A stretch of 64,000 nucleotides of DNA from Bradyrhizobium sp. 170 (GTDB lineage Bacteria; Pseudomonadota; Alphaproteobacteria; Rhizobiales; Xanthobacteraceae). Below the pieces are notes generated by a model. That model was not told where the DNA came from, made no database searches, and saw only the letters and a list, made by a program, of their open reading frames with translations. Positions 1 through 64,000 of this stretch are shown here, in pieces (the stretch's first letter is position 1; the number at the start of each line of letters is the position of its first letter). Both the position numbers and the translations under genes were made by a program. Location of the stretch: assembly GCF_023101085.1 (NCBI RefSeq), contig NZ_CP064703.1, positions 1,364,001 through 1,428,000 of the forward strand. The letters run 5' to 3'.

Positions 1-875
1 ATCATCGCCTTGTCGGCCGAACCGGTGATGCCGGCCTTCGACACAAGGAGGCCCGCCGCGGTCGAGACGATCAGCGCCGGCACCTGCGTTACCAGGCCGT
101 CGCCGACCGTCAGGATGGTGTAGGTGCGGGCGGCGTCGCCAAAGCTCATGCCCTGCTGGGCGACGCCGATGATGATGCCGCCGATGACGTTGATGAAGAC
201 GATCAGGAGCCCTGCGATGGCGTCGCCGCGGACGAATTTCGAGGCGCCGTCCATCGCGCCGAAGAAGCCGCTTTCGTCTTCCAGCGCCTTGCGGCGTGCT
301 TTCGCGGTCGCCTCGTCGATCAGGCCGGCGGACAGATCAGCGTCGATCGCCATCTGCTTGCCGGGCATCGAGTCCAATTGAAACCGCGCGGCGACTTCGG
401 CGATGCGGCCCGAACCCTTGGTGATGACGACGAAGTTCACGATCACGAGAATCGCGAACACGATAATTCCGATCACGAAATTACCGCTCATCACGAAATT
501 GCCGAAGGCTTCGATGACGTGGCCGGCCGCCGCCGTGCCCTCATGGCCGTGCGACAGGATCAGGCGGGTCGAGGCCATGTTGAGCGACAGCCGCAGCATG
601 GTCGAGATCAGCAGCACGGTCGGAAACGCCGAGAATTCCAGCGGCGCCTGGATGAACAGCGCCGTCATCAGGATCAGGATCGACACCGTGATCGAGATCG
701 CCAGAAACAGATCGAGGACGATCGCCGGCAGCGGCAGGATCAGCACCACCAGGATGGTGAGGACGCCGAACGCCAGCGCCAGATCGCCGCGCTTTAAGAT
801 ATCTCCGATTTCGCCGAGGCTCGGAAACTTGCCGCTTTCGCCTGCGCCGCCCTGACCCGCCGTGACATCGACCAT
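1..875 (-). CDS. flhA: Flagellar biosynthesis protein FlhA, N-terminal part (runs off window)
   Basis: FlhA is the large inner-membrane component of the flagellar type III export gate. About 291 N-terminal codons are present and the gene continues beyond base 1. The translation starts [10 protein letters not shown] and shows the closely spaced membrane helices of the family (for example [20 protein letters not shown]), followed by the conserved FHIPEP-family stretch [33 protein letters not shown] and [20 protein letters not shown]. The ATG at 873-875 is the first Met of the hydrophobic domain. No other flagellar gene is in the window. Family identification is from well-known conserved blocks; the cytosolic domain cannot be judged. 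Confidence 0.95.
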
Positions 876-1044
876 GGTAGCCGCTTCCCCCCGCGATTGA
901 CGCCCGCGGGCGCCAAACGTCTGCGCGGCGGCCGAAGGGCCGCCGGTCCGAAAGTGAGGCACCGCACTGGCGTCCACGGGGTTCCTCCCGTTCTACGCGG
1001 CCGACGACACTCGACTTCACTCGGCAATTCTTGCCGGGTGTATG

Positions 1045-1060
1045 GTTAGCAAAGGGTTAA
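1045..1060 (-). promoter_or_regulatory. CtrA-like box upstream of flhA
   Basis: Read on the minus strand this is TTAA-N7-CTAAC, one mismatch from the alphaproteobacterial CtrA consensus TTAA-N7-TTAAC, about 170 bp upstream of the flhA start. A perfect inverted repeat CGGCAA-N3-TTGCCG lies between it and the gene at 1022-1036. CtrA control of flagellar genes is known in alphaproteobacteria; binding here is inference. Confidence 0.35.
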
Positions 1061-1128
1061 CGGGGGGTGGTGCGGGCCGTATTTCGGGCCGCTGTCAGTC
1101 TCACCCGCATGCCCCCGCCGCCAGAGCC

Positions 1129-1210
1129 GTCATTGCGAGGAGCGAAGCGACGAAGCAATCCATCTATCCCCACGCGGAGAGGTGGATTGCTTCGCTGCGC
1201 TCGCAATGAC
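1129..1210. repeat. Dispersed palindromic repeat (GTCATTGCGAG...CTCGCAATGAC)
   Basis: The ends GTCATTGCGAG and CTCGCAATGAC are inverted copies, with inner arms GAAGCAATCCA / TGGATTGCTTC around a short loop. A second, larger copy is at 24087-24195. Such elements are very common between genes of Bradyrhizobium and relatives; translation gives only artefactual ORFs. Confidence 0.8.
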
Positions 1211-1800
1211 GGGGAGAGAACACACCTCCGCATTCCCGCGGCGCGTTTCGCCCGGGCTTTGCCAACCGTTTCGCCCAAACGAGAGGGCGCAGGGAATGCC
1301 GGGTGCTTGCTGCACCCGCGGTCTCGTGTGCAAGAGATGGAGGTAGAGGCGCACACGAGCATACAGGTACAGCCGGAGCACTCCGGCATCCCCTGCGCAA
1401 TGGTTTTACGGCTTATGCCGAGCTCTCCCCGGAGACGAATTCCTTTTGCCTCCGTCATCGGCGAATTGACGGTGTTGGCAAGCCCGGTCGGGCTCGCAAC
1501 ACCTCCGCCGACTTGACGCCAGCCACGGGCGCCAGGACCACACGGTTTTGCCGTACGCTTCAGCGTCGTTCGTCTGCCGCGCCGCCGATCGCTCACGAGC
1601 TAAAGCCCGCCCTGCGATCTTATCAGCGCAGCGGGCGCTGCCGCGTCCACCGCATTCCGACCCACGTCCGTGACGATCGCGATACGCCCCTCTTGGCGGG
1701 CCGGAACGGGCGGAGTTGTAGGGCTGATTTGGGGGAGGCGAGAAGAAGTATATTTTTGCGGCGAGGAGTGGACCGGGCAAATCACGTTGATCGGGTTCAA
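1211..1800. repeat. Mosaic intergenic element without credible genes
   Basis: The stretch has open frames on both strands, but none has a ribosome site, a plausible codon pattern or a recognisable domain. Short segments such as GCACCCGCGGTCTCGTGTGC and ACGGCTTATGCCGAGCTCTC match my memory of sequence recurring in Bradyrhizobium intergenic regions and often mis-annotated as short hypothetical proteins. I therefore read it as a dispersed non-coding element or element graveyard attached to the palindrome at 1129-1210. No second copy is visible inside the window, so the repeat status rests on recollection. Confidence 0.45.
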
Positions 1801-1954
1801 GATATTCGTCTCATCGCGCATCGCCCTGCCGGGCTCGGCTCGTCCCCGATCATTGTCCACCGCAAAACCGCTTTAGGTCAGCCCGGCTGCATTTTCCGAC
1901 TCGGTGAACCATGATCGCTTATCCAAAATTCAGCTTGGTTTGCGGGGCCAAGGC

Positions 1955-2095
1955 ATGAGCCAGTTTTCTTTTATGTTCCTTCTCGTGACGGCGCTGACGC
2001 TTACCGTATGCGTCGGAGTGGCAGCTTGGCGCATCTCCGATGATCGGCCAGACGTTACTGGAAGCACTTCGCCGACAACTATCCACTGGCGCTGA
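1955..2095 (+). CDS. Possible small single-pass membrane protein
   Basis: A 46-residue frame starts MSQFSFMFLLVTALTLTVCV, with one hydrophobic helix (residues 4-25) and a short polar tail. The purine-rich GGGGCCAAGG just upstream could serve as a ribosome site. I recognise no family. It lies alone between the mosaic repeat and a broken lipoprotein gene, so it could equally be chance; an in-frame start further upstream (1904) is less likely. Confidence 0.35.
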   Translation: MSQFSFMFLLVTALTLTVCVGVAAWRISDDRPDVTGSTSPTTIHWR

Positions 2096-2187
2096 AATCC
2101 ATCTCCTCTCAGGGAACGCCCGTATAGCTACGGGCTTGCTCTCTACCGTTGGTTGCGCTTGGATGGCAGCCGGGCTGGGGTTCAAGA

Positions 2188-2417
2188 ATGCGAAATCTGG
2201 GAATCGTGGTGCTAGGCGCCGCGCTGGCGGGCTGCGCGTCTTCGCCACCGCGGCCGCCATCGTGATCTTTTGGCCGGCAGCTTTCTTCGTCGGCGGTGAC
2301 AAACAGACGGCAGCGGAACTGTCCCAGATGAAGGGGCAAATGGTGGCCGTTGAGCAAGCCTCTATCGCCAAGAAGTGCGGAATCCAATTTCAAGGGCCGC
2401 GCCCGCCGGGCACGTAG
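2188..2417 (+). pseudogene. Broken small lipoprotein gene (frameshift)
   Basis: The ATG at 2188 opens MRNLGIVVLGAALAGCASSP, a textbook lipoprotein signal with lipobox LAGC, but this frame stops at TGA 2263-2265 after 25 residues. The downstream part of a second frame, ending at 2417, reads like the missing body: KQTAAELSQMKGQMVAVEQ, then IAKKCGIQFQGPRPPGT. A single indel between about 2225 and 2285 would join the two into one short outer-membrane or periplasmic lipoprotein. This could be a real mutation or a sequencing error; function unknown. Confidence 0.5.
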
Positions 2418-2558
2418 TTGAACCTCCAAATCGAGAGTCGCGAATTGCAAACTGAACAAGGTTCGCGACGATCGGCGCGACCGTCGGAATCATCGTACCT
2501 TGTTGGGAGCGACGATTGCCTCTTTGGCGAACTCTCAGGCCATCAAGCGTCAGTTTGT

Positions 2559-2631
2559 AGGATGGGTAGAGCGAAGCGAAACCCATCAGACTTGTTGAAT
2601 GGAATAGAGGGTGGGTACTCCACCCATCCTG
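2559..2631. repeat. AGGATGGGTAGAGCGAAGCG palindromic repeat, copy 1
   Basis: The left arm AGGATGGGTAGAGCGAAGCG runs into AAACCCATCA and the right arm ends CACCCATCCT, so the element can form a long hairpin. Four related copies occur at 3116-3189, 5961-6073, 8391-8469 and 42072-42151. They are non-coding and sit between genes, like BIME/REP elements. Confidence 0.8.
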
Positions 2632-2830
2632 CGAGCTGTTGAGCCGCTTTCGTTGTCGCGTTCCTCGGCTTAAAGCCGCCGCCGCTGCCGAACTCACAGC
2701 AACAGTGTTTGAACTGGAACGATGTCCGGGCCGGAAAACTACGGGGGGTCTCGTCGCTTACTGGCACCCTCCTTGCTCTACACACGAATGTGCGTGAGCG
2801 CGTCCTGAAACTGACCGGCGGAGGCTACCG

Positions 2831-3094
2831 ATGGCAAACTCATCTCAAATTGAAACGCTCCGGGAAACCGCAGCGGCGAACAGGTTTCAAATCGCGACAC
2901 TGATCGAAAACCTGTTGCGATCGATCGAGCTACTCGCCGTTGACATCGAGCACGAAGAGACGCGCGCGGGTGTTCGCGACTTGTCTGACCCAACGTACCC
3001 GGTGTTGGCGCGGAGCCTCAGGTCGCGGAGAGATAACATTCGGGCTACCTTGGCATCGTTGGGGGCGTTGGTTCATGCATCCGAGGCGGCCTAA
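2831..3094 (+). CDS. Small hypothetical protein, helical
   Basis: This 87-residue protein starts MANSSQIETLRETAAANRFQ and is predicted to be almost all helix, with heptad-like spacing (LIENLLRSIELLAVDIEHEE) and no signal or membrane segment. A strong ribosome site GGAGG lies 6-7 bases before the ATG. I do not recognise a named family. Small acidic helical proteins of this type are common orphan genes in Bradyrhizobium. It stands alone between two copies of the palindromic repeat. Confidence 0.65.
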   Translation: MANSSQIETLRETAAANRFQIATLIENLLRSIELLAVDIEHEETRAGVRDLSDPTYPVLARSLRSRRDNIRATLASLGALVHASEAA

Positions 3095-3115
3095 GACTGC
3101 GTAACGGCAGCCCGA

Positions 3116-3189
3116 AGGATGGGTGGAGCGAAGCGATACCCATCAATGCGCCTGCGCATGGTGTTGGCGGGTTTCGCTCCGCCGATCCT
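3116..3189. repeat. AGGATGGGTGGAGCGAAGCG palindromic repeat, copy 2
   Basis: The left arm AGGATGGGTGGAGCGAAGCG is followed by ATACCCATCA, and a degenerate right arm ends GGTTTCGCTCCGCCGATCCT-like sequence. It ends 25 bp before the start of the next gene, so it lies in that gene's 5' leader or promoter. Confidence 0.75.
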
Positions 3190-3213
3190 GCGCGCTACTT
3201 GGGGACTGCGCTC

Positions 3214-3675
3214 ATGACCATCACGGCAAGAGCTGTTGCGAAGCATGATCTCAAACTGATTTGCGAGCATCGCGAGCGAATGTTCGCCGAGTCCGGCCGC
3301 ACGCGCGAAGCCTTGCGGCCGATGACTGTGGCCTTCGAGCGGTGGCTTTCACCGCTGCTCGATGACGGCAGCTATTTTGGCTGGATGCTCGAAGACGCCG
3401 GGGTCGTGATCGCGGGTCTCGGCATGATGGTGATCGACTGGCCGCCGCATCCGAGCCATCCGGCCGACCATCGCCGCGCCTACATCCTCAACGTCTTCGT
3501 GGAGCCTGAGCACCGCCGCAGGGGATTGGCCAGGCGGTTGATGGCGCTGGCCGAAGAGAGAGCTCGCGAACTCGGCGTTGGCTATGCGCTCCTTCATTCG
3601 ACGCGGCAGGGCCGTCCGCTTTACGAGAGCCTCGGATGGGGCCCGACGAGCGAGATGGCGATCCGCTGGGAATAA
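3214..3675 (+). CDS. GNAT-family N-acetyltransferase
   Basis: A 153-residue GCN5-type acetyltransferase, expected to move an acetyl group from acetyl-CoA to a small-molecule or protein amine. The acetyl-CoA loop is clear as RRRGLARRLM after the beta-4 strand RAYILNVFVEPEH, and the C-terminal GVGYALLHSTRQGRPLYESL with GW fits the family's last strands. I prefer ATG 3214 (MTITARAVAKHD), preceded by GGGGAC, over the TTG at 3199. It is monocistronic and the substrate is unknown. Confidence 0.85.
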   Translation: MTITARAVAKHDLKLICEHRERMFAESGRTREALRPMTVAFERWLSPLLDDGSYFGWMLEDAGVVIAGLGMMVIDWPPHPSHPADHRRAYILNVFVEPEHRRRGLARRLMALAEERARELGVGYALLHSTRQGRPLYESLGWGPTSEMAIRWE

Positions 3676-3930
3676 GTGCAAAGGCCGGAGGATCGAAGGA
3701 GTTGGCTCTGCGCACCGCAGAAAAACGCATCCAGAAATGGTCTTGCGTGCAAGCGTGCTACCGCAGTCGTTTCTGTCGGCCCTTGCCCAATTTGTTCCAG
3801 CGGAGCGCTGCTTTAGTTAAGGGAACTGCGGCCCTGAAAATCGATTGTTCCTGTGCTGCCTTATTGGAGGCAGGGAAATTGGAAGTGGCAATTGGAAGTG
3901 GACGGCACGGGCTTCTGCCGGAGCACTTTA

Positions 3931-4197
3931 ATGAAAACATTTTTCAAGGTCGTCATCTGGATGGCGGCCGCCGTCACGGGTCTTGTTGTTTGGAACGTGG
4001 CTCCTGACTTTCGACCGCTAATCTCCTCGATTCTTGCGGCAGCATTCGTCTGTTACGTGTTGTCTATTATCGTTGAAGTCACCGTTAAGCGCGTCATATC
4101 GGACGAACAGCTGGAGCTTCGCAGCCGTCTTGAAGTCCTGGACCGCAAGGTCACCGCAATTCTGCGGGACGCGTCTGAACGACGCCGCGTTCGATGA
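3931..4197 (+). CDS. Small two-helix membrane protein
   Basis: This 88-residue protein has two hydrophobic segments (about residues 4-20 and 28-47), followed by a charged helix EQLELRSRLEVLDRKVTAIL that looks like a short cytoplasmic coiled coil. ATG 3931 has CGGAG eight bases upstream; an upstream in-frame start at 3853 would add 26 unlikely residues. A 13-bp direct repeat AATTGGAAGTGGC lies just upstream (about 3876-3901). No family recognised. The shape resembles small envelope proteins. Confidence 0.55.
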   Translation: MKTFFKVVIWMAAAVTGLVVWNVAPDFRPLISSILAAAFVCYVLSIIVEVTVKRVISDEQLELRSRLEVLDRKVTAILRDASERRRVR

Positions 4198-4295
4198 CAA
4201 TTTGAAGCAGCGATGTGCGATGCGAGCGCTGATAAGCAGGCCAGCCTTGCTGGCGTAAACGCGCCATGAGGCCTGGTAACTTCCCCGGGCTACAT

Positions 4296-4382
4296 TCACT
4301 CAAAAAGCAGGGCGATCAGTCCGCCGCTGAGCGCGACCAGCCAGATTAGCGAGACCACGAAGGGGACATCGTGATGTGTCAT
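4296..4382 (-). CDS. Very small membrane protein (28 aa)
   Basis: The frame encodes MTHHDVPFVVSLIWLVALSG followed by GLIALLFE: a short His-containing N-terminus and one transmembrane helix. The upstream GAAGAG could act as a ribosome site. Proteins this size are usually missed by gene callers. The size and shape resemble small regulatory subunits of membrane complexes, but there is no partner gene nearby to suggest which. Confidence 0.45.
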   Translation of the reverse strand: MTHHDVPFVVSLIWLVALSGGLIALLFE

Positions 4383-4559
4383 GGCTCTTCAGCCTAGCGA
4401 AAGGCCGCCGATCCTATGATCCAGCGGCGCCCCAGGTTACAATCAATTGCAAATATTTCGCCTCCTGGACCTTGGAGGATACACCCGGTGCGAGCCGCTT
4501 ACCATAACATATGGTAGTTTCGGGATAAAGTGGCAAATGTCGAAGATGAAGAGCCGGGT

Positions 4560-4650
4560 CGACTATCACCCAGCTCACCATGAACATCTTCGCGATCGGC
4601 GGGCGATGACAAAATCGCTCAGGCCGAAGACTTTCATGCCCGCCTGAGTT
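4560..4650 (-). pseudogene. Remnant of an AI-2E-transporter-type gene
   Basis: Nucleotides 4570-4645 align base for base with the 3' part of the intact permease gene at 8532-8606; both share CTCACCATGAACATC, then GATGACAAA, then CAGGCCGAA. On the minus strand the remnant reads GMKVFGLSDFVI, then, after a one-base deletion in the GGGC run, IAKMFMVSWVIV, against VFGLNGFVIGPLIAAMFMVSW in the intact copy. Nothing of the rest of the gene is visible. It looks like debris of an old duplication or recombination. Confidence 0.65.
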
Positions 4651-4651
4651 G

Positions 4652-5353
4652 CTACCTAGCCAACGGCATCCGATCGATCGTTGTCGTGCCGGCTGCGGAG
4701 AACAGCCTGTCCGTTTGCACAAGTTCGAGGGCTTCCACGCATAAGCCGCCGAAGCTGGTCGTACGATGGCGTGCGATTTCGCGAATGAACGGAAGAGATA
4801 TCGGGCCCGAAAAGCGGATCAGATTCGCAAATGCGAGCCTGCGAAACAGAAGGTCGCGAACCCGGCTCGAGTCCATTGCCCGTGCGTGAAAACTGTCCCG
4901 GGTCGGCAATGCAAGCTTGCGTCTCAATTCCCACAGTGAGCGATCTTCAGGAAAGAGCTGCACAAAAACTGAATTGGGGGAAACACCCAGGCCTCGTGCC
5001 CGCAAGGTGAAGGGACGGAGCGAACCGATGCAATGCCGGAGTTGCGCGCGTAACTGCGAGCGATCGACGTCGTTCATGCTGTCGAAATTTCGAATCGTCA
5101 CATGAATGGCATCGGTGGGGTAATAGTGGTGTGAAGGATCGCGCCGCCTGAGGTCTGCCAGGATCTCGTCGATCCCGGAGGTCGCTTGTTGAGGGAGCCG
5201 GGCCACCAAGGTCAAATGCGCGGCCGCGGCCTGGCCCGATGGTGGCAGGATATGTTGCTGTCGTCGAACCGCAGACAGGCTCAGGGCTGCCATGCCAATC
5301 GCCCAAAGCGAGCCAAATCGTACTGTGTCACTCGCGAAAGCGTCGGGATTCAC
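4652..5353 (-). CDS. 2H-phosphoesterase / 2'-5' RNA ligase-like protein
   Basis: A 233-residue protein with the layout of the 2H phosphoesterase superfamily: N-terminal beta strand AAHLTLVARLP, the first motif HVTIRNF (residues 84-90), a central FVQLFPED strand, and a C-terminal domain ending LELVQTDRLFSAAGT. The second H-x-T motif expected near LIRFSG reads FANLIRF, so one catalytic His-Thr pair is missing. I chose GTG 5353 because GGGGAG precedes it by about 7 bases; longer readings upstream run into the VOC gene. It may be catalytically altered or a binding protein. Confidence 0.6.
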   Translation of the reverse strand: MNPDAFASDTVRFGSLWAIGMAALSLSAVRRQQHILPPSGQAAAAHLTLVARLPQQATSGIDEILADLRRRDPSHHYYPTDAIHVTIRNFDSMNDVDRSQLRAQLRHCIGSLRPFTLRARGLGVSPNSVFVQLFPEDRSLWELRRKLALPTRDSFHARAMDSSRVRDLLFRRLAFANLIRFSGPISLPFIREIARHRTTSFGGLCVEALELVQTDRLFSAAGTTTIDRMPLAR

Positions 5354-5450
5354 GATGCACTCCCCGCCTGATCCCTTACGGTAGCCGATGGCTGCCTTGT
5401 TCGAAACCAGCGGAGCTTGGCGGCTCAAGCGGCGTGCCTGGCCGCCGGCT

Positions 5451-5840
5451 TCACGGATTCCATCCGCCGCTGCCATAGGGGCGGGTGATGACTTCAAGGA
5501 GGTGACCGTTGAGGTCCTCGAAGTAGACACCGCGTCCGCCATCGTGGCGATTGATCTCGCCCGGCTGCTTCCGCGCCGGATCGGCCCAGTACGCAAGATT
5601 GCGTTCCCGGACCCGACCGAAAATCTCATCGAATTCGGGTTCGCTGACCAGAAACGCGTAATGCTGTGGTGCGATTTCGTCGGTGTCCATGTAATCGAGA
5701 TAGGCCCCGTTCTCGGTGATGACCATCTCGAATGGCCCCCAGTGCTTCGCGGCCGGAAGGTTCAACATCTCGGTGAGGAATTTCGCCGAGGCCTTGCTGT
5801 CGCGTGCCGACAGGATGGTGTGGTTGAAATGGACCGCCAT
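5451..5840 (-). CDS. VOC-family (glyoxalase-like) protein
   Basis: A 129-residue vicinal-oxygen-chelate fold protein with two beta-alpha-beta-beta-beta modules. The first begins MAVHFNHTILSARDSKAS with the metal-ligand His in the FNHTIL strand. The second ends GVYFEDLNGHLLEVITRPYG with the terminal Glu ligand in LLEVIT. The central HYAFLVSEPEFDEIF is typical of dioxygenase/glyoxalase relatives. ATG 5840 follows GGGAG; an earlier ATG at 5882 is less likely. The substrate cannot be inferred. Confidence 0.85.
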   Translation of the reverse strand: MAVHFNHTILSARDSKASAKFLTEMLNLPAAKHWGPFEMVITENGAYLDYMDTDEIAPQHYAFLVSEPEFDEIFGRVRERNLAYWADPARKQPGEINRHDGGRGVYFEDLNGHLLEVITRPYGSGGWNP

Positions 5841-5960
5841 GTCGCGTCTCCCTGGATAAGCGTTATTGTCCAACAGCTCCAACGCTTAACCAGCGCACCT
5901 TCAGGTGAGTTCCATTTTGGAAATGCGCTCAAATCGCTTTCGGCTGCTGGGCAGTCCCGC

Positions 5961-6073
5961 AGGATGGGTAGAGCGAAAGCGAAACCCATCAATCGCGTGC
6001 GCGGAAGGGTGATGGGTATCGCTTCCGCCTTCGCTCTTTGAGCTACGGCGGACAAGCCGCTCCACCGATCCTA
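5961..6073. repeat. AGGATGGGTAGAGCGAAAGC palindromic repeat, copy 3 (long form)
   Basis: The left arm is as in the other copies. The right half contains an extra block (CGCTTCCGCCTTCGCTCTTT then GAGCTACGGCGGACAAG) before the closing CACCGATCCTA. The extra block also occurs alone at 6845-6880. Confidence 0.75.
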
Positions 6074-6102
6074 CTTACTGATCAAGGATTGCTCGCAGTC
6101 CC

Positions 6103-6178
6103 TAGCGTGGATTAGCGACAGCGTAATCCACCTTTTGCCGGTTGGACGGCGGATTACGCTATCGCTCATCCGCCCTGC
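6103..6178. repeat. Second type of palindromic repeat (GCGTGGATTAGCGACAGCGT)
   Basis: The left part TAGCGTGGATTAGCGACAGC / GTAATCCACC and right part GGCGGATTACGCTATCGCTC / ATCCGCC are imperfect inverted copies. It follows repeat copy 3 by about 30 bp and ends some 30 bp past the 3' end of the next gene's region, so it probably sits in that gene's 3' untranslated sequence. Confidence 0.65.
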
Positions 6179-6207
6179 GGTCCTGATCCCGCGCGGTGAC
6201 GGCGGCC

Positions 6208-6654
6208 TTATTCGCAGTAGGCCCACCTGCCATAGCCGTCGTCGCATCGTGCCCGCGCACGGTAGGGCACGGGCAGCGGCGGCCGCGGTGCATATTCCGG
6301 CGCATAGTCGTATTCCTGCGCGGAGTAACGCTCGCGAGCGTAGTGACGCTCGGGAGCGTAGTAGCGCTCGGGATAAGCGGGCGCGCGGTCGACATAGACC
6401 GGCTGCGCGGCGTAGGCGGGTCCGTACTCGCCATAGACCGCCGCCGGTGCGCGGTATGCAGGGGCCCGATATCCGTAACCGTAACCGGGTTCCGCGTAGG
6501 GCGATTGCCGATGGGCTGGTCCCGGACGCACATAGACGTTTGCGGAAGGTGCGTAGATTCCGCCCGGCGCCACGTAGACGGATGACAGGTCGCTTGCCGC
6601 GCCGGCCGCCGAGTACAGCACAACAAAGGCCAGCGTGAGCGATGATCGGTACAT
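6208..6654 (-). CDS. Secreted Tyr/Pro/Ala-rich protein
   Basis: A 148-residue protein with a signal peptide (MYRSSLTLAFVVLYSAAGAA) and a mature part made of short tyrosine-rich repeats: PGYGYGYRAP, YRAPAAVYGEYGP, YPERYYAPERHYARERY. It ends with a small Cys-containing tail ARCDDGYGRWAYCE. The YAPERHYARERY stretch is built on an imperfect 6-residue repeat. ATG 6654 is preceded by GGAGG. Low complexity prevents assignment; many Bradyrhizobium have such periplasmic or outer-surface proteins. It is monocistronic, with an intergenic stretch of about 280 bp upstream. Confidence 0.75.
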   Translation of the reverse strand: MYRSSLTLAFVVLYSAAGAASDLSSVYVAPGGIYAPSANVYVRPGPAHRQSPYAEPGYGYGYRAPAYRAPAAVYGEYGPAYAAQPVYVDRAPAYPERYYAPERHYARERYSAQEYDYAPEYAPRPPLPVPYRARARCDDGYGRWAYCE

Positions 6655-6844
6655 GTGTGTCGCCTCCAACAATGCAGCCCCGCCAGCCAGCATATGATTA
6701 ATTTTCGCTAAACAATTCGCAGGGCGCAATGATATTCTTCGCGAAGAAGTGTGCCATTTCTGGACTGTGCACATCTGCATCGCGAGGACGCTGACGGAGC
6801 GCAATCAACTACACCCGTCCCACAATTGTAATTTCCGCAGGCTG

Positions 6845-6880
6845 CTTCCACCTTCGCTCTGGCGAGCTACGGCGGACAAG
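6845..6880. repeat. Partial repeat fragment (CTTCGCTCTGGCGAGCTACG)
   Basis: This 36-bp stretch matches the extra block inside repeat copy 3 (6020-6056). It lies about 50 bp upstream of the acetyltransferase start, in the intergenic region shared with the Tyr-rich protein gene. Confidence 0.55.
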
Positions 6881-6933
6881 TCGTCGCTTTACTCTTGACG
6901 GCTGAAGACACGCATCCGGGAGGACCGCCCGCC

Positions 6934-7776
6934 ATGAACGCCTTCACCATTCGAACGATGCGGCCGGACGAAATCTCGTTGGCCGTGGACTGGGCCGCGA
7001 CAGAGGGCTGGAATCCGGGCTTTGCCGACGACGCGTGCTTTGCTTCCGTCGATCCGGAAGGCTTTTTCATCGGCGAACTCGATGGCGCGCCTGCGGCGAT
7101 GGTCTCCTGCGTCAATTACGGTGCGAGGTTTTCCTTTCTCGGCTTTTACATCGTGCGAGCGGATTTGCGCGGCAGGGGTTTCGGCTTGCGGATATGGAAT
7201 GCGGCGATCGCGCACGCCGGCGCGCGCGTGATCGGGCTCGATGGCGTGACGGCGCAGCAGGACAATTATCGAAAGTCCGGGTTCGCGCTCGCTTACGCCA
7301 ACATCCGTTACGGCGGCACGGTTGCGGCCCCCGCCGCGCCGCGGGCTGAAATCATTGCGCTGTCCGATGTTCCGTTCGCGGCTGTCGAGGCGGACGACGC
7401 TACCGTGTTTCCCGCGCCGCGATCTGCGTTTCTGCGCGCCTGGATCGGTTCGCCCGGTCACGCCGGTTGCGCGCTCGTGCGGGATGGCCGGCTTGCCGGC
7501 TGGGGTGTGATCCGTCCGTGCCGGAAGGGTTTTAAGATCGGCCCGCTGGTGGCCGACGGCCGCGCCATCGCCGAAGCGGTCCTGACCGCCTTGCTCGCCA
7601 AGGTCGGCGGCGGCGAGATTTTTCTCGACGTGCCCGGCATCAACCGCGAGGCGACCGCGCTGGCGCAGGATTTTGGATTAGCGCCGGTGTTCGAGACGGC
7701 CCGCATGTATACCGGCGCGATCCCGCCGCTGCGGCTGGAGCGGGTGTTCGGCGTTACCAGTTTTGAACTGGGGTAG
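6934..7776 (+). CDS. GNAT-family acetyltransferase with C-terminal second domain
   Basis: A 280-residue protein. Residues 1-125 are a GCN5 acetyltransferase (FTIRTMRPDEISLAVDWAA at the start, FYIVRADLRGRGFGLRIWNA as the acetyl-CoA loop, DGVTAQQDNYRKSGF as the last helix/strand). Residues about 135-280 form the YitH/HolE-type domain seen behind GNAT domains (GPLVADGRAIAEAVLTALL, GEIFLDVPGINREATALAQ). ATG 6934 follows GGGAGGA; the in-frame ATG 39 bp upstream lacks such a site. Substrate unknown. Confidence 0.85.
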   Translation: MNAFTIRTMRPDEISLAVDWAATEGWNPGFADDACFASVDPEGFFIGELDGAPAAMVSCVNYGARFSFLGFYIVRADLRGRGFGLRIWNAAIAHAGARVIGLDGVTAQQDNYRKSGFALAYANIRYGGTVAAPAAPRAEIIALSDVPFAAVEADDATVFPAPRSAFLRAWIGSPGHAGCALVRDGRLAGWGVIRPCRKGFKIGPLVADGRAIAEAVLTALLAKVGGGEIFLDVPGINREATALAQDFGLAPVFETARMYTGAIPPLRLERVFGVTSFELG

Positions 7777-7864
7777 GTTCCCGCGATAATCAGGACACCT
7801 GCACAATCACTGGCACAATCACTGGTTCCCACGGAACGGGCAGCACACTCGCTTGTTAACGCCG

Positions 7865-7999
7865 ATGGATCGCTTCTGTCTGCATATCATCTGCGCGAGC
7901 ATTCTGCTGCTCGTGACCGCGTTTGCGCTGGGAACGCCTGGATTGAAATCGGAAGGTCCGCCCGAGAAAGCACTTTTGCTGCGGATCGCATCCCGATGA
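7865..7999 (+). CDS. Doubtful 44-aa hydrophobic peptide
   Basis: The frame encodes MDRFCLHIICASILLLVTAF and a short polar tail. It has a signal-like or membrane helix, but no convincing ribosome site and no recognised relatives. Listed only because it fills part of the 270-bp gap between the acetyltransferase and the next minus-strand gene. Confidence 0.2.
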   Translation: MDRFCLHIICASILLLVTAFALGTPGLKSEGPPEKALLLRIASR

Positions 8000-8050
8000 A
8001 GCGGTGCCTGCAGGAGGCAGCACGGGACCAAACGCCGCCGAGAGAAATTC

Positions 8051-8251
8051 TCAGTTCGGCGCTCGCGGACCGGACGGCGTAAGCCATTGCTCCATGTGGA
8101 CAGCCGTTTCAGCCTGTCGCGCTCTGCGGAGCAGCCGCTCGCGCTCAATGCCAGGCGGGGTGCCTCGCGCCTCTTTTCGCAGGCGTTGCGCTTGATCGAT
8201 CAGGCGTTGATCCAGGGGCGAGGTTTGTTTTACGCGGCGTCGTTTCTGCAC
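8051..8251 (-). CDS. Small basic helical protein
   Basis: A 66-residue, Arg/Gln/Glu-rich protein: QKRRRVKQTSPLDQRLIDQA, then QRLRKEARGTPPGIERERLL, ending in a helix with AETAVHMEQWL. GTG 8251 is the start, with GGAG seven bases upstream. I recall very similar short proteins (ERExLLRxARQxETAxH) as recurrent, often multicopy hypothetical genes in Bradyrhizobium. No domain name or function can be given. It is cytoplasmic by composition. Confidence 0.7.
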   Translation of the reverse strand: MQKRRRVKQTSPLDQRLIDQAQRLRKEARGTPPGIERERLLRRARQAETAVHMEQWLTPSGPRAPN

Positions 8252-8390
8252 GGCGCTACTCCATGTGAGAAGGCGGGAGCGCGGCTAGCGTTCTCCTCAC
8301 CGATAGCTGCCACGGGGCGGTGCGGTGATGGTTGAGTTTAGACCTCCCTGGATGGGAAGTCAGTCCACTAGTGTACACAGGAGTGTGTCT

Positions 8391-8469
8391 AGGATGGGTA
8401 GAGCGCAGCGAAACCCATCATTGCCGTTGGCAGCCTATTGATGGGTTTCGCTTCGCTCTACCCATCCTA
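8391..8469. repeat. AGGATGGGTAGAGCGCAGCG palindromic repeat, copy 4
   Basis: This near-perfect copy has right arm GGTTTCGCTTCGCTCTACCC then ATCCTA. Its last three bases (8467-8469) serve as the TAG stop codon of the minus-strand permease gene. Confidence 0.8.
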
Positions 8470-9543
8470 CGGGGCTGCGTTGCCGGCGGCGTCATCCGCT
8501 GGCGCCTGCCGCGATACGGCGAAGATTTCCCAACTCACCATGAACATCGCCGCGATCAACGGGCCGATGACAAAGCCGTTCAGGCCGAACACTTCGATGC
8601 CGCCGAGCGTCGAGATCAGCACGATATAGTCCGGCAGCTTGGAGCCTTTGCCGACCAGGAACGGACGCAGCAGATTGTCCACCAGTCCGATGACGAGCAC
8701 GCCATACAGGATCAATCCGATGCCCTGCCAGATGGCGCCGGTCGCCAGGAAGTAGATCGCAACCGGAAGCCAGACCAGCGTGGCGCCGATCGCAGGGATC
8801 AGCGACAGGAACGCCATCAGCACGGCCCATAGCAGCGCGGCGTGGATTCCGAGAAACCAGAATGCGATGCCGCCGAGCGTGCCTTGCACCATCGCGACGA
8901 GGATGCCGCCCTTCACGGTGGCGCGAACGACGTCGGCGAACCGGGCGAACAGCGCCGCCTTCTGCTCGCCGCGCAGCGGAATGGCGTCCCTGATCCGTTC
9001 GGCCAACGCCCGGCCGTCACGCAGCAGGAAGAACAGCAGATAAAGCATGATGCCGAGGCGGATCACGAAATCGAACGTGTTCATGCCGATGCTCAGCGCC
9101 TGCGGGGCGAGAACCTGCCCGCCCTTCATGAGGCCGGAAGCGAGCTTTTCGCGCAGCGCCGAAAAATCGGCGAGGTTGGCCCGCTCGAGCAATCCGGTGG
9201 CCCAGGCCGGCAGGGCGTCGAATATCCGCTGCAGGTAGCTGCCGAAATCGTACTCGCCTGACTGGATCTTCGCGAAAAGGCTTGACGCTTCCTGCGCCAG
9301 CGAAGCCGCGATCATTGTCAGCGGCAGGATGACCATGGCGATGATGATCAGAACGGTGACGGCGGCCGAAAGGCTTGGTCTGCCCTGCATCGATTGCAGC
9401 AGCCTGCGATAGACCGGTGCAAAAAGCACCGCCACGACAATCGCCCAGAGAACGGCGCCATAGAACGGGTACAGCACCCAGCCAAACGCCAGCGTGACGG
9501 CGACAAGCAGCAGCAGGAAACCCTGGTGTTCGATCCTTTGCAC
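8467..9543 (-). CDS. AI-2E family transporter (PerM-like permease)
   Basis: A 358-residue integral membrane protein of the AI-2E/UPF0118 family. Paired N-terminal helices (FLLLLVAVTLAFGWVLYPFY and GAVLWAIVVAVLFAPVYRRL) are followed by a large periplasmic loop (about residues 85-150) and five further helices. The family's C-terminal signatures include LVDNLLRPFLVGKG and GLNGFVIGPLIAAMFMVSWE. Family members export small molecules or ions; the substrate here is unknown. The stop codon is provided by the adjoining repeat. A fragment of a paralogue is present at 4560-4650. Confidence 0.9.
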   Translation of the reverse strand: MQRIEHQGFLLLLVAVTLAFGWVLYPFYGAVLWAIVVAVLFAPVYRRLLQSMQGRPSLSAAVTVLIIIAMVILPLTMIAASLAQEASSLFAKIQSGEYDFGSYLQRIFDALPAWATGLLERANLADFSALREKLASGLMKGGQVLAPQALSIGMNTFDFVIRLGIMLYLLFFLLRDGRALAERIRDAIPLRGEQKAALFARFADVVRATVKGGILVAMVQGTLGGIAFWFLGIHAALLWAVLMAFLSLIPAIGATLVWLPVAIYFLATGAIWQGIGLILYGVLVIGLVDNLLRPFLVGKGSKLPDYIVLISTLGGIEVFGLNGFVIGPLIAAMFMVSWEIFAVSRQAPADDAAGNAAP

Positions 9544-9648
9544 GGCGGTCTCGCTTTCCCAGCTTTCGGATTGGGCCCGGTTGTAGTGGATCAGGGGTGA
9601 CGAAAACAGGTACTTTTGCGCAGCTTGCCGCCTTCGCTTTACCTATGA

Positions 9649-9708
9649 CTCATTTCACCGGGACCTATTTCACCAGGACTTATTTTACCAGGACTTATTT
9701 CACCAGAA
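9649..9708. repeat. 15-bp tandem repeat overlapping the cupredoxin stop codon
   Basis: Four 15-bp units, CTCATTTCACCGGGA, CCTATTTCACCAGGA, CTTATTTTACCAGGA and CTTATTTCACCAGAA, follow each other exactly. The last unit contains the final codons and TAA stop of the cupredoxin gene, so the gene end appears to have been duplicated into its own 3' region. Confidence 0.8.
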
Positions 9709-10156
9709 CCTGGCCGACCATGCCGGCCTCGCGATGGCCGGGGATCAGGCACGCATATTCGAACGTGCCGGCGTGAGTGAACTTCCAGAGGATCTCGGCC
9801 GATTTCTTCGGCGCCAGCCGAACGCCGTTCGGTTCGTCATGTGCCATATGCGGGTTCTCCATCATCGCCTTGGCGTGCTTTAGATTTTCTGCCGTGGTGG
9901 CGAGCAGGAATTCGTGGTCGTCGGCGCCGGTGTTGCGGACCACAAAGCGGATCTGTTCGCCGCGCTTCACCTCGATGCGGGCGGGCGCGTAGGCCATCTC
10001 GCTCATCCCGACCTCGATGGTGCGGGAAGGCTGTTTGGGATCGCCGGGCTCGCCCGCCGCATGGCTTTGGTGGGCGTGCTGCTCATGGCTGTGCGCTGGA
10101 CGCGGCAGGGCTGAAAGCGCTGACAGCGCCAGCAGGATTGTCACAATGATTTTCAT
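9695..10156 (-). CDS. Secreted cupredoxin-domain copper protein
   Basis: A 153-residue periplasmic blue-copper-like protein. The signal peptide is about residues 1-22 (MKIIVTILLALSALSALPRP). The mature N-terminus is His-rich (HEQHAHQSHAAG), followed by one cupredoxin domain with all four type-1 copper ligands visible: His81 (DDHEF), Cys136, His141 and Met146 (YACLIPGHREAGM). ATG 10156 has AAGGAA upstream. It is followed upstream, on the same strand, by a second His-rich protein gene, suggesting copper handling. Electron transfer or metallochaperone roles are both possible. Confidence 0.85.
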   Translation of the reverse strand: MKIIVTILLALSALSALPRPAHSHEQHAHQSHAAGEPGDPKQPSRTIEVGMSEMAYAPARIEVKRGEQIRFVVRNTGADDHEFLLATTAENLKHAKAMMENPHMAHDEPNGVRLAPKKSAEILWKFTHAGTFEYACLIPGHREAGMVGQVLVK

Positions 10157-10299
10157 CCGATGTTCCTTCTCGTGTTTTTTCGAATGCGCTGCGCATTGGC
10201 GCGAGACGCCGCAACTGCGCAGACATGATTGAACTCTCTGACGGACACGGGCATGCGCGCGCTGTCGCAAGCCGCGGCTGCCCGTCTCGTTACGTCAGG

Positions 10300-10755
10300 T
10301 CAGGCGATGGGAGGGCGGTAGAGCAGAGGGGGCGCCTTGCCCGGCAGGTGCTGAAAATTCCCAAAGACGCAGCGCGAGATCGGCGGCGAGGGTTTTGCGA
10401 TGGCGGGCAGATCGGCCGCGATCGCGGAAAGGCAGAGCATCGCGCAGCACGGTCCCGGCGAACCCTTGCCGTCGTGCTGATGCTTCGTGTGCTCTTGCGT
10501 GGCGTTGCCGGTATCGGCGCGATGCATCTCATGCTCATCCGCTTGCATCGCATGATGCTGGTGCGAGGCCGGGTGCTGCGGCTGAACACCGTCATGCACA
10601 TGCGCGGCGGCCGCCATCCCGGACTGATGCGCGAGGCACGACGCGGCATCGCCAACCGCCAGCGCGACGCCGGGCGCGAGTACGCAAAACAGATAGATCA
10701 GGGCGACAAACCACCCCGCCTTGGCGCGCACCGGCCTCGTCAAGCGAACGAACAT
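10300..10755 (-). CDS. Histidine-rich membrane/secreted protein, probably copper-related
   Basis: A 151-residue protein with an uncleaved or cleaved N-terminal hydrophobic segment (residues 15-34, WFVALIYLFCVLAPGVALAV), a central His/Met-rich stretch (HVHDGVQPQHPASHQHHAMQ, EHEMHRADTG, EHTKHQHDG) and a hydrophobic GPCCAMLCLSAIAADL segment before the tail LLYRPPIA. The His-Met clusters and Cys pair are suited to binding Cu(I)/Cu(II). Its neighbour downstream is the cupredoxin gene, separated by about 145 bp. The architecture resembles DUF2946-like proteins, but I cannot confirm this. Confidence 0.65.
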   Translation of the reverse strand: MFVRLTRPVRAKAGWFVALIYLFCVLAPGVALAVGDAASCLAHQSGMAAAAHVHDGVQPQHPASHQHHAMQADEHEMHRADTGNATQEHTKHQHDGKGSPGPCCAMLCLSAIAADLPAIAKPSPPISRCVFGNFQHLPGKAPPLLYRPPIA

Positions 10756-10884
10756 ACCGGCAAACTAATGCCGTTAGCCGATTCCGCCAAGGCACTGAGG
10801 GCGCTGCCCCATCACATCTGCATGCCCAATATCGCGCCATTGTGGCTTGACGTTAGGCGAATAGCCTACGAAGTTGCGTGCGCC

Positions 10885-12120
10885 GTGGTAATTTCTTCCG
10901 ACTTCACCCGAGATTCCGACCTGTTCGTTCCCGACTCGCGCCGGGCATGGATCCGGCTTGCCGTCGCCGTGCTGATCGGCTCGCTCGGCAGCGTCGGCAT
11001 GTGGTCGGTGGTGGTCGCACTTCCCGTGGTGCAGACCGAGTTCGCCGCGAGCCGCGGCACCGCCTCGCTGGCGTTCACGATGATCATGCTCGGATTCGGT
11101 TCCGGCGGGGTGCTGACCGGCAAGATCACCGACCGCTACGGCATCGTCACCGCGATCGGGCTCGGCATCGGCATTTTGGGCTTAGGCTATGTCGTCGCGG
11201 GAATGTCATCCTCGATCTGGCAATTCATCCTGGTGCATTTCGCGATCGGGCTTTCCTCCTCGGCCACCTTCGGCCCACTGATGGCGGAGGCCTCGCACTG
11301 GTTCGACCGCTACCGCGGTCTCGCGGTCGCCATCGCCGCCAGCGGCAATTACATCGGCGGCGCGATCTGGCCGCCGCTGGTGAACTGGGGCATCCAGACC
11401 TACCAGTGGCGCGCCACCCACATCGCGATCGGCATCTTCACGGCGGTGGCGATGGCCCTGGCGCTGATCGCCTTGCGGATGCTGATGGGGGCCGGCGCGC
11501 AGCGCGACCACGAGAATGCGTCCCCGCCGCGCGTCGACCTGCGCCTTTCCACCAATGCGTTGACCGCGATCCTGGGGCTCGCCGGCATTGCTTGCTGCGT
11601 GGCAATGGCGATGCCGCAGGTTCATATCGTGGCCTATTGCGGCGATCTCGGCTATGGCGTGGCGCGCGGCGCCGAAATGCTGTCGCTGATGCTGGGGTTC
11701 GGCATCATCAGCCGCATCGGCTCGGGCTTCCTCGCCGACAAGATCGGCGGCATACGCACGCTGCTGATCGGCTCGGTGGCGCAGGGCACCGCGCTGCTGT
11801 TCTATTTGTTCTTCGACGGCCTGACCTCGCTCTACATCATCTCCGCGATGTTCGGCCTGTTCCAGGGCGGCATCGTGCCGAGCTACGCCATCATCGTGCG
11901 CGAGGCGATGCCGGCCTCCGAGGCCGCGACCCGCGTAGGCATCGTGATCTTCGCCTCCGTGTTGGGCATGTCGTTCGGCGGCTGGATCTCGGGCGCGATC
12001 TTTGACGCCTACGGCTCCTACGGCGCGGCCTTCGCCAACGGGCTGGCGTGGAACGCGCTGAATATCGGCATCATGCTGCTGCTGTTGATGCGCGCGCGAC
12101 AACGGCTGGCGATGGCGTAA
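10885..12120 (+). CDS. MFS transporter
   Basis: A 411-residue major facilitator with twelve predicted helices. The first pair spans WIRLAVAVLIGSLGSVGMWS, and the loop between helices 2 and 3 is GVLTGKITDRYG, the MFS motif A variant. A second-half counterpart GSGFLADKIGGIRTLLIGS is also visible. Alignment by eye fits the monocarboxylate/oxalate-formate-antiporter-like branch (HWFDRYRGLAVAIAASGNYI). The frame is open 660 bp further upstream, but that part is antisense to the His-rich gene; GTG 10885 is the likeliest start, with a weak ribosome site. The substrate is probably a carboxylate (inference). Confidence 0.85.
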   Translation: MVISSDFTRDSDLFVPDSRRAWIRLAVAVLIGSLGSVGMWSVVVALPVVQTEFAASRGTASLAFTMIMLGFGSGGVLTGKITDRYGIVTAIGLGIGILGLGYVVAGMSSSIWQFILVHFAIGLSSSATFGPLMAEASHWFDRYRGLAVAIAASGNYIGGAIWPPLVNWGIQTYQWRATHIAIGIFTAVAMALALIALRMLMGAGAQRDHENASPPRVDLRLSTNALTAILGLAGIACCVAMAMPQVHIVAYCGDLGYGVARGAEMLSLMLGFGIISRIGSGFLADKIGGIRTLLIGSVAQGTALLFYLFFDGLTSLYIISAMFGLFQGGIVPSYAIIVREAMPASEAATRVGIVIFASVLGMSFGGWISGAIFDAYGSYGAAFANGLAWNALNIGIMLLLLMRARQRLAMA

Positions 12121-12149
12121 GGCCGATCCCGGAACTTGGCAGGGAAATC

Positions 12150-12560
12150 ATGCCGTTCGCGATCAAAGCCGAAATCCACGATCCGCGCGCCAAGTCGTTC
12201 TCGTTCGTCGCGCAAAAGACGATGTATGGCGGCAAACATATCGCCAAAGGCGACACGGTCTTTATGTTCGCAAGCGAGAACGAGGGCGGGCAAGGCCTCA
12301 TCGCGCGCGGCATTGTCACCTCAGCCCAGGCGATTGCAAAGAGGCGCGGCGTCGTCAGGCAAACACCGCGTGTGAGCATCGCCATCAGACGCACTGCACT
12401 CGCGAAGCGGCCGCTCGGGCGGAGCGAACTCAAACGATTCAGCGACTGGAATGACGGTCAACCCCAGACCGAACTCAGCTTCAAATTCTATCGTCAGGCA
12501 ACGAACAAGATCGTCGGCATCTCGGACCAGGCCGCGGAGTTCCTGGGCGAATTCTTCTAG
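12150..12560 (+). CDS. Hypothetical protein, possible PUA/EVE-like fold
   Basis: A 136-residue cytoplasmic protein starting MPFAIKAEIHDPRAKSFSFV. The region KTMYGGKHIAKGDTVFMFAS followed by GGQGLIARGIVTSA resembles the beta-barrel of EVE/PUA-like small-ligand or modified-base binding domains, but the match is by general pattern only. ATG 12150 follows CAGGGAAATC. It begins 30 bp after the MFS stop, so the two may be co-transcribed. It converges tail to tail with the next gene. Confidence 0.6.
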   Translation: MPFAIKAEIHDPRAKSFSFVAQKTMYGGKHIAKGDTVFMFASENEGGQGLIARGIVTSAQAIAKRRGVVRQTPRVSIAIRRTALAKRPLGRSELKRFSDWNDGQPQTELSFKFYRQATNKIVGISDQAAEFLGEFF

Positions 12561-12571
12561 CGCGATGGAGA

Positions 12572-12976
12572 TTAGGCCGACTGCCCGGCCTTCAACAATG
12601 AGCACCCGGTGATCTTCAAACTGCCATCCGGTTGCTGCTCCAGCGTATACATCGCCTCCCAGGCTTCGCCATTGTCGTCGACGATGTGGACGCGCTGGGC
12701 GATCCGGCCATTGGCGGAGCGCGCCTCGCCGAATTCGAAACTCTTGTGGCGATAGACCGGCGCGTAGGCCTGCTCGACCATCTGCATGAAGATGTCGGCC
12801 TGCGGAAAGAGCTGTTTGATCTCGGGCGCGGCATGCGAATAGGCCGCCGCGGCATCGTTACGGCTGAACGCCTGCTCCTGCGCGCGGATAATGCTTTGTG
12901 CAGCGGCGACGTCGTCGGCCGTGGCTGGAGCAGCGAGGCCGAGCAAAAAAGCAAGAAGCAGGACGACGGCGCGCAT
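12572..12976 (-). CDS. Secreted DUF4864-like protein
   Basis: A 134-residue exported protein: signal peptide MRAVVLLLAFLLGLAAPATA, then a SnoaL/NTF2-sized domain beginning AQSIIRAQEQAFSRNDAAAA and ending WEAMYTLEQQPDGSLKITGC. This pattern fits the DUF4864 family of alphaproteobacterial periplasmic proteins with no known activity. ATG 12976 has GGGAG upstream; longer frames are improbable. It is about 115 bp downstream of the cupin gene on the same strand. Confidence 0.75.
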   Translation of the reverse strand: MRAVVLLLAFLLGLAAPATADDVAAAQSIIRAQEQAFSRNDAAAAYSHAAPEIKQLFPQADIFMQMVEQAYAPVYRHKSFEFGEARSANGRIAQRVHIVDDNGEAWEAMYTLEQQPDGSLKITGCSLLKAGQSA

Positions 12977-13092
12977 GGAAATGCTCCCGTTGGTCGCGCT
13001 GGTGCGGCGGAAGCAAAAGTTACACCTGCCGGAAAGGGCGCGCAAATCACGGCTCGCGGCGCTCCGCACGCGAGCCGGAGCGCGGTCCTCTC

Positions 13093-13524
13093 CTAGTGCG
13101 ACATCATGTCGAGGAACGGCGTGTCGTTGGCGCTGACGTAGAAAATGACGACCTTGGTCGTCTCGGTGGCGCTGCGGTTATAGCCGGTCATCGGCACCTT
13201 GGGCGGCTCGACCAGCGCTTCGCCGGCCTTGACCGTGAGCGGCGGGCGGCCGTCGAGCTCGAGGGTAAAGGTGCCTTCCAGCACGTAGACCGTCACCGGA
13301 AAGCGGTGGGTGTGATAGACGGTCTTGTCGCCCGGCTTCAACGTCGCCGTCATGACCCGCACGGTCTGCTTGTCATCGGTGGGCAGTCCTTCGACAACCT
13401 GCTGCAGCACCATGTTGGGCTTGGCGATATTGGGTGCTGCTGCGCCGTGCTGTTGCGCCAGTGCTGGATTGCTAAAGCCGAGGCCGGCGAGCAGGGCGAT
13501 GCCCGGAATGAGATGGCTGCGCAT
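13093..13524 (-). CDS. Secreted cupin-domain protein
   Basis: A 143-residue protein with a signal peptide (residues 1-23, ending PALAQQ) and a single cupin barrel. The first cupin motif is GDKTVYHTHRFPVTVYVLEG, retaining two His and the spacing to a later Glu-containing strand. The second, around EALVEPPKVPMTGYNRSATE, lacks the usual second-motif His, so metal binding may be partial. It is divergent from the LysR gene at 13645, with 120 bp between, and is therefore the likely target of that regulator. Confidence 0.85.
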   Translation of the reverse strand: MRSHLIPGIALLAGLGFSNPALAQQHGAAAPNIAKPNMVLQQVVEGLPTDDKQTVRVMTATLKPGDKTVYHTHRFPVTVYVLEGTFTLELDGRPPLTVKAGEALVEPPKVPMTGYNRSATETTKVVIFYVSANDTPFLDMMSH

Positions 13525-13644
13525 GCAAAGCTCCTTTGTGCGTCAATCGCCGCGTTGTTTCGGCGCAAAAGCTTAAGGCGGCATGGCGGCACCGCGGGAG
13601 CCACAAGATTGCTAGGCCCCGCTCCAAAAGTGCATAATGGGTGC

Positions 13645-14535
13645 ATGTTCGACTGGAACGACCTGAAATACTTTCTAGCCGTTGCGCGCCATGGCAGCAC
13701 GATTGCTGCTGGCAAGGCGCTCGGCACCAGCCAGTCGACCGTGCACCGCCGGCTCGAAGAGCTCGAACGCCGGATCGGGCAGGCGCTGGTGACACGGGCT
13801 GCGAGCGGCTATCGCCTGACCGAATACGGCACCACGCTGTTACCCTTTGCCGAACGCATCGAGGCCGCGGTCGGGGATTTCCAGCGGCGGGCAGGCGATG
13901 CCGAACAGGACATGAAGGGCACGATCCGCGTGACCTGTCCGGAGCCGATCGTCATCCGCATGACGCAGTCGGGCCTGATCGAGCGGTTTCACGCTCGCCA
14001 TCCGCATCTGCGCGTCGAATTCATCACCAGCGACCGCTATCTCGACCTGTCGAAGGGGGAGGTGGACATCGCCTTCCGCTCGGGCGATACCGACGACGAG
14101 CTGATCGGCCGCAAGATCGCGGATTCGTTCTGGGCCGTCTATGCCAGCCGTGACTATATCGAGCGTCACGGCAAGCCCGACCGCGTCGAGGATTTGTCAC
14201 AGCACCTTCTCATAGGCTTCGACGAGACGCTGGCTGGTCACCGCGCGGCGAAATGGCTGAAGGAGGTCGCACCCGACGCCAGGATGCCGGTCCGCAACAA
14301 CAGCGTGCTCGGACTCGTATCCGCCGTGAAATCCGGCTCCGGATTGGGGCCGCTGCCGACCGCGCTCGGCGACGCCGAGCCGAATCTGGTCCGCGTGCTC
14401 GGCCCTATTCCGGAGCTGACGCGAAGCTGGCGCCTGCTGACGCATCCCGATAGCCGCCGCGTGCCGCGCGTTGCCGCGTTCTTCGATTACATCATCGAGC
14501 AGCGCGATGCGCTGAAATCGATTTTGACCGGATGA
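13645..14535 (+). CDS. LysR-family transcriptional regulator
   Basis: A 296-residue regulator: winged helix-turn-helix at residues 1-60 (DLKYFLAVARHGSTIAAGKA, QSTVHRRLEELERRIG), linker helix, and a two-lobed effector domain (TIRVTCPEPIVIRMTQSGLI onward, including VDIAFRSGDTDDELIGRKIA). It starts at ATG 13645, 120 bp from the divergent cupin gene, the arrangement usual for LysR proteins and their targets. The 3' end is followed by strong palindromes at 14559-14589. Effector unknown. Confidence 0.9.
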   Translation: MFDWNDLKYFLAVARHGSTIAAGKALGTSQSTVHRRLEELERRIGQALVTRAASGYRLTEYGTTLLPFAERIEAAVGDFQRRAGDAEQDMKGTIRVTCPEPIVIRMTQSGLIERFHARHPHLRVEFITSDRYLDLSKGEVDIAFRSGDTDDELIGRKIADSFWAVYASRDYIERHGKPDRVEDLSQHLLIGFDETLAGHRAAKWLKEVAPDARMPVRNNSVLGLVSAVKSGSGLGPLPTALGDAEPNLVRVLGPIPELTRSWRLLTHPDSRRVPRVAAFFDYIIEQRDALKSILTG

Positions 14536-14558
14536 GGTTCAAGGAGCGCGCCGCGCCT

Positions 14559-14589
14559 GGCGGATCGATCCGCCCGACCCCTCGGGCGG
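14559..14589. terminator. Two overlapping GC-rich hairpins between convergent genes
   Basis: The perfect palindrome GGCGGATCGATCCGCC (14559-14574) overlaps the stem CCGCCCGA-CCCC-TCGGGCGG (14570-14589). They are mutually exclusive and lie between the convergent LysR and hydratase genes. There is no T-run, so intrinsic termination is not certain. Confidence 0.4.
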
Positions 14590-14666
14590 GGTGAAATGCG
14601 GTCCCCGGCGTTTAAGTCGCATGCCCTGACGTTTGGTTCAGGTGCCGTCCTGGTAAGAAGCCGCCG

Positions 14667-15455
14667 TCACAGATCAATCGTGATCTCGATGGTCGCCACG
14701 TCGCCGAAGCGTGCGCGTACGTGCTGACCGCCGCGCACCGGCAGCATGCCGGTCATCGAGCCGGTACTGATCGTCTCTCCGGCGCGAAGTCCGTCGCCCC
14801 ATTGCCGGCGCTGTTCGGCCAGCCACCACAGCGGCCGCAGCGGATCGCCCATGACGTCGGCGCCCACGCCCTCGCGGCGCAGCACGCCATCGAATTCGAC
14901 CCGAACCGGCGTCGACGCAAGTCTCTCGCGCCAGTTCTCGATCTTGTCGCCGAAGACATAACGTCCCGACGCGCTACCGTCGGCGAGAATGGCAGGCATC
15001 GGCGGCAGGGCTTTTCTCGCATAGCGGCACTCCGCCACTTCGATCCCGGCGTGAACCTCGCCGATTGCCTCGATGGTTTCAGGCAACGTCCAGGGTTTTT
15101 CTCGCGGCGGCAGATCGCGCGCGAGTGTTACGAAGAATTCGCATTCGATCAGGGGATCGAGCAACTCGCCGGCCTTGAAGCGCGCGGGAGACGTGCAGGC
15201 AAAGCGACGAAACGTCCTGCCATAGATCGGCCCGTCCAGCCGCAGCTTGCTTTTCACTCCCTCCGTCGTTCCCGCAATCTTCCAGCCCAGCGGCTCCCAG
15301 CCGAGCCGCTCCGCAACGATCTGGTTCACGGCGTAGGCGTCGGCGGCGTTTGCCGGCACCAGATCATCGGGCAGGGCGGACAATTGACAGGCATTGCGGC
15401 GGGCGCGGACGAGCAGGTCCGCCAGTTCTTCCTGCTTTCCGGAAATTTTCTTCAT
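14667..15455 (-). CDS. 2-keto-4-pentenoate hydratase-like (FAA-hydrolase fold) enzyme
   Basis: A 262-residue MhpD/XylJ-type protein, the class that hydrates 2-oxo-4-enoates in meta-cleavage pathways or decarboxylates 4-oxalocrotonate. Visible markers are GWKIAGTTEGVKSKLRLDGP near residue 60, the metal-site region ECEFFVTLARDLP (Glu-x-Glu) near residue 105, and the C-terminal LRAGETISTGSMTGMLPVRG. It is the last gene of a set with a crotonase (7 bp upstream) and a tautomerase, consistent with ring-fission product catabolism. Confidence 0.85.
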   Translation of the reverse strand: MKKISGKQEELADLLVRARRNACQLSALPDDLVPANAADAYAVNQIVAERLGWEPLGWKIAGTTEGVKSKLRLDGPIYGRTFRRFACTSPARFKAGELLDPLIECEFFVTLARDLPPREKPWTLPETIEAIGEVHAGIEVAECRYARKALPPMPAILADGSASGRYVFGDKIENWRERLASTPVRVEFDGVLRREGVGADVMGDPLRPLWWLAEQRRQWGDGLRAGETISTGSMTGMLPVRGGQHVRARFGDVATIEITIDL

Positions 15456-15462
15456 GTCGGCC

Positions 15463-16242
15463 TCACCGCCCCCGAAACACCGCGGCGCGGCGCTCGATGA
15501 AGGATTGAATGCCCTCGCGCGCGTCGGCGCTGTTCAGCACGCGTTCGCGCACGGTTGGAATATAGGCGATCGCCGCCTTCTCGCCATGCTCGACATATTT
15601 CAGGGCCGCTTCCTTGGTGACCTGAATGCCGAGCGGTGCATTTTGCGCAATGATCGTGGCGAGCGCCATCGCGCGCTCGACCTGCTGGCCCGCCGGCACC
15701 ACCTCCTGCACCAGGCCGATCTCGCGGGCGCGCGGTGCGGTGAATTCATCGCACAGGAACAAATGATACATCGCGTTGCCCCAGCCGGTGCGCGACAGGA
15801 AGCGGAAATGCGCGCCGCCGAACGGGGCAATGCCGCGTTTGGCTTCCATCTGGCAGAAGCGGCTATCATCGGCGGCGACGACGATATCGCCCGCCAGCAT
15901 CAGCTCGATGCCGATGGTGAAGACGATGCCTTGCACGGCGGTGACGATCGGCTTCCTGCAGCGCTTGCCGAGGCCGAACACATCGACATTGCCTTCCCTG
16001 ATACTGCGCTTCTCGGCGGTGGGGCCGAAGAATTTCGGCATGTCGAGGCCGGCCGTGAAATCCTTTCCCTCGGCGCAGATGACGCCGACCCAAAGGCTCT
16101 CGTTGTCGTGGAGCTCGGTCAGCGCGTCCGACAACTGCTCCATCATTGCGGGCGAGAACGCGTTCTTCTTCGCCGGGTTGTCGATGATGATCTTGAACAC
16201 GCGATCATGGGTTTCGGTGCGGATTTTTCCTTCGGCGCTCAT
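15463..16242 (-). CDS. Enoyl-CoA hydratase/isomerase (crotonase) family protein
   Basis: A 259-residue crotonase-fold enzyme. The oxyanion-hole segments are GKDFTAGLDMPKFFG and KPIVTAVQGIVFTIGIELML, with AKRGIAPFGGAHFRFLSRTG covering the second active-site loop. The first acid usually seen in hydratases is not evident in RGIAPFGG, so the reaction may be isomerisation or another crotonase chemistry. ATG 16242 follows AAAGGA; a longer frame upstream is improbable. It lies in a row with the hydratase (7 bp) and tautomerase genes. Confidence 0.85.
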   Translation of the reverse strand: MSAEGKIRTETHDRVFKIIIDNPAKKNAFSPAMMEQLSDALTELHDNESLWVGVICAEGKDFTAGLDMPKFFGPTAEKRSIREGNVDVFGLGKRCRKPIVTAVQGIVFTIGIELMLAGDIVVAADDSRFCQMEAKRGIAPFGGAHFRFLSRTGWGNAMYHLFLCDEFTAPRAREIGLVQEVVPAGQQVERAMALATIIAQNAPLGIQVTKEAALKYVEHGEKAAIAYIPTVRERVLNSADAREGIQSFIERRAAVFRGR

Positions 16243-16300
16243 GATGTTCGTTTCCTTTATCCTGGATGTCTCGAATGTCGGTGCGATTGCGCGCGGAAAG

Positions 16301-16789
16301 CTATCGCTCGTACTTGACGGCAAGCGCGGTGCGGATCGCCGCGGCGCGCTCCGGCGAAAAGTGCGATGCGCCGTGGTCGAGCAGGTCGAGGAACGACAGC
16401 ACGCCGCCGCGCGAACCCCAGCTGCCTTCCTCGATGATACGGAAATTGATCCACCAGGCCGGCGAGGGCGCCTTCATGCCGCAGGCGTCAGCGAGCGCCG
16501 CATGGATGTTGCGGATCACCGTGGCGCGATCCTCGCGCGTCCAGCAGCAGTCCATCGCGACGACATCGAGCACCATGACGTCGCTTGGCTTGTCCGAAAG
16601 CAGTTCTCCGCCGTGCGCGATCATGTCGAGCGGCCGCTCGGTAAAATGCACCTGATAGCCGCGGCGCGCCTCGGGCGCGAGCTTGCCGACCTCCGGAACC
16701 AGCACGGCATCGGTCAGTGTCTTCGCCAATACGCGCCGCTGATCGGCGTTCAAGCGCCCTTGCGGGATCATCACATGGATAACGGTCAT
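16301..16789 (-). CDS. Tautomerase-superfamily protein without N-terminal proline
   Basis: A 162-residue protein with two beta-alpha-beta units as in cis-CaaD or other long tautomerases: MTVIHVMIPQGRLNADQRRV as strand and helix, HFTERPLDMIAHGGELLSD in the middle, and a second helix DRATVIRNIHAALADACGM. The start is fixed by GGGAGGATGCACG before ATG 16789. After Met removal the first residue would be Thr, not the catalytic Pro-1 typical of the superfamily. It is the first gene of the operon, divergent from the TetR gene. Confidence 0.75.
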   Translation of the reverse strand: MTVIHVMIPQGRLNADQRRVLAKTLTDAVLVPEVGKLAPEARRGYQVHFTERPLDMIAHGGELLSDKPSDVMVLDVVAMDCCWTREDRATVIRNIHAALADACGMKAPSPAWWINFRIIEEGSWGSRGGVLSFLDLLDHGASHFSPERAAAIRTALAVKYER

Positions 16790-16813
16790 CGTGCATCCTC
16801 CCTGCCGGCTGGC

Positions 16814-16835
16814 GACTATGACGGGTGGCATAGTC
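16814..16835. promoter_or_regulatory. Operator-like inverted repeat O1 (TetR target)
   Basis: GACTATG-N8-CATAGTC is a perfect 7-bp inverted repeat in the 109-bp region between the divergent tautomerase and tetR genes. A related site follows 33 bp downstream. Confidence 0.6.
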
Positions 16836-16846
16836 CAGATCGGGCT

Positions 16847-16868
16847 GGCTATGTCAAGCGTCATATTC
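16847..16868. promoter_or_regulatory. Operator-like inverted repeat O2 (TetR target)
   Basis: GGCTATG-N8-CATATTC has the same arm length and spacer as O1, with two mismatches, on the same DNA face (33 bp, about three turns, from O1). It lies 31 bp before the tetR ATG, so binding would be expected to repress tetR as well. Confidence 0.5.
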
Positions 16869-16898
16869 TACAATGGCGCGACTCGAAGCGGAGTTCCG

Positions 16899-17510
16899 AT
16901 GTCGTCCAATACCCGCGCCAAGATGGTGGCAGGCGCCGCCGACCTGATGAGCCGGCGTGGCGTCAATGCCACCAGCATGCGCGATGTGGTCCGCCATACC
17001 GGCACGCCGCGCGGCTCGATCGGCCATCATTTTCCGCGCGGCAAGCAGCAACTGATCGAGGACGCGCTTGTCTTTGCAGGCAGACAGGTCAGCGGACCGC
17101 TCGGGCATCTAACGCAGGAGCATGGTGCGATCAGCGGGCTCCGCGCCTTCATCGCGCTGTGGCGTCAAACGCTGGAGCGATCAAAATTCCAGGCCGGCTG
17201 TCCGGTGCTCGCGGTAGCGGTCGAGCAGTATGTCAACGATGCGACCGAGAAAGACGGCGCGCCGGACGAAGCCGCGCAAAAGCGCCTGCTCGATCTGGCC
17301 GAAGGCGTGTTCGCCGACTGGCAGGGAATCATGATCGCGGCGATGCGGCGCGAGGGCGTTACAGCCGCGCGCGCCCGGCGGCTTGCGGCACTCGTTATCG
17401 CGTCGCTGGAAGGCACTGTCGCCATGTGCCGCGCCGCGCGCAGCGTCCAGCCGCTCGAAGATGTCAGGCAGGAGTTGGAGCTGGTGCTTTCGGGCGCGCT
17501 GGCGAAGTAG
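16899..17510 (+). CDS. TetR-family transcriptional regulator
   Basis: A 203-residue repressor of the TetR/AcrR class. The N-terminal helix-turn-helix spans residues 5-45 (RAKMVAGAADLMSRRGVNAT then MRDVVRHTGTPRGSIGHHFP), and the C-terminal ligand domain has a conserved AGCPVLAVAVE segment like the YxaF/LmrA-type TetR C-terminal domain. ATG 16899 has GGAG upstream. It is divergent from the tautomerase-crotonase-hydratase operon, and two matching palindromes lie in between, so it is the probable repressor of that operon. Confidence 0.9.
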   Translation: MSSNTRAKMVAGAADLMSRRGVNATSMRDVVRHTGTPRGSIGHHFPRGKQQLIEDALVFAGRQVSGPLGHLTQEHGAISGLRAFIALWRQTLERSKFQAGCPVLAVAVEQYVNDATEKDGAPDEAAQKRLLDLAEGVFADWQGIMIAAMRREGVTAARARRLAALVIASLEGTVAMCRAARSVQPLEDVRQELELVLSGALAK

Positions 17511-17519
17511 CGCCGCCGT

Positions 17520-18401
17520 TCACGCCGACGCGGCGAGCGCCTGCCGCATCTCGGTCGGAGAGGTCGGTTTGGCGCCGTGCTCGCGCACCATTCTTACCGC
17601 CTCTTCGACCAGTTCGAGATTGGTCGCCTTTGTTCCCAGCGGCGCATCCTCGAGGCCGACGCGAATATGGCCGCCGCGCGCGATCGTCTCCGCGAACAGC
17701 GGGCGAAGATCGGCGCTGACACCCGCAATCATCCAGGGCGCACCGGGCGCTTCCTCCTCCAACAGCGCATGGTAGGCAGCGAGCGCATATGGTTTTGGCG
17801 GAAAGCCGACCGCGATCAGATTGCAGAACATGAGACGATAGATCGGCACCTTGACGCCGGCCGCGCGCGAAAGCGCTGCGCCGGCACGCGCGAAGCCGGG
17901 CTCGTAGATGGCAAAATCGGTATGCAGGCCGTGGCGTGCTGCGAAATCGAGCGCATACCGGATCTGGGATTCAGGATTCATGTAGGTGCCGCCAGGCTGC
18001 GTGGCCGCCGTGATTTTTGTCAGGCTCAAATTGACGCTACCGGGGTCGATGACGGCAAAATCCAGCAGGCCGCGCGCAGCAAGTTCTTCGATGTCGGCAA
18101 ATCGGGCCGCGACGTCGGCGAGCGGGCTGCTGTCGCTGCCTGTGGTTATGAAAGCCGGATAGGAGGGATAGACCGGCACATCGACCTGGTTACGAATACC
18201 CTCGATGATGCGGGCATAGACCTGCCAGTCATAGGTCTGCGGGCCGCCGCCATCATACGCATGGACGTGAACGATGGTGGCGCCGGCACGCGCGCAGGCG
18301 ACGCCCTCGGCGATGATGGTCTCAACGGTATCGGGAATGCCGGGTTGGAGCGCGCGGCTCCACGAGCCGTTCAACGCCGCCTCGATCCAGACCTTGCGCA
18401 T
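17520..18401 (-). CDS. BKACE-family (DUF849) beta-keto acid cleavage enzyme
   Basis: A 293-residue TIM-barrel protein of the 3-keto-5-aminohexanoate cleavage enzyme family, which cleaves beta-keto acids with acetyl-CoA. It begins RKVWIEAALNGSWSRA. It carries the zinc-binding His pair in ATIVHVHAYDGGG, where most family members have a basic residue rather than Tyr after HVHA. A later DFAVIDPGSVNLSL and HIRVGLEDAPLG also fit. I take ATG 18401 (GGAGAG upstream) over ATG 18434. It converges with tetR, and its substrate is undefined. Confidence 0.85.
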   Translation of the reverse strand: MRKVWIEAALNGSWSRALQPGIPDTVETIIAEGVACARAGATIVHVHAYDGGGPQTYDWQVYARIIEGIRNQVDVPVYPSYPAFITTGSDSSPLADVAARFADIEELAARGLLDFAVIDPGSVNLSLTKITAATQPGGTYMNPESQIRYALDFAARHGLHTDFAIYEPGFARAGAALSRAAGVKVPIYRLMFCNLIAVGFPPKPYALAAYHALLEEEAPGAPWMIAGVSADLRPLFAETIARGGHIRVGLEDAPLGTKATNLELVEEAVRMVREHGAKPTSPTEMRQALAASA

Positions 18402-18582
18402 GCCATTACTCTCCTGAAAAATCGGTTCTGCCATCTATGAGGCGTGTACTCAGAGACGAGCGTATCCGATTTTTTGGGCCAAGCAGACCCACCTTGGGGT
18501 TCTGGCGGATGCTATGCTTCACCTTCGTCGGCTTCGGGACGGTAAATCGAGTATTGATGGGGAGGTCACCTGGAGGAGTTAC

Positions 18583-20016
18583 ATGCGAGTCATGACACTT
18601 CTTTTATTCTCCAGTTTTTCGCTTCTGACACTGACTATGGTCTCGGCTGGCACGACGCGAGCCCAAGCTCCCGCGCCATCGTCCGTACCGGCTCCAGCGC
18701 AGGCACCGGCTCCTGGCACTACCTTTAGCCCTGTTCCGCAGGACCCGGTCAGCTACCTTCCGGTTATCCCGGGAGGCCGTGGTTTCGGCATGTCAACGAG
18801 GGCAGGTCGTGGCGGTACGGTCTACCGCGTGACGAACAACAACTCGAGCGGGGCTGGTTCTTTTCGCGCCTGTGCTGCCGCTTCGGGGCCGCGCGTTTGT
18901 ATTTTCGAAGTTTCTGGTTACATCGATATTTCTCCAGAACTGTCGATTTTTAACCCTTATCTGACAATCGCCGGTCAAACGGCTCCGTCTCCCGGGATCA
19001 CACGTCGCGGTGGCAATCTGGTCATCGCGACGTCTGACGTTTTGGTTCAACACATTCGTGTTCGTGTGGGCGATGACGCTGGTTCTGATCCCGAAGACCG
19101 CGATGCCCTGACCATCGACGGTCATAGCGGCAGCGAATCGAATCCAATCAAGAACATCGTCGTCGATCACTGCTCGTTTAGCTGATCTATCGATGAAGTG
19201 ATGTCAGCCTGGTGGTACACGGACCAGATCACGCTATCAAACAACATCTTCGCTCAACCGCTTGACCGATCTCTCCACCCAAAAGGCCCGCATGGTTTTG
19301 GCGTGCTCTTTGGATATGCCCCGGGGTCTATTTCCATGTTGTACAACATCATGGCGCACAACGTGGATCGCAGTCCAAACTCGCGCGCGAAGTACTTCGC
19401 GATGCTGAACAACACCGTCTACAATTGGACCTGGTACGCAACCCGCATGACGGGTGAAGAGGAATTGGCTATTGCGCCACCCGCGACGAACAGTTCGGTC
19501 ATTGGTAACATGTATATCACTGGTCCCGATACCGAGTTGGAGCGCCTGCCGATTGAAGTGTCCAATCCGAACAGCGCAACCAAGGTCTACGTGTCTGACA
19601 ATGGCGGCTTTCGTCAGTCAAGCGATCCGATGTCAATGGTGGCGTGGAATTCCGACTTGAAGGAGAGCCAGGCGAGTTACTCAGCGCCATCAGGCACGAT
19701 CCCACAAGGTATCGTGGCGGTTTCGCCAGGTCAGGCCCACGATTTTGTTCTCGTCCATGGCGGTGCGTGCCCGAAAGATCGCGATTCGGTTGATATCCGC
19801 GTCATCAACGAGATCAAGAACAGAGCAGGCACGATCATCAACTGCGTTAGCGCGGATGGCAGCGACCGTTGCCAAAAGAACGGTGGCGGATGGCCGTCAA
19901 TGCGTGTGAATCGTATTACTCATACTTTGCCTGCGAATCCAGGCGGCGATGACGATGGAAATGGTTACACGAATCTCGAAGAGTGGTTGCATCGCAAGGC
20001 CGCGGCTCTGGAGTAA
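18583..20016 (+). pseudogene. Pectate-lyase-like secreted beta-helix protein, interrupted by one TGA
   Basis: The reading frame runs intact from ATG 18583 (GGAGGAG upstream) to the stop at 20014-20016, except for TGA at 19183-19185. There a Trp is expected (VDHCSFS-x-SIDEVMSAWWY; relatives have W in this motif). A signal peptide (about 1-28) and a Pro/Ala linker (APAPSSVPAPAQAPAP) precede a parallel beta-helix domain with YLTIAGQTAPSPGI, HIRVRVGDDAG and MLYNIMAHNVDRSPNSRAK. The intact product (477 codons) would act on pectate or a similar polyuronate outside the cell. Local GC content is near 52-55% by eye, below the neighbours, which suggests acquired DNA. Confidence 0.8.
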
Positions 20017-20098
20017 GTTACCGACGTCCGCTTCCAAGTCAAAGACGAAGATCGCGACGATGACAGCGCTACAGCGGATTTGAGTATGCGCCCGCTGC

Positions 20099-20647
20099 TC
20101 AAAACGTCGGCGGCGTGCAGGCACTTATCACCTCGCACGCCTTGCCGCCGACGCAGCGAAAGCGATGCGGCCTGCGGCTTTCGAAATAATAGGCGTCGCC
20201 GGGGTCGAGAATGCGGCGCTCGTCATCGACGGTGACCTCGAGCCGGCCCGAGACCACGATGCCGCCTTCCTCGCCGTCATGGGTCAGCGGCACCCGCCCG
20301 GTGTCGCTGCCCGGCTCGTAGCGTTCTTTGAGAATTTGCAAGCTGCGGCCGAACAGATTGTCGCCGACCTGGCGGAAGGAGATCGGCTTCTTGCCGATCT
20401 CGGTCAGTTCGTCGGCCCGGTAGAAAGCCTTGCGCGGCCGCTCCGGTTCGATCGCAAAGAACTCGGCGAGCCCCATCGGCAGCCCGTCGAGGATGCGCTT
20501 GAGCGCGCCGACGCTAGGGTTCATCTGGTTCGATTCGATCAGCGAGATCGTCGAATTGGTCACGCCGGAGCGTTTTGCCAGCTCGCGCTGCGACAGCTTG
20601 TGACGGGCGCGAACGAAGCGGAGTCGCCCACCGATATCGACGCTCAT
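20099..20647 (-). CDS. XRE-cupin transcriptional regulator (PuuR-like)
   Basis: A 182-residue regulator: N-terminal helix-turn-helix of the XRE type (residues 5-60, LRFVRARHKLSQRELAKRSG then NSTISLIESNQMNPSVGALK) and C-terminal cupin (LTHDGEEGGIVVSGRLEVTV, DAYYFESRRPHRFRCVGG). This layout is that of PuuR, which senses putrescine. ATG 20647 follows CAGGGA. It is divergent from the aminotransferase gene at 20800, its most likely target along with itself. A TTCG-GAT-CGAA element lies in the 152-bp gap. Confidence 0.88.
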   Translation of the reverse strand: MSVDIGGRLRFVRARHKLSQRELAKRSGVTNSTISLIESNQMNPSVGALKRILDGLPMGLAEFFAIEPERPRKAFYRADELTEIGKKPISFRQVGDNLFGRSLQILKERYEPGSDTGRVPLTHDGEEGGIVVSGRLEVTVDDERRILDPGDAYYFESRRPHRFRCVGGKACEVISACTPPTF

Positions 20648-20799
20648 CGGAAATCCCTGTTGCAAGTGTTTCGGATCGAACAAATATGCCCTGACGTGGC
20701 TAGCAAAATCAATGGGTTGCAGGAGCGAAGAAAAGGACTTGTTGTGCCTTCCCGAGCGTGGCCCGGTGGTACCTTGAGCTGCCAGCACAGGAGCTACCC

Positions 20800-22128
<1,329 letters not shown>

Positions 22129-22192
22129 TCCTTGCTCGTAAGAAAATAGAGCGGCCGCGGCGTGCGACGCCGCGGCGGATGCGTGAGGGGTC

Positions 22193-23458
22193 GTGAAAAT
22201 CATCGTTCTCGGCAGTGGCGTCATCGGCGTCTCCACCGCCTATTATCTGGCGCGCGCCGGCCATGAGGTAACGGTCGTCGACCGTCAGGCTCAGCCAGCG
22301 CAAGAAACCTCTTTCGCCAACGCCGGCGAAGTGTCGCCCGGCTATTCCTCGCCTTGGGCTGGGCCGGGCGTGCCGGTGAAAGCCATCAAATGGCTGTTGA
22401 TGCGCCACGGGCCGCTGGTGATCTGGCCCAAGCTCGATCCTGTGATGTGGATCTGGGGGCTGAAGATGCTGCGTAACTGCACGGCAGAGCGCTACGCCAT
22501 CAACAAGAGCCGGATGATTCCGATCGCCGAATACAGCCGCGATTGCTTGCGCGCGCTGCGCGCCGAGACCGGGATCAAGTATGACGAGCGCAGCCAAGGC
22601 ACGCTGCAGCTCTTCCGCAAGCAGAAGCAGCTTGACGGCACCGGCGACGATATCGCGGTGCTCAAGCAATATGGCGTGCCTTACGAAGTGCTCGATCCGG
22701 CCGGCTGCATTGCCGCGGAGCCGGCGCTCGCCACTGCGAAGGTCAAGTTCGTCGGCGGGCTTCGGCTGCCGCAGGACGAGACCGGCGATTGCCACATGTT
22801 CACGCAGGCGCTCGCCAAGGAAGCAGCAAAGCTCGGCGTGCAGTTCAAATTCAATACCGGCATCGAGCGGCTGGTCGCCGATGGCGGCAAGATCACTGGT
22901 GTCGTTACCAGCGCCGGGCTGTTGCAGGCCGACGCCTATGTCGCAGCGCTCGGGAGCTGGTCGACGCGGCTGCTGAAACCCATTGGTATTTCTGTTCCGG
23001 TCTATCCCGTAAAAGGCTATTCGATCACGGTCCCCGTCACCGATCCCGATAATGCACCGGCATCGACCGTGATGGACGAAAGCTACAAGGTCGCGATCAC
23101 GCGGCTGGGTGATCGCATCCGCGTCGGCGGCACCGCGGAAATTTCGGGCTATTCCGATTCGCTCGACGCGGCGCGGCGGGCGACGCTCGATCATTCCCTG
23201 ACCGACATGTTCCCGCGCGGCGGTGACTTGAGCAAGGCAACATTCTGGTGCGGCCTGCGCCCGATGACACCGGACGGGCCGCCTGTCATCGGCGCCACGC
23301 GCTACAGCAATTTGCATCTCAACACCGGCCACGGCACGCTCGGTTGGACCATGGCCTGCGGGTCGGGGAGGGTGCTGGCGGACCTGATGTCGGGACGGAA
23401 GCCGGATATCGACGTGAGCGAACTAAGCGTGAGCCGGTACGATCACCGGTTCGGGTGA
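22193..23458 (+). CDS. dadA: D-amino acid dehydrogenase DadA-type flavoprotein
   Basis: A 421-residue membrane-associated FAD enzyme that oxidises D-amino acids to 2-oxo acids and feeds electrons to the quinone pool. The dinucleotide fold is at the N-terminus ([20 protein letters not shown]), followed by [19 protein letters not shown], which is characteristic of DadA. The C-terminal [30 protein letters not shown] completes the FAD site. GTG 22193 is preceded by GAGGGG. It lies 64 bp after the aminotransferase gene, probably in the same operon. Confidence 0.92.
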
Positions 23459-23555
23459 GGGCCAGACGACGTCCGCTTCGTCATTTCGATCGTCGTCCGA
23501 CTCACTGCAAGTGCGACCGCAATTGGCAAGAGGCGCGAGACGCGCCGAGTTTCCC

Positions 23556-23900
23556 TCAGTGCAGCGCCTGCTCGCGAGCGCTTAGCGCCTTCTTCACCAG
23601 CTCCGGCAAGGTCCTGGCGTAGACCTCAATGAAGGTGGCGTCGCCATTGGAGCGCGGTGTGTGCGCGGCCTGCTCGGCGAGACGTGCGGCCTTGGCCTCG
23701 CACTTCGCGAACAGGTTCCAGAACCACTCCGGCTTTTTGTCCACCGTCTCCTTGTGGAGCTTGATGACGGCGGCGCCTACTGCCGCCATGGCATTTACGG
23801 CGCCTGCGCTCATGGCGCTTAGGGCAGCCGAGCTCATGATATCTTCTCGGGCCTCGGCGGCAGCGGCTCGTGCTTTCCCGTGTTTCCCTCGGTTCGGCAT
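23556..23900 (-). CDS. Hypothetical 114-aa protein
   Basis: The basic start MPNRGKHGKARAAAAEARED is followed by a small-residue helix (MSSAALSAMSAGAVNAMAAV) and a conserved-looking segment WFWNLFAKCEAKAARLAEQA, ending in a charged tail. ATG 23900 has AGGAG eight bases upstream, supporting translation. The Ala-rich amphipathic helices recall granule- or membrane-associated proteins, but I can name no family. Monocistronic, convergent with dadA. Confidence 0.6.
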   Translation of the reverse strand: MPNRGKHGKARAAAAEAREDIMSSAALSAMSAGAVNAMAAVGAAVIKLHKETVDKKPEWFWNLFAKCEAKAARLAEQAAHTPRSNGDATFIEVYARTLPELVKKALSAREQALH

Positions 23901-24086
23901 GCTCGGCTCCTAATGTACCCATACGAACTCAGGGAAGCTTAGGCCGCAGGGATTGACGGCGTCTGAATCGACAATCCTAAGTTCGGATTTTCGATTTCAT
24001 TCGGGTATGTCTAAATTCTTTCACGATGTTCCCCCGGTAGGCGGACGTCCATGAAGGACGGCGAGAGGGAGACGAGAACGGAAGCC

Positions 24087-24195
24087 GTCATTGCGAGCGC
24101 AGCGAAGCAATCCATGCCACAGCGCGCCGATAGATGGATTGCTTCGTCGCTTCGCTCCCTTGCGCAAACGCTTCGCGTTTGTCGCAGGCAATGAC
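24087..24195. repeat. GTCATTGCGAG palindromic repeat, second copy
   Basis: Same ends and inner arms (GAAGCAATCCA / TGGATTGCTTC) as 1129-1210, with an extra 31-bp insertion-like segment CTTGCGCAAACGCTTCGCGT containing its own palindrome before the closing GCAATGAC. It fills most of the 322-bp gap between the hypothetical gene and the oxidoreductase 3' end; nothing else is seen in that gap. Confidence 0.75.
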
Positions 24196-24222
24196 GGCGA
24201 TGGGGTTGTCATTGCCTCTGCA

Positions 24223-26544
24223 TCAATCCTGATCGGGAGGATCGAAGGCGCGGATGGCGGGCAGCGATCCCAGGTATTTCTCGCACTCGACCACGGTCAC
24301 CTGACCACAGCAGCCTTGCGCGAGCTGCGATGTACCGATGTCGCGCGTGAGCACGTTCGGATTGCCGTGAACGCAGAGCGGACGTTCGGCCACGCCGATT
24401 TGCGGATCGTACCAGGCGCCGGTGGACAATTGCACCACGCCGGGCATGACGTCATCTGTGATCGCAGCGGCGGCCAGGCACGCGCCCCGATCGTTGAACA
24501 GGCGGACGATGTCGCCATCGGCGATGCTGCGGCGCGCGGCATCGATGGGGTTGAGACGGACGGGTTCGCGGCCGGCAATTTTTTTCGACTGGCTGTAGGC
24601 ACCGAAGTCGAGCTGGCTGTGCAGCCTCGTCGCCGGCTGGTTGGCGATCAGCGTCAACGGGTGGCGCGAATTTGGCGGTTCGGTCGAGGGCAGCCATGCC
24701 GGGTGGGCTAAGCAATCGTCGTAACCGAAGCCCGCGATGGTTTTCGAATAGATCTCGATCTTGCCGCTTGGCGTCGGCAGCTTGTTGTTGAGGGGATCGT
24801 TGCGGAAGGCGCGCAGAAAGCCGCCATCATCGGGGGCTGACGGCAGCGCGAGTTCGCCGCGCCGCCAGAATTCATCGAAGTCAGGCGCATCCCAACCGGC
24901 ATCGGCAAGCGCGCGCCGCGTCGGCTCGTAAAGATGGGCCAGCCATTGCCTGACGTCGCGTCCTTCCGTGAAGGCCTGTCCGACGCCCAATCGCCGCGAC
25001 AGCGCGGCAAAAATATCGAAATCGTCGCGCGCTTCGCCAACCGGCTCCACAGCCCTGCGCATCGCGATCAGTCTCTGATCGGTAGCGGCGGCGCCGATAT
25101 CGTCGCGCTCCAGCGTCATGGTCGCCGGCAGCACGATGTCGGCAAACTTCGCCATCGGCGTCCAGGCGCTTTCGTGCACGACAATGGTTTGCGGGACGTT
25201 GAAGGCGCGCCGCAGCCGGTTGATATCCTGGTGATGGTGGAAGGGGTTGCCGCCCGCCCAATAGACCAGCTTGATATCAGGGTATTGCATCGACCGGCCG
25301 TTGTATTCGAACCTCTCGCCCGGATGGAGCAGCATGTCGGCGACGCGTGCAACCGGGATGAAGTCGCTGACGCTATTCTTGCCTTGCGATAGCGTCGGAA
25401 TCGGAACCGCATTGAACCGGCGGCCGGTGTGGCCGAGCGCGCCGAGCGCATAATTGTATCCGCCGCCGGGCAGGCCGATCTGGCCGAGCATGGCCGCGAG
25501 CACCGCGCCCATCCACACCGGCTGCTCGCCATATTGCGCCCGCTGCAGAGAATGCGAGACCGTGATCAGGGTGCGTCCGCGCGGCAGAAGGCGCGCGAGG
25601 CTGACGATTGTAGTCGCGGGAATGCCGGTGATATCGGCCGCCCACGCCGCGTCCTTTGGCGTGTTGTCGTCGCGGCCGAGCAGATAGCGTTCAAAGATGT
25701 CGAAGCCGGTGCAATAGCGCGCGACAAAGGCGCTGTCCCACAGATTTTCGACGAGCAGCGTGTGCGCGAGCGCCAGCATCAGCGCCACGTCGGTGCCGAC
25801 CCGGATCGGCAGCCACCGTCCGCCGGCTTCCTCCGGCATGTCGTCGCGCAAGGGCGCGATGCCGTAGAATACGGCGCCGCGGCGCGCAGCCTTCTGCATC
25901 GCGCCGCGCTCGATGTGCCGGCTGATGCCGCCACTTGCGACGTCTGAATTCTTTAGCGCCATGCCGCCGAAGGCCAGCACCGTATCGGTATGTTCGGCGA
26001 CCTGATCCCATGTCACGTTTCGGCGCGAGATGTCTTCGTAAGCCCCTAGGACATGCGGCAGGATCACGGTCGAGGCGCCGGCGCTGTAGCTGTTCACCGA
26101 ACGTACATAGCCGCCGAACGCCGTGTTCAGGAAGCGATGCACCTGGCTCTGCGCGTGGTGGAAACGTCCGGCGCTGGACCAGCCATAGGAGCCGCCGAAC
26201 ACCGCGGCAGCGCCATGTTCGGTTTGGACCCGCGACAATTCATTTGCGAGCAGGTCGAGAACTTCGTCCCACGGGCACGCGACGAATTTCTGGTCGAAGG
26301 TACGCTCGCTGCGTGTGCTCCGGTTCAGCCATGCCTTGCGGACCATCGGCCGCAGGATGCGGGCCTTGTGGCGCATCGCGGTGGCAAAGTTCGCCAATAT
26401 CGGTGAGGGCGCAGGATCCTCCTCGTAAGGCTTGATATCCAGCGTCGCGCCGTTCCATCGCGCGGAAAACGCGCCCCAATGCGCGCTGTGCGGGCTCCAA
26501 TCCTCTCGGGCCTGATCCATTCCTTGTTCCAGACGCTCGTTCAT
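24223..26544 (-). CDS. Molybdopterin oxidoreductase, TorA/BisC type
   Basis: A 773-residue enzyme of the DMSO reductase family. The molybdenum domain is clear: GGSYGWSSAGRFHHAQSQVH at residues 118-137, the probable Mo-ligand Ser154 in SYSAGAS, WAGGNPFHHHQDINRL, FADIVLPATMTLERDDIGAA, and the C-terminal dinucleotide-binding region (RLHSQLDFGAYSQS). The closest pattern is biotin sulfoxide/TMAO reductases. No twin-arginine signal is present at the chosen start, so the enzyme should be cytoplasmic. ATG 26544 overlaps the XRE gene stop by four bases (ATGA), indicating translational coupling. Substrate unknown (S- or N-oxide likely). Confidence 0.88.
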   Translation of the reverse strand: MNERLEQGMDQAREDWSPHSAHWGAFSARWNGATLDIKPYEEDPAPSPILANFATAMRHKARILRPMVRKAWLNRSTRSERTFDQKFVACPWDEVLDLLANELSRVQTEHGAAAVFGGSYGWSSAGRFHHAQSQVHRFLNTAFGGYVRSVNSYSAGASTVILPHVLGAYEDISRRNVTWDQVAEHTDTVLAFGGMALKNSDVASGGISRHIERGAMQKAARRGAVFYGIAPLRDDMPEEAGGRWLPIRVGTDVALMLALAHTLLVENLWDSAFVARYCTGFDIFERYLLGRDDNTPKDAAWAADITGIPATTIVSLARLLPRGRTLITVSHSLQRAQYGEQPVWMGAVLAAMLGQIGLPGGGYNYALGALGHTGRRFNAVPIPTLSQGKNSVSDFIPVARVADMLLHPGERFEYNGRSMQYPDIKLVYWAGGNPFHHHQDINRLRRAFNVPQTIVVHESAWTPMAKFADIVLPATMTLERDDIGAAATDQRLIAMRRAVEPVGEARDDFDIFAALSRRLGVGQAFTEGRDVRQWLAHLYEPTRRALADAGWDAPDFDEFWRRGELALPSAPDDGGFLRAFRNDPLNNKLPTPSGKIEIYSKTIAGFGYDDCLAHPAWLPSTEPPNSRHPLTLIANQPATRLHSQLDFGAYSQSKKIAGREPVRLNPIDAARRSIADGDIVRLFNDRGACLAAAAITDDVMPGVVQLSTGAWYDPQIGVAERPLCVHGNPNVLTRDIGTSQLAQGCCGQVTVVECEKYLGSLPAIRAFDPPDQD

Positions 26545-27224
26545 GACGCCGCCGTCACGCAATTCACCCACAGCACTACAGCTTTCGCATCATCGGCGGG
26601 GTTTGAAAAGCGGTGGGGGCGGCGGCTGGCGAAGCGAAAACTGTCGCCGGTCTTTAGCGACCAGGTCTCGGCGTCCACCGTGAGCGTCATCTCACCCTCC
26701 AGAACCAGGCCTGCCTCTTCGCCGTCATGCGTGTAGAGCTCGTCGCCGGTGTTGCCGCCGGGCTCCAGGTGCACGAGAAACAGGTTGAGGCGGTTTTCCG
26801 TTCCCGCCGGGCTCAGCAATTGTTTTGATATGCCGGTGCGCCACAGCTTCAGTTCGGCGCGCTGCAACTGGCGCGTTACCACCCCGCCGGAAGCGGGATC
26901 GTCGCTCGGCCGCGAGCCGAACAGCGCGGCGATGCCGACGCCGAGCACGTCCGCCAGTGTCGCGAGCACGCGAAGCGAAGGCGACGACAGGCCGCGCTCG
27001 ATCTGGCTGAGGAAGCCGATCGACAGATCGGTGCGCGCCGCAATCGTCTCCAGCGACAGTTTGTGTTCACGGCGGAGGTCGCGAATGCGCCGGCCGACGG
27101 CGAGGTCCATCGCGGGTTCGGCCGGCCTCGCGGCAGCCTTCGCCTTCGGCCTGCGCGCCGCCTTTGCCGCGGCCCTTGCCTTGGCCTTGGGCGCCGGCTT
27201 CTTGATTCTCCTGCCTCCGCTCAC
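26541..27224 (-). CDS. XRE-cupin transcriptional regulator with basic N-terminal tail
   Basis: A 227-residue protein: a Lys/Ala/Arg-rich tail (residues 5-36, for example KKPAPKAKARAAAKAARRP), an XRE helix-turn-helix (RIRDLRREHKLSLETIAART then LSIGFLSQIERGLSSPSL) and a C-terminal cupin (THDGEEAGLVLEGEMTLTVD, DSFRFASRRPHRFSNPADD). It is cotranscribed and coupled with the molybdopterin oxidoreductase and divergent from the ABC transporter genes at 27378. GTG 27224 is preceded by AAGGAAG. The tail resembles H1-like DNA-binding extensions and may add non-specific DNA affinity. Confidence 0.88.
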   Translation of the reverse strand: MSGGRRIKKPAPKAKARAAAKAARRPKAKAAARPAEPAMDLAVGRRIRDLRREHKLSLETIAARTDLSIGFLSQIERGLSSPSLRVLATLADVLGVGIAALFGSRPSDDPASGGVVTRQLQRAELKLWRTGISKQLLSPAGTENRLNLFLVHLEPGGNTGDELYTHDGEEAGLVLEGEMTLTVDAETWSLKTGDSFRFASRRPHRFSNPADDAKAVVLWVNCVTAAS

Positions 27225-27238
27225 GTCAGCCTGCTTCC

Positions 27239-27252
27239 TTCATGTGCATGAA
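27239..27252. promoter_or_regulatory. Palindrome TTCATG-N2-CATGAA, candidate operator
   Basis: A perfect inverted repeat 15 bp upstream of the XRE-cupin start codon, in the divergent intergenic region with the ABC transporter genes. A related TTTCA-N6-TGAAA lies 50 bp away (27288-27303). Confidence 0.45.
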
Positions 27253-27287
27253 AATCGCTTGCAATGCCGCGGCAAGTGTGACCACAA

Positions 27288-27303
27288 TTTCATAATGGTG
27301 AAA
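27288..27303. promoter_or_regulatory. Palindrome TTTCA-N6-TGAAA, candidate operator
   Basis: The second inverted repeat in the 153-bp divergent region, 75 bp upstream of the ABC substrate-binding protein ATG. Shared TTCA/TGAA half-sites with 27239-27252 suggest one regulator, most simply the adjacent XRE-cupin protein. Confidence 0.45.
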
Positions 27304-27377
27304 ATAGGCCGGAACGGCGTTTCCCGCAACTCTTTGGTCTAACGCGGGCGGCGGTGTTCGATCCAGGAGGTGGTGCC

Positions 27378-28145
27378 ATGGCTCTCAAACGTCTCGTCCA
27401 GGCCGCGATGGCGGCCGTTGTTCTTACCGCCGCGATGCCGGCATCCGCGCAAAAGGTGCTGAAGGTGGGTTCGACGCCGACCGGCGTGCCCTTCACCTTC
27501 CTCGACACCAAGACCAACAGCATTCAGGGCATCATGGTCGATCTCATCACCGAGATCGGCAAGGATGCCGGCTTCCAGGTCCAGATCGAGCCGATGCAGT
27601 TCTCGACGCTGATCGCCTCGCTCACGTCGAACAAGATCGACATCATCTCGGCGGCGATGTTCGTTACGCCGGCGCGCAAGGAAGTGATTGATTTCTCCGA
27701 ACCGTTCTACAGCTACGGTGAAGGCTTGCTGGTGCCGAAGGGCGACAGCAAGACCTACACCAGGCAGGACGATCTGAAGGGCGAAGTGGTCGGCGCGCAG
27801 GTCGGGACGGCTTTCGTCGACGCGCTGAAGAAGTCGGGCCTGTTCAGCGAGGTGAAGGCCTACGACACGATCCCGGATATTCTGCGCGATGTGAACGCCG
27901 GACGATTGAAGGCCGGCTTCGCCGATTATCCGATCCTCGCCTACAATCTGAAGCAGGGCGGTTTTCCCGAGGCGCGCATCGTCGAGAGCTACAAGCCTGC
28001 CACCATCGGCTCGGTCGGCATCGGCGTGCGCAAGGGCGATACCGAACTGCTCGCCAAGATCAATGCATCGCTGGCGAAGCTGAAGGCGAACGGGACGGTG
28101 GAAAAAATTCTCGATAAATGGGGCCTGAAGGCGCAGGCTTCCTGA
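27378..28145 (+). CDS. Amino-acid ABC transporter substrate-binding protein
   Basis: A 255-residue periplasmic protein of the polar-amino-acid family. It has a signal peptide (residues 1-24, ending PASAQ) and two lobes beginning KVLKVGSTPTGVPFTFLDTK and LKGEVVGAQVGTAFVDALKK. The signature FVTPARKEVIDFSEPFYSYG matches family 3 extracellular solute-binding proteins. ATG 27378 has AGGAGGTGG upstream. Its stop overlaps the permease start (TGATG). It is the first gene of a transporter plus oxidase operon. Confidence 0.92.
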   Translation: MALKRLVQAAMAAVVLTAAMPASAQKVLKVGSTPTGVPFTFLDTKTNSIQGIMVDLITEIGKDAGFQVQIEPMQFSTLIASLTSNKIDIISAAMFVTPARKEVIDFSEPFYSYGEGLLVPKGDSKTYTRQDDLKGEVVGAQVGTAFVDALKKSGLFSEVKAYDTIPDILRDVNAGRLKAGFADYPILAYNLKQGGFPEARIVESYKPATIGSVGIGVRKGDTELLAKINASLAKLKANGTVEKILDKWGLKAQAS

Positions 28146-28798
28146 TGCAGGCCTTCTGGCGCGATACGACCGAGTTCCTGCCGATCCTGATGAGCGGCGT
28201 GGCGCTGACGATCATCGTCACGATCGGATCGCTGTTGCTGTCAACCGCGCTCGGCCTGATCTGGGCGTTGATGCGGGTATCCGGCATCGGCGTCCTCACG
28301 GGATTCAGCGCCGGACTGATCAATGTGATCCGCGGCATCCCGATCATCGTGCTGCTGTTCTATCTCTACTTCGTGATGCCCGAATTCGGCGTCACGCTGA
28401 GCGCGCTGCAGGCCGCGATCCTCGGCCTCGGCATCGCCTATTCGGCCTACCAGGCCGAGAATTTTCGCGCCGGCATCGAGGCCATCGATAAAGGGCAGAT
28501 CGAAGCGGCGCAGGCGATCGGCATGGGCTGGTGGCAGACCATGCGCCGCGTGGTGCTGCCACAGGCGGTGAAAATCGTGCTGCCGCCCTACGGCAACGTC
28601 ATGATCATGATGCTGAAGGACTCTTCGCAGGCCTCGACCATCACGGTCGCCGAACTCGCTCTGCAAGGCAAGCTGATCGCGTCCTCCACTTTCAAGAACA
28701 CCAGCGTGTTCACGCTTGTTGCGCTGATGTATCTCACCATGAGCATCCCGCTCATCCTGCTGGTCCGTCACTTCGAAAAACGCGCGGGACAGAAATGA
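28145..28798 (+). CDS. Amino-acid ABC transporter permease (HisM/GlnP type)
   Basis: A 217-residue inner-membrane protein with about five helices and the family ATPase-contact loop [20 protein letters not shown]. The amino-terminal [20 protein letters not shown] is the usual first helix. It overlaps the substrate-binding gene by one base and the ATPase gene by four (ATGA), so the three are translationally coupled. One permease gene implies a homodimer. Confidence 0.92.
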
Positions 28799-29526
28799 TC
28801 GAGCTGTCCAACGTTCACAAGAGCTTTGGCAAAGTCGAGGTGCTGAAGGGCATCACGGCGTCGGTCGAGAAGGGCGAGGTGGTCTGCATCATCGGCCCCT
28901 CCGGTTCGGGAAAATCCACCATCCTGCGCTGCATTAACGGGCTCGAAAGCTATGACAGCGGCGACATCCTTGTCGAAGGCGCGAGAGTTGATCGCGATGC
29001 GCCGTCGATCGTTTCGGTCCGGACGCAAGTCTCGATGGTGTTCCAGCGCTTCAACTTGTTTCCTCATCGCACGGCGCTGGAGAACGTCATCGAGGGGCCG
29101 GTCTATGTGAAGAAGGAGCCGCGCGCCGAGGCGCTGGAGCGTGGCCGCGCGCTGCTGGCGCGGGTGGGACTGGCTGAGAAGGCCGATGTCCATGCGCCGC
29201 AACTGTCCGGCGGACAGCAGCAGCGCGTCGCGATAGCGCGGGCGCTTGCGATGCAGCCCAAGGCGATCCTGTTCGACGAGCCGACCTCGGCGCTCGATCC
29301 CGAACTGGTCGGCGATGTGCTGGGCGTGATGCGCAAGCTTGCCGACGACGGCATGACCATGGTCGTCGTCACCCATGAAATGGCATTTGCAAAGGACGTC
29401 GCCGATCGCGTGCTGTTCATCGACGGCGGCGTGATCGTCGAACAGGGAGCGGCGAAAACCGTTCTCAACCAGCCGCAGCATGCGCGCACACAAGACTTTT
29501 TGCGGCGCGTGCTGCATCCGCTCTAA
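28795..29526 (+). CDS. Amino-acid ABC transporter ATP-binding protein
   Basis: A 243-residue ATPase of the GlnQ/HisP class: Walker [10 protein letters not shown] near residue 39, Q-loop at [20 protein letters not shown], signature [16 protein letters not shown], Walker [12 protein letters not shown] and H-loop [17 protein letters not shown]. It energises uptake through the preceding permease. The stop is 15 bp before the FAD oxidase start, in the same operon. Confidence 0.94.
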
Positions 29527-29541
29527 ACTTCGGTCATCGTC

Positions 29542-30834
29542 ATGAATTCGCCTGTCTCGCTGCCGTTGCCACCAAGCCTCTATGCCGATACGGCCGTGGC
29601 GCCGACACCGACGCCGCCGCTCGATGCTGACAAAAAAGCTTCGGTCGCGATCATCGGCGGCGGTTTTACCGGGCTATCCACGGCGCTGCATCTGGCTGAG
29701 CAGGGTGTCGACGTGACGGTGCTGGAGGCGCAACAGCCCGGCTGGGGTGCATCGGGCAACAATGGCGGCCAGGTCAATCCGGGGCTCAAGCACGACCCTG
29801 ACAAGATCGAGGCCGATTTCGGTACCGACCTCGGCGGCCGCATGATCGCGTTTTCCTACGGCACTACCAACTTCACGTTCGACCTGATCCGCCGTTACCA
29901 GATTCCCTGCGAGGCGCGGCAGAACGGCACACTGCGCGCCGCGTATAATGAGGCAAGCGCAGCCGCGATCAAGACGACCGCCGAGCAGTGCATTCGCCGC
30001 GGCATGCCGGTGACACTGCTGAACCGCGAACAGATGCGGGAGATGACCGGCGCCGACCGCTATCTCTGCGCCATGCTGGACAATCGCGGCGGCGACCTGC
30101 ATCCGCTGAGTTACGCGCGCGGTCTGGCGCGCGCGGCGATCGCGGCAGGCGCTGCCGTCCATGGCGAAACGCCGGCGCTCTCGCTGTCGCGTGAAGGTGC
30201 CGGCTGGCGGATCGAGACGCCGCGTGGAATCGTGCGCGCCGAAAAGGTGCTGCTGGCGACCAATGGCTTCACCGATGATCTGTGGCCGGGCCTGCGCCGG
30301 ACCATCGTTCCGGTGTTCTCCTCGATCGCCGCCACCGCACCTTTGCCCGAGGAGGTGGCGCGCGCGATCATGCCGACGCGTTCTGTTCTGTACGAGAGCG
30401 GCCACATCACCGTCTATTACCGCATCGATGCGCACAATCGCTTGTTGATCGGCGGCCGCGGGCCGATGCGCTGGATCAGCAAGCCAGCCGACGTCGCCTA
30501 TCTCATCCGCTATGCGGAGCGGCTGTGGCCGGGCGTGAAGGGCGCCACCTGGACGCACGGCTGGAACAGCCGGCTCGCGATCACGCCCGATCATTATCCG
30601 CATGTGCACGAGCCCGCGGAGAACCTCCTGATCTCGCTCGGCTGCAACGGTCGCGGCGTCGCGCTGTCGACCGCGATGGGCGCGCAGCTCGCGCGTCGCC
30701 TTGCTGGAGGGAAGAATGCCGAGATCGACATGCCCATCAGCGGTATCAAGCCGATGGCGCTGCACGCGTTCTGGCCGCTCGGCGTCACCGCCGCTGTTGT
30801 CACGGGGCGGGTGCGGGACCGGCTCGGGATCTAG
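29542..30834 (+). CDS. FAD-dependent oxidoreductase, PuuB-like (gamma-glutamylputrescine or amine oxidase)
   Basis: A 430-residue DAO-family flavoprotein. The FAD fold is SVAIIGGGFTGLSTALHLAE near residue 34, followed by QQPGWGASGNNGGQVNPGLK, the typical covalent/DAO-family loop, and a C-terminal LISLGCNGRGVALSTAMGAQ. Such enzymes oxidise gamma-glutamylputrescine or secondary amines, releasing H2O2 or reducing a cofactor. It lies 15 bp behind an ABC transporter, suggesting that the imported compound is its substrate. A ligand cannot be named from the sequence. Confidence 0.85.
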   Translation: MNSPVSLPLPPSLYADTAVAPTPTPPLDADKKASVAIIGGGFTGLSTALHLAEQGVDVTVLEAQQPGWGASGNNGGQVNPGLKHDPDKIEADFGTDLGGRMIAFSYGTTNFTFDLIRRYQIPCEARQNGTLRAAYNEASAAAIKTTAEQCIRRGMPVTLLNREQMREMTGADRYLCAMLDNRGGDLHPLSYARGLARAAIAAGAAVHGETPALSLSREGAGWRIETPRGIVRAEKVLLATNGFTDDLWPGLRRTIVPVFSSIAATAPLPEEVARAIMPTRSVLYESGHITVYYRIDAHNRLLIGGRGPMRWISKPADVAYLIRYAERLWPGVKGATWTHGWNSRLAITPDHYPHVHEPAENLLISLGCNGRGVALSTAMGAQLARRLAGGKNAEIDMPISGIKPMALHAFWPLGVTAAVVTGRVRDRLGI

Positions 30835-30936
30835 CGCTTCGTCGCCCGAAATTGCGACATCAGAGTCGGCTGGGGTGGGGAACATCCATCACCGGTGCAC
30901 GTTCGCTTGCGTAACGCCGATGTGGAGGAGGTCAAC

Positions 30937-32229
30937 ATGCGCAAGCAGCTATTGTTGTCGACAGGAATTATCTGCCTGATGCTGGCCCCGGCTGTTTCCT
31001 ACGGCCAGGCGCCGGGAGCAAGAGGCGAAGAGCAGAAGCAGATGCGCCCAAGCGATACCGGCAAAGGTGGTGCTGCATCGCAGGAACGCGGTGCAGAGCG
31101 GGCGCAGGAGCGCGGGCGGGGCGCGGAACAAGGGACGCAAGGGGCGGCTGGTCGCGAAGAAAGGGGAGCCGGTTCCCGACAGACCGAGTAAAGGGGCAAG
31201 GCCGCGCCATCAAGCGAGCGTCCGGCAACCGCAAGCGATGACAAGCGCGGACGCGGCGAGGATGCAAAATCCCGTGAGCGCGCGCAGGATTCCCGCCAGG
31301 GCGGCCGCGACGCACAAACAGCCCGTGAAGGCAAGGACGCCAAGGACAGCAAAGGCAGCGCCGAGATGGATCGCGATAAAGCGCGCGGCAAGTCCACGGC
31401 GGAGCAGGAAAAGTCGAAGGATGGAACCACGGCCACTCAGAAGGAGCGCGAGGGAACGACTACGACACAGAAGGAATCCGGCCGTGATCAGCGCGACGGC
31501 TCGAAGGGTGCTGCGGAGCAGGATAAGGATGCGGGCCGGCCATCTACCGCGACGGACACAACGCGGACGCAGCCTCCCACCAGTGCGCAGGGCGCTCCCG
31601 CTAGCCAAACCACCCAGAGCCAGACCGGCCAGACGCAGGCCGGTCAGCAGTCGAATATCTCGACTGAAAAGCAGGTACGGATTTCCCAGACACTGACCCG
31701 CGAGCGTCTGGCGCCGCCGCAGCGCAACCTCAACATCGCGATCCGGATCGGCGAACCTGTGCCGCGCCATGTGCGGTTCCATCGGCTGCCTCGGGAGATC
31801 GTCTCGATCGAACCGGAGTACCGTGATTACGAGTACTTCACGACCGATGACGACATCGTCATCGTCGAGCCGCGCACCAAGCGGATCGTCAGCCAGGTCC
31901 CGCGTGACGCCTCCCGTATTCGCGCCGCCGGCGGCGCAAGCGACACTGGGAGCACGAGCGGTACAGCCGGATACACCAGCTCGATGGCCGCCGCCGGTGG
32001 TGCTTCGCCGTGCCGCATCATGCGGCGCGACACCGCCGGCAATGTCACCGAACTCACGCCGCAGACCGTCGGTTCGGCGGCACAGCAGGAAGCCATCAGC
32101 GTCACGGTCCGCGTCCCCGGTGGAGCCTCGACCGCGCCGATTGCGCTGGGTGCTGGGGACGGACAGATCGTGGTGTCAGGTCAGAGCGGCGCCGATTGCA
32201 TGGTGACGATCGAGCCGCAGCCTCGGTAG
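30937..32229 (+). pseudogene. DUF1236-like secreted protein interrupted by one TAA
   Basis: From ATG 30937 (GGAGGAGG upstream), a signal peptide (MRKQLLLSTGIICLMLAPAV) and a Gln/Arg/Gly/Glu-rich low-complexity linker run to TAA at 31189-31191. The same frame continues without further stops for 345 codons, through more linker (GRGEDAKSRERAQDSRQGGR) and a folded C-terminal part, QVRISQTLTRERLAPPQRNL, VPRHVRFHRLPREIVSIEPE and YEYFTTDDDIVIVEPRTKRI. That C-terminus matches the DUF1236 pattern of periplasmic Bradyrhizobium proteins. Function unknown. A nonsense mutation or base-call error explains the break; the C-terminal fragment has no credible start of its own. Confidence 0.75.
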
Positions 32230-32263
32230 GCAAGCGGACGCGCTGACCATCGCTGAGCAAGAG

Positions 32264-32295
32264 AAGTGCGGCATCAGTGCCGCACTTTCTTTGTT
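32264..32295 (+). terminator. Rho-independent terminator
   Basis: The perfect 10-bp stem AAGTGCGGCA-TCAG-TGCCGCACTT is followed by TCTTTGTT, 35 bp after the DUF1236-like gene. The minus-strand ggt gene ends at 32319, so it may terminate transcription from both sides. Confidence 0.8.
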
Positions 32296-32318
32296 CGCGC
32301 GACGTGGTGCTGCTCGCT

Positions 32319-33974
32319 TCAGCTTTCCGCCACCGCCTCGCTCCACGGCTGGAACACCTCGGTCGCGCCGCTGTTGGTGTCGCCGTCGCGCAGCACGATG
32401 CTGGGGCAGGCGAATTTCATCGGCAGGGTCTGGATGCGGGCTTCCTCGTAGTCGAAGCGCGCGCCAAGTGCCTCGCGCGCGGCCTGCGGCAGGCGAACAT
32501 CGCCGATCACCACGGCGCCCTCGCTGGCGTCGATGCGCGGCTGGTGAATCGCCGCATCGAGATCCATGCTGTAATCCATCACAAAGGACAGAAGCTGGCT
32601 CACCGCCGGCAGGATGCGCCGCCCGCCGGAAGCGCCGATGGCAGCGCGGCGGCCATCACCCGCCTGCGCCAGCACCGGCGTGTAATTGGTCAGGCAGCGC
32701 TTGCCCGGCGCCAGCGAATTCGGCGTGCCCGGCGTCGGATCGAACCACATGATGCCGTTGTTCATGGTGATGCCGGTCTGGCCAGATACGAATTTGGAGC
32801 CGAAGGTCGACAGCAGCGTCTGCGTCACCGCGGCCATGTTGCCGTCGCGATCGACCGCCGAGAAATGCGTGGTGCAGGCCGGCGCTAGCGCTTCCGCGCC
32901 GAGCGAACGCCTGCCGTCTTCATCGCCCATGTCCTTCAGCCGCTCGCGATAGGCCGCCTGCAGCGCCGAGGCATAGGCGACGTAGGCTGCTGCATCCGGT
33001 CCGCCGCGCGCGGGCTTGAGATCGTGCTGCAGCAGGCCGAGCGTGCGCGACAGCGTCGGTCCGGCGGTGAGTTCTGATGTCGCGAACACCTTGCCGCCGC
33101 GATAGGGAATGGCCAGCGGCTCGCGCAGATGGGCGCGGAACGGCTTGAGGTCTTCGACCGACAGCGCGCCGTCGGCGGCCTGGATGTCGGCAGCGAGGCT
33201 GTTCGCCAGGTCGCCCTCGTAGAAATCACGCGGGCCGGCGCTGGCGAGCTGCGCCATCGTGGCCTGGAGCCGGTCCTGCGGCATGCGGACTTCCGACTTG
33301 ATGCCCCATAGCGGATTCGGCGGCAGCCCGTCCAGCAGATAGGCGGCGGCGCTCGCGGGGTAACGCCGCAAATCCGCAGCCACACTCGAAATCATCAGCG
33401 TGGTCCACCAGTCGACCAAGAGGCCTTCGCCGGCGAGCTTGACGCTCGGCGCCAGCAATTCCTTCCACGGCAGTTTTGCGTGGCGGCGATGCGCTTCCTC
33501 CATGCCGGCCACCACGCCGGGCACGGCGATCGAGCCGGGGCCATGAAGGTTGCGGTCGTCCTTCACGCGCGGCCAGGGGAAAATATCGGACGCCGCGCCA
33601 CCGCCGGTCAGCGGATAATCCGCAGGGTTGAGGCTCGCCGGCGCGCGCATGCCGTAGTCGATCACCTCATAGCGGTCTTCGCGCGCCCGGTAGAGCACCA
33701 TCGCGCCGCCGCCGCCGAGCCCGCTCATCCAGGGCTCCAGCACGCCCAGCGCAAAGGTGGTCGCAATCACGGCGTCGACGCAGTCGCCGCCCGCGGCCAG
33801 CACCTCGGCGCCGACGTGCGCAGCCTTGCTGGATTGCGCCGCGACGATGCCGCCTTTGGAGGTGACCGCAGGTTTGCGGATCGCTTGCGTATTGGAGAAC
33901 TGGTCGCGCATCGGATGGCCTTCGATATCGGGTGAAAGTTTGCGGGTGGCGGGCGTGGTCGGGGTGAGCTTCAT
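32319..33974 (-). CDS. ggt: Gamma-glutamyltransferase family protein
   Basis: A 551-residue Ntn-hydrolase precursor that transfers or hydrolyses gamma-glutamyl groups of glutathione and related amides. The autoprocessing and catalytic Thr368 lies in ACTTHFSAVDRDGNMAAVTQ, splitting the chain into large and small subunits. The substrate-binding strand MNNGIMWFDPTPGTPNS and the glycine-rich GASGGRRILPAVSQ are also present. No clear signal peptide is seen at ATG 33974, so it may be cytoplasmic. It is divergent from a ChaC-type gene, consistent with joint glutathione breakdown. Confidence 0.88.
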   Translation of the reverse strand: MKLTPTTPATRKLSPDIEGHPMRDQFSNTQAIRKPAVTSKGGIVAAQSSKAAHVGAEVLAAGGDCVDAVIATTFALGVLEPWMSGLGGGGAMVLYRAREDRYEVIDYGMRAPASLNPADYPLTGGGAASDIFPWPRVKDDRNLHGPGSIAVPGVVAGMEEAHRRHAKLPWKELLAPSVKLAGEGLLVDWWTTLMISSVAADLRRYPASAAAYLLDGLPPNPLWGIKSEVRMPQDRLQATMAQLASAGPRDFYEGDLANSLAADIQAADGALSVEDLKPFRAHLREPLAIPYRGGKVFATSELTAGPTLSRTLGLLQHDLKPARGGPDAAAYVAYASALQAAYRERLKDMGDEDGRRSLGAEALAPACTTHFSAVDRDGNMAAVTQTLLSTFGSKFVSGQTGITMNNGIMWFDPTPGTPNSLAPGKRCLTNYTPVLAQAGDGRRAAIGASGGRRILPAVSQLLSFVMDYSMDLDAAIHQPRIDASEGAVVIGDVRLPQAAREALGARFDYEEARIQTLPMKFACPSIVLRDGDTNSGATEVFQPWSEAVAES

Positions 33975-34113
33975 TACACCCTAAAAATCCTGGGCGAGCC
34001 ATGACAGAATAACATGCAAGGGGACCACATTCGTTCGTCTTCAAGGTTGGCGCTGGCGGGGCGACAATGGCACATTGCGAAGAATTGCCGCATCACCAGA
34101 GGAGCATGCCGGC

Positions 34114-34845
34114 TTGACCGCGGACGCATTCATTCATTTGCCCGAACTTCGGACCCGGGTGACGCATCCGGAAAAATCGCGGCTGCGCCTGACGCCCAAG
34201 ATGTTTGCGATGTGGGAGCAGCGTGTGCGGGAAGCGGGATGGCCAGCGGACTGGCGGCTGTCAGACGAGGTGATCGAAGCGTCACGGCTTGCGGTGCTCG
34301 GCGATCACAAGGCCGGCTCTGACCTCTGGATCTATTGCTACGGCTCGCTGATGTGGGACCCCGGATTCCATTTCGCCGAAGTCCGGCTTGCCGACGTCGA
34401 AAACTATCAGCGCCGCTTCACGCTGAAGATCAACCTTGGCCGGGGCTCGCATGACCATCCGGCGCTGATGCTTTCGCTGGAGCCGCAGGAAGGATGTTGC
34501 CGCGGGCTGGCGTTCCGCATCGCGGCCTCCTCCGTCCATACAGAGACCGCGATCCTGTGGCGCCGCGAGATGCTGCGCGGCGGCTATGCGCCGGCGCTGG
34601 TGCCGATGCAGACGCCGCAGGGTCCGATCGAGGCGCTTGCGTTCGTCTCGAACCCTTTGCACCCGAGCTATGTCGGCGAGCTGCCGCTCGGCGAGACCAC
34701 GCGCCTGATCGCGAGCGGGAAGGGCATCCTCGGCACCAACAGGGAATATCTCGTGCAACTGGCGACGCAGCTGGAAGCGCTGGGGATCGAGGATCCGTAT
34801 GTCGCGCAACTCCACGCCGAGATCGGCGCCACGCCGGGAATGTGA
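34114..34845 (+). CDS. ChaC-like gamma-glutamylcyclotransferase
   Basis: A 243-residue protein of the ChaC family, which cleaves glutathione (or gamma-glutamyl peptides) to 5-oxoproline and Cys-Gly. The signature LWIYCYGSLMWDPGF (YGSL at 76-79) is intact, and EPQEGCCRGLAFRIAA with the later ILWRREMLRGGYAPALVPM cover the active site. I favour TTG 34114 (AGGAG upstream) over another TTG 39 bases earlier; both are non-ATG starts. It is divergent from ggt, with about 140 bp between. Confidence 0.82.
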   Translation: MTADAFIHLPELRTRVTHPEKSRLRLTPKMFAMWEQRVREAGWPADWRLSDEVIEASRLAVLGDHKAGSDLWIYCYGSLMWDPGFHFAEVRLADVENYQRRFTLKINLGRGSHDHPALMLSLEPQEGCCRGLAFRIAASSVHTETAILWRREMLRGGYAPALVPMQTPQGPIEALAFVSNPLHPSYVGELPLGETTRLIASGKGILGTNREYLVQLATQLEALGIEDPYVAQLHAEIGATPGM

Positions 34846-35013
34846 CACACCCGTCGAGAGGCGACACCGTGCTCCGCTTTCAAACAATGTTTGAGCGGGC
34901 CGTTTTTGCAATGCAACCCGGCATCCTGACCCAAGTGCACGACGCGAATTATTGAGTATAGTCCAACGCGACTGCGCCAAATCGTCCAAGAAACAACAAC
35001 GGGGAAGCCGCGC

Positions 35014-36678
35014 ATGACCGGGGACATCAAGTCGTATTACGAGGTCGTCGTCGTTGGCGCGGGGGTGTCGGGCATTTACCAGATCAAGCGGTTGGCCGAT
35101 CTCGGAGTGGACGCCCTCGTGCTGGATGCCGCTCCCGATCTCGGCGGCACCTGGTACTGGAACCGTTACCCGGGCGCGCGTTTCGATTCCGAGAGCTACA
35201 CCTACGGCTATTCCTTTTCGAAAGAGCTGCTCAACGAGTGGCACTGGAAGGAGCGATTTTCGGCGCAGCCGGAGAACCTGCGCTACCTCAACTACGTCGC
35301 CGACAAGTTCGATCTCCGCAAATATATGCGGTTCAATCTTAAGGTAGAGTCGGCGGCCTTCGACGAGGCAAATCATCTGTGGCGGCTCCGGCTCAACGAC
35401 GGCTTTGAGCTGACCTGCCGGTTCGTGATTCTAACGATCGGGTTGCTGTCGACGCCGACGCTGCCGCGGCTGCAAGGCATGGAGACGTTCAAGGGGCGTT
35501 CGTTCCACACGTTTCATTGGCCGCACGAACCGGTCGAGCTGGCCGGCAAGAAGGTCGGCATCATCGGCACCGGCGCGACCGCTATCCAGGTGATCGGCGA
35601 AATCGCAGACATGGTCGACGAACTCACGGTGTTTCAGCGTCGTCCGAACTGGAGCGCGCCGCTCAACAACAGCCCGATCTCGGACGAGGAGATGGCCGAC
35701 ATCCGTTCGCGCTACGACGAAATCTTTGCCGCCTGCAAGCGCACGCCCGGCGGCTTCGAGCACGAGCCGGACCGGCGCGGCTTCTATGAGGCCACGCGCG
35801 AGGAGCGGCTGGCGCTGTGGGACAAGCTCTATGACGAGCCCGGCTTCGGCATCTGGCTGAGCAACTTTCGCGAGATTTTTACCGATGAGGCGGCCAACGC
35901 CGAATTTTCCGCCTACATCGCCGACCGCATCCGTCGGCGCGTGAAGGACCCGGTGACGGCGGAAAAGCTGATTCCGAAAGATCATGGCTTTGGCGTGCAG
36001 CGGGTGCCGCTGGAGACCAATTACTTCGAGGCCTATAACCGCGACAACGTGCACCTCGTCGACATCAGCGAGACCCCGATCGAGCGGGTGACCGAGGCCG
36101 GCCTGCGCACCAGCGCGCGCGATTACGAACTCGATATCCTCGTCTATTCCACCGGCTTCGACGCCATCACCGGCTCATTCGATGCGATCGACATCACCGG
36201 CACGGGCGGGGTGAAACTGGCCGACCAATGGCGCGACGGACCCTCGACCTTTCTCGGCATGATGGCCCATGGTTTTCCGAACCTGCTGATGCCGACCGGG
36301 CCGCAAAGCGGTTCGGCCTCCACCAACTTTCCGCGCGGCATCGAGAACGGCGTCGGCTGGTGCATGGGCCTGCTCGAGCACATATCGAGCCGCGGCTACA
36401 CGCGGGCGGAGCCAACGGCCGAAGCGCAGGCGCGCTGGACCGCGCATGTGACGAAGATGTACGCCATCATGCTGATGCGCAAAGCCAAGTCATGGTTCAC
36501 CGGCTACAATTCCAACATCCCCGGCCACGAGCACGGCAAGACGCGCTACCTCGTCTATAATGGCGGCACGCCGAAATATGTCGCCGCCATCACCGACGTT
36601 GCGCAGAAGGGCTATGAGGGCATCGTGTTCGATGCGGACGCGCGGGTCTCAGTGAGGTCTGCGACCGCTGCAGAGTAG
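35014..36678 (+). CDS. Baeyer-Villiger-type flavin monooxygenase
   Basis: A 554-residue NADPH/FAD monooxygenase of class B. The first Rossmann motif is EVVVVGAGVSGIYQIKRL, followed by [20 protein letters not shown]. The Baeyer-Villiger fingerprint is intact as FKGRSFHTFHWP, and the NADPH motif is KVGIIGTGATAIQ. It would insert oxygen next to a carbonyl to form an ester or lactone. A paralogue fused to a hydrolase is at 39200-41878, and a PhyH dioxygenase gene ends 35 bp away, convergent. Confidence 0.9.
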   Translation: MTGDIKSYYEVVVVGAGVSGIYQIKRLADLGVDALVLDAAPDLGGTWYWNRYPGARFDSESYTYGYSFSKELLNEWHWKERFSAQPENLRYLNYVADKFDLRKYMRFNLKVESAAFDEANHLWRLRLNDGFELTCRFVILTIGLLSTPTLPRLQGMETFKGRSFHTFHWPHEPVELAGKKVGIIGTGATAIQVIGEIADMVDELTVFQRRPNWSAPLNNSPISDEEMADIRSRYDEIFAACKRTPGGFEHEPDRRGFYEATREERLALWDKLYDEPGFGIWLSNFREIFTDEAANAEFSAYIADRIRRRVKDPVTAEKLIPKDHGFGVQRVPLETNYFEAYNRDNVHLVDISETPIERVTEAGLRTSARDYELDILVYSTGFDAITGSFDAIDITGTGGVKLADQWRDGPSTFLGMMAHGFPNLLMPTGPQSGSASTNFPRGIENGVGWCMGLLEHISSRGYTRAEPTAEAQARWTAHVTKMYAIMLMRKAKSWFTGYNSNIPGHEHGKTRYLVYNGGTPKYVAAITDVAQKGYEGIVFDADARVSVRSATAAE

Positions 36679-36712
36679 GGCGTGCGGTGAGGCCGCGGCG
36701 CCCTTGCACCAG

Positions 36713-37564
36713 TCAATGCGTCCGCAGCAGGCGCCGGGGATGAACGCCGTCGACATATCCCATGAACGGCGGATGGATCGAATAGCCGATCAGTTCGCGG
36801 GCGCGCTCCGGCAATTGGCTCGCCACTTCGGCGGGGACGGCGAGCGCCATGTTCTCGAGTTGCCGCACCCAGCCCACGCAGTATTGCGGCGTGACGATCA
36901 GGCGCGGCCGGTCTGACCTGTTGGCGCCGCCGCGGTGCCACAGCGTTCCCTTGGTGATCGCCAGCGATCCCGACGGCATGATGAGCTTGACGGCGTCCGC
37001 CCTGTTGCCCTCATCGTGATCGGCTTCGTTGGTGAAATGAGCAGGCTGCAGCGCGCCCGCGATATACTCCCCGTCCCACAGATGGCTTCCCGGGATGATT
37101 TCGGTCGCGCCATTTTGTTCGGTCGTGTCGTCGATCGCCCAGAACGTAGAGATGCCAAGGGCAGGGCGAGGCCGCGGGATCTTGACGCCGCCGTCGTCGA
37201 AGTGCCAAGGCTGCACCGTCTCGCCGGGATGCAGATTGATCGCGAGCATGGCGGACAGCAGGCAGCTCTCGCCGAGTTCAGCCTCGACAAAGGCCATGGC
37301 GAGCGGATGGATCGCGAGTTCCGCAAAGACCGGCGATTTCGCCAGCAGGGCATAGATCCGGTTGGTTCTGGTGCCTTCAAAATCGTTGCGGCCGAGCAGA
37401 TCGCGCGCCAGATGCGGGGCCAGCGCCGCGCGGATTTCAGCGACGCGATCGGGCGTAAGAACGCGTTCGAAGATCAGGTAACCGCTGCGGTCGAACTCTT
37501 CCCTTAAGGAGGCGAATGATCGTCCCTTGAGCCAGGGTGACGCTTGCTCCGCTGTCGCTGCCAT
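36713..37564 (-). CDS. Phytanoyl-CoA dioxygenase (PhyH) family protein
   Basis: A 283-residue Fe(II)/2-oxoglutarate oxygenase. The iron triad is visible as His121 and Asp123 in QPWHFDDGG and the distal His210 in TLWHRGGANRSDRPRL, whose Arg residues should bind 2-oxoglutarate. It starts at ATG 37564 (GGGAGAG upstream) and hydroxylates an unknown substrate. It is followed downstream on the other strand by the monooxygenase gene, and it shares direction with the next two minus-strand genes. Confidence 0.9.
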   Translation of the reverse strand: MAATAEQASPWLKGRSFASLREEFDRSGYLIFERVLTPDRVAEIRAALAPHLARDLLGRNDFEGTRTNRIYALLAKSPVFAELAIHPLAMAFVEAELGESCLLSAMLAINLHPGETVQPWHFDDGGVKIPRPRPALGISTFWAIDDTTEQNGATEIIPGSHLWDGEYIAGALQPAHFTNEADHDEGNRADAVKLIMPSGSLAITKGTLWHRGGANRSDRPRLIVTPQYCVGWVRQLENMALAVPAEVASQLPERARELIGYSIHPPFMGYVDGVHPRRLLRTH

Positions 37565-37646
37565 CGGCGCTCTCCCTTGCGAGCCCGGTCAAGCCGGGCT
37601 TGTTGGGGGACATCATATTCGATTGAGAGCGTTTTTCACGAGGCAA

Positions 37647-38147
37647 TTACGTTCGCGGCGCGAACCTGTAGCGGAACGTGCAGCTCGGTGCGCCCTGCAT
37701 CAGGGTCTGGTCGCGCGTGAGGCCGACCTCACTGCCACCGGCCGCGACGATATCGAAATCGGTGGCGCAGACCAGCAGCGCGCCGAGTTCCGGCTCGCCG
37801 AGCGCGCGAAAGAATTCCGCGAAGCGGCAATGCGTGACGTCGAATTCCAGCGCTTCCTCATCGTGACGGCGCATATCCACCGTCACTTCCCGTTCGGTGA
37901 CTTCGGCTAGCGCCGTATGCATCGCCGCCCATTTGCGCCGCGCGCTGCCCTGAACGCTTTCGCCCACGGCGGCGAATAGTTGCTTCGACCAGTCGCGCAG
38001 CGCGTCCTTTACGATCGCATCGGCCCTTTCCTTGCCCAGTTCAGCGCGCAACGCCCGCAGCACGGGCACCAGGACCTGGGCCTGGATCCGCGTCTTGTCC
38101 AGCAGCGACAGGCGCGGATCGACCATGTAATCGTCGAGTACGTTCAT
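37647..38147 (-). CDS. ATC-hydrolase-like protein (L-2-amino-thiazoline-4-carboxylate hydrolase family)
   Basis: A 166-residue protein. The order of segments, helix KTRIQAQVLVPVLRALRAEL, strand VTVDMRRHDEEALEFDVTHC, then LGALLVCATDFDIVAAGGSE and ending ILMQGAPSCTFRYRF-like sequence, fits the ATC hydrolase family. Known members open thiazoline rings to make cysteine derivatives; many relatives have other, unknown substrates. Conserved Cys residues are in VTHCRFAEFF and LLVCATDFD. It sits between the PhyH gene and an NTF2-like gene, 40 bp apart from the latter. Confidence 0.75.
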   Translation of the reverse strand: MNVLDDYMVDPRLSLLDKTRIQAQVLVPVLRALRAELGKERADAIVKDALRDWSKQLFAAVGESVQGSARRKWAAMHTALAEVTEREVTVDMRRHDEEALEFDVTHCRFAEFFRALGEPELGALLVCATDFDIVAAGGSEVGLTRDQTLMQGAPSCTFRYRFAPRT

Positions 38148-38186
38148 CGCGGGCTTCCTTTCATGCTGCGGCGCGCCTGCGGCAGA

Positions 38187-38570
38187 CTATTCCCGCAGCT
38201 CGGTCATGAAGACCTTTTGCGCGATCTGCCAGCGGCCGTCGATCTTCAACAGCGACAGTTGATCGGTAAAGAAGCGCGGCGGAATCGCGCATTTGAGCTT
38301 GACGTAGGCCATCGTCGGACCGACGAGATCGATCGACAGCACCTGATCGTGGCGCGACAGGCCTCGCTGCTTTGGCGACGGCCTGTTCCGGACGTTGTCC
38401 AGCCAGACGTCGCGCGGCGTGATCGTCAGTTCGCCCGCCTCCGAGATGCTGGTCAGCGCGCTGGTCGGATGAAAGGCACTCGCAATCTTGACGGCGTCGC
38501 CCTCGTGGAGACCGTCGAGGTAGGACTGGATCACGCTTTCGATGCCTTTTGTATCGTCTGTACCGGTCAT
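38187..38570 (-). CDS. NTF2-like / lumazine-binding-like protein
   Basis: A 127-residue single-domain protein of the NTF2-like superfamily: helix IESVIQSYLDGLHEGDAVKI, the FHPTSALTSISEAGELTITP loop, and strands VLSIDLVGPTMAYVKLKCAI and DQLSLLKIDGRWQIAQKVF. This is typical of small ligand-binding or isomerase-type domains. It is the first gene of the minus-strand set 38570-36713, so it may work with the ATC-hydrolase-like and PhyH proteins; function unknown. Confidence 0.8.
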   Translation of the reverse strand: MTGTDDTKGIESVIQSYLDGLHEGDAVKIASAFHPTSALTSISEAGELTITPRDVWLDNVRNRPSPKQRGLSRHDQVLSIDLVGPTMAYVKLKCAIPPRFFTDQLSLLKIDGRWQIAQKVFMTELRE

Positions 38571-38755
38571 GAGATATGAACTTCCGATGCTTTCGGTTTA
38601 CTGGGAGATCTTGAGCGAATCTGGCAGGATAGTGCTGATGTCACGGCGATTATAAGCGAAATTCATTGAGCGATTGACGTAGAAAATCTATTGCATGACA
38701 ACCTGCCGGGCCCCTGTCATCGGTGGCGGAGAATGAAACGCAAGCGGGATTGAGG

Positions 38756-39142
38756 ATGGTTGCCAGCGAAACCTATGCCGAGTTTCTGCGCGAGCAGCTC
38801 GCCTCGCTCGGCCATATCACCCTGCGGCGTATGTTCGGCAAGACCGGCGTGTTCTGCGACGGGGTTATGCTGGGCGTGGTGACGGAGAACACGCTCTATT
38901 TCCGGGTTGATGATGATAACCGGGAGACGTTCAGGGAAGCCGAGGCGTTTCCGCCGCTCAACTACGCGAAGAAGGGCCAGACCATAGACCTCGCGTTCTG
39001 GCGCGTGCCAGATCGGCTGTTCGACGAACCCGATGAACTCATCGCGTGGGCGCAAGCTGCGTTGGCGGCGGCACACCGGGTTGCGGCGAAGCGGCCGGCG
39101 CCGAAGCAGCCCAACGCGTCAAGGCAACACAAGCGCTCGTGA
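38756..39142 (+). CDS. TfoX N-terminal domain protein
   Basis: A 128-residue protein matching the TfoX/Sxy N-terminal domain: YAEFLREQLASLGHITLRRM, FGKTGVFCDGVMLGVVTENT, LYFRVDDDNRETFREAEAFP and a basic Lys/Arg-rich tail. In gammaproteobacteria TfoX controls competence genes; alphaproteobacterial single-domain forms have no known role. I chose ATG 38756 over the GTG at 38723 because the domain begins there. It is convergent with the fusion monooxygenase gene. Confidence 0.85.
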   Translation: MVASETYAEFLREQLASLGHITLRRMFGKTGVFCDGVMLGVVTENTLYFRVDDDNRETFREAEAFPPLNYAKKGQTIDLAFWRVPDRLFDEPDELIAWAQAALAAAHRVAAKRPAPKQPNASRQHKRS

Positions 39143-39199
39143 GCAACCAGAGCTGAGAGATACTCAGATCAGGTTCCCAGCCATCCATTGCCTTGCGCG

Positions 39200-41878
39200 C
39201 TATCCCGCAGCAGCGTTCACCGCGATCGGCGAGGCATCCTCGCCGCTCGCTTCCAGCTTCCGGGGCAGCCCGGCAAAGCCGCGCAGCGCTTCCGCCATCT
39301 TTGCACGTCCGCTGACGCCGGTGATCACGACATCCACCATCATCAGGGATGTGTGGATGTGGCCACGCGCCTGAAGCTGCTCGACCGGGACGCCTGCGGC
39401 AGCGAGCGCCTCGGCATATTCGATGCCCTCGTCACGCAGCGGATCGAACTCGCAGGTCGTCACGAACGCTGGGGGCAGGCCGGCCAGATTGCCGCGCAGC
39501 GGTGAGACGCGCGGATCGGTGCGGTCGGCGGGCGAACAATAGATGTCCCAGAACCAGAACATCAGCGATCGCGTCAGGAAATAACCGACCGCGTTGTCGG
39601 TGTAGGACGGGCGGTCGAACCTGCAATCGGTGACCGGGCACACGAGCAACTGGCCCGCAATGGACGGGCCGCCGCGGTCGCGCGCGAGCTGGCAGGTGAC
39701 GGCGGCGATATTGGCGCCGGCGCTCCAGCCTGCGACCAGCACCGGTCCCGGTTTGCCGCCGAGTTCGGCCGCATGTTCGGCGATCCAGCGCGTCGCCGCA
39801 TAGCCATCCTCAGCCGCCGCCGGGAAGCGATGCTCGGGCGCATGACGGTACCCGACGCTGACGACGATCATTCCGCTGCGGCGGCAGATGTCGCGGCAGA
39901 ACGGATCGTCGGATTGCTCGTCACCGAATACCCAGCCGCCGCCGTGGAAATAGACCACGATCGGATGCGGCCCTGATGTTGCCGGTCGGTAGAGACGATA
40001 GGGCAGCGGACCGTCGGCGCCTTGCAGCGCGCCGCTGCCGACTTCGCCGACCGGCCTCCCGGCAGGGCGGCCCTTGTTGAATTCGGAGGCAAAGTCGCGC
40101 GCACCCTGCGCGCCAAGCTGTTCGATTTGCGGCAGGTTCATCTCGGCCAGCATGCCCAGCACCAGCCGCACGTCCGGCTGCAGGCGAACCACCTCGCCGT
40201 CGTTGCATTGCTCGGCAACATCCGGGCCCGACAGCTTGAAGCCGAGCATGCCGCGGCCGACGACCTCATTGCAGATGCTGCGGTAGGGGCCGACGCCGCC
40301 GGTATAGGGCATCACGCCCTGCGCCTTGCCGGGAACGTTGGCGCCCGTGTACCAGGTGTTGGCCAGCCGATGGAGCGTCATCATCGAGCAATCGGCCATG
40401 TGCTGCGCCCAGCCGGCCTGCGCCGTTTCGGTCGCGTCGATGGTCGTGAAGCCGGCCTCGCGCATCGCCGCCAGCCGGTCGACCACCCAGTCGACATGCT
40501 GCTCGATCGAAACCGCCATGTTCGAAAGCACCGACGGGCTGCCCGGGCCGGTGATCAGGAACAGGTTCGGGAAGCCGGAGACTGTGAGCCCGAGATAGGA
40601 CTGCGGGCCGTTAGCCCAGACGTCGGACAGCGATTTTCCATCGCGGCCGGTGATCGGATGCACCGCCTTGATGGCGCCGGTCATGGCGTCGAAGCCGGTG
40701 GCGAACACGATCACGTCGACGTCGAACGTTCGCTTGCCGGTCGTGATGCCGGTGGCTGTGATCTCTGTGATCGGCTCCTGCCGCAGGTTCACCAGCGTGA
40801 CGTTGGGGCGGTTGTAGGTGGCGTAATAGTTGGTATCGAGGCAGGGACGCTTGGCACCGAACGGATGGTCGTGCGGGGTCAAGGCTTCGGCTATCTCCGG
40901 GTCCTTGACGATGTCGCGGATCTTCTCGCGGACCAGGTCGGCGAGCAGCGTATTGCCGCCGAGGTCGACGCCCTGGTCGGCCCAAAGCTGGGTCAGGATG
41001 TAGACGAGATCGCCGGCGGCCCACGCCTGCTCGAAGCGTTCGCGGCGTTCGGCGTCGCTCAATTGCCAGCTCACGGCCGTCTGTTGCGGATAGGGAACGC
41101 CCGCGAGTGACCAGCGCGCCTGCTCGCGGTAGGCGGCGCGGTCGCCTTCCAGCATGGCGCGGCGGTCCGCCGGCGCAGAGCCGTTATGCGCGGGCAAGGC
41201 GAAGTTCGGAGTGCGCTGGAAGACGGTGAGTTGCGCCGCCTGCTCCGCGAGCAGCGGGATCGACTGGATGCCCGATGATCCCGTGCCGATGACGGCGATG
41301 CGCTTGCCGGCGAGCTTGACCTCTTCATGCGGCCAGCGGCCGGTGAAATAGATCTCGCCTTTAAAATCCTTGACGCCATCGATCTCCGGCGGTTTTGGCG
41401 CGGAGAGGCAGCCGGTGGCCATGATGTAGTGGCGGCAGGAAACACCAGCGCCGTTGTCGGTGGTGAGCAACCAACGCTCAGCGGTCTGATCCCAATTCGC
41501 TGCGGTGACCTTCGTGCCAAAGCGGATGTCGCGCCGCAGCTCGTATCGGTCGGCGACGAAGCCGAGATAGCGCAGGATTTCGGGCTGGGTGGCGTATTTC
41601 TCCGACCATTGCCACGCGCTCTCCAGTTCGGGATCGAACGTGTAGCTGTAGTCGATGGTCTGGATGTCGCAGCGTGCGCCGGGATAGCGGTTCCAGTACC
41701 AGGTGCCGCCGACGTCGCCGGCCTCCTCGATCACGACGGCCGAGAAGCCGGCCTTGCGCAGGCGATGCAGGAGATAGAGGCCGGCAAATCCGGCGCCGAC
41801 AACGGCGACATCGACCTGTTGCGTCGTGCCGCTGTTTGCCGATTCAGAAGAACGTGCTGCGACCGCTGCGTCTGGCAT
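39200..41878 (-). CDS. Baeyer-Villiger monooxygenase / alpha-beta hydrolase fusion
   Basis: An 892-residue two-enzyme polypeptide. Residues 20-550 are a class B flavin monooxygenase: [38 protein letters not shown], fingerprint [12 protein letters not shown] (172-183), then [16 protein letters not shown]. The usual fingerprint His is Phe178. Residues 615-880 are a hormone-sensitive-lipase-type esterase: oxyanion HGGGW at 645-649, nucleophile Ser719 in AGWSAGAN, Asp812 in EFDPLRDEG, His842 in ARGHIHTSL. Together they could turn a ketone into an ester or lactone and hydrolyse it. Start at ATG 41878 with GGGAGGA upstream. The linker lies near residues 555-615. Confidence 0.92.
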
Positions 41879-42071
41879 GCCACTCCTCCCGTGCGTTTTA
41901 TATTTTGAGGTAGGCTACTGCCGCGTGTTCAGTTTGTCATCAAGACAAATGCAATCGGTGGATGTTTCGGGCAGATGCGATGTGCGAGGCTCCAGGTTCA
42001 TGATTTGGCGAATTTCTTCGTGTGAAGCAGCGACTTACCCGCCATGCTCTGCGCGGGGCATGACAAATCGT

Positions 42072-42151
42072 AGGATGGGTGGAGCGAAGCGATACCCATC
42101 AATCGTGAGGCGGGTTCGCTCGATGGGTTTCGCTTCGCTCTACCCATCCTA
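42072..42151. repeat. AGGATGGGTGGAGCGAAGCG palindromic repeat, copy 5
   Basis: A well-preserved copy with right arm GGTTTCGCTTCGCTCTACCC then ATCCTA, in the 289-bp gap between the fusion monooxygenase start and the truncated LysR gene. No promoter or gene is evident in the rest of the gap. Confidence 0.8.
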
Positions 42152-42167
42152 CTGGATTGCTCGTTCG

Positions 42168-42920
42168 CTATATGCGTTTGCGCCGTTCGCTGGTGCGGCG
42201 GCGATCGACACCGCTTGTCGCCCAGTTCGGGCTGAAATCCAGCGTGAAGTCGCGAAAACTCTCCACGGCGGGCGAGAGCGATGCGCTGTTTCTTACGAAC
42301 ATCGCGATCTTCCATTTGACGGCCGGCTGCAGCAGCGGCAGGAACGTCAGTCCGAAGCCGCGTACCAGCGGCTCCGCCATCGAGGGGCAGATCACGGCGC
42401 CTTGCCTGACCCGCAGCATCGACAGCGCGGTGTTTACCCGGTGCACCGGCACCAATTCTTTTGGATGATGCCGGGACGGGACGTTGCTCAACACGTTGAT
42501 GGCGATGTTGGGCATGTAGTTGAGCAGCGGCCGCTCGCGCAAATCCTTCCAACTGACCGACTTGGCTTTTGTCAGCGGGTCATCGCTGCGCAACGCCACC
42601 CAGAGTGGATCGGCGCAGATCATATGCACTTCGACCGATTGGTCCGGAACGACGCCGGCCGGGCCGAAGCCGATGTCGGTAGAGCCGTTCTGCAGGCCCG
42701 CCAGCACCTCCTGTATCGGCACGTCGTCGAAGCGGACGTCCACGCCCGGATGGCTGTTGTTGTATCCGGCGATCAGTTCAGGCAGCAGCGTGCAGGATAG
42801 CGTTTCGGGAGCAGCTACACGCACCAGCCCGCGGCGAAGCTCCTTGAGATTGGTCAAATTGTCGAGCGCCTCGTCCAGGTTTGAGAGCACGCGCCGCGCC
42901 AGGCCCGGCGATCCAGCAAT
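42168..42920 (-). pseudogene. LysR-family regulator, 5'-truncated
   Basis: The frame preserves the LysR linker helix (ARRVLSNLDEALDNLTNLKE) and the effector domain, RRGLVRVAAPETLSCTLLPE, TDIGFGPAGVVPDQSVEVHM, RPLLNYMPNIAINVLSNVPS, to the end at 42168. The DNA-binding domain is gone: upstream of about 42900 the sequence does not read as a helix-turn-helix in any frame, and only about 110 bp separate it from the divergent Bug gene. The remaining protein could not bind DNA. Deletion of about 180 bp is the simplest explanation. Confidence 0.7.
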
Positions 42921-43001
42921 GCGATCGCGCCAAACGCGGCCCGATGAAAACGGGACGGACGCGCCGCTACTCCAGGCGGCTCTTCTTCCCAGGAGGCATT
43001 C

Positions 43002-43980
43002 ATGAAAGTCACACGCCGAACCCTGTTGGGGACCATCGCCGCCGGCTTCGCCGCAGGTCCGCACCATCAGGCGTTTGCCGAAGGCGATTGGCCGTCGCGG
43101 ATCGTGCGGCTGGTGTCGCCCTATGGGGCGGGCGGGGCCAGCGACATCTCGTTGCGTATCCTGGCCGAGCAGTTCGGGCGCAGCCTCAACCAGCAGTTCA
43201 TCGTCGAGAACAAGCCGGGCGCGGGCACTCGCGTCGCCAACGAGCTGGTCTCGCGCGCAGTGCCGGATGGATACACCTTCCTCTATGCGGCCGCGCCGTT
43301 TGCGACGGCCGAGGCCTTGTTCGAGAAACTGAACTACAACCGCAAGGATTTGCAGCCGGTGGCGATGGCCATGATGGCGCCGCTGTTCCTGGTGGTGAAC
43401 GCGCAGGCGCCCTTCAGGACCCTTCAGGAAAATGATCGACTACGGCAGGTCGAAGCCCGAAGGCCTGACCTTTGGTTCTCCGGGCGCAGGCTCGCAGCCC
43501 CATCTGGCCGCCGAGTTGCTGTTTCGCGATGCTGGCGTCAAGGGCCTCATCGTGCCCTTCCGCGGCGACAACATGGCCTACACGGAACTGCTGGCGAGCC
43601 GTCTCGACGCCACGTTAACCGCGCTCAGTACCGCCTTGCCGCATATCCAGAGCGGTCAGTTGCGTGTGCTGGGTGTGGCGTCGGCAGCGCGCAGCCCGAT
43701 TTACCCCGAGGCTTTCACCTTGCGCGAGCAGGGCCTTTCCAACGTGGTCGCGTCCGGTTGGTACGGCTTCATGGCGCCGGCGGCGACGCCGGGCGCTATC
43801 GTCGATCGCCTGCAGGCAGAAATTATTCGCGTCCTGGCCGATCCCGAGGTGAAGCAGAAGCTGCTCGCCCAGGGACTGGAAACGCGTCCCGGCACGGCGG
43901 GCGAGTTCGGCAAGTTCATCGACGACGAGACGCGCAAATGGGGCGAGGTGATCCGCGCGGCAGGGCTCAAGGGGGAATAA
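43002..43980 (+). pseudogene. Bug-type (TctC) tripartite tricarboxylate transporter substrate-binding protein, frameshifted
   Basis: From ATG 43002 (AGGAGG upstream) the frame reads a signal-like start (KVTRRTLLGTIAAGFAAGPH) and the Bug domain DWPSRIVRLVSPYGAGGASD, QQFIVENKPGAGTRVANELV. It then leaves the frame at the A-run 43429-43432, where GGAAAATGATCGAC should read GAAATGATCGAC (E-M-I-D). The rest, MIDYGRSKPEGLTFGSPGAG through YGFMAPAATPGAIVDRL to GLKGE, continues in another frame to 43980. One extra A explains the break. It would bind a carboxylate for a TTT carrier; no carrier genes are nearby. Confidence 0.85.
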
Positions 43981-43983
43981 GAT

Positions 43984-45174
43984 TCAGTTCGCGTACAGGC
44001 CCTCGACGATCGGCAATCGCGCAGCCCGCAGGGCCGGAAACAATCCGCCGATCAGGCCCACGATCAGCGCCAGCGCAACACCCTCGGCAATCAGCCAGGG
44101 ACTGAGCTTGAAGTCGAACACCACCTGCGTGAAGTTGCCGCCAAGGGTCGAGGCCGTGACGCCGTCGAAAATCAAATAGGTGGCGGCGGCGCCTAACAGG
44201 CCGCCGATGGCGGCAAGCAACAGCGATTCCGCGAGCGTCCCGACGAACGCAGGGAAGCCGCCGAAGCCGATGGCGCGCAGCGTTGCGATTTCCGTTGCGC
44301 GGGCGGCGACCGACGAATACATCGTGTTGAGCGCGCCGGCGACCGCCCCCAGCGCCATCGCGATCGCCAAGGGCCAGCCAAGTTTCTGAATCAGATCGGA
44401 GGTCTGCGACGCCTGCTCGGCGAAGTAGGCCGCTTCGGATTTGACGTCGAGCTTCAGCCGCGGATCGTTGTCGCTGTAGCTTTTGAGCTCATTGAGCGCG
44501 GCCGGTCCGGTGAGGCGCACGCGCACGGTCTGGACGATGTTGTTGCGGTTGAACAGGCTCTGCACCACGTTGAGATCGGCCCAGATCTCGGATTCGAACA
44601 CGCTGCCGCCGGCCTCGAACACGCCGACGACGGTCCAGCGCGTGGCGCCGAACGACACGGTAGAGCCGAGGTCGAATCCTTCGAATTCCCGCAGCAGTGC
44701 CTTGCCGACCACGACCTCGTTGCTGCCGCGGCTGAACATGCGGCCTGCGGTGATGACGATGTCCTTGCGCAGCGTGCTGCCCTGTTCGCCGATCCCGCGC
44801 AGCGGCAGGTTGGCCTTGGTCTTGGTCGAGCGCTTGATGCCGTCGACCACGAGATAGAGTTCCGGCGAGATCAGCGGCTTGCCATCGCTGCCGCGGGCGA
44901 TGCCGGGACCGTCCTCGATCAGCCGCACCTGATCGCGGCTCACCGTGCTGTTGATTTCGGCCTGCGAGCCGGCCCGCAGCACGATCGCGATGTCATCGGC
45001 GCCGGATCCCGCTATGGTGCGCTGGAAGCCGTTGGCCATTGCCAGGAATGCGAGCAGGACGATCACCACAAGCGCGATCGCGATCACCGTCGAGAGCGAG
45101 AGCCAGCGCCGCTGCGCGATGCTCCTGAGATTGATGGCGGTCACCGCCGCGACTTGAAGCCAGAGCGAACGCAT
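43984..45174 (-). CDS. ABC transporter permease, MacB/FtsX type (second subunit)
   Basis: A 396-residue inner-membrane protein with the MacB layout: one N-terminal helix (WLSLSTVIAIALVVIVLLAF), a large periplasmic domain (about residues 50-270) and three C-terminal helices around ATEIATLRAIGFGGFPAFVG, the ATPase-coupling motif. It is the last gene of an operon with a second permease (2 bp upstream), an ATPase and a membrane-fusion protein. Likely exports a lipophilic compound, peptide or lipoprotein. Confidence 0.88.
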   Translation of the reverse strand: MRSLWLQVAAVTAINLRSIAQRRWLSLSTVIAIALVVIVLLAFLAMANGFQRTIAGSGADDIAIVLRAGSQAEINSTVSRDQVRLIEDGPGIARGSDGKPLISPELYLVVDGIKRSTKTKANLPLRGIGEQGSTLRKDIVITAGRMFSRGSNEVVVGKALLREFEGFDLGSTVSFGATRWTVVGVFEAGGSVFESEIWADLNVVQSLFNRNNIVQTVRVRLTGPAALNELKSYSDNDPRLKLDVKSEAAYFAEQASQTSDLIQKLGWPLAIAMALGAVAGALNTMYSSVAARATEIATLRAIGFGGFPAFVGTLAESLLLAAIGGLLGAAATYLIFDGVTASTLGGNFTQVVFDFKLSPWLIAEGVALALIVGLIGGLFPALRAARLPIVEGLYAN

Positions 45175-45176
45175 GC

Positions 45177-46337
45177 CTATCCCCGTCCGAGCGCGGTTGC
45201 AATTTTGAGCCGCATGGCGTTGAGCGCCGGAATGATGCCCGTGATCAGCCCAAGCGCGACCATCAACGCCAGGCCTTGCAGGATGATCGTCGGCGATACC
45301 GCAAAAGCGGGCGCGATGCTGGCGAGGCTGTTGCGCAGCGCCGCTGCGATCAGCGCCGCGATCGCCAGCCCGGGAATGCCGCCGAGCAGCGCCAGCAGCA
45401 CGGATTCGCCAAGCACCATTTTAAGGATCCGCGGACCTGAGAACCCGAGCGTCTTCAGCACGCCGATCTCGCGGGTGCGCTCCCGGATCGACAGCGCCAT
45501 GGTATTGCCGACGATCATCAGGATGGTGACGAAGGCCGCGCCAACCACCAGCAATACGATCAGCGCGATGTTGCCGAACTGCGCGGCGAACGCCTTGCCG
45601 AACGCCTTTTCAGTGTCGGTCGAGGTCTCGGCGGTGGAATTGGCGAACATCGCGTCGATCGCTTTCGCCACGCGATCGTTGTTCTCCGGCGAGGCGGTTT
45701 GCAGGATCATCCAGCCGATGGTGTCCTTGCCGAACGAGCGGGTTTCGTCGAAATAGGCGTACTGGAACAGCAGGAAGTTGGTGTCGACGTGCTCGGCCTT
45801 GCCCTTGACGATGCCGGCAATGGTGAGGTCCCAGGTGTGGCCGCCGCTCTTCTGGCTGAAGATGTTACTATTAAGAGGGATGCGATCGCCGATCTTCCAG
45901 CCCCACTTCTGCGCCAGGCTTTCACCGACCACCGCGCTGCCACGGTCACGCATGAAGGCTTGAAGCTGCTCGGGCGGAACTTCGAACTCGCTGCGGTAAA
46001 CGTCGAAATAGGTGTTCGGCTCGATCGTGAGCGCCATGATGAAGTTTTTCGGGTCCTGATAATAGCCGCCGAACCAGTTGGCGAAGGTCACCTGCCGGAC
46101 ACCTTCGATCGCGCGCACGCGATTGTAGTAGGCGATCGGCATCGGCTGGGTGAAGTTGATCTTGTTGACGGTGATCATCCGGTCCGCGGCGGCGGCATCC
46201 TCGCCGGCGGTGAAGGCGCGGTAGAATCCGGCGAGCACGCCGAAGATCATGAACGCGATCAGGATCGACACGATCATCAGGCTGGCGCGCAATTTGCGGC
46301 GGAACAGGTTTTTCCGGACCAGGTCGAAGTCGTTCAC
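45177..46337 (-). CDS. ABC transporter permease, MacB/FtsX type (first subunit)
   Basis: A 386-residue paralogue of the next permease. An N-terminal helix (RRKLRASLMIVSILIAFMIF) precedes a periplasmic MacB-PCD-like domain that includes NFTQPMPIAYYNRVRAIEG. The C-terminal helices follow the motif IRERTREIGVLKTLGFSGPR. GTG 46337 overlaps the ATPase stop by four bases (GTGA), so translation is coupled. Two different permeases suggest a heterodimer with one ATPase. Confidence 0.88.
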   Translation of the reverse strand: MNDFDLVRKNLFRRKLRASLMIVSILIAFMIFGVLAGFYRAFTAGEDAAAADRMITVNKINFTQPMPIAYYNRVRAIEGVRQVTFANWFGGYYQDPKNFIMALTIEPNTYFDVYRSEFEVPPEQLQAFMRDRGSAVVGESLAQKWGWKIGDRIPLNSNIFSQKSGGHTWDLTIAGIVKGKAEHVDTNFLLFQYAYFDETRSFGKDTIGWMILQTASPENNDRVAKAIDAMFANSTAETSTDTEKAFGKAFAAQFGNIALIVLLVVGAAFVTILMIVGNTMALSIRERTREIGVLKTLGFSGPRILKMVLGESVLLALLGGIPGLAIAALIAAALRNSLASIAPAFAVSPTIILQGLALMVALGLITGIIPALNAMRLKIATALGRG

Positions 46338-47032
46338 GCGGCAAGCTCCCGTTCGACGAAGCGGCCCTTGTCGAGATGCAGGACACGCTTGGCATAGTTT
46401 GCCGCCGCAGGGTCATGCGTCACCATCACGATGGTCTTGCCGAGTTCGCCATTGAGCAGTTGCAGGATCGAAAGAATCTCGTCGGCGGATTGCCGGTCGA
46501 GATCGCCGGTCGGTTCGTCGCACAGCAGCAAGTTCGGATCCGAGACGATGGCGCGCGCAATCGCCACGCGCTGCTGCTGACCGCCCGACATTTCGCGCGG
46601 ACGGTGCTTGATGCGATCGGCGAGCCCGACCACGGAAAGCGCGGTGTGAACGCGCTCGGCGCGCTCCTTGCGGTTCAATCGGGTGAGCAACAGCGGCAGT
46701 TCGACGTTCTGAGCTGCCGTCAGCATCGGCATCAGATTATAGAACTGGAAGATGAAGCCGATGTTGACGGCCCGCCAGGCGGCGAGTTCGCCCTCGGAGA
46801 GGCCGTCGATGCGGTGGTCTGCAACCGCAATCTCACCGGCGTCGGCGCGGTCGATGCCGCCGAGCAGATTGAGCAGCGTCGTCTTGCCTGAGCCGGAGGG
46901 TCCCATGACGGCGATGAAATCGCCGCGGGGTATAGCAAGGTCGAGATGATCGAAGATCGAGATCGTCTCCTTGCCCTTGGTGAAACGCTTAGCTACGCCG
47001 GTAAGGCGAACCATCGGATGTTCGGCTGTCAC
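46334..47032 (-). CDS. ABC transporter ATP-binding protein, LolD/MacB-like
   Basis: A 232-residue ATPase: Walker [18 protein letters not shown], the LolD-type insertion [20 protein letters not shown], signature [16 protein letters not shown], Walker [13 protein letters not shown] and H-loop [16 protein letters not shown]. The GDLD variant and size are typical of MacB/LolD ATPases that drive mechanotransmission rather than substrate passage. It lies between the membrane-fusion protein (32 bp upstream) and the first permease. Confidence 0.92.
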
Positions 47033-47064
47033 GCTTGTCTCCTCTCGAGGATTCCGGCTGGAGG

Positions 47065-48129
47065 CTAGTTCGCGGCGGTGGTCTCGGCGCCGCCCTTTGT
47101 CTTGGCGTCGCCTAGGAAGTTCACCTTCACCGCCATGTCGGGCAGGATGCGCGGGTCTTTCTTTTCGAAGCGGATGCGCACCTTCACCGTGGCCTTTTCG
47201 CGATTCGCAGTCGGCACGATGGCGATGACAGAGGCGGGAATGGTCCAGTCCGGATAGGCATCCAGCATTGCGTTGACGGCGCCTCCGGGGGCAACCCGGC
47301 CGATGAAGGCTTCGTTGACGTCGACCTCGATTTCGATCGAATCCATGTCGACGATGGTGCAGATGCCGGTGCGCGTGTAGCCACCAACCGACATCGGCGA
47401 AATCATTTCGCCAGGCTGTGCGCTGCGGTCGATGACGACGCCGGCGAACGGCGCGCGGATTTGATGCTTGTCGAGCATCGAGGCGCTGCGCTTGGCGTCG
47501 ATCCTGGCGGTCTCGAATTGCGACTGCGCCTGGCGCAATTGCGCACTGAGCACGCCGACCCGGGCCTGTGCCTTGGTCAGGTCGGCCTCGGTCGCGAAAT
47601 TCTTTTGCGACAGTGTTTGGACACGCGACATGATCCGGGTCGCGTCTTCGAGATCAGCGGTAATCGCGGCGACCGCGGCATCGGCCGTCTCGACGCGGGA
47701 GCGGGCCAACTCATAATCCCTTTCGGCAAGCACGCTGTCGAGCCGCGCCACGATCTGACCCTCGGTCACCGTCATGCCTTCGTCGATGAAGACCTCGACG
47801 ACCTTGCCGGTGATCTCGGCCGCAACGGTTGCCTTGCGACGCGCCACCACATAGCCGGAGGCCGCCAGATTGCCGGCCGCCTTGTTATTCGTTGTCGGCT
47901 GCTGAGGTGTCTGCGGCTGCGCGGCGGGCTGCTGTGCGGTCTGCGACGCAGTCTCCTTGGGGGAATCCTGCTTGCGGAACTCGAACGCGGCAAAGGCGGC
48001 GAACGCGACGACGCAGGCGACAATCGCCGCCGAAATCGGCAGCCAGCGGCGACCAGGTCGCTCCGCCTTGTTGGTGCTGCGATCGATCGTCAGCGATCTC
48101 AGCAATTTGCTCTTGTCTTCGGCCATCAT
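47065..48129 (-). CDS. HlyD/MacA-type periplasmic adaptor (membrane-fusion protein)
   Basis: A 354-residue adaptor that links the MacB-like inner-membrane complex to an outer-membrane channel. It has an N-terminal cytoplasmic stretch, one membrane anchor (WLPISAAIVACVVAFAAFAA, about 30-49), a Gln/Pro-rich linker, a lipoyl half-domain (KVVEVFIDEGMTVTEGQIVA), an alpha-helical hairpin (SRVQTLSQKNFATEADLTKA) and a beta-barrel (SQPGEMISPM-like loop, IEIEVDVNEAFIGRVAPGG). First gene of the efflux operon; no outer-membrane channel gene is present here. Confidence 0.9.
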   Translation of the reverse strand: MMAEDKSKLLRSLTIDRSTNKAERPGRRWLPISAAIVACVVAFAAFAAFEFRKQDSPKETASQTAQQPAAQPQTPQQPTTNNKAAGNLAASGYVVARRKATVAAEITGKVVEVFIDEGMTVTEGQIVARLDSVLAERDYELARSRVETADAAVAAITADLEDATRIMSRVQTLSQKNFATEADLTKAQARVGVLSAQLRQAQSQFETARIDAKRSASMLDKHQIRAPFAGVVIDRSAQPGEMISPMSVGGYTRTGICTIVDMDSIEIEVDVNEAFIGRVAPGGAVNAMLDAYPDWTIPASVIAIVPTANREKATVKVRIRFEKKDPRILPDMAVKVNFLGDAKTKGGAETTAAN

Positions 48130-48536
48130 TCATTTCCATCCGGCTGCTCGCTGCAACTTCCGCGCGGGCGGCATCATTTCTCGCGCTGGTGGTCTCGCTC
48201 ACAGCCGGTTCACATGTCTCGCCATAGAAGGGGGCAGGCCTCAAGCTTTCCGTAAGGCCGCGACCCCAGCTCGGTTGCAATCCCGTTGAGCTCTCGCGAG
48301 CGCCGGGCGGCGCCCGTTTTTCGACGAGGCGAGTGGCAGGAATTTAAAGCCTAATGGCGGCGGAGGCAATTCCCGAAACCAGCAAGAGTTGTGCGCGCTG
48401 TGCTGCCAGTTGTGGCCAGGAGCATCGAGGATCCTTCGGTGAGAGGCCTGTCGATCGCCAAATACGCTCAAAACTCGGCAAAATCTTGCGGTGGAACCAG
48501 TCGCAGGAATTGGCTGTCGATGGCGAAATGTCGCGT
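48130..48536. other. 407-bp intergenic region without recognised gene
   Basis: It holds the 5' region of the efflux operon and the 3' region of the oxidoreductase gene. A short GC-rich hairpin CGGG-CGGCG-CCCG followed by TTTTT (about 48304-48321) looks like a plus-strand terminator, but no plus-strand gene precedes it. Short open frames on both strands look accidental. Confidence 0.4.
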
Positions 48537-49550
48537 TCAGCCGATCTCGATCGCCACCTTCCCGAAATGCGCGCCGCTCTCCATATGGGCAAACGCCTGT
48601 TTCACCTGGTCGAACGAAAAGGTCTTGTCGACCACGGGCTTCATCCGGTGAACCGCGATGGCATTCGCCATCGCCTGGAGGTCCTCAATTGATCCGACGG
48701 TGACGCCCTGCAGCCGCTGCTGCTGCATCACCATCAATGGGAGCCGCGAGTCGGACGGCGGCGGGCCGGCGAGCACGCCGATGAACGCGATCGTGCCGCC
48801 GATCCTGGTCGCCCTGATCGATTCGTTCAGCGTGCCGACCCCGCCCACCTCGACGACCAGGTCGACGCCCTGGCCGCTCCACTCGCGGGCTTTCTTTCCC
48901 CAGTCGGGTGTCGCCTTGTAGTTCAACGTGAAGTCGGCGCCGAGATGCTTGAGACGTTTGATCTTCGCATCGCTCGACGAGGTCGCCATGACGCGCGCGC
49001 CGCACATTTTGGCAAACTGAAGTGCGAAGAGAGATACCCCGCCGGTACCCTGCGTCAGAACGGTCTGGCCGGGCTTCACGCCGCCGAGCTTGACGACCGC
49101 GCTCCAGGCCGTGAGCCCGGCGCAGGGTAGCGTGGCGGCTTCGACGTCACTGAGGTGCTCCGGCGTCCTGACCAGCGCGTGCTTTGGAAAGATCCGATAT
49201 TCCGTCAGGACGCCGTCCACCGAGCCGCCGAGGTTTGCGCGCATCTTTGCTTCGCTGGGCTCGCCACCGATCCAGCTTTCGAAGAAACTGCCGACGACGC
49301 GGTCGCCGGCTGCGAATTCCCGCACGCCCGGGCCGACCCGCTCGATCACGCCCGCACCGTCCGAAACCGGCACAAGCGGAAATTTCTGACGCGAGCCGTA
49401 ACCGCCCTTGACGGTGAGAAGATCGCGATAGTTCAGCGTTGCCGCCTTGAGCCGAACCAGCACCTCGCCCTCGCCGGGCTCCGGCACGGGCTTGTCGACG
49501 AGGGCAAGTCCATCGATTCCGCTCGGTCCCTGTAGCTCGTAGCACTTCAA
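48537..49550 (-). CDS. Zinc-independent alcohol dehydrogenase / quinone oxidoreductase-like protein
   Basis: A 337-residue medium-chain dehydrogenase/reductase. The N-terminal GroES-like domain includes LKAATLNYRDLLTVKGGYGS and the later LPCAGLTAWSAVVKLGGVKP. The NAD(P) fold is TVLTQGTGGVSLFALQFAKM. The usual catalytic and structural zinc cysteines are missing (NYRD instead of a Cys-containing loop), as in zinc-free quinone oxidoreductases. ATG 49550 is preceded by GGAG. It probably reduces an activated double bond or carbonyl with NADPH; substrate unknown. Confidence 0.88.
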   Translation of the reverse strand: MKCYELQGPSGIDGLALVDKPVPEPGEGEVLVRLKAATLNYRDLLTVKGGYGSRQKFPLVPVSDGAGVIERVGPGVREFAAGDRVVGSFFESWIGGEPSEAKMRANLGGSVDGVLTEYRIFPKHALVRTPEHLSDVEAATLPCAGLTAWSAVVKLGGVKPGQTVLTQGTGGVSLFALQFAKMCGARVMATSSSDAKIKRLKHLGADFTLNYKATPDWGKKAREWSGQGVDLVVEVGGVGTLNESIRATRIGGTIAFIGVLAGPPPSDSRLPLMVMQQQRLQGVTVGSIEDLQAMANAIAVHRMKPVVDKTFSFDQVKQAFAHMESGAHFGKVAIEIG

Positions 49551-49623
49551 TGGAGTTCTCCTTCGGCGCAGTCGGCTAAGCGCAATATAGCCGCAAATGT
49601 TCCGGTTCCGCCAAGCCTATGGA

Positions 49624-50250
49624 TCAGAATCGCGCGGCCATTTCGGCCAGCCGCCGATGTGCGCCTTCGCGTGCGGTGCGGATCGGTTCGAGCGGCCCGG
49701 TGGTCGGTCCGATCGGCACGAAACGGACGTCGGTTACGCCGATGAAGCGCAGCGCCTCGCGCAGATAGGGGGTCGCCATGTCGATGCGGCCGCGATTCAT
49801 GCCGGTGATGAAGTCGCTGCCGCTTGCCAGGATCACGATCGTCGGCCGGTCCTTAAACAGCGGCAGATAGCCTTGCGCCGGATCGTAGCGGAACGCCAGC
49901 CCGGGTTGCGTGATGACGTCGATCCATTGTTTCAGCTTGTAGGGAATGCCAAAATTCCACATCGGCGTCGAAATCAGCACGCGGTCGGCGAGCGCGAAGC
50001 GGAGCGCGATGCGCTCGGTGACCGCAAACGCATCGCGCTGCGAATCCGTGAACGGCCGCCCGCCGATGCGGGCATATTTCGCCTCCAGGACATAACCCTC
50101 GAATTCCGGCAGGTGATCCCGCCACAGGTTCATCACGTCGATGTCCCAGTCCGGCCCTGCCTGGCGGAAGCGGTCAATGAAGACCTTTGCGCCGGCGGAG
50201 GATTCCGAGTCTGCGCGCGGCGAGCAGCTCAGGTGAAAGAGTTTTGGCAT
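49624..50250 (-). CDS. FMN-dependent NADH-azoreductase-like flavodoxin-fold protein
   Basis: A 208-residue AcpD/AzoR-type protein: N-terminal FMN phosphate loop PKLFHLSCSPRADSESSAGA, the central TPMWNFGIPYKLKQWIDVIT that is the hallmark of the family, and TIVILASGSDFITG as a further FMN contact. Such enzymes reduce quinones or azo dyes by two electrons. ATG 50250 is 13 bp from the end of the SMP-30 fusion gene, so it may belong to the same transcription unit. Confidence 0.88.
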   Translation of the reverse strand: MPKLFHLSCSPRADSESSAGAKVFIDRFRQAGPDWDIDVMNLWRDHLPEFEGYVLEAKYARIGGRPFTDSQRDAFAVTERIALRFALADRVLISTPMWNFGIPYKLKQWIDVITQPGLAFRYDPAQGYLPLFKDRPTIVILASGSDFITGMNRGRIDMATPYLREALRFIGVTDVRFVPIGPTTGPLEPIRTAREGAHRRLAEMAARF

Positions 50251-50263
50251 GGCCGCACTCTGT

Positions 50264-51841
50264 TCATCCCAATCCTCTGATGACCGCATCGGCGTTGGTG
50301 ACGACGGCGACGTTCTGCATCGCAAAGTTGATCGAGGCGTTGTGCCAATCCGCGTTCATGGTCGAGCAGCAGTCTTCAGGGACGATCATGAAGTAGCCCT
50401 TGTCGGCGCCGGTGCGGGCGGTGTGCTCGATCGACATGTTGGTCCAGGCGCCGGTGTTGATGATCATGTCGCGGCCGGTCGCCTTGAGGATGGTCTCCAG
50501 CCGCGTGCCTTCCCAGGCACTCATGCGCATTTTCTCGACGATGAAATCGCCGGCGCGCGGCTCCAGCCCCGGAACCGGCGCTGCGCCCCAGCTGCCGCGC
50601 ACCATCGCGCCGCTATCGACCAGTCCCTCGAACAGCGGCGCGTTGAGCGTGACGCCGGGCGCGCCCGGCTCGACGATGAACCAGACGTGGATGATGACGA
50701 CGCCGCGCGCCCGCGCCGCTTCGGCGAGGCGGCGGACATTGTCGACCACCCGCTGCTGGCGCGCGTGCGCAGGCGAGCCGGAATCGGCAAACGCGCCACC
50801 TTCCATGATGACGTCGTTCTGCAAATCCTGAATGATCATCGCGCAGCGCCGGGGATCGAGCTGCATGTCGCCGCTGGCCAATTGAGCTGCGGCGGGCGGG
50901 GAGGAGGCTGCATCGGGACCGGTCGAGGCGCGGCCGCTCATATAGGGTTCGTGGCGCGGCCCGGCCTTGACCGGGATCGCGTAGACCGAATGCGTCGCGG
51001 CCAAATAGAGCGTGCGAAAATCAGCGCCGCCCCAGGCGAGATTGGCGACGAGTTCGGGCACGCGGACCTTGCCGAGCAACTCGCCGGCGGACGAATAGAC
51101 CCAGACGCCGCCGGGTGCCGTGACCCAGACATTGCCGCGCTGGTCGCACTTCATGCCGTCGGGCAGGCCGGGTTCGAGCTCCGAGCGAATGCTGCTGGCG
51201 AAGATTCGCGCATTGGCGAGCGAGCCGTCGGCCTCGACGTCGAAGACGCGGATCAACGCCTGTGTGGTGTCGTTGACATAAAGCAGGCGCTCGTCGGGCG
51301 AGAAGCAGAGCCCGTTCGGCTGGTCGAACAGATGGCGGTCGACCACGAGTTTTGGCGGACCGCCGCCGGGCGGGACCCGATAGACGCCCTGGAAGCCGAG
51401 CTGGCGCGGTCGCTCGACGCCATAGACCGGCATGCGGCCATACCAGGGATCGCTGAAATAGATGGCGCCGCTCGAATGCACACAGACATCGTTCGGGCTG
51501 TTGAGCTCCTGATTCTCGAAATGCGAGGCGATCACCTCGCGCCTTCCGTCGGGGCGCTCGCGGATCAATGACGAGGTGGCATGCTCGCAGACGATCAAAT
51601 TGAGCTCGGCGTCATAGGTCATGCCGTTGCATTTGTTCGACGGGCGCTTGACCTCGACCACGCCGCGCTTGGCGTCCCACCGCCGCCGCACATCGCCGGG
51701 CATATCCGAGAACAGCAGATAGTGATGGACCGGATGCCAGATCGGGCCTTCCGTGAAGTCAAAGCCCGTCCCGACCTGGCCGACGGGCGCGTAGGGGTCG
51801 ATCAGGGTTTCGAATTCCGGGCGCAGCGTGACATGCGTCAT
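50264..51841 (-). CDS. SMP-30/gluconolactonase and isochorismatase-like fusion protein
   Basis: A 525-residue fusion. Residues 10-300 form a six-bladed SMP-30 propeller with the metal-ligand candidates Glu31 (FTEGPIWHP), Asn117 (NSPNDVCVH) and Asp191 (YVNDTTQ), as in gluconolactonases. After a short Ala/Ser/Pro linker (about 305-325) comes an isochorismatase-like domain: Asp339 in IIQDLQNDV, Lys437 in VEKMRMSAW, and Ser470 in NTGAWTNMSIEHT where cysteine hydrolases carry Cys. The Ser variant recalls PhzD-type vinyl-ether hydrolysis rather than amidase chemistry. Last gene of the thirteen-gene minus-strand run. Confidence 0.9.
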   Translation of the reverse strand: MTHVTLRPEFETLIDPYAPVGQVGTGFDFTEGPIWHPVHHYLLFSDMPGDVRRRWDAKRGVVEVKRPSNKCNGMTYDAELNLIVCEHATSSLIRERPDGRREVIASHFENQELNSPNDVCVHSSGAIYFSDPWYGRMPVYGVERPRQLGFQGVYRVPPGGGPPKLVVDRHLFDQPNGLCFSPDERLLYVNDTTQALIRVFDVEADGSLANARIFASSIRSELEPGLPDGMKCDQRGNVWVTAPGGVWVYSSAGELLGKVRVPELVANLAWGGADFRTLYLAATHSVYAIPVKAGPRHEPYMSGRASTGPDAASSPPAAAQLASGDMQLDPRRCAMIIQDLQNDVIMEGGAFADSGSPAHARQQRVVDNVRRLAEAARARGVVIIHVWFIVEPGAPGVTLNAPLFEGLVDSGAMVRGSWGAAPVPGLEPRAGDFIVEKMRMSAWEGTRLETILKATGRDMIINTGAWTNMSIEHTARTGADKGYFMIVPEDCCSTMNADWHNASINFAMQNVAVVTNADAVIRGLG

Positions 51842-51860
51842 CGGTCCGTCCTTTCAGCGC

Positions 51861-52709
51861 TCAGGCCGGGAACCAGTTGCGCTGCGGCAGGCTCTGAACC
51901 ACCGGGCCGGGCACCTGGTCGTGCAGCCGGCCGACCACCACGCCGCCTTCGATCTTGGCCGGTCGGTCGTGGACCGGAAGCAAATAGCGCGAGTTGCTCA
52001 GGAGTTTTTTGATCGCCGCCTTCTCCGCACGCTTGCTGGTGCCGTGATTGCCGGTCGTGCGCGGCTCGGCATCGTGGATCTCGTTGAAGGGGGTGACGAT
52101 CTGATCGTTGAAATCGTAGATCACGTCGCCGCAGATGGTGGCGATACCGTCAGCGGTATGAACGTGGATGTTCATCGAGCCTTCGGTGTGGGCGTTGGCG
52201 GCGTCGCAATAGACGCCCGGCATCAGTTCGATCGGACCGGTCACTTCAAGATCGAGGAAGCGCAGCGCGCTTTTGGTGTGCAGGCGGTCGATCAGGTGCT
52301 TGATATCGGGCGCCGGATATTGCGGATGCATCAATCCGGAGACGGAATATTCCAGCTCCTTGCGGTTGAGCACGACCGTCGTGTTCATCGGAAACAGATC
52401 GTCCTTGCCGGCGTGGTCGATGTGCAAATGGGTGTGGCAGACGTAGCGGACGTCGCCCATGCGCACGCCGTGGCGCGCGAGCTGGTTCTCGATCATGTTC
52501 TCGTGGAACTGAAGCCCGCGCATGCCGAGCGTTTCCATGATCTGGTTGGAGCGATAGCCGGTATCGACCACCACCGGATAGGGACCGCCGACGATCAAAA
52601 AGCCGAGCGTCAGGACACGGCGGGTCCGGCCGCAATCACGGCCGAGCACGAGAAAGCTCGATTCCAGTTCGATATCCCCATAGTCCAAAATCTTGATTTC
52701 AAGCGGCAT
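51861..52709 (-). CDS. Metallo-beta-lactamase-fold lactonase-like hydrolase
   Basis: A 282-residue member of the AHL-lactonase-like MBL group. The dizinc site is complete: HTHLHIDHAG, the later His in NAHTEGSMNI, the bridging Asp in ICGDVIYDF and the terminal His in LLPVHDRP. No signal peptide is present, as in cytoplasmic lactonases. It lies 19 bp upstream of the SMP-30 fusion gene, giving two lactonase-type folds in a row. Quorum quenching is possible; metabolism of a lactone intermediate fits the operon better. Confidence 0.9.
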   Translation of the reverse strand: MPLEIKILDYGDIELESSFLVLGRDCGRTRRVLTLGFLIVGGPYPVVVDTGYRSNQIMETLGMRGLQFHENMIENQLARHGVRMGDVRYVCHTHLHIDHAGKDDLFPMNTTVVLNRKELEYSVSGLMHPQYPAPDIKHLIDRLHTKSALRFLDLEVTGPIELMPGVYCDAANAHTEGSMNIHVHTADGIATICGDVIYDFNDQIVTPFNEIHDAEPRTTGNHGTSKRAEKAAIKKLLSNSRYLLPVHDRPAKIEGGVVVGRLHDQVPGPVVQSLPQRNWFPA

Positions 52710-52739
52710 TTGTCTCTCTCCCCGAATCCTCTTATTCGT

Positions 52740-53630
52740 TTATGTTCCCAGCCGATAAACGCGCAGGGCCGTTGTTCTCAAGACGGCATCGCGCTGCTCC
52801 GCGCGAAGATGCGCTGTCGCGGCGAGATAGGCGTCCACCAGTTCGCGATAGCTGGTCCAAAGTTTCTCGATCGGAAAATTGGAGCCGAACAGACATCGCT
52901 CGGCGCCGAACATCGCCACCGTCTCGGTGAGGACATCGAATACATGCGCCGGATCATTGTGGTGAATGAATGTGCCGAGGCCGGAAAGTTTTGAGACGAT
53001 ATTCGGACAGGCGGCGAGCCGCGTCATGCCACCGCGCCAGGCGGCTCGGCCCTGTGGCGAGAGGTCTTCCAGCATGCCGGCATGCTGCAGGATGAAGGTC
53101 ACGTCAGGACAGGCTTGCGCGAGCTCGGCGGCATCCGCCATCTGCGGCGCGAATACCTGCAGGTCGAAGCTGAAACCATACTCGGCGAGCCGCGCGATGT
53201 TGCGCCGGATCTTAGGGTCGGCGCAGAGGTCCGGACGCGCGGCAAATCGATAGAGCGGGTTGTCGTGCCAGTGCAGTTGCATGCGCACGCCGCGCACCAG
53301 CGGATAGCGCGCGAGACGATCGAGCTGTGGGCGGACGTCATCGACGTTGAAATCAGCGTAGGAGACGATGGCGTGCGGCCAGCCGTGGTCCTTCGCGGTT
53401 TGCTGCACCCAGGCGGTTTCGTCCTCGAAGCGACCATTGGCCCAGTTGGTCTGTACATAGACCGAGCGCGTCACGCCGGAGCCGGCGAGATCATCGAGAT
53501 ATTCCTGAATCGGATAGTCGCGCCGGATCGGCTCGTAGGGGCCGAAGATGCGCGGCTGCATCGGGCCGCTCAGCCAGGGCAGGTCGGCCTGACGCCAGAT
53601 ATGGTGATGGGCATCGACGAGTTCGGTCAC
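52740..53630 (-). CDS. Amidohydrolase-family TIM-barrel protein
   Basis: A 296-residue amidohydrolase-2 protein: first-strand metal motif VDAHHHIWRQ, mid-barrel RGVRMQLHWHDNPLYRF, FILQHAGMLED and the terminal LFGSNFPIEKLW, where many relatives have Asp in place of the Asn. Related enzymes hydrolyse lactones (fuconolactonase, PDC lactonase) or decarboxylate aromatics. The start codon GTG overlaps the end of the MBL side by 30 bp spacing, and its 5' end overlaps the VWA gene stop (GTGA). Confidence 0.85.
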   Translation of the reverse strand: MTELVDAHHHIWRQADLPWLSGPMQPRIFGPYEPIRRDYPIQEYLDDLAGSGVTRSVYVQTNWANGRFEDETAWVQQTAKDHGWPHAIVSYADFNVDDVRPQLDRLARYPLVRGVRMQLHWHDNPLYRFAARPDLCADPKIRRNIARLAEYGFSFDLQVFAPQMADAAELAQACPDVTFILQHAGMLEDLSPQGRAAWRGGMTRLAACPNIVSKLSGLGTFIHHNDPAHVFDVLTETVAMFGAERCLFGSNFPIEKLWTSYRELVDAYLAATAHLRAEQRDAVLRTTALRVYRLGT

Positions 53631-54745
53631 GCGGCCTTCCTTTGTCCGAGCGAGAGCACATGCGAAACGATGGCGGCGGTGGACCCGCCGTCGACCAGAT
53701 CATCCACGAAGCGCCGGATCGCGATCAGCGCTTCAGTCTGCGGCTGAAAACCGGGACCGGCGGCGAGCGGCGTCAGCCAGCTCAGGCGCCAGGCGCGTCG
53801 CGACAACTTTGCGACGGCATCGCGCAACGCAGATGGATCGCCGCGCTCAAGGCCGTCGGAGACGATGAAGACGGCGGCGCCGCGCGCATAGCTGCCGAAT
53901 CTTGGCACCGCCAGGAACGCCTGCAGCGCGTCGCCGATGCGGGTGCCGCCGTCCCAATCGCTGACCAGATGTGCGGCCGCCGACAGCGCCTGCTCGCGGC
54001 GCTTGAGACGGAGCGCACGGGTGACGCGGGTGAGGCGGGTGCCGAAGGTGAACACTTCGACATTGGGAGCTGCGTGCGACAGCGCATGCGCGAGCTTCAT
54101 ATTGTCGTCGGTACGCCCCTTCATCGAGCCAGAGACGTCGATCAGCAACAACACCTTGCGCGGCCGGGCACGACGCTTCAGCCGTCCGAGCCGCAGCACC
54201 TCGCCGTCATTGCGCACGCTCTCGCGCAGGGTGCGGCGCAGATCGGCCCAAGGGCCGCGGCGGGCGCGCATCCGGCGATGGCCGCGCCGCCGCGGCAGCC
54301 GCGCGGGGGCCTCTCGTGACAGCTTTCGCAAGGCGTCACCGGTTTGGCTCGGCGCGAAGCGGCGTTCGACCAGCGCCTCGGCGCGGGCCGCGGCAAGTCC
54401 GGACTCATTGGCTTCGTCGGCCAGCAGCGTTTCGTCCTCGCCGCGTCCTTCCTCCTGCAGGCGAACCACTTCCTCATCTTCTGCGCCTGCGCGATCCACC
54501 GCTTCGCTGCCGAGGAAATGAATGTCGAACAGGCGGTCGTAGGTCGCGCGCCGCTCGGGCGGCGGGGCGAGTGTTGCCAAGCCGGCCTGCCGAATGGCGT
54601 CGAGGCTGCGCGGGCCCAGCAGCTCTATCGCCGCGAGGAATGCCGTTGTCTGTTCCGGTGCCACGGCAAAACCGTTGACGCGCAGCAGCGCGACAAAGGA
54701 TACGAACACGCGCGCCGCGTGAGGTAGCTGAAGTTCGTCGATCAC
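53627..54745 (-). CDS. VWA-domain maturation factor (CoxE-like)
   Basis: A 372-residue protein: an N-terminal helical region with an acidic, low-complexity middle (AGAEDEEVVRLQEEGRGEDE), an Arg-rich stretch (PRRRGHRRMRARRGPWADL), and a von Willebrand A domain with the metal site DVSGSM at 203-208 and SDGLERGDP. CoxE-type proteins work with MoxR ATPases (CoxD) to mature molybdenum hydroxylases. The ATG overlaps the ATPase stop by four bases, as in cox operons. Confidence 0.88.
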   Translation of the reverse strand: MIDELQLPHAARVFVSFVALLRVNGFAVAPEQTTAFLAAIELLGPRSLDAIRQAGLATLAPPPERRATYDRLFDIHFLGSEAVDRAGAEDEEVVRLQEEGRGEDETLLADEANESGLAAARAEALVERRFAPSQTGDALRKLSREAPARLPRRRGHRRMRARRGPWADLRRTLRESVRNDGEVLRLGRLKRRARPRKVLLLIDVSGSMKGRTDDNMKLAHALSHAAPNVEVFTFGTRLTRVTRALRLKRREQALSAAAHLVSDWDGGTRIGDALQAFLAVPRFGSYARGAAVFIVSDGLERGDPSALRDAVAKLSRRAWRLSWLTPLAAGPGFQPQTEALIAIRRFVDDLVDGGSTAAIVSHVLSLGQRKAA

Positions 54746-55623
54746 GCGGCAGCCTCCGCAATGAGGGCATCGAGCCGGCCGGAGATGAAGGTGAGATCCT
54801 CCTCGTCCTTCAGCGCAACGCCTATCGAGCGCTTGAAGGCATCGGGCCAGCGCGCGCCGCGCTCGTGCAATAGCGTGGCCGCTTCCGCCCAGTCCACCGC
54901 CTCGGCGATGCCCGGCGCCTTGCTCAGCGGTTCGCGCCGCAGCCGGCCGACGGCGGCGACCACGGCGCGCGCGGTTGCTTCGGCGACGCTCGACGCCCGC
55001 ATCATCACGATGCGCGCCTCGCGCTCGGCCGTCGGATAGTCGATCCAGTGATAGACACAGCGGCGGCGCAACGCCTCGTGCAGGTCGCGGGTGCGGTTCG
55101 ACGTCAGTACGACGACGGGGCGTTCCGCCGCGCGGACCGTGCCGCGCTCGGGGATCGAAATCTGGAAGTCGGAGAGGAATTCGAGCAGGAACGCCTCGAA
55201 CTCCTGGTCGGCGCGATCGATTTCATCGATCAGCAGCACGGTGGAGTCGGGCGCACGCAGCGACGCGAGCATCGGCCGTTCGATCAGAAAAGTCTCGCCA
55301 TAGATGTCGATGCTCTCTTCGCCCGCCTGCCGGATGGCGAGCATCTGGCGCGGATAGTTCCACTCATAGAGCGCGGCTGATGCGTCGATGCCCTCATAGC
55401 ATTGCAGGCGGATCAGGCGGCGGCCGAGCACGGCAGCGATGGCTTTTGCGGCTTCGGTCTTGCCGACCCCCGGCGCACCTTCCAAGAGCAGCGGCTTTCC
55501 GAGCGCCAGCCCAAGATAGGCTGCCGTCGCGAGGCCGTCGTCGGCAAGGTAATAGGCCGTGCGCAACGCCCGTTCGAGCGCCTCGGGGCTGTCGATGCCG
55601 ACGATGTTGCCGCGAACCGCCAT
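54742..55623 (-). CDS. MoxR-family AAA+ ATPase (CoxD-like)
   Basis: A 293-residue chaperone-like ATPase: Walker A GAPGVGKT (49-56), Walker B VLLIDEID (129-136), sensor 1 VVVLTSNRTRDLHEALRRRC, and a C-terminal lid. CoxD is required to insert the metal cofactor in CO dehydrogenase. It immediately follows the second half of the large-subunit gene (8 bp) and precedes the VWA gene, with which it probably forms a maturation pair. Confidence 0.9.
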   Translation of the reverse strand: MAVRGNIVGIDSPEALERALRTAYYLADDGLATAAYLGLALGKPLLLEGAPGVGKTEAAKAIAAVLGRRLIRLQCYEGIDASAALYEWNYPRQMLAIRQAGEESIDIYGETFLIERPMLASLRAPDSTVLLIDEIDRADQEFEAFLLEFLSDFQISIPERGTVRAAERPVVVLTSNRTRDLHEALRRRCVYHWIDYPTAEREARIVMMRASSVAEATARAVVAAVGRLRREPLSKAPGIAEAVDWAEAATLLHERGARWPDAFKRSIGVALKDEEDLTFISGRLDALIAEAAA

Positions 55624-55631
55624 GTTCTGCC

Positions 55632-56654
55632 TCAGCGCCTCGCCTGCGGCCGCGCGCCGCCCTGCGCCTTGATCGCCCGCAGGACTTTTTCCGGCGTGAT
55701 CGGCAATTCATCCATCCGCACGCCGACGGCGTTGAAGATGGCGTTGGCCACCGCGGGCAGCACGGGATTGGCGCACATTTCTCCGGGCCCCTTGGCGCCG
55801 AACGGTCCGTCGGCTGCGGGGCGCTCCAGCACGGCGATATCATGCGGGCAGATGTCGCCGGGGCCGGGCATCAGATATTCGACGAAGTCGCGCGGGCCAT
55901 GCGCCGGGTCGGGATAATAGGGCTCGGGCGTTTCAAACAGCGCGTGACTGATCCCCATCCACGCGCCGCCGACGAGCTGCTGCTCCACCAGGCGCGGATT
56001 GAGCGCGCGGCCCAGTTCATAGGCACTGTCCATCCGCACCATCGCGACCTCGCCAGTCTCGTCATCGACCTCGACCTCGGCGACCAGGCAGGCATGCGCG
56101 TAGCAGGTGGCGGGCGACATCTCGCCGGTCTCGGGATTGACCTCGGAGAGCGGCACCAGAAAGATGCCGCGCCCCGATATCGTCTTGCCCTGCTTGAACT
56201 GCGCAGCGATGGCGACGTCCTTGGTGGAGATTGAGCGGTGCGGCGCGCCCTTGACGTGGATGTTGCCGCGCCCGTCGGTATCGAGGTCGGCGGCGTTGAC
56301 TTCCAGTTCCTCGGCGGCGGCTTCCATCATGACGCCGCGCGCCTCTTTGGCCGCCGCCATGACGGCGTTGCCGACGCGATGGGTGCCGCGCGAGGCGAAC
56401 GAGCCCATGCAATGCGGACCCGTGTCGGAATCCGCGGTGTCGACATAGACGTCTTCGACCGGCACGCCGAGCGTCTCCGCGCAGATCTGCCGCGTCACCG
56501 ATTTCATGCCCTGGCCGAGATCGATCGATGACAGCGACACCGTGAACTTGCCGCTGGGGTTGGAATGAACCAGCGCCTGGCTGGGATCGCCGCCGAGATT
56601 CATGCCGATGGGATAGTTGATTGAGGCGATGCCGCGTCCGCGATGCCTGGCCAT
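55632..56654 (-). CDS. Molybdenum hydroxylase large subunit, C-terminal half (separate gene)
   Basis: A 340-residue protein equal to the second molybdopterin-binding domain of xanthine-dehydrogenase/CoxL-type large subunits. It starts MARHRGRGIASINYPIGMNL and includes GQGMKSVTRQICAETLGVPV, GSFASRGTHRVGNAVMAAAK and the catalytic Glu292 in FGAKGPGEMCANPV. Its ATG lies two bases after the stop of the preceding gene, and AGGAGG inside that gene's last codons is placed correctly for it, so it is translated as its own chain. Must associate with the N-terminal half to form an active enzyme. Confidence 0.9.
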   Translation of the reverse strand: MARHRGRGIASINYPIGMNLGGDPSQALVHSNPSGKFTVSLSSIDLGQGMKSVTRQICAETLGVPVEDVYVDTADSDTGPHCMGSFASRGTHRVGNAVMAAAKEARGVMMEAAAEELEVNAADLDTDGRGNIHVKGAPHRSISTKDVAIAAQFKQGKTISGRGIFLVPLSEVNPETGEMSPATCYAHACLVAEVEVDDETGEVAMVRMDSAYELGRALNPRLVEQQLVGGAWMGISHALFETPEPYYPDPAHGPRDFVEYLMPGPGDICPHDIAVLERPAADGPFGAKGPGEMCANPVLPAVANAIFNAVGVRMDELPITPEKVLRAIKAQGGARPQARR

Positions 56655-56656
56655 GG

Positions 56657-58240
56657 TCAGCGCCTCCTGGTGCCGAAGACGGAAGAGAAACGGGCGGCGC
56701 CATGCGATGGCGATGGAGTTTGCGGCCTCGGAGGAGGAGGCGCCGGCGCGGGCGCCGGCGGCTGGGTGGTTGCAGCCGGCGCACGATCGTAGGTGGTTCG
56801 CTGCTGCGACGCCGCGGCGCGCTGCGGAACAGGTTCAAGCGGCGTCGGCGAAATCGCCGCCCGATTGCCGCCGCCATCCTTTCGCGATGACATGCGCCTG
56901 GCCTCTTCGCGTAGCGGCCACTTGGCCTTTTCAGCGGCGACCTGGACGCATTCGATCAGCGCGGTGTTTTTCGCCTCGCGCCGGTGCGCCTTCATGTCGC
57001 CGTCGCGATAGGCGTTGAGGATCCGAAACTCCATCGGGTCGATGCCGACGAGATGGGCGAGCTTGTCCATCTGGCATTCGAGCGCAAAGTCCATCGCCGT
57101 GACGCCGAAGCCGCGCATCGCGGTCGCCGGAGTACGGTTGGTGAACACGCAGTAGATGTCGCCGGAGACGTTGGGGATCGTATAGGGGCCGGGCAGGTGA
57201 GCCGCGCATTTGACCACGGCGTAGCTGGAAAGCCGGGTATAGGCGCCGCTGTCGAAATAGGCGCGGATCTTGCGAGCGACGATGCGGCCGTCGCGCATCA
57301 CGCCGTCCTTGATGTAGATGCGCTCGGCGCCGCGCGGCGAACCGAACTGCATCTCCTCTTCGCGGCCGAGCTGATAGCGCACCGGACGCCCGGTCAGCAT
57401 GGCGCCGAGAATCGCGAGCGGTTCGGTGAGCGTGTCCACCTTGCCGCCAAAGCCGCCGCCGACGGTCCCGCCGATGAAGTGGAAGGTGTTGGAGGGGACG
57501 TCGAGGATTTTTGCGCAGGTGTCGAGCGAGAAGAACAGCGCCTGCGTCGAGGTGTAGACGACATAGCGTCCGTTGGTGTCGGGGGCGGCGATCGAGCCAT
57601 TGGTTTCGGTCGGCGCGTGCTCGATCGGCGACATCTGGTAGCGCTGTTCGAGGACATGATCGGCCTCGGCGAACCCGCGCTCGACATCGCCGAAGCGCAG
57701 CTTTTGATGGTCGTAGACGTCGTGATAAATGAAGGTGTTCTTGGGGTAGGTCTCGTTGACGACCGGCGCGCCTGGCTTCAGCGCGTCCTCGACGTCGAAC
57801 ACCGCGGGCAGCGGCTCGTAGTCGACCCGCACTTTTGCGAGCGCTTCGAAGGCTTCTCTTGGGCTGTCGGCGACGACAGCGACGATCGGTTCGCCCTTGT
57901 AGCGGACCTTGTCGACCGCCAGCGAAGGCTCGTCGTCCTTGCCGAAGTTGATCAGGCTGAGCAGGGTGTTGAGATTGACCGGCACGTCGGCGCCGCGGAT
58001 GATGCGCCGCACGCCGGGCGCGCGTTCCGCTTCCATCGTATCGATGCGGCGCAGGCGGGCGTGGGCGTGCGGGCTGCGCAGTACCTTGAGATGGAGCATG
58101 CCCTGCAGCTTGTGATCGTCAAAGTAGGTCGAGGTGCCCGTGACATGGCCGAGCATGTCCTGGCGCTGCGTGCCCTTTCCGATCTCTTTCAAATTATCGT
58201 CGCGCTCGTCGGCGAAGATGTCCTTGCGCAATTCCAGCAT
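56657..58240 (-). CDS. Molybdenum hydroxylase large subunit, N-terminal half with Pro-rich tail
   Basis: A 527-residue chain: aldehyde oxidase/xanthine dehydrogenase a/b hammerhead (residues 25-150) and first molybdenum-binding domain (150-445), with GGTVGGGFGGKVDTLTEPLA at 258 and TAMRGFGVTAMDFALECQMD at 373. The latter is the xanthine-dehydrogenase form, not the AYxCSFR loop of true CO dehydrogenase. It ends with a Pro/Ala/Thr-rich tail (about 455-520, such as PPAPAPAPPPPRPQTPSPS) instead of the second domain, which is encoded next. ATG 58240 follows AAGGGA. Confidence 0.9.
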   Translation of the reverse strand: MLELRKDIFADERDDNLKEIGKGTQRQDMLGHVTGTSTYFDDHKLQGMLHLKVLRSPHAHARLRRIDTMEAERAPGVRRIIRGADVPVNLNTLLSLINFGKDDEPSLAVDKVRYKGEPIVAVVADSPREAFEALAKVRVDYEPLPAVFDVEDALKPGAPVVNETYPKNTFIYHDVYDHQKLRFGDVERGFAEADHVLEQRYQMSPIEHAPTETNGSIAAPDTNGRYVVYTSTQALFFSLDTCAKILDVPSNTFHFIGGTVGGGFGGKVDTLTEPLAILGAMLTGRPVRYQLGREEEMQFGSPRGAERIYIKDGVMRDGRIVARKIRAYFDSGAYTRLSSYAVVKCAAHLPGPYTIPNVSGDIYCVFTNRTPATAMRGFGVTAMDFALECQMDKLAHLVGIDPMEFRILNAYRDGDMKAHRREAKNTALIECVQVAAEKAKWPLREEARRMSSRKDGGGNRAAISPTPLEPVPQRAAASQQRTTYDRAPAATTQPPAPAPAPPPPRPQTPSPSHGAARFSSVFGTRRR

Positions 58241-58251
58241 GGTCGTTCCCT

Positions 58252-58731
58252 TCAGGCGCGGGCGCGTCCGCTCGTGGCGGCGGCGAGGACGGCGTTGATG
58301 ATCGGCTCGTAGCCGGTGCAGCGGCAGATGTTGCCCGAGATCGCCTCGACGACCTCGGCGCGGGTCGGCGAGGGGTTGCGATCGAGCAGCGCCTTCGCCG
58401 CCATCAGCATGCCCGGCGTGCAGTAGCCGCACTGGGCCGCGAATTGCTCCATGAAGGCGCGCTGCAGCGGATGCAGATTGGGTCCGTCCTTCATCCCGTC
58501 GAGCGTCTCGATCGAGCGGCCGTTCACGGTTTCCGCCAGCGTCAGGCAGGAGAGATGGAGTTCGCCGTCGATCAGCACGCTGCAGGCGCCGCAGCCGCCC
58601 TGGCCGCAGCCGAACTTCGGCGTCATGTCGCCGATCGATTCGCGCAGCGCAACCAGCAGATTGACGCCGCCGTCGACGAACAAAGCGACGTCGCGGCCGT
58701 TGTGACGAAACTGGAGCGGGGTCTTGGTCAT
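58252..58731 (-). CDS. Molybdenum hydroxylase 2Fe-2S small subunit
   Basis: A 159-residue iron-sulfur subunit. The plant-type cluster site is Cys42, Cys47, Cys50 (GCGQGGCGACSVLIDG) and Cys62. The second cluster is bound by Cys101, Cys104 (QCGYCTPGM) and Cys136, Cys138 (NICRCTGYEPI). It passes electrons from the molybdenum site to the FAD subunit encoded just upstream. It lies 6 bp after that gene and 11 bp before the large-subunit gene. Confidence 0.95.
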   Translation of the reverse strand: MTKTPLQFRHNGRDVALFVDGGVNLLVALRESIGDMTPKFGCGQGGCGACSVLIDGELHLSCLTLAETVNGRSIETLDGMKDGPNLHPLQRAFMEQFAAQCGYCTPGMLMAAKALLDRNPSPTRAEVVEAISGNICRCTGYEPIINAVLAAATSGRARA

Positions 58732-58737
58732 GAATGC

Positions 58738-59556
58738 TTACTCCAGGCCTGACAGCAGGCGGCGAAGATGGACGCCGACGATCTCGCGGCGATACCAGGC
58801 GCTGCCAAGGGCGTTGTCGGCCGGCGATACGCCCTCCGTTGCGGCCGCAGCCGCGGCGCTGATCGCCGCGTCGTCCAGCGAGCGGCCCTCCAGCGCGCGC
58901 TCGGCGGCCCTTGCGCGAAGCTGCGTCGCGGCCATCGAGCCGAGTGCGATGCGCGCCCCCGATATGCGGCCACCGCTCGAAGGCAGATGCGCGGCCAGCG
59001 TAATCACCGAGCCCCCCTTGGGCTTTATGCGGGCGATCTTGCGATAGCGGAAGGCGTCGGCGCTTGCGGGTCGCGCACAGGAGACCGCCAGCACCAGCGC
59101 GCCGCTCTGGCGTTCGCGAGATTGCAAAAATTCCTCGATTGCCATGTTGCGTGCGCCGAGGCCGCCCTGGACAGAGACGGTCGCGTCGAGCGCCAGCAGC
59201 GCGACGGTGAAATCGCCGTAGGGGCTGGGTGCAAACAGATTACCTCCCACCGTGCCCATGTTGCGCACCGCCGGTCCGCCGATCGAGCGGGCGGGTGCGT
59301 GCAGAAAGGCAAGATCGCGCTCGGCCAGAATTTTTGCAAATGTGACGCCGGCGCCGATCGTGATGCGTGAACTCGCGATATCGATGCGGGACAGCGCCTG
59401 GTCGGTCGCGTGCACGACGGTCGAGATCGAGACATCGCCTTCGTTGAGCGCGCGCATCACAAGCGTGCCGCCGCCGAGATAGCGCGCGCCGCGGTCGGAC
59501 GACAGCGCCGACGCCGCTTCGCCAAAACTCGCGAATGTCTTCACCGTGACGGGCAT
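58738..59556 (-). CDS. Molybdenum hydroxylase FAD-binding medium subunit
   Basis: A 272-residue FAD domain of the CoxM/xanthine dehydrogenase type. The first flavin motif is RYLGGGTLVMR (AGGT-like) and the second GGPAVRNMGTVGGNLFAPSP. The C-terminal CO-dehydrogenase-flavoprotein domain includes RYRKIARIKPKGGSVITLAA. It receives electrons from the 2Fe-2S subunit and passes them to an acceptor (quinone or NAD, not decidable). Part of the uninterrupted operon. Confidence 0.92.
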   Translation of the reverse strand: MPVTVKTFASFGEAASALSSDRGARYLGGGTLVMRALNEGDVSISTVVHATDQALSRIDIASSRITIGAGVTFAKILAERDLAFLHAPARSIGGPAVRNMGTVGGNLFAPSPYGDFTVALLALDATVSVQGGLGARNMAIEEFLQSRERQSGALVLAVSCARPASADAFRYRKIARIKPKGGSVITLAAHLPSSGGRISGARIALGSMAATQLRARAAERALEGRSLDDAAISAAAAAATEGVSPADNALGSAWYRREIVGVHLRRLLSGLE

Positions 59557-59572
59557 GGTTTTGCCTCCGCGT

Positions 59573-60016
59573 TCATGCGGCCTCCCTCAGGTGCCGGCGA
59601 ATGGCTTCGAAGCCGGCTTGATAGATCTGTTCGGCGACCATCTGCGTCAGCCGTTCGGCATCCGCGGGCCGCGTGGTGAAGCGGGATTCCCAATGCCAGA
59701 AGGTGCGGTCGCCGTCGGTGACCGGCAGCAACCGGACATGGGCCACATAGTTGAACATAGGGATCGGCGTATCGAGCAGGCAATAGCTGAAGGTCTGTTC
59801 GAGGTCCGACAGCGCGAGCAGTTGCTCGCGCAGCTCCGAGCCGTCTTGCAGCTTGAAGCGTCTGATACAGCCGATCTTGTCGGGGGCCTGCGCCCGCTCG
59901 ATGGTGCTGGTCGCGACCGCCGGGTGCCAGCGGTCGTGGCCGTTGAAATCGCGCAGCACATTCCAGACCGCGCCGGTCGGCGCGTTGAGGATGGTGCTTT
60001 TGACGATATGCGGCAC
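59573..60016 (-). CDS. SRPBCC-domain protein (copy A)
   Basis: A 147-residue START/SRPBCC ligand-binding fold: VKSTILNAPTGAVWNVLRDF, NGHDRWHPAVATSTIERA, CLLDTPIPMFNYVAHVRLLP and a long C-terminal helix MVAEQIYQAGFEAIRRHLRE. It is a clear paralogue of the next gene. Similar proteins (CoxG-like) accompany molybdenum hydroxylases and may anchor them to the membrane or bind the hydrophobic substrate. Its ATG follows the neighbour stop by 2 bp. Confidence 0.85.
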   Translation of the reverse strand: MPHIVKSTILNAPTGAVWNVLRDFNGHDRWHPAVATSTIERAQAPDKIGCIRRFKLQDGSELREQLLALSDLEQTFSYCLLDTPIPMFNYVAHVRLLPVTDGDRTFWHWESRFTTRPADAERLTQMVAEQIYQAGFEAIRRHLREAA

Positions 60017-60017
60017 G

Positions 60018-60455
60018 CTAGCCTCCGAAGGCGCGCTTGAGCGCGTCGAAGCCGCCCTGAAACACGCCAGTTCCGATATTGTTGACGAGTTCGTTTTCCC
60101 GCTCGGGTGCGCAGTCGAACTCGGCGGTCCATTCGAGAAAGGTCTGGTCGCCGTCGGTCACCGGTGTCAGCCGCAGGGTCGCGACGTAGTTCTCCACTCC
60201 CATCGGCGACTCCAGGATCGAATAGGTGCAGAACATCTCGTAGTCGGAGAGGCCGAGCAGCTTTTCGCGGATGCGGTCGCCGTTGCGCAGGCGAAAGTCG
60301 CGCACGCATCCGATCTTGTCCGCGGGCTCACCGCCCTCGATGCGGCTCTCCGCGATGGCAGGATGCCAGTTCGGCATTCCGTTGAAGTCGCGCACGCGCG
60401 CCCAGACGCGGTCGTTGCGGGCGTTGACGACGGTGGAGACGTAGACCCGGGCCAT
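60018..60455 (-). CDS. SRPBCC-domain protein (copy B)
   Basis: A 145-residue paralogue of copy A with the same plan: RVYVSTVVNARNDRVWARVR, DFNGMPNWHPAIAESRIEGG, SILESPMGVENYVATLRLTP and the helix VNNIGTGVFQGGFDALKRAF. Sharing of DFNG-x2-x-WHPA and NYVA-LRL marks a tandem duplication followed by divergence. Position between the SPFH gene and the molybdenum hydroxylase genes supports an accessory role. Confidence 0.85.
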   Translation of the reverse strand: MARVYVSTVVNARNDRVWARVRDFNGMPNWHPAIAESRIEGGEPADKIGCVRDFRLRNGDRIREKLLGLSDYEMFCTYSILESPMGVENYVATLRLTPVTDGDQTFLEWTAEFDCAPERENELVNNIGTGVFQGGFDALKRAFGG

Positions 60456-60464
60456 GGCGTGCTC

Positions 60465-63362
60465 TTAACCTTTCTTGCGCGGTCCGCGTTCGGCGGCGGG
60501 CGCGCTGGGGGTGTCGGGGGCAGGCGGCGCGTCGGGTTTGCCTGGACCGACCTTGCGGGCTTCCGCTTCCTTGATGCCCTGCATGTCGCGCGCCTCGCGG
60601 ATCAGGCCGGGCATCTTGGAAAGGCTGCCGCCCTCGACGCCGATATCGGCGAGGATCGAGTCGATCAGCGGCGCCTGCACCCGGTAGCGCAGCGCCGAGT
60701 CGATCACCTCGTCGGTGGCGCTGCGGCCGCCATTGCCACCGCCGCCGCCGTTGAGGCCGTCGACCTGAAGGATGCGGATGCCCTCGATCTTCTCCATCGG
60801 CTTGACGCTCTCGCGCACGATGCCCTCGATGCGGTCGAGCAGCTTGCGGCGGAACAGCGAGTAGCGCGCCTGGTCGGTAAGCACGTTCTCGGCTTCGTTG
60901 AGCAGCCGCTGCGCCTCGGCTTCGACGGCGGCGCGGACGCGCTCGGCATCGGCCCCGATCTTCGTTTCCTCGGCTCGCTTCTCCGCCAGCAGCACCTCGA
61001 TGGTCTTCTGGCGCCTGGCGATTTCGCTGTCGCGGGCGGTGACGACGCGCTCGGCCGCTTCGGTCGCCCCCACGCGCGCATCCTCGGCCGCCACCTTGGC
61101 GGCCGATTCCTCGAGAGACTTCTGATAGAGGGCGATGGCCTTGTCCATCAGCGCCGTTTCGACGTCCTTCTCGCGATTGACTTCGAGCTTGCGCAGATCG
61201 CGCTCGCGGCCGATCCGCGCTTCGTCGAGGCCGCGGTCGGAGGCGATGCGCGCCCGCTCGACTTCCTCGCGGGAGGCGATCTCGGCTTCCTGCAGCGCCT
61301 GGACGCGGGCGACTTCAAGCTGCTCGATCGCACGCCGGCGGGCGAGCCGTACCGTCTCGAGCGCCTGTTCGCGGGAGACATCTGACGTCTCGACTTCCTT
61401 GCGCGCGATGATCTCGGCCTGCTTGACCAGGCGATCGGCATCGATGCGCTCGGACCGCTTGGCGGCGAGCGCGATGACACGCTCCTCATCGGCGATCTCG
61501 ACCGCCTTCTTCTGGTCGATGTTGAGCACCTCGCGGGTCTTCGACGAGGCGATGCGCTCGGCTTCCAGCGCCAGATCGACCTCGACACGCCGCCGTTCGA
61601 TCGCATCGCGGCGCTTGAGTTCGGCGGCCTCGATCGATTCAGTGCGATCGATCTCGAGCCCCCGGGTTTCCTTCTCCGCCCGGATACGCTGGGCGGCGAT
61701 CACCTTCTCCTGGGCGATGCGCGCGGCCTCAATCGCTTCGCGCGCGGCGATGTCGGCTTCCTCGATGGCGCGGTTGCGCGCGATTTCGAGCGAGCGAACG
61801 CGCTCTTCCTGGGCGATGCGGGAGGATTCGGTCGCCTCGCGCGCGGTGATCCCTGCGACTTCGAGCGCCTGGTTGCGCTCGATTTCCAGCTTGCGCGTAG
61901 CGTGCTCGGCGCCGATCCGCTCGGCTGCGAGCGTCCGCTCCCGCGCAATCCTTGCTGCTTCCACCGCCTTTTGCGCCTCGATCTCCGCTTCCTGAATAGT
62001 GCGGACCTGCGCGATCTCCAGCGAGCGGGTGCGCTCGTCGGAGGCGATACGTTCGAGGTTGACGATCGTGGTCTGGGCGATGCGAGCCTTTTCGGTCGCC
62101 TCGCGCGCCGCGATCTCGGCTTCCTCGACCGCGCGGGTCCGTTCGATCTCCCGCCTGCGGGTTTCTTCCTCGTTGGCGATCCGCGCGTCCGTGATCGAGC
62201 GATCCTGCTGGATGCGCGCCTTCTCGACCGCTTCGCGGGCCGTGATCTCGGCTTCCTCGACCGACCGCGTGCGCTCGATGTCGCGTTGGCGAACTTCGCG
62301 CTCTGAGGCGATGCGGGCGGTATCGACCGCGCGCTGATTGGCGATCTTGGCCTTTTCGATATCCTCGCGCGCCAGCAATTCCTTTTCCTCGACCGCGCGC
62401 GTGCGCTCGATCTCGCGGTGACGGGTCTCGCGTTCAGAGGAGATGCGGGCTTCGGCGATCGACTGTTCGTTGGCGATGCGCGCCTTCTCAATTGTCTCGC
62501 GGGCGGAAATCTGAGCCTGCTCGGCCTCGGTCTCGCGCAACGCGCGTTCGCGCGCCACCTCGGTGCGCTGCAGCGCCCGGCGCATCTCGATGTCACGTTC
62601 CTGTTCAAGGCGGGCGGTCTCGCTCTCGCGCTCGATCTCCAGCGCCTGGCGCTCGGCATCGAGGTTGCGGGTGCGGATCCTGATCATCGAATCCTGTTCG
62701 ATGTCGTTGCGCAGCTTGCGCTTGGCCTCGATGTCTTCCATCAGGCGGGTCAGGCCCTCGGCGTCGAACCGGTTCGACGGATTGAAATACTCCAGGTCGG
62801 TCTGATCAAGATCGGTGATGGCGACAGATTCCAGCTCAAGCCCGTTCTGGGCAAGCGCCTCGGCGGCGGCGGCCTTGAGCCGCGTTACGTATTCGCCGCG
62901 CTGCTCGTGCATCTGCTCCATGGTCATTTCGGCGGCGACCGACCGGATGGCGGAGACGAACTTGCCGGAGAGCAGGGCGTGCAACTGCTCGGGTTCGAGC
63001 GTGCGCCGGCCGAGCGTGGCGGCGGCGATGGCGACTGCCTCGCGCGTCGCCTGAACGCGGACGTAAAAATCGGCCTCGATGTCGATACGCATGCGGTCGC
63101 GGGTGATCACCGCGTCATGCTTGGCCCGCACGATGCCCATCGGCAGCACGTTCATGTTGACGGGCGTGTAGTCGTGAATGAACGGCAGCACGAAGGCGCC
63201 GCCGTTGATCACGACGCGTTCGCCGAGCAGACCGGTTCGCACAAAGGACACTTCCTTCGACGAACGGTGGTAGAGCCAGTTCACGATGTAGACGACGATA
63301 GCGATCACGACGATCGCAACGATCAGCCAGAGGATCAATTCGCCAACCAGAGTCCCCGACAT
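60465..63362 (-). CDS. Giant flotillin-like SPFH/band-7 protein with hendecad repeats
   Basis: A 965-residue protein. One N-terminal membrane helix (residues 9-30, LILWLIVAIVVIAIVVYIVN) is followed by an SPFH domain (35-200: VVINGGAFVLPFIHDYTPVN, RMRIDIEADFYVRVQATREA). A very long coiled coil (about 220-840) contains eight consecutive units of 44 residues (one of 33), and a flotillin C-terminal region (ALLAEKRAEETKIGADAERV) ends in a Gly-rich and Pro-rich tail. The family (YqiK/flotillin) scaffolds membrane microdomains. It is the second gene visible of the molybdenum-hydroxylase operon. Confidence 0.9.
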   Translation of the reverse strand: MSGTLVGELILWLIVAIVVIAIVVYIVNWLYHRSSKEVSFVRTGLLGERVVINGGAFVLPFIHDYTPVNMNVLPMGIVRAKHDAVITRDRMRIDIEADFYVRVQATREAVAIAAATLGRRTLEPEQLHALLSGKFVSAIRSVAAEMTMEQMHEQRGEYVTRLKAAAAEALAQNGLELESVAITDLDQTDLEYFNPSNRFDAEGLTRLMEDIEAKRKLRNDIEQDSMIRIRTRNLDAERQALEIERESETARLEQERDIEMRRALQRTEVARERALRETEAEQAQISARETIEKARIANEQSIAEARISSERETRHREIERTRAVEEKELLAREDIEKAKIANQRAVDTARIASEREVRQRDIERTRSVEEAEITAREAVEKARIQQDRSITDARIANEEETRRREIERTRAVEEAEIAAREATEKARIAQTTIVNLERIASDERTRSLEIAQVRTIQEAEIEAQKAVEAARIARERTLAAERIGAEHATRKLEIERNQALEVAGITAREATESSRIAQEERVRSLEIARNRAIEEADIAAREAIEAARIAQEKVIAAQRIRAEKETRGLEIDRTESIEAAELKRRDAIERRRVEVDLALEAERIASSKTREVLNIDQKKAVEIADEERVIALAAKRSERIDADRLVKQAEIIARKEVETSDVSREQALETVRLARRRAIEQLEVARVQALQEAEIASREEVERARIASDRGLDEARIGRERDLRKLEVNREKDVETALMDKAIALYQKSLEESAAKVAAEDARVGATEAAERVVTARDSEIARRQKTIEVLLAEKRAEETKIGADAERVRAAVEAEAQRLLNEAENVLTDQARYSLFRRKLLDRIEGIVRESVKPMEKIEGIRILQVDGLNGGGGGNGGRSATDEVIDSALRYRVQAPLIDSILADIGVEGGSLSKMPGLIREARDMQGIKEAEARKVGPGKPDAPPAPDTPSAPAAERGPRKKG
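61527..62549 (-). repeat. 132-bp coding repeats in the SPFH gene (44-residue coiled-coil units)
   Basis: Residues 272-612 consist of units beginning REIERTRAVEE or variants (RDIERTRSVEE, LEIAQVRTIQE, LEIARNRAIEE, LEIDRTESIEA). Seven have exactly 44 residues and one (492-524) has 33, so the period is a multiple of 11 throughout. This repeated DNA also creates long accidental ORFs on the other strand. Confidence 0.85.
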
Positions 63363-63386
63363 CTTTTCCTCCCTTTGCTCCCGGCG

Positions 63387-64000
63387 TTACCGCGCGCCGA
63401 TCGCCTTGAATTTACGTACCTGTTCCGTGAGCGCCCGCTCCACAGGCAGGCGCTCCATCGAGGAGGCGCCGTAGAAGCCGTGGCACTTGCGCGTGTGTTT
63501 CATGATGAAGTCGGCATCATCAGGCTCGGCGATCGGACCGCCATGGGCCAGCACCAGTATGTCCGGATTGACGCTGAGCGCCGCTTCTGCCCAGGTGTCG
63601 ATCTGTTCCGGGCAGTCTTCGAGTTTTAATGCGGTGTGCGCGCCGATCGCGCCGCCGGTGGTCAGGCCGAGATGGCAGACGATGATGTCGGCGCCGGCAA
63701 TCGCCATCGCCGTCGCCTGGCTTTCGCTGAACACATAGGGCGTCGTCAGCATGTCCTTGTCCCGCGCCTTGGCGATCATGTCGATCTCCAGCGCGTAGGA
63801 CATTCCGGTTTCCTCGAGATTGGCGCGGAACACTCCGTCGATCAGTCCGACCGTCGGAAAGTTCTGCACGCCGGCAAAACCCAGCGCCTTCAACTGGTCG
63901 AGGAAAAGGTCCATGTCGCGGAACGGGTCGGTGCCGTTGACGCCGGCCAGCACCGGAGTCCTGGTCACCACCGGCAGCACTTCGCCGGCCATTTCCACGA
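63387..64000 (-). CDS. PEP-hydrolase-like TIM-barrel protein, C-terminal part (runs off window)
   Basis: About 205 residues of a TIM-barrel protein of the phosphoenolpyruvate hydrolase-like / TIM-barrel signal transduction family: [80 protein letters not shown] and [20 protein letters not shown]. The frame is open to the right-hand edge, so the true start lies beyond 64000. It is the first visible gene of the minus-strand run, 24 bp ahead of the SPFH gene. Relatives are often next to UPF0261 (Tm-1-like) genes, which may lie further upstream. Confidence 0.85.

Follow-up and report, generated by a model that had tools for sequence, protein, structure and literature searches.

A putative importer, scaffold and split molybdenum hydroxylase operon in Bradyrhizobium and other soil bacteria

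A collinear gene set that extends beyond the window

Which process could unite in one operon a TIM-barrel protein, an SPFH protein, a molybdenum (Mo) hydroxylase in pieces and three proteins of lactonase or hydrolase folds? The question is raised by positions 50264..64000 of a 64,000-nucleotide stretch of the Bradyrhizobium sp. 170 genome (the window), where an earlier note had described an operon of thirteen genes. Pfam searches recovered all thirteen on the minus strand, which carries every feature located below, with the domains attributed to them. The intergenic spacing, given as mostly under 31 bp, ranges from -4 to 30 bp in this interval. Overlaps of 4 bp do exist, but calling them "several" was generous since just two were counted (MoxR/VWA and VWA/amidohydrolase). 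The genes are thus present as described, but the limits drawn for the operon were too narrow, as it continues beyond the window edge. The gene of the TIM-barrel, PEP_hydrolase-like protein (TBST; 63387..64000; PF09370, 314 bits; 2P10, 398 bits) runs on to about 64220 (8387-9220 in locus L009) and is followed by LivF::Tm1, LivG, LivM and LivH, with gaps of 2, -8, -29 and 1 bp in turn. AraC and binding-protein genes lie farther out, past gaps of 129 and 142 bp. At the opposite end, a Flavodoxin_2 gene (quinone-reductase-like; 49624..50250; PF02525), located 13 bp downstream of the SMP-30/isochorismatase gene, probably belongs to the operon in Bradyrhizobium.

The neighbourhood search proposed in the earlier note for the SPFH gene and the split Mo pair recovered a shared gene set and order in 104 loci, defined by matches to both the SPFH protein and the C-terminal half of the Mo subunit (MoC). 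From Tm1 to the isochorismatase gene, the genes found are collinear on one strand in 104/104 loci, 32 of which are outside Bradyrhizobium; because of this collinearity, the grouping is not due to chance. All 15 genes or domains tested are present in 89 of the 104 loci (24 of the 32 outside Bradyrhizobium), whereas the other 15 loci either miss a gene or are truncated in part at a contig or fetch boundary. When LivG/LivF are included, the order is kept in 92/104 loci, and in the exceptions inspected (L039, L058 and L043) the best LivG match lies elsewhere in the stretch. Judging from gene content, soil bacteria would conserve a long operon in which genes for nutrient import and for a membrane scaffold accompany those of a molybdenum enzyme in two pieces. 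Among the papers listed by literature searches, none deals with the gene set, in agreement with the earlier note, which knew of no described pathway with exactly these genes.

The importer of the SPFH-bearing form is of the branched-chain-amino-acid/urea type. Its LivF ATPase and a Tm-1-like (UPF0261) enzyme form a fusion encoded in a single frame in 38/38 loci, and a (T/N/P)RW(S/T/G) linker motif is found in 103/103 long LivF::Tm1 frames. Fused-size frames were detected in 12 genomes by the class search, all with SPFH matches. UPF0261 and TBST proteins are reported to co-evolve, and an interaction has been proposed (PMC5028733, in the part of its text available to us); the present operon differs from the known pairs in that UPF0261 is fused to the LivF ATPase. 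Moreover, the importer, LivF::Tm1, the SPFH gene and the two SRPBCC genes recur with another enzyme set (second operon type), in Variovorax, and as a minimal form. The sets associated with the common module are a Mo hydroxylase type, a quinone-oxidoreductase/FAH/amidohydrolase type and a minimal type. The SRPBCC pair consists of SRPBCC 1 (60018..60455; START-like fold) and SRPBCC 2 (59573..60016; PF10604), with Polyketide_cyc2 as their only Pfam match. The counterpart of SRPBCC 2 in the second operon type (50% identity over 143 aa) is fused to a quinone-oxidoreductase-like (QOR) domain. A zinc-type dehydrogenase encoded 73 bp beyond the Flavodoxin_2 gene (48537..49550; PF00107) is 26% identical to this QOR domain over 254 aa.

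A molybdenum subunit in two polypeptides

The Mo hydroxylase comprises an FAD subunit (58738..59556; PF00941, PF03450), a 2Fe-2S subunit (58252..58731; PF00111, PF01799) and a Mo subunit in two halves. The N-half (56657..58240; 527 aa; PF01315, PF02738) resembles NdhL of nicotinate dehydrogenase (3hrd_A, 209 bits), its ATG at 58238-58240 being read from the upstream bases, and the C-half (55632..56654; PF20256), which starts 2 nt past the N-half stop, resembles NdhM (3hrd_B, 164 bits). The split proposed in the earlier note was found throughout: the subunit is made of two polypeptides in 76/76 readable loci among 80 genome-contig loci and in 29/29 additional loci (L121-L149). In 26 of these 29 loci, the stop of the N-half and the start of the C-half are separated by -8 to 4 nt; in the remaining three, 582 to 1125 nt lie between the halves. 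A sequencing error or frameshift was rejected, given the single fixed site, the free divergence of the two frames between loci and the gap range in the 26 loci. Across the 120 proteins listed, three pass through the junction uninterrupted (P0063, P0080 and P0092; 865 to 872 aa) and, inspected by eye, these appear to be out-of-frame readings of the N-half tail described below. A G(A/G)KGxGE motif is present in 125/125 C-halves, and we take its Glu to be the catalytic Glu of the Mo site.

The split site coincides with the NdhL/NdhM junction of the Eubacterium barkeri enzyme (3HRD; NdhFSLM), which likewise has four subunits (the make-up being given in the accessible text of PMC10331938). The partner genes differ, however, and NdhL has no comparable tail: 3hrd_A counts 425 aa, and the alignment stops at N-half residue 439.

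A MoxR-type AAA+ ATPase (54742..55623; PF07728, PF00004) and a CoxE-type VWA protein (53627..54745; PF05762, 164 bits) are encoded beside the hydroxylase, as had been announced, and may mature it. Aerobic CO dehydrogenase (cox) shares this pair; there, CoxG has been proposed to link the enzyme to the membrane and quinone pool (PMC4240915 and PMC13240472, as far as their available text goes). The present enzyme nevertheless falls far below the CO dehydrogenase cut-offs (with the large-subunit model TIGR02416, whose cut-off is 991, the two halves reach 167 and 111 bits), its SRPBCC proteins match Polyketide_cyc2 only, and the operon has SPFH, Tm1, TBST and lactonase-like folds in addition. CoxG is absent among the fold-comparison matches listed for SRPBCC 1, which excludes nothing. 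The MoxR protein scores 271 bits with the NCBIfam model MadB (cut-off 475), and among the papers listed under the NCBIfam names MadB/MadC, none describes such a pair beside a Mo hydroxylase.

Candidate substrates and the downstream hydrolases

From these genes we infer a catabolic pathway. In our preferred reading, to which we give a probability of about 45%, the operon would serve the catabolism of a small imported organic compound and be built as a membrane-tethered uptake-and-oxidation module. The ABC importer, with LivF fused to the Tm-1-like enzyme and TBST as partner of the latter, would take the compound in, and the four-subunit nicotinate-dehydrogenase-type hydroxylase would oxidise it. 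The SRPBCC pair may carry a hydrophobic substrate or a quinone, and the amidohydrolase, metallo-beta-lactamase (MBL) and SMP-30 proteins would hydrolyse the oxidation product.

In the earlier note, these last three proteins would open a lactam or lactone. The lactonase-like MBL protein (51861..52709; PF00753) retains its HxHxDH metal motif in 101/101 sequences, but the isochorismatase-like domain fused to SMP-30 (50264..51841; PF08450, PF00857) carries a Ser in TNMS(V/I)EHT in 102/102 ICH frames, at what is presumably the catalytic Cys position of the family. All three hydrolases stay below the curated cut-offs: the amidohydrolase (52740..53630; PF04909) scores 105 bits with the L-fucono-1,5-lactonase model NF052480 (cut-off 400), and the MBL protein 46.6 bits with the N-acyl homoserine lactonase (AiiA type) equivalog (cut-off 375).

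NF052480 and 4dlf (64 bits) are nonetheless the closest matches of the amidohydrolase, which points to sugars. The Mo enzyme could then turn a cyclic aldose or related hemiacetal into a lactone, opened by the amidohydrolase, MBL and SMP-30 lactonases. Near cores devoid of SPFH, Pfam identified an aldo-keto reductase in L142 and, in L140, a Peripla_BP_4 binding protein together with an epimerase, while further neighbours looked sugar-related on visual inspection only; no such neighbours are listed for the Salinigranum relative, however, and the SPFH-bearing form has its branched-chain-amino-acid/urea-class importer rather than a sugar importer. A Mo dehydrogenase acting with a lactonase is known from deoxyribose oxidation in Pseudomonas simiae, for which a lactone intermediate was proposed, but the available text of PMC6365646 describes a two-subunit, iorAB-like enzyme (another subfamily) that comes with a cytochrome c, is suspected to be periplasmic and is accompanied by MFS transporters instead of an ABC importer. 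We consider a sugar-type oxidation unlikely.

The first proposal, N-heterocycle catabolism, in which a pyridine-like ring would be hydroxylated next to the nitrogen and then opened, seems to us quite improbable. It would draw on the likeness to nicotinate dehydrogenase alone, the best solved-structure match for both halves and an enzyme with the same split (PMC10331938, same text). Against it, neither Pfam nor sequence reading revealed a ring-opening oxygenase or ring reductase among the operon genes, the amidase cysteine is missing from the isochorismatase domain, and the curated cut-offs for xanthine, 4-hydroxybenzoyl-CoA and CO dehydrogenases are far above the scores of the Mo enzyme. Riboflavin catabolism was also considered and rejected as a described match: it includes a xanthine-oxidase-like step (LumJ), but SRPBCC, isochorismatase and metallo-beta-lactamase proteins do not appear in the available text of PMC12746152.

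The SPFH protein and the tail of the N-half

The SPFH protein (60465..63362; 965 aa; PF01145, PF15975) shows an N-terminal helix, Band_7, a long helical stretch and a Flot domain. Its AlphaFold2 model places helix mainly at residues 204-825, with a low-confidence mean pLDDT of 63. Band_7 and Flot, common to bacterial flotillins, make it a member of this group; it differs from them by its very long helical stretch, its catabolic-looking operon and its score with the NCBIfam FloT equivalog (18.9 bits, cut-off 700). In our preferred reading, this protein would gather the enzymes at the membrane.

The earlier note also saw it as a membrane organiser of the enzyme, and this idea gains indirect support from the N-half, whose tail goes with SPFH. 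This proline-rich C-terminal tail (about 72 aa; 56660..56875, borders approximate) ends in RFSSVFGTRRR (56660..56692), a putative docking motif. A tail with the RF(S/A/I)...RRR end is present in 100/100 loci with a readable SPFH gene, while relatives are tail-less in 11/11 loci without SPFH in the 7-9.7 kb upstream of the FAD gene. Yoonia, outside the 100 loci, has both tail and SPFH. The count leaves out L203, whose Mo protein is another enzyme (32% identity), L161 (no readable N-half) and L253 (broken N-half reading). Six further loci with a tail run into a contig edge upstream; part of SPFH is visible in two of them, and in another, L160, none is visible and no SPFH match was obtained in the genome, which is 89% complete and in 550 contigs. 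In two genomes with a tail-less core beside no SPFH, an SPFH operon lies at another site.

These counts would also fit another situation, in which the SPFH protein, the importer and the enzymes are passed on as a cluster but act apart, the tail being a spacer between coupled genes. The tail does lie at a coupled gene junction, SPFH relatives exist outside such operons (L205, L207, L208 and L209), and a tailed enzyme in a genome without SPFH, as may be the case of L160 (incomplete genome), would agree with it. Moreover, a single fork of the midpoint-rooted tree separates the tail and the SPFH module from the rest, so their association represents one event, not many. On the other hand, the tail varies in sequence and from 68 to 179 residues in length (about 29% Pro) while its terminal residues stay fixed, which would not be expected of a mere spacer; tail and conserved end also persist in the three loci with distant halves. 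We regard action without a physical scaffold as improbable.

Two further ideas found no support. SPFH length does not track Mo-tail length as a ruler would (r = -0.07, 30 loci). A docking motif TR(W/F)S shared by the LivF linker, the Mo tail and the type II amidohydrolase does not stand out from chance, and the motifs are kept separate here: for widths 3, 4 and 5, the real score was equalled or exceeded in 118, 61 and 41 of 561 control windows for the Mo tail and in 107, 50 and 27 of 561 for the LivF linker. SRF(T) also occurs inside the folded SRPBCC 2 (regex count).

Returning to the membrane-tethered module, the terminal peptide of the N-half may dock the Mo enzyme to the SPFH module. A wider version, which we find rather unlikely, makes bacterial flotillin-like SPFH proteins cargo scaffolds: on them, an importer fused to its first enzyme would join an oxidoreductase bearing a C-terminal loading peptide in a membrane uptake-and-oxidation machine, with exchangeable enzyme sets. 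Two observations are new, and both are read directly in the DNA, as are the gene set and order, the split and the fusion: the N-half tail with its conserved end accompanies SPFH, and the importer-SPFH-SRPBCC set is shared among different enzyme sets.

It is, to our knowledge, an open question which partners bacterial SPFH/flotillin proteins keep in place. The operon offers a concrete candidate client in the form of an enzyme that carries its tail and terminal peptide where SPFH is a neighbouring gene. It also places the Tm-1-like and TBST proteins, whose role in bacteria is unknown, next to a transporter ATPase, and adds to the contexts in which the split Mo subunit occurs.

Extent and conservation of the operon

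The source genome is a single contig of 9.2 Mb. All thirteen genes that the earlier note had placed in one minus-strand operon were borne out by Pfam. This gene set stands; its limit at the window edge does not, as the operon continues past that edge. The TIM-barrel gene ends at about 64220 and is followed, in that order, by a LivF::Tm1 gene fusing LivF to a Tm-1-like UPF0261 domain (9223-11460 of the fetched locus L009, i.e. window 64223-66460), LivG, LivM and LivH, with gaps of 2, -8, -29 and 1 bp. Beyond LivH lie an AraC gene and a binding-protein gene (gaps of 129 and 142 bp). A Flavodoxin_2 gene is found 13 bp from the downstream end of the operon, and a zinc-type dehydrogenase gene 73 bp further. 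Because of its binding protein and its ATPase, the importer is assigned by sequence to the branched-chain amino acid/urea class.

The search for the neighbourhood of the SPFH (flotillin-like) gene and the split molybdenum (Mo) subunit, proposed in the earlier note, revealed a collinear gene set. From Tm1 to isochorismatase, the order and strand of the genes found are identical in all 104 loci with SPFH and C-half matches, 89 of which are complete for the 15 genes or domains tested. Outside Bradyrhizobium, we counted 32 of these loci (24 complete). The C-half was detected at E <= 1e-100 in 49 out of 297 genomes of the order, the closest matches being from Bradyrhizobium (e.g. B. australiense, jicamae and lablabi), and the operon is also present in further orders of the class. 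On a Yoonia plasmid, it precedes SDR, fumarylacetoacetate-hydrolase-family and SDR genes. A record titled Frankia sp. RB7 (L057) bears a Bradyrhizobium-like operon and is perhaps mislabelled or contaminated. No paper describing the operon was found among the titles and abstract starts of open-licence papers.

The split molybdenum subunit and its possible chemistry

The best solved-structure match of both halves is the Mo subunits of Eubacterium barkeri nicotinate dehydrogenase (3hrd_A, 209 bits; 3hrd_B, 164 bits), whose NdhM starts at the same point as the C-half. The split already noticed from the sequence recurs in 76 of 76 readable loci (80 given minus 4 cut at the junction) and in 29 of 29 loci of a second set. 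In this second set, the gap between the halves ranges from -8 to 4 nt in 26 loci and reaches 582, 772 and 1125 nt in the remaining three. Given the shared split position, its constancy and these gaps, the N-half and the C-half are separate proteins. Splitting of the Mo subunit is in itself not new, and also occurs in plasmid relatives of Nonomuraea and of the archaeon Salinigranum. On the plasmid of the haloarchaeon Salinigranum rubrum (L250), the split Mo enzyme comes with FAD and 2Fe-2S genes and an SRPBCC gene downstream. Two loci, L128 and L131, carry an extra ORF between the halves (116 and 120 aa, respectively), small, Cys-rich and, by eye, like glutathione-dependent formaldehyde-activating enzymes.

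Motifs of several of the proteins are largely retained: the C-half motif with the glutamate that we take to be the catalytic Mo-site residue (125/125), the MoxR nucleotide motif (124/124), the VWA DxSGSM motif (110 of 116 frames) and the metal motif of the metallo-beta-lactamase fold protein (101/101). In the isochorismatase domain (window 50264-51841), Ser replaces Cys in 102 of 102 frames at the position presumed, from the family, to be catalytic. A normal amidase is therefore unlikely here, and the domain perhaps has a non-amidase or binding role.

In the eleven loci lacking SPFH, the FAD, 2Fe-2S and both Mo genes remain adjacent, and MoxR, VWA and amidohydrolase are kept in ten (the exception is L144). 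Near some of these loci, Pfam detected a sugar-type binding protein, an epimerase and an aldo-keto reductase, and further neighbours were judged sugar-like by eye. The amidohydrolase is nearest to L-fuconolactonase, and a published study describes deoxyribose oxidation by a Mo dehydrogenase plus a lactonase (PMC6365646). On these grounds, oxidation of an aldose to a lactone competes seriously with the N-heterocycles suggested by the earlier note.

The proline-rich tail of the N-half and its link to SPFH

Wherever the SPFH gene could be read (100 of 100 loci), the N-half extends 68 to 179 residues past position 455 (L203, whose Mo enzyme is another one, was excluded). This tail is about 29% proline and varies freely in length and sequence, and its terminus RF(S/A/I)...RRR is found in 100 of 100 loci, most commonly as SHGATRFSSVFGTRRR and in five as SRFISG(T/S)RRR. 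Such a fixed terminus, carried on a linker that drifts, is what one would expect of a binding peptide. The tail is absent from all eleven loci without SPFH within 7 to 9.7 kb upstream of FAD, where the N-half stops near residue 455, and also from the Nonomuraea and Salinigranum N-halves, outside the eleven.

Six more tailed loci, cut upstream by contig edges, fall outside the 100; SPFH is partly visible in L011 and L123, and the contigs of L072, L082 and L083 stop short of its position. The L160 contig, with wide intergenic gaps among its genes, stops about 280 bases upstream of FAD, and an SPFH search of its genome (89% complete, 550 contigs) gave no match; L160 is a possible exception to the tail-SPFH pairing.

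A tree of 50 concatenated Mo subunits, rooted at its midpoint, falls into two clades: one, with full support, holds the eleven SPFH-less loci, and the second holds all the others. The association is therefore a single evolutionary event, and so cannot alone prove physical contact. SPFH length and tail length are not correlated. The SPFH model (mean pLDDT 63) shows an N-terminal helix, the SPFH domain and helix across most of 204 to 825, likely a long coil.

The importer and SPFH genes with other enzymes

LivF and Tm1 share a single frame in 38 of 38 loci, and the linker motif (T/N/P)RW(S/T/G) is present in all 103 LivF::Tm1 frames of 600 aa or more; in other gene sets it reads NRWN or TRWN. 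Searching the class with Tm1, we found fused-size frames (768 to 891 aa) in 12 genomes, all 12 with SPFH matches, the remaining frames being of 366 to 531 aa. No paper on the fusion was found under UPF0261, Tm-1-like or TBST in titles and abstract starts of open-licence papers. A motif common to the LivF linker and the tail of the Mo subunit is not supported, the likeness being no better than chance.

The first 240 SPFH residues matched 49 out of 385 genomes of the class (E <= 1e-30) and revealed, in other Alphaproteobacteria, an operon of a second type. It comprises the importer, LivF::Tm1, TBST (the TIM-barrel protein), an SPFH that is shorter (of the eight measured, seven have 685 to 690 aa and that of L204 has 571 aa), SRPBCC 1, and an SRPBCC 2 that is fused with a quinone-oxidoreductase-like domain (QOR). 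An Amidohydro_1 gene then follows in nine loci, most of which also have fumarylacetoacetate-hydrolase and alpha/beta-hydrolase genes. Variovorax carries a similar set. L202, L203 and L206 hold module parts only, with none of these hydrolases within the stretch, and the SPFH relatives of L205, L207, L208 and L209 lie outside operons of these kinds. The SRPBCC 1 model is confident and START-like, closest to XoxI-like proteins of bacteria and to hormone receptors of plants; CoxG is not among the fold-comparison matches listed.

A minimal operon without TBST or hydrolases (importer, LivF::Tm1, SPFH, SRPBCC 1, SRPBCC 2-QOR; L254 and L255) occurs in genomes G209 and G105 of the order. Both also bear a tail-less Mo core elsewhere (L140 and L166), so that "without SPFH" applies to the locus and not to the genome. 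The Amidohydro_1 proteins of the second type (L194-L201) start with a short leader, often xxW(G/S)G and a Gly/Ser-rich stretch, which could be a second tag. Across these gene sets, the importer, LivF::Tm1, SPFH and SRPBCC genes recur with other enzymes, as a putative module.
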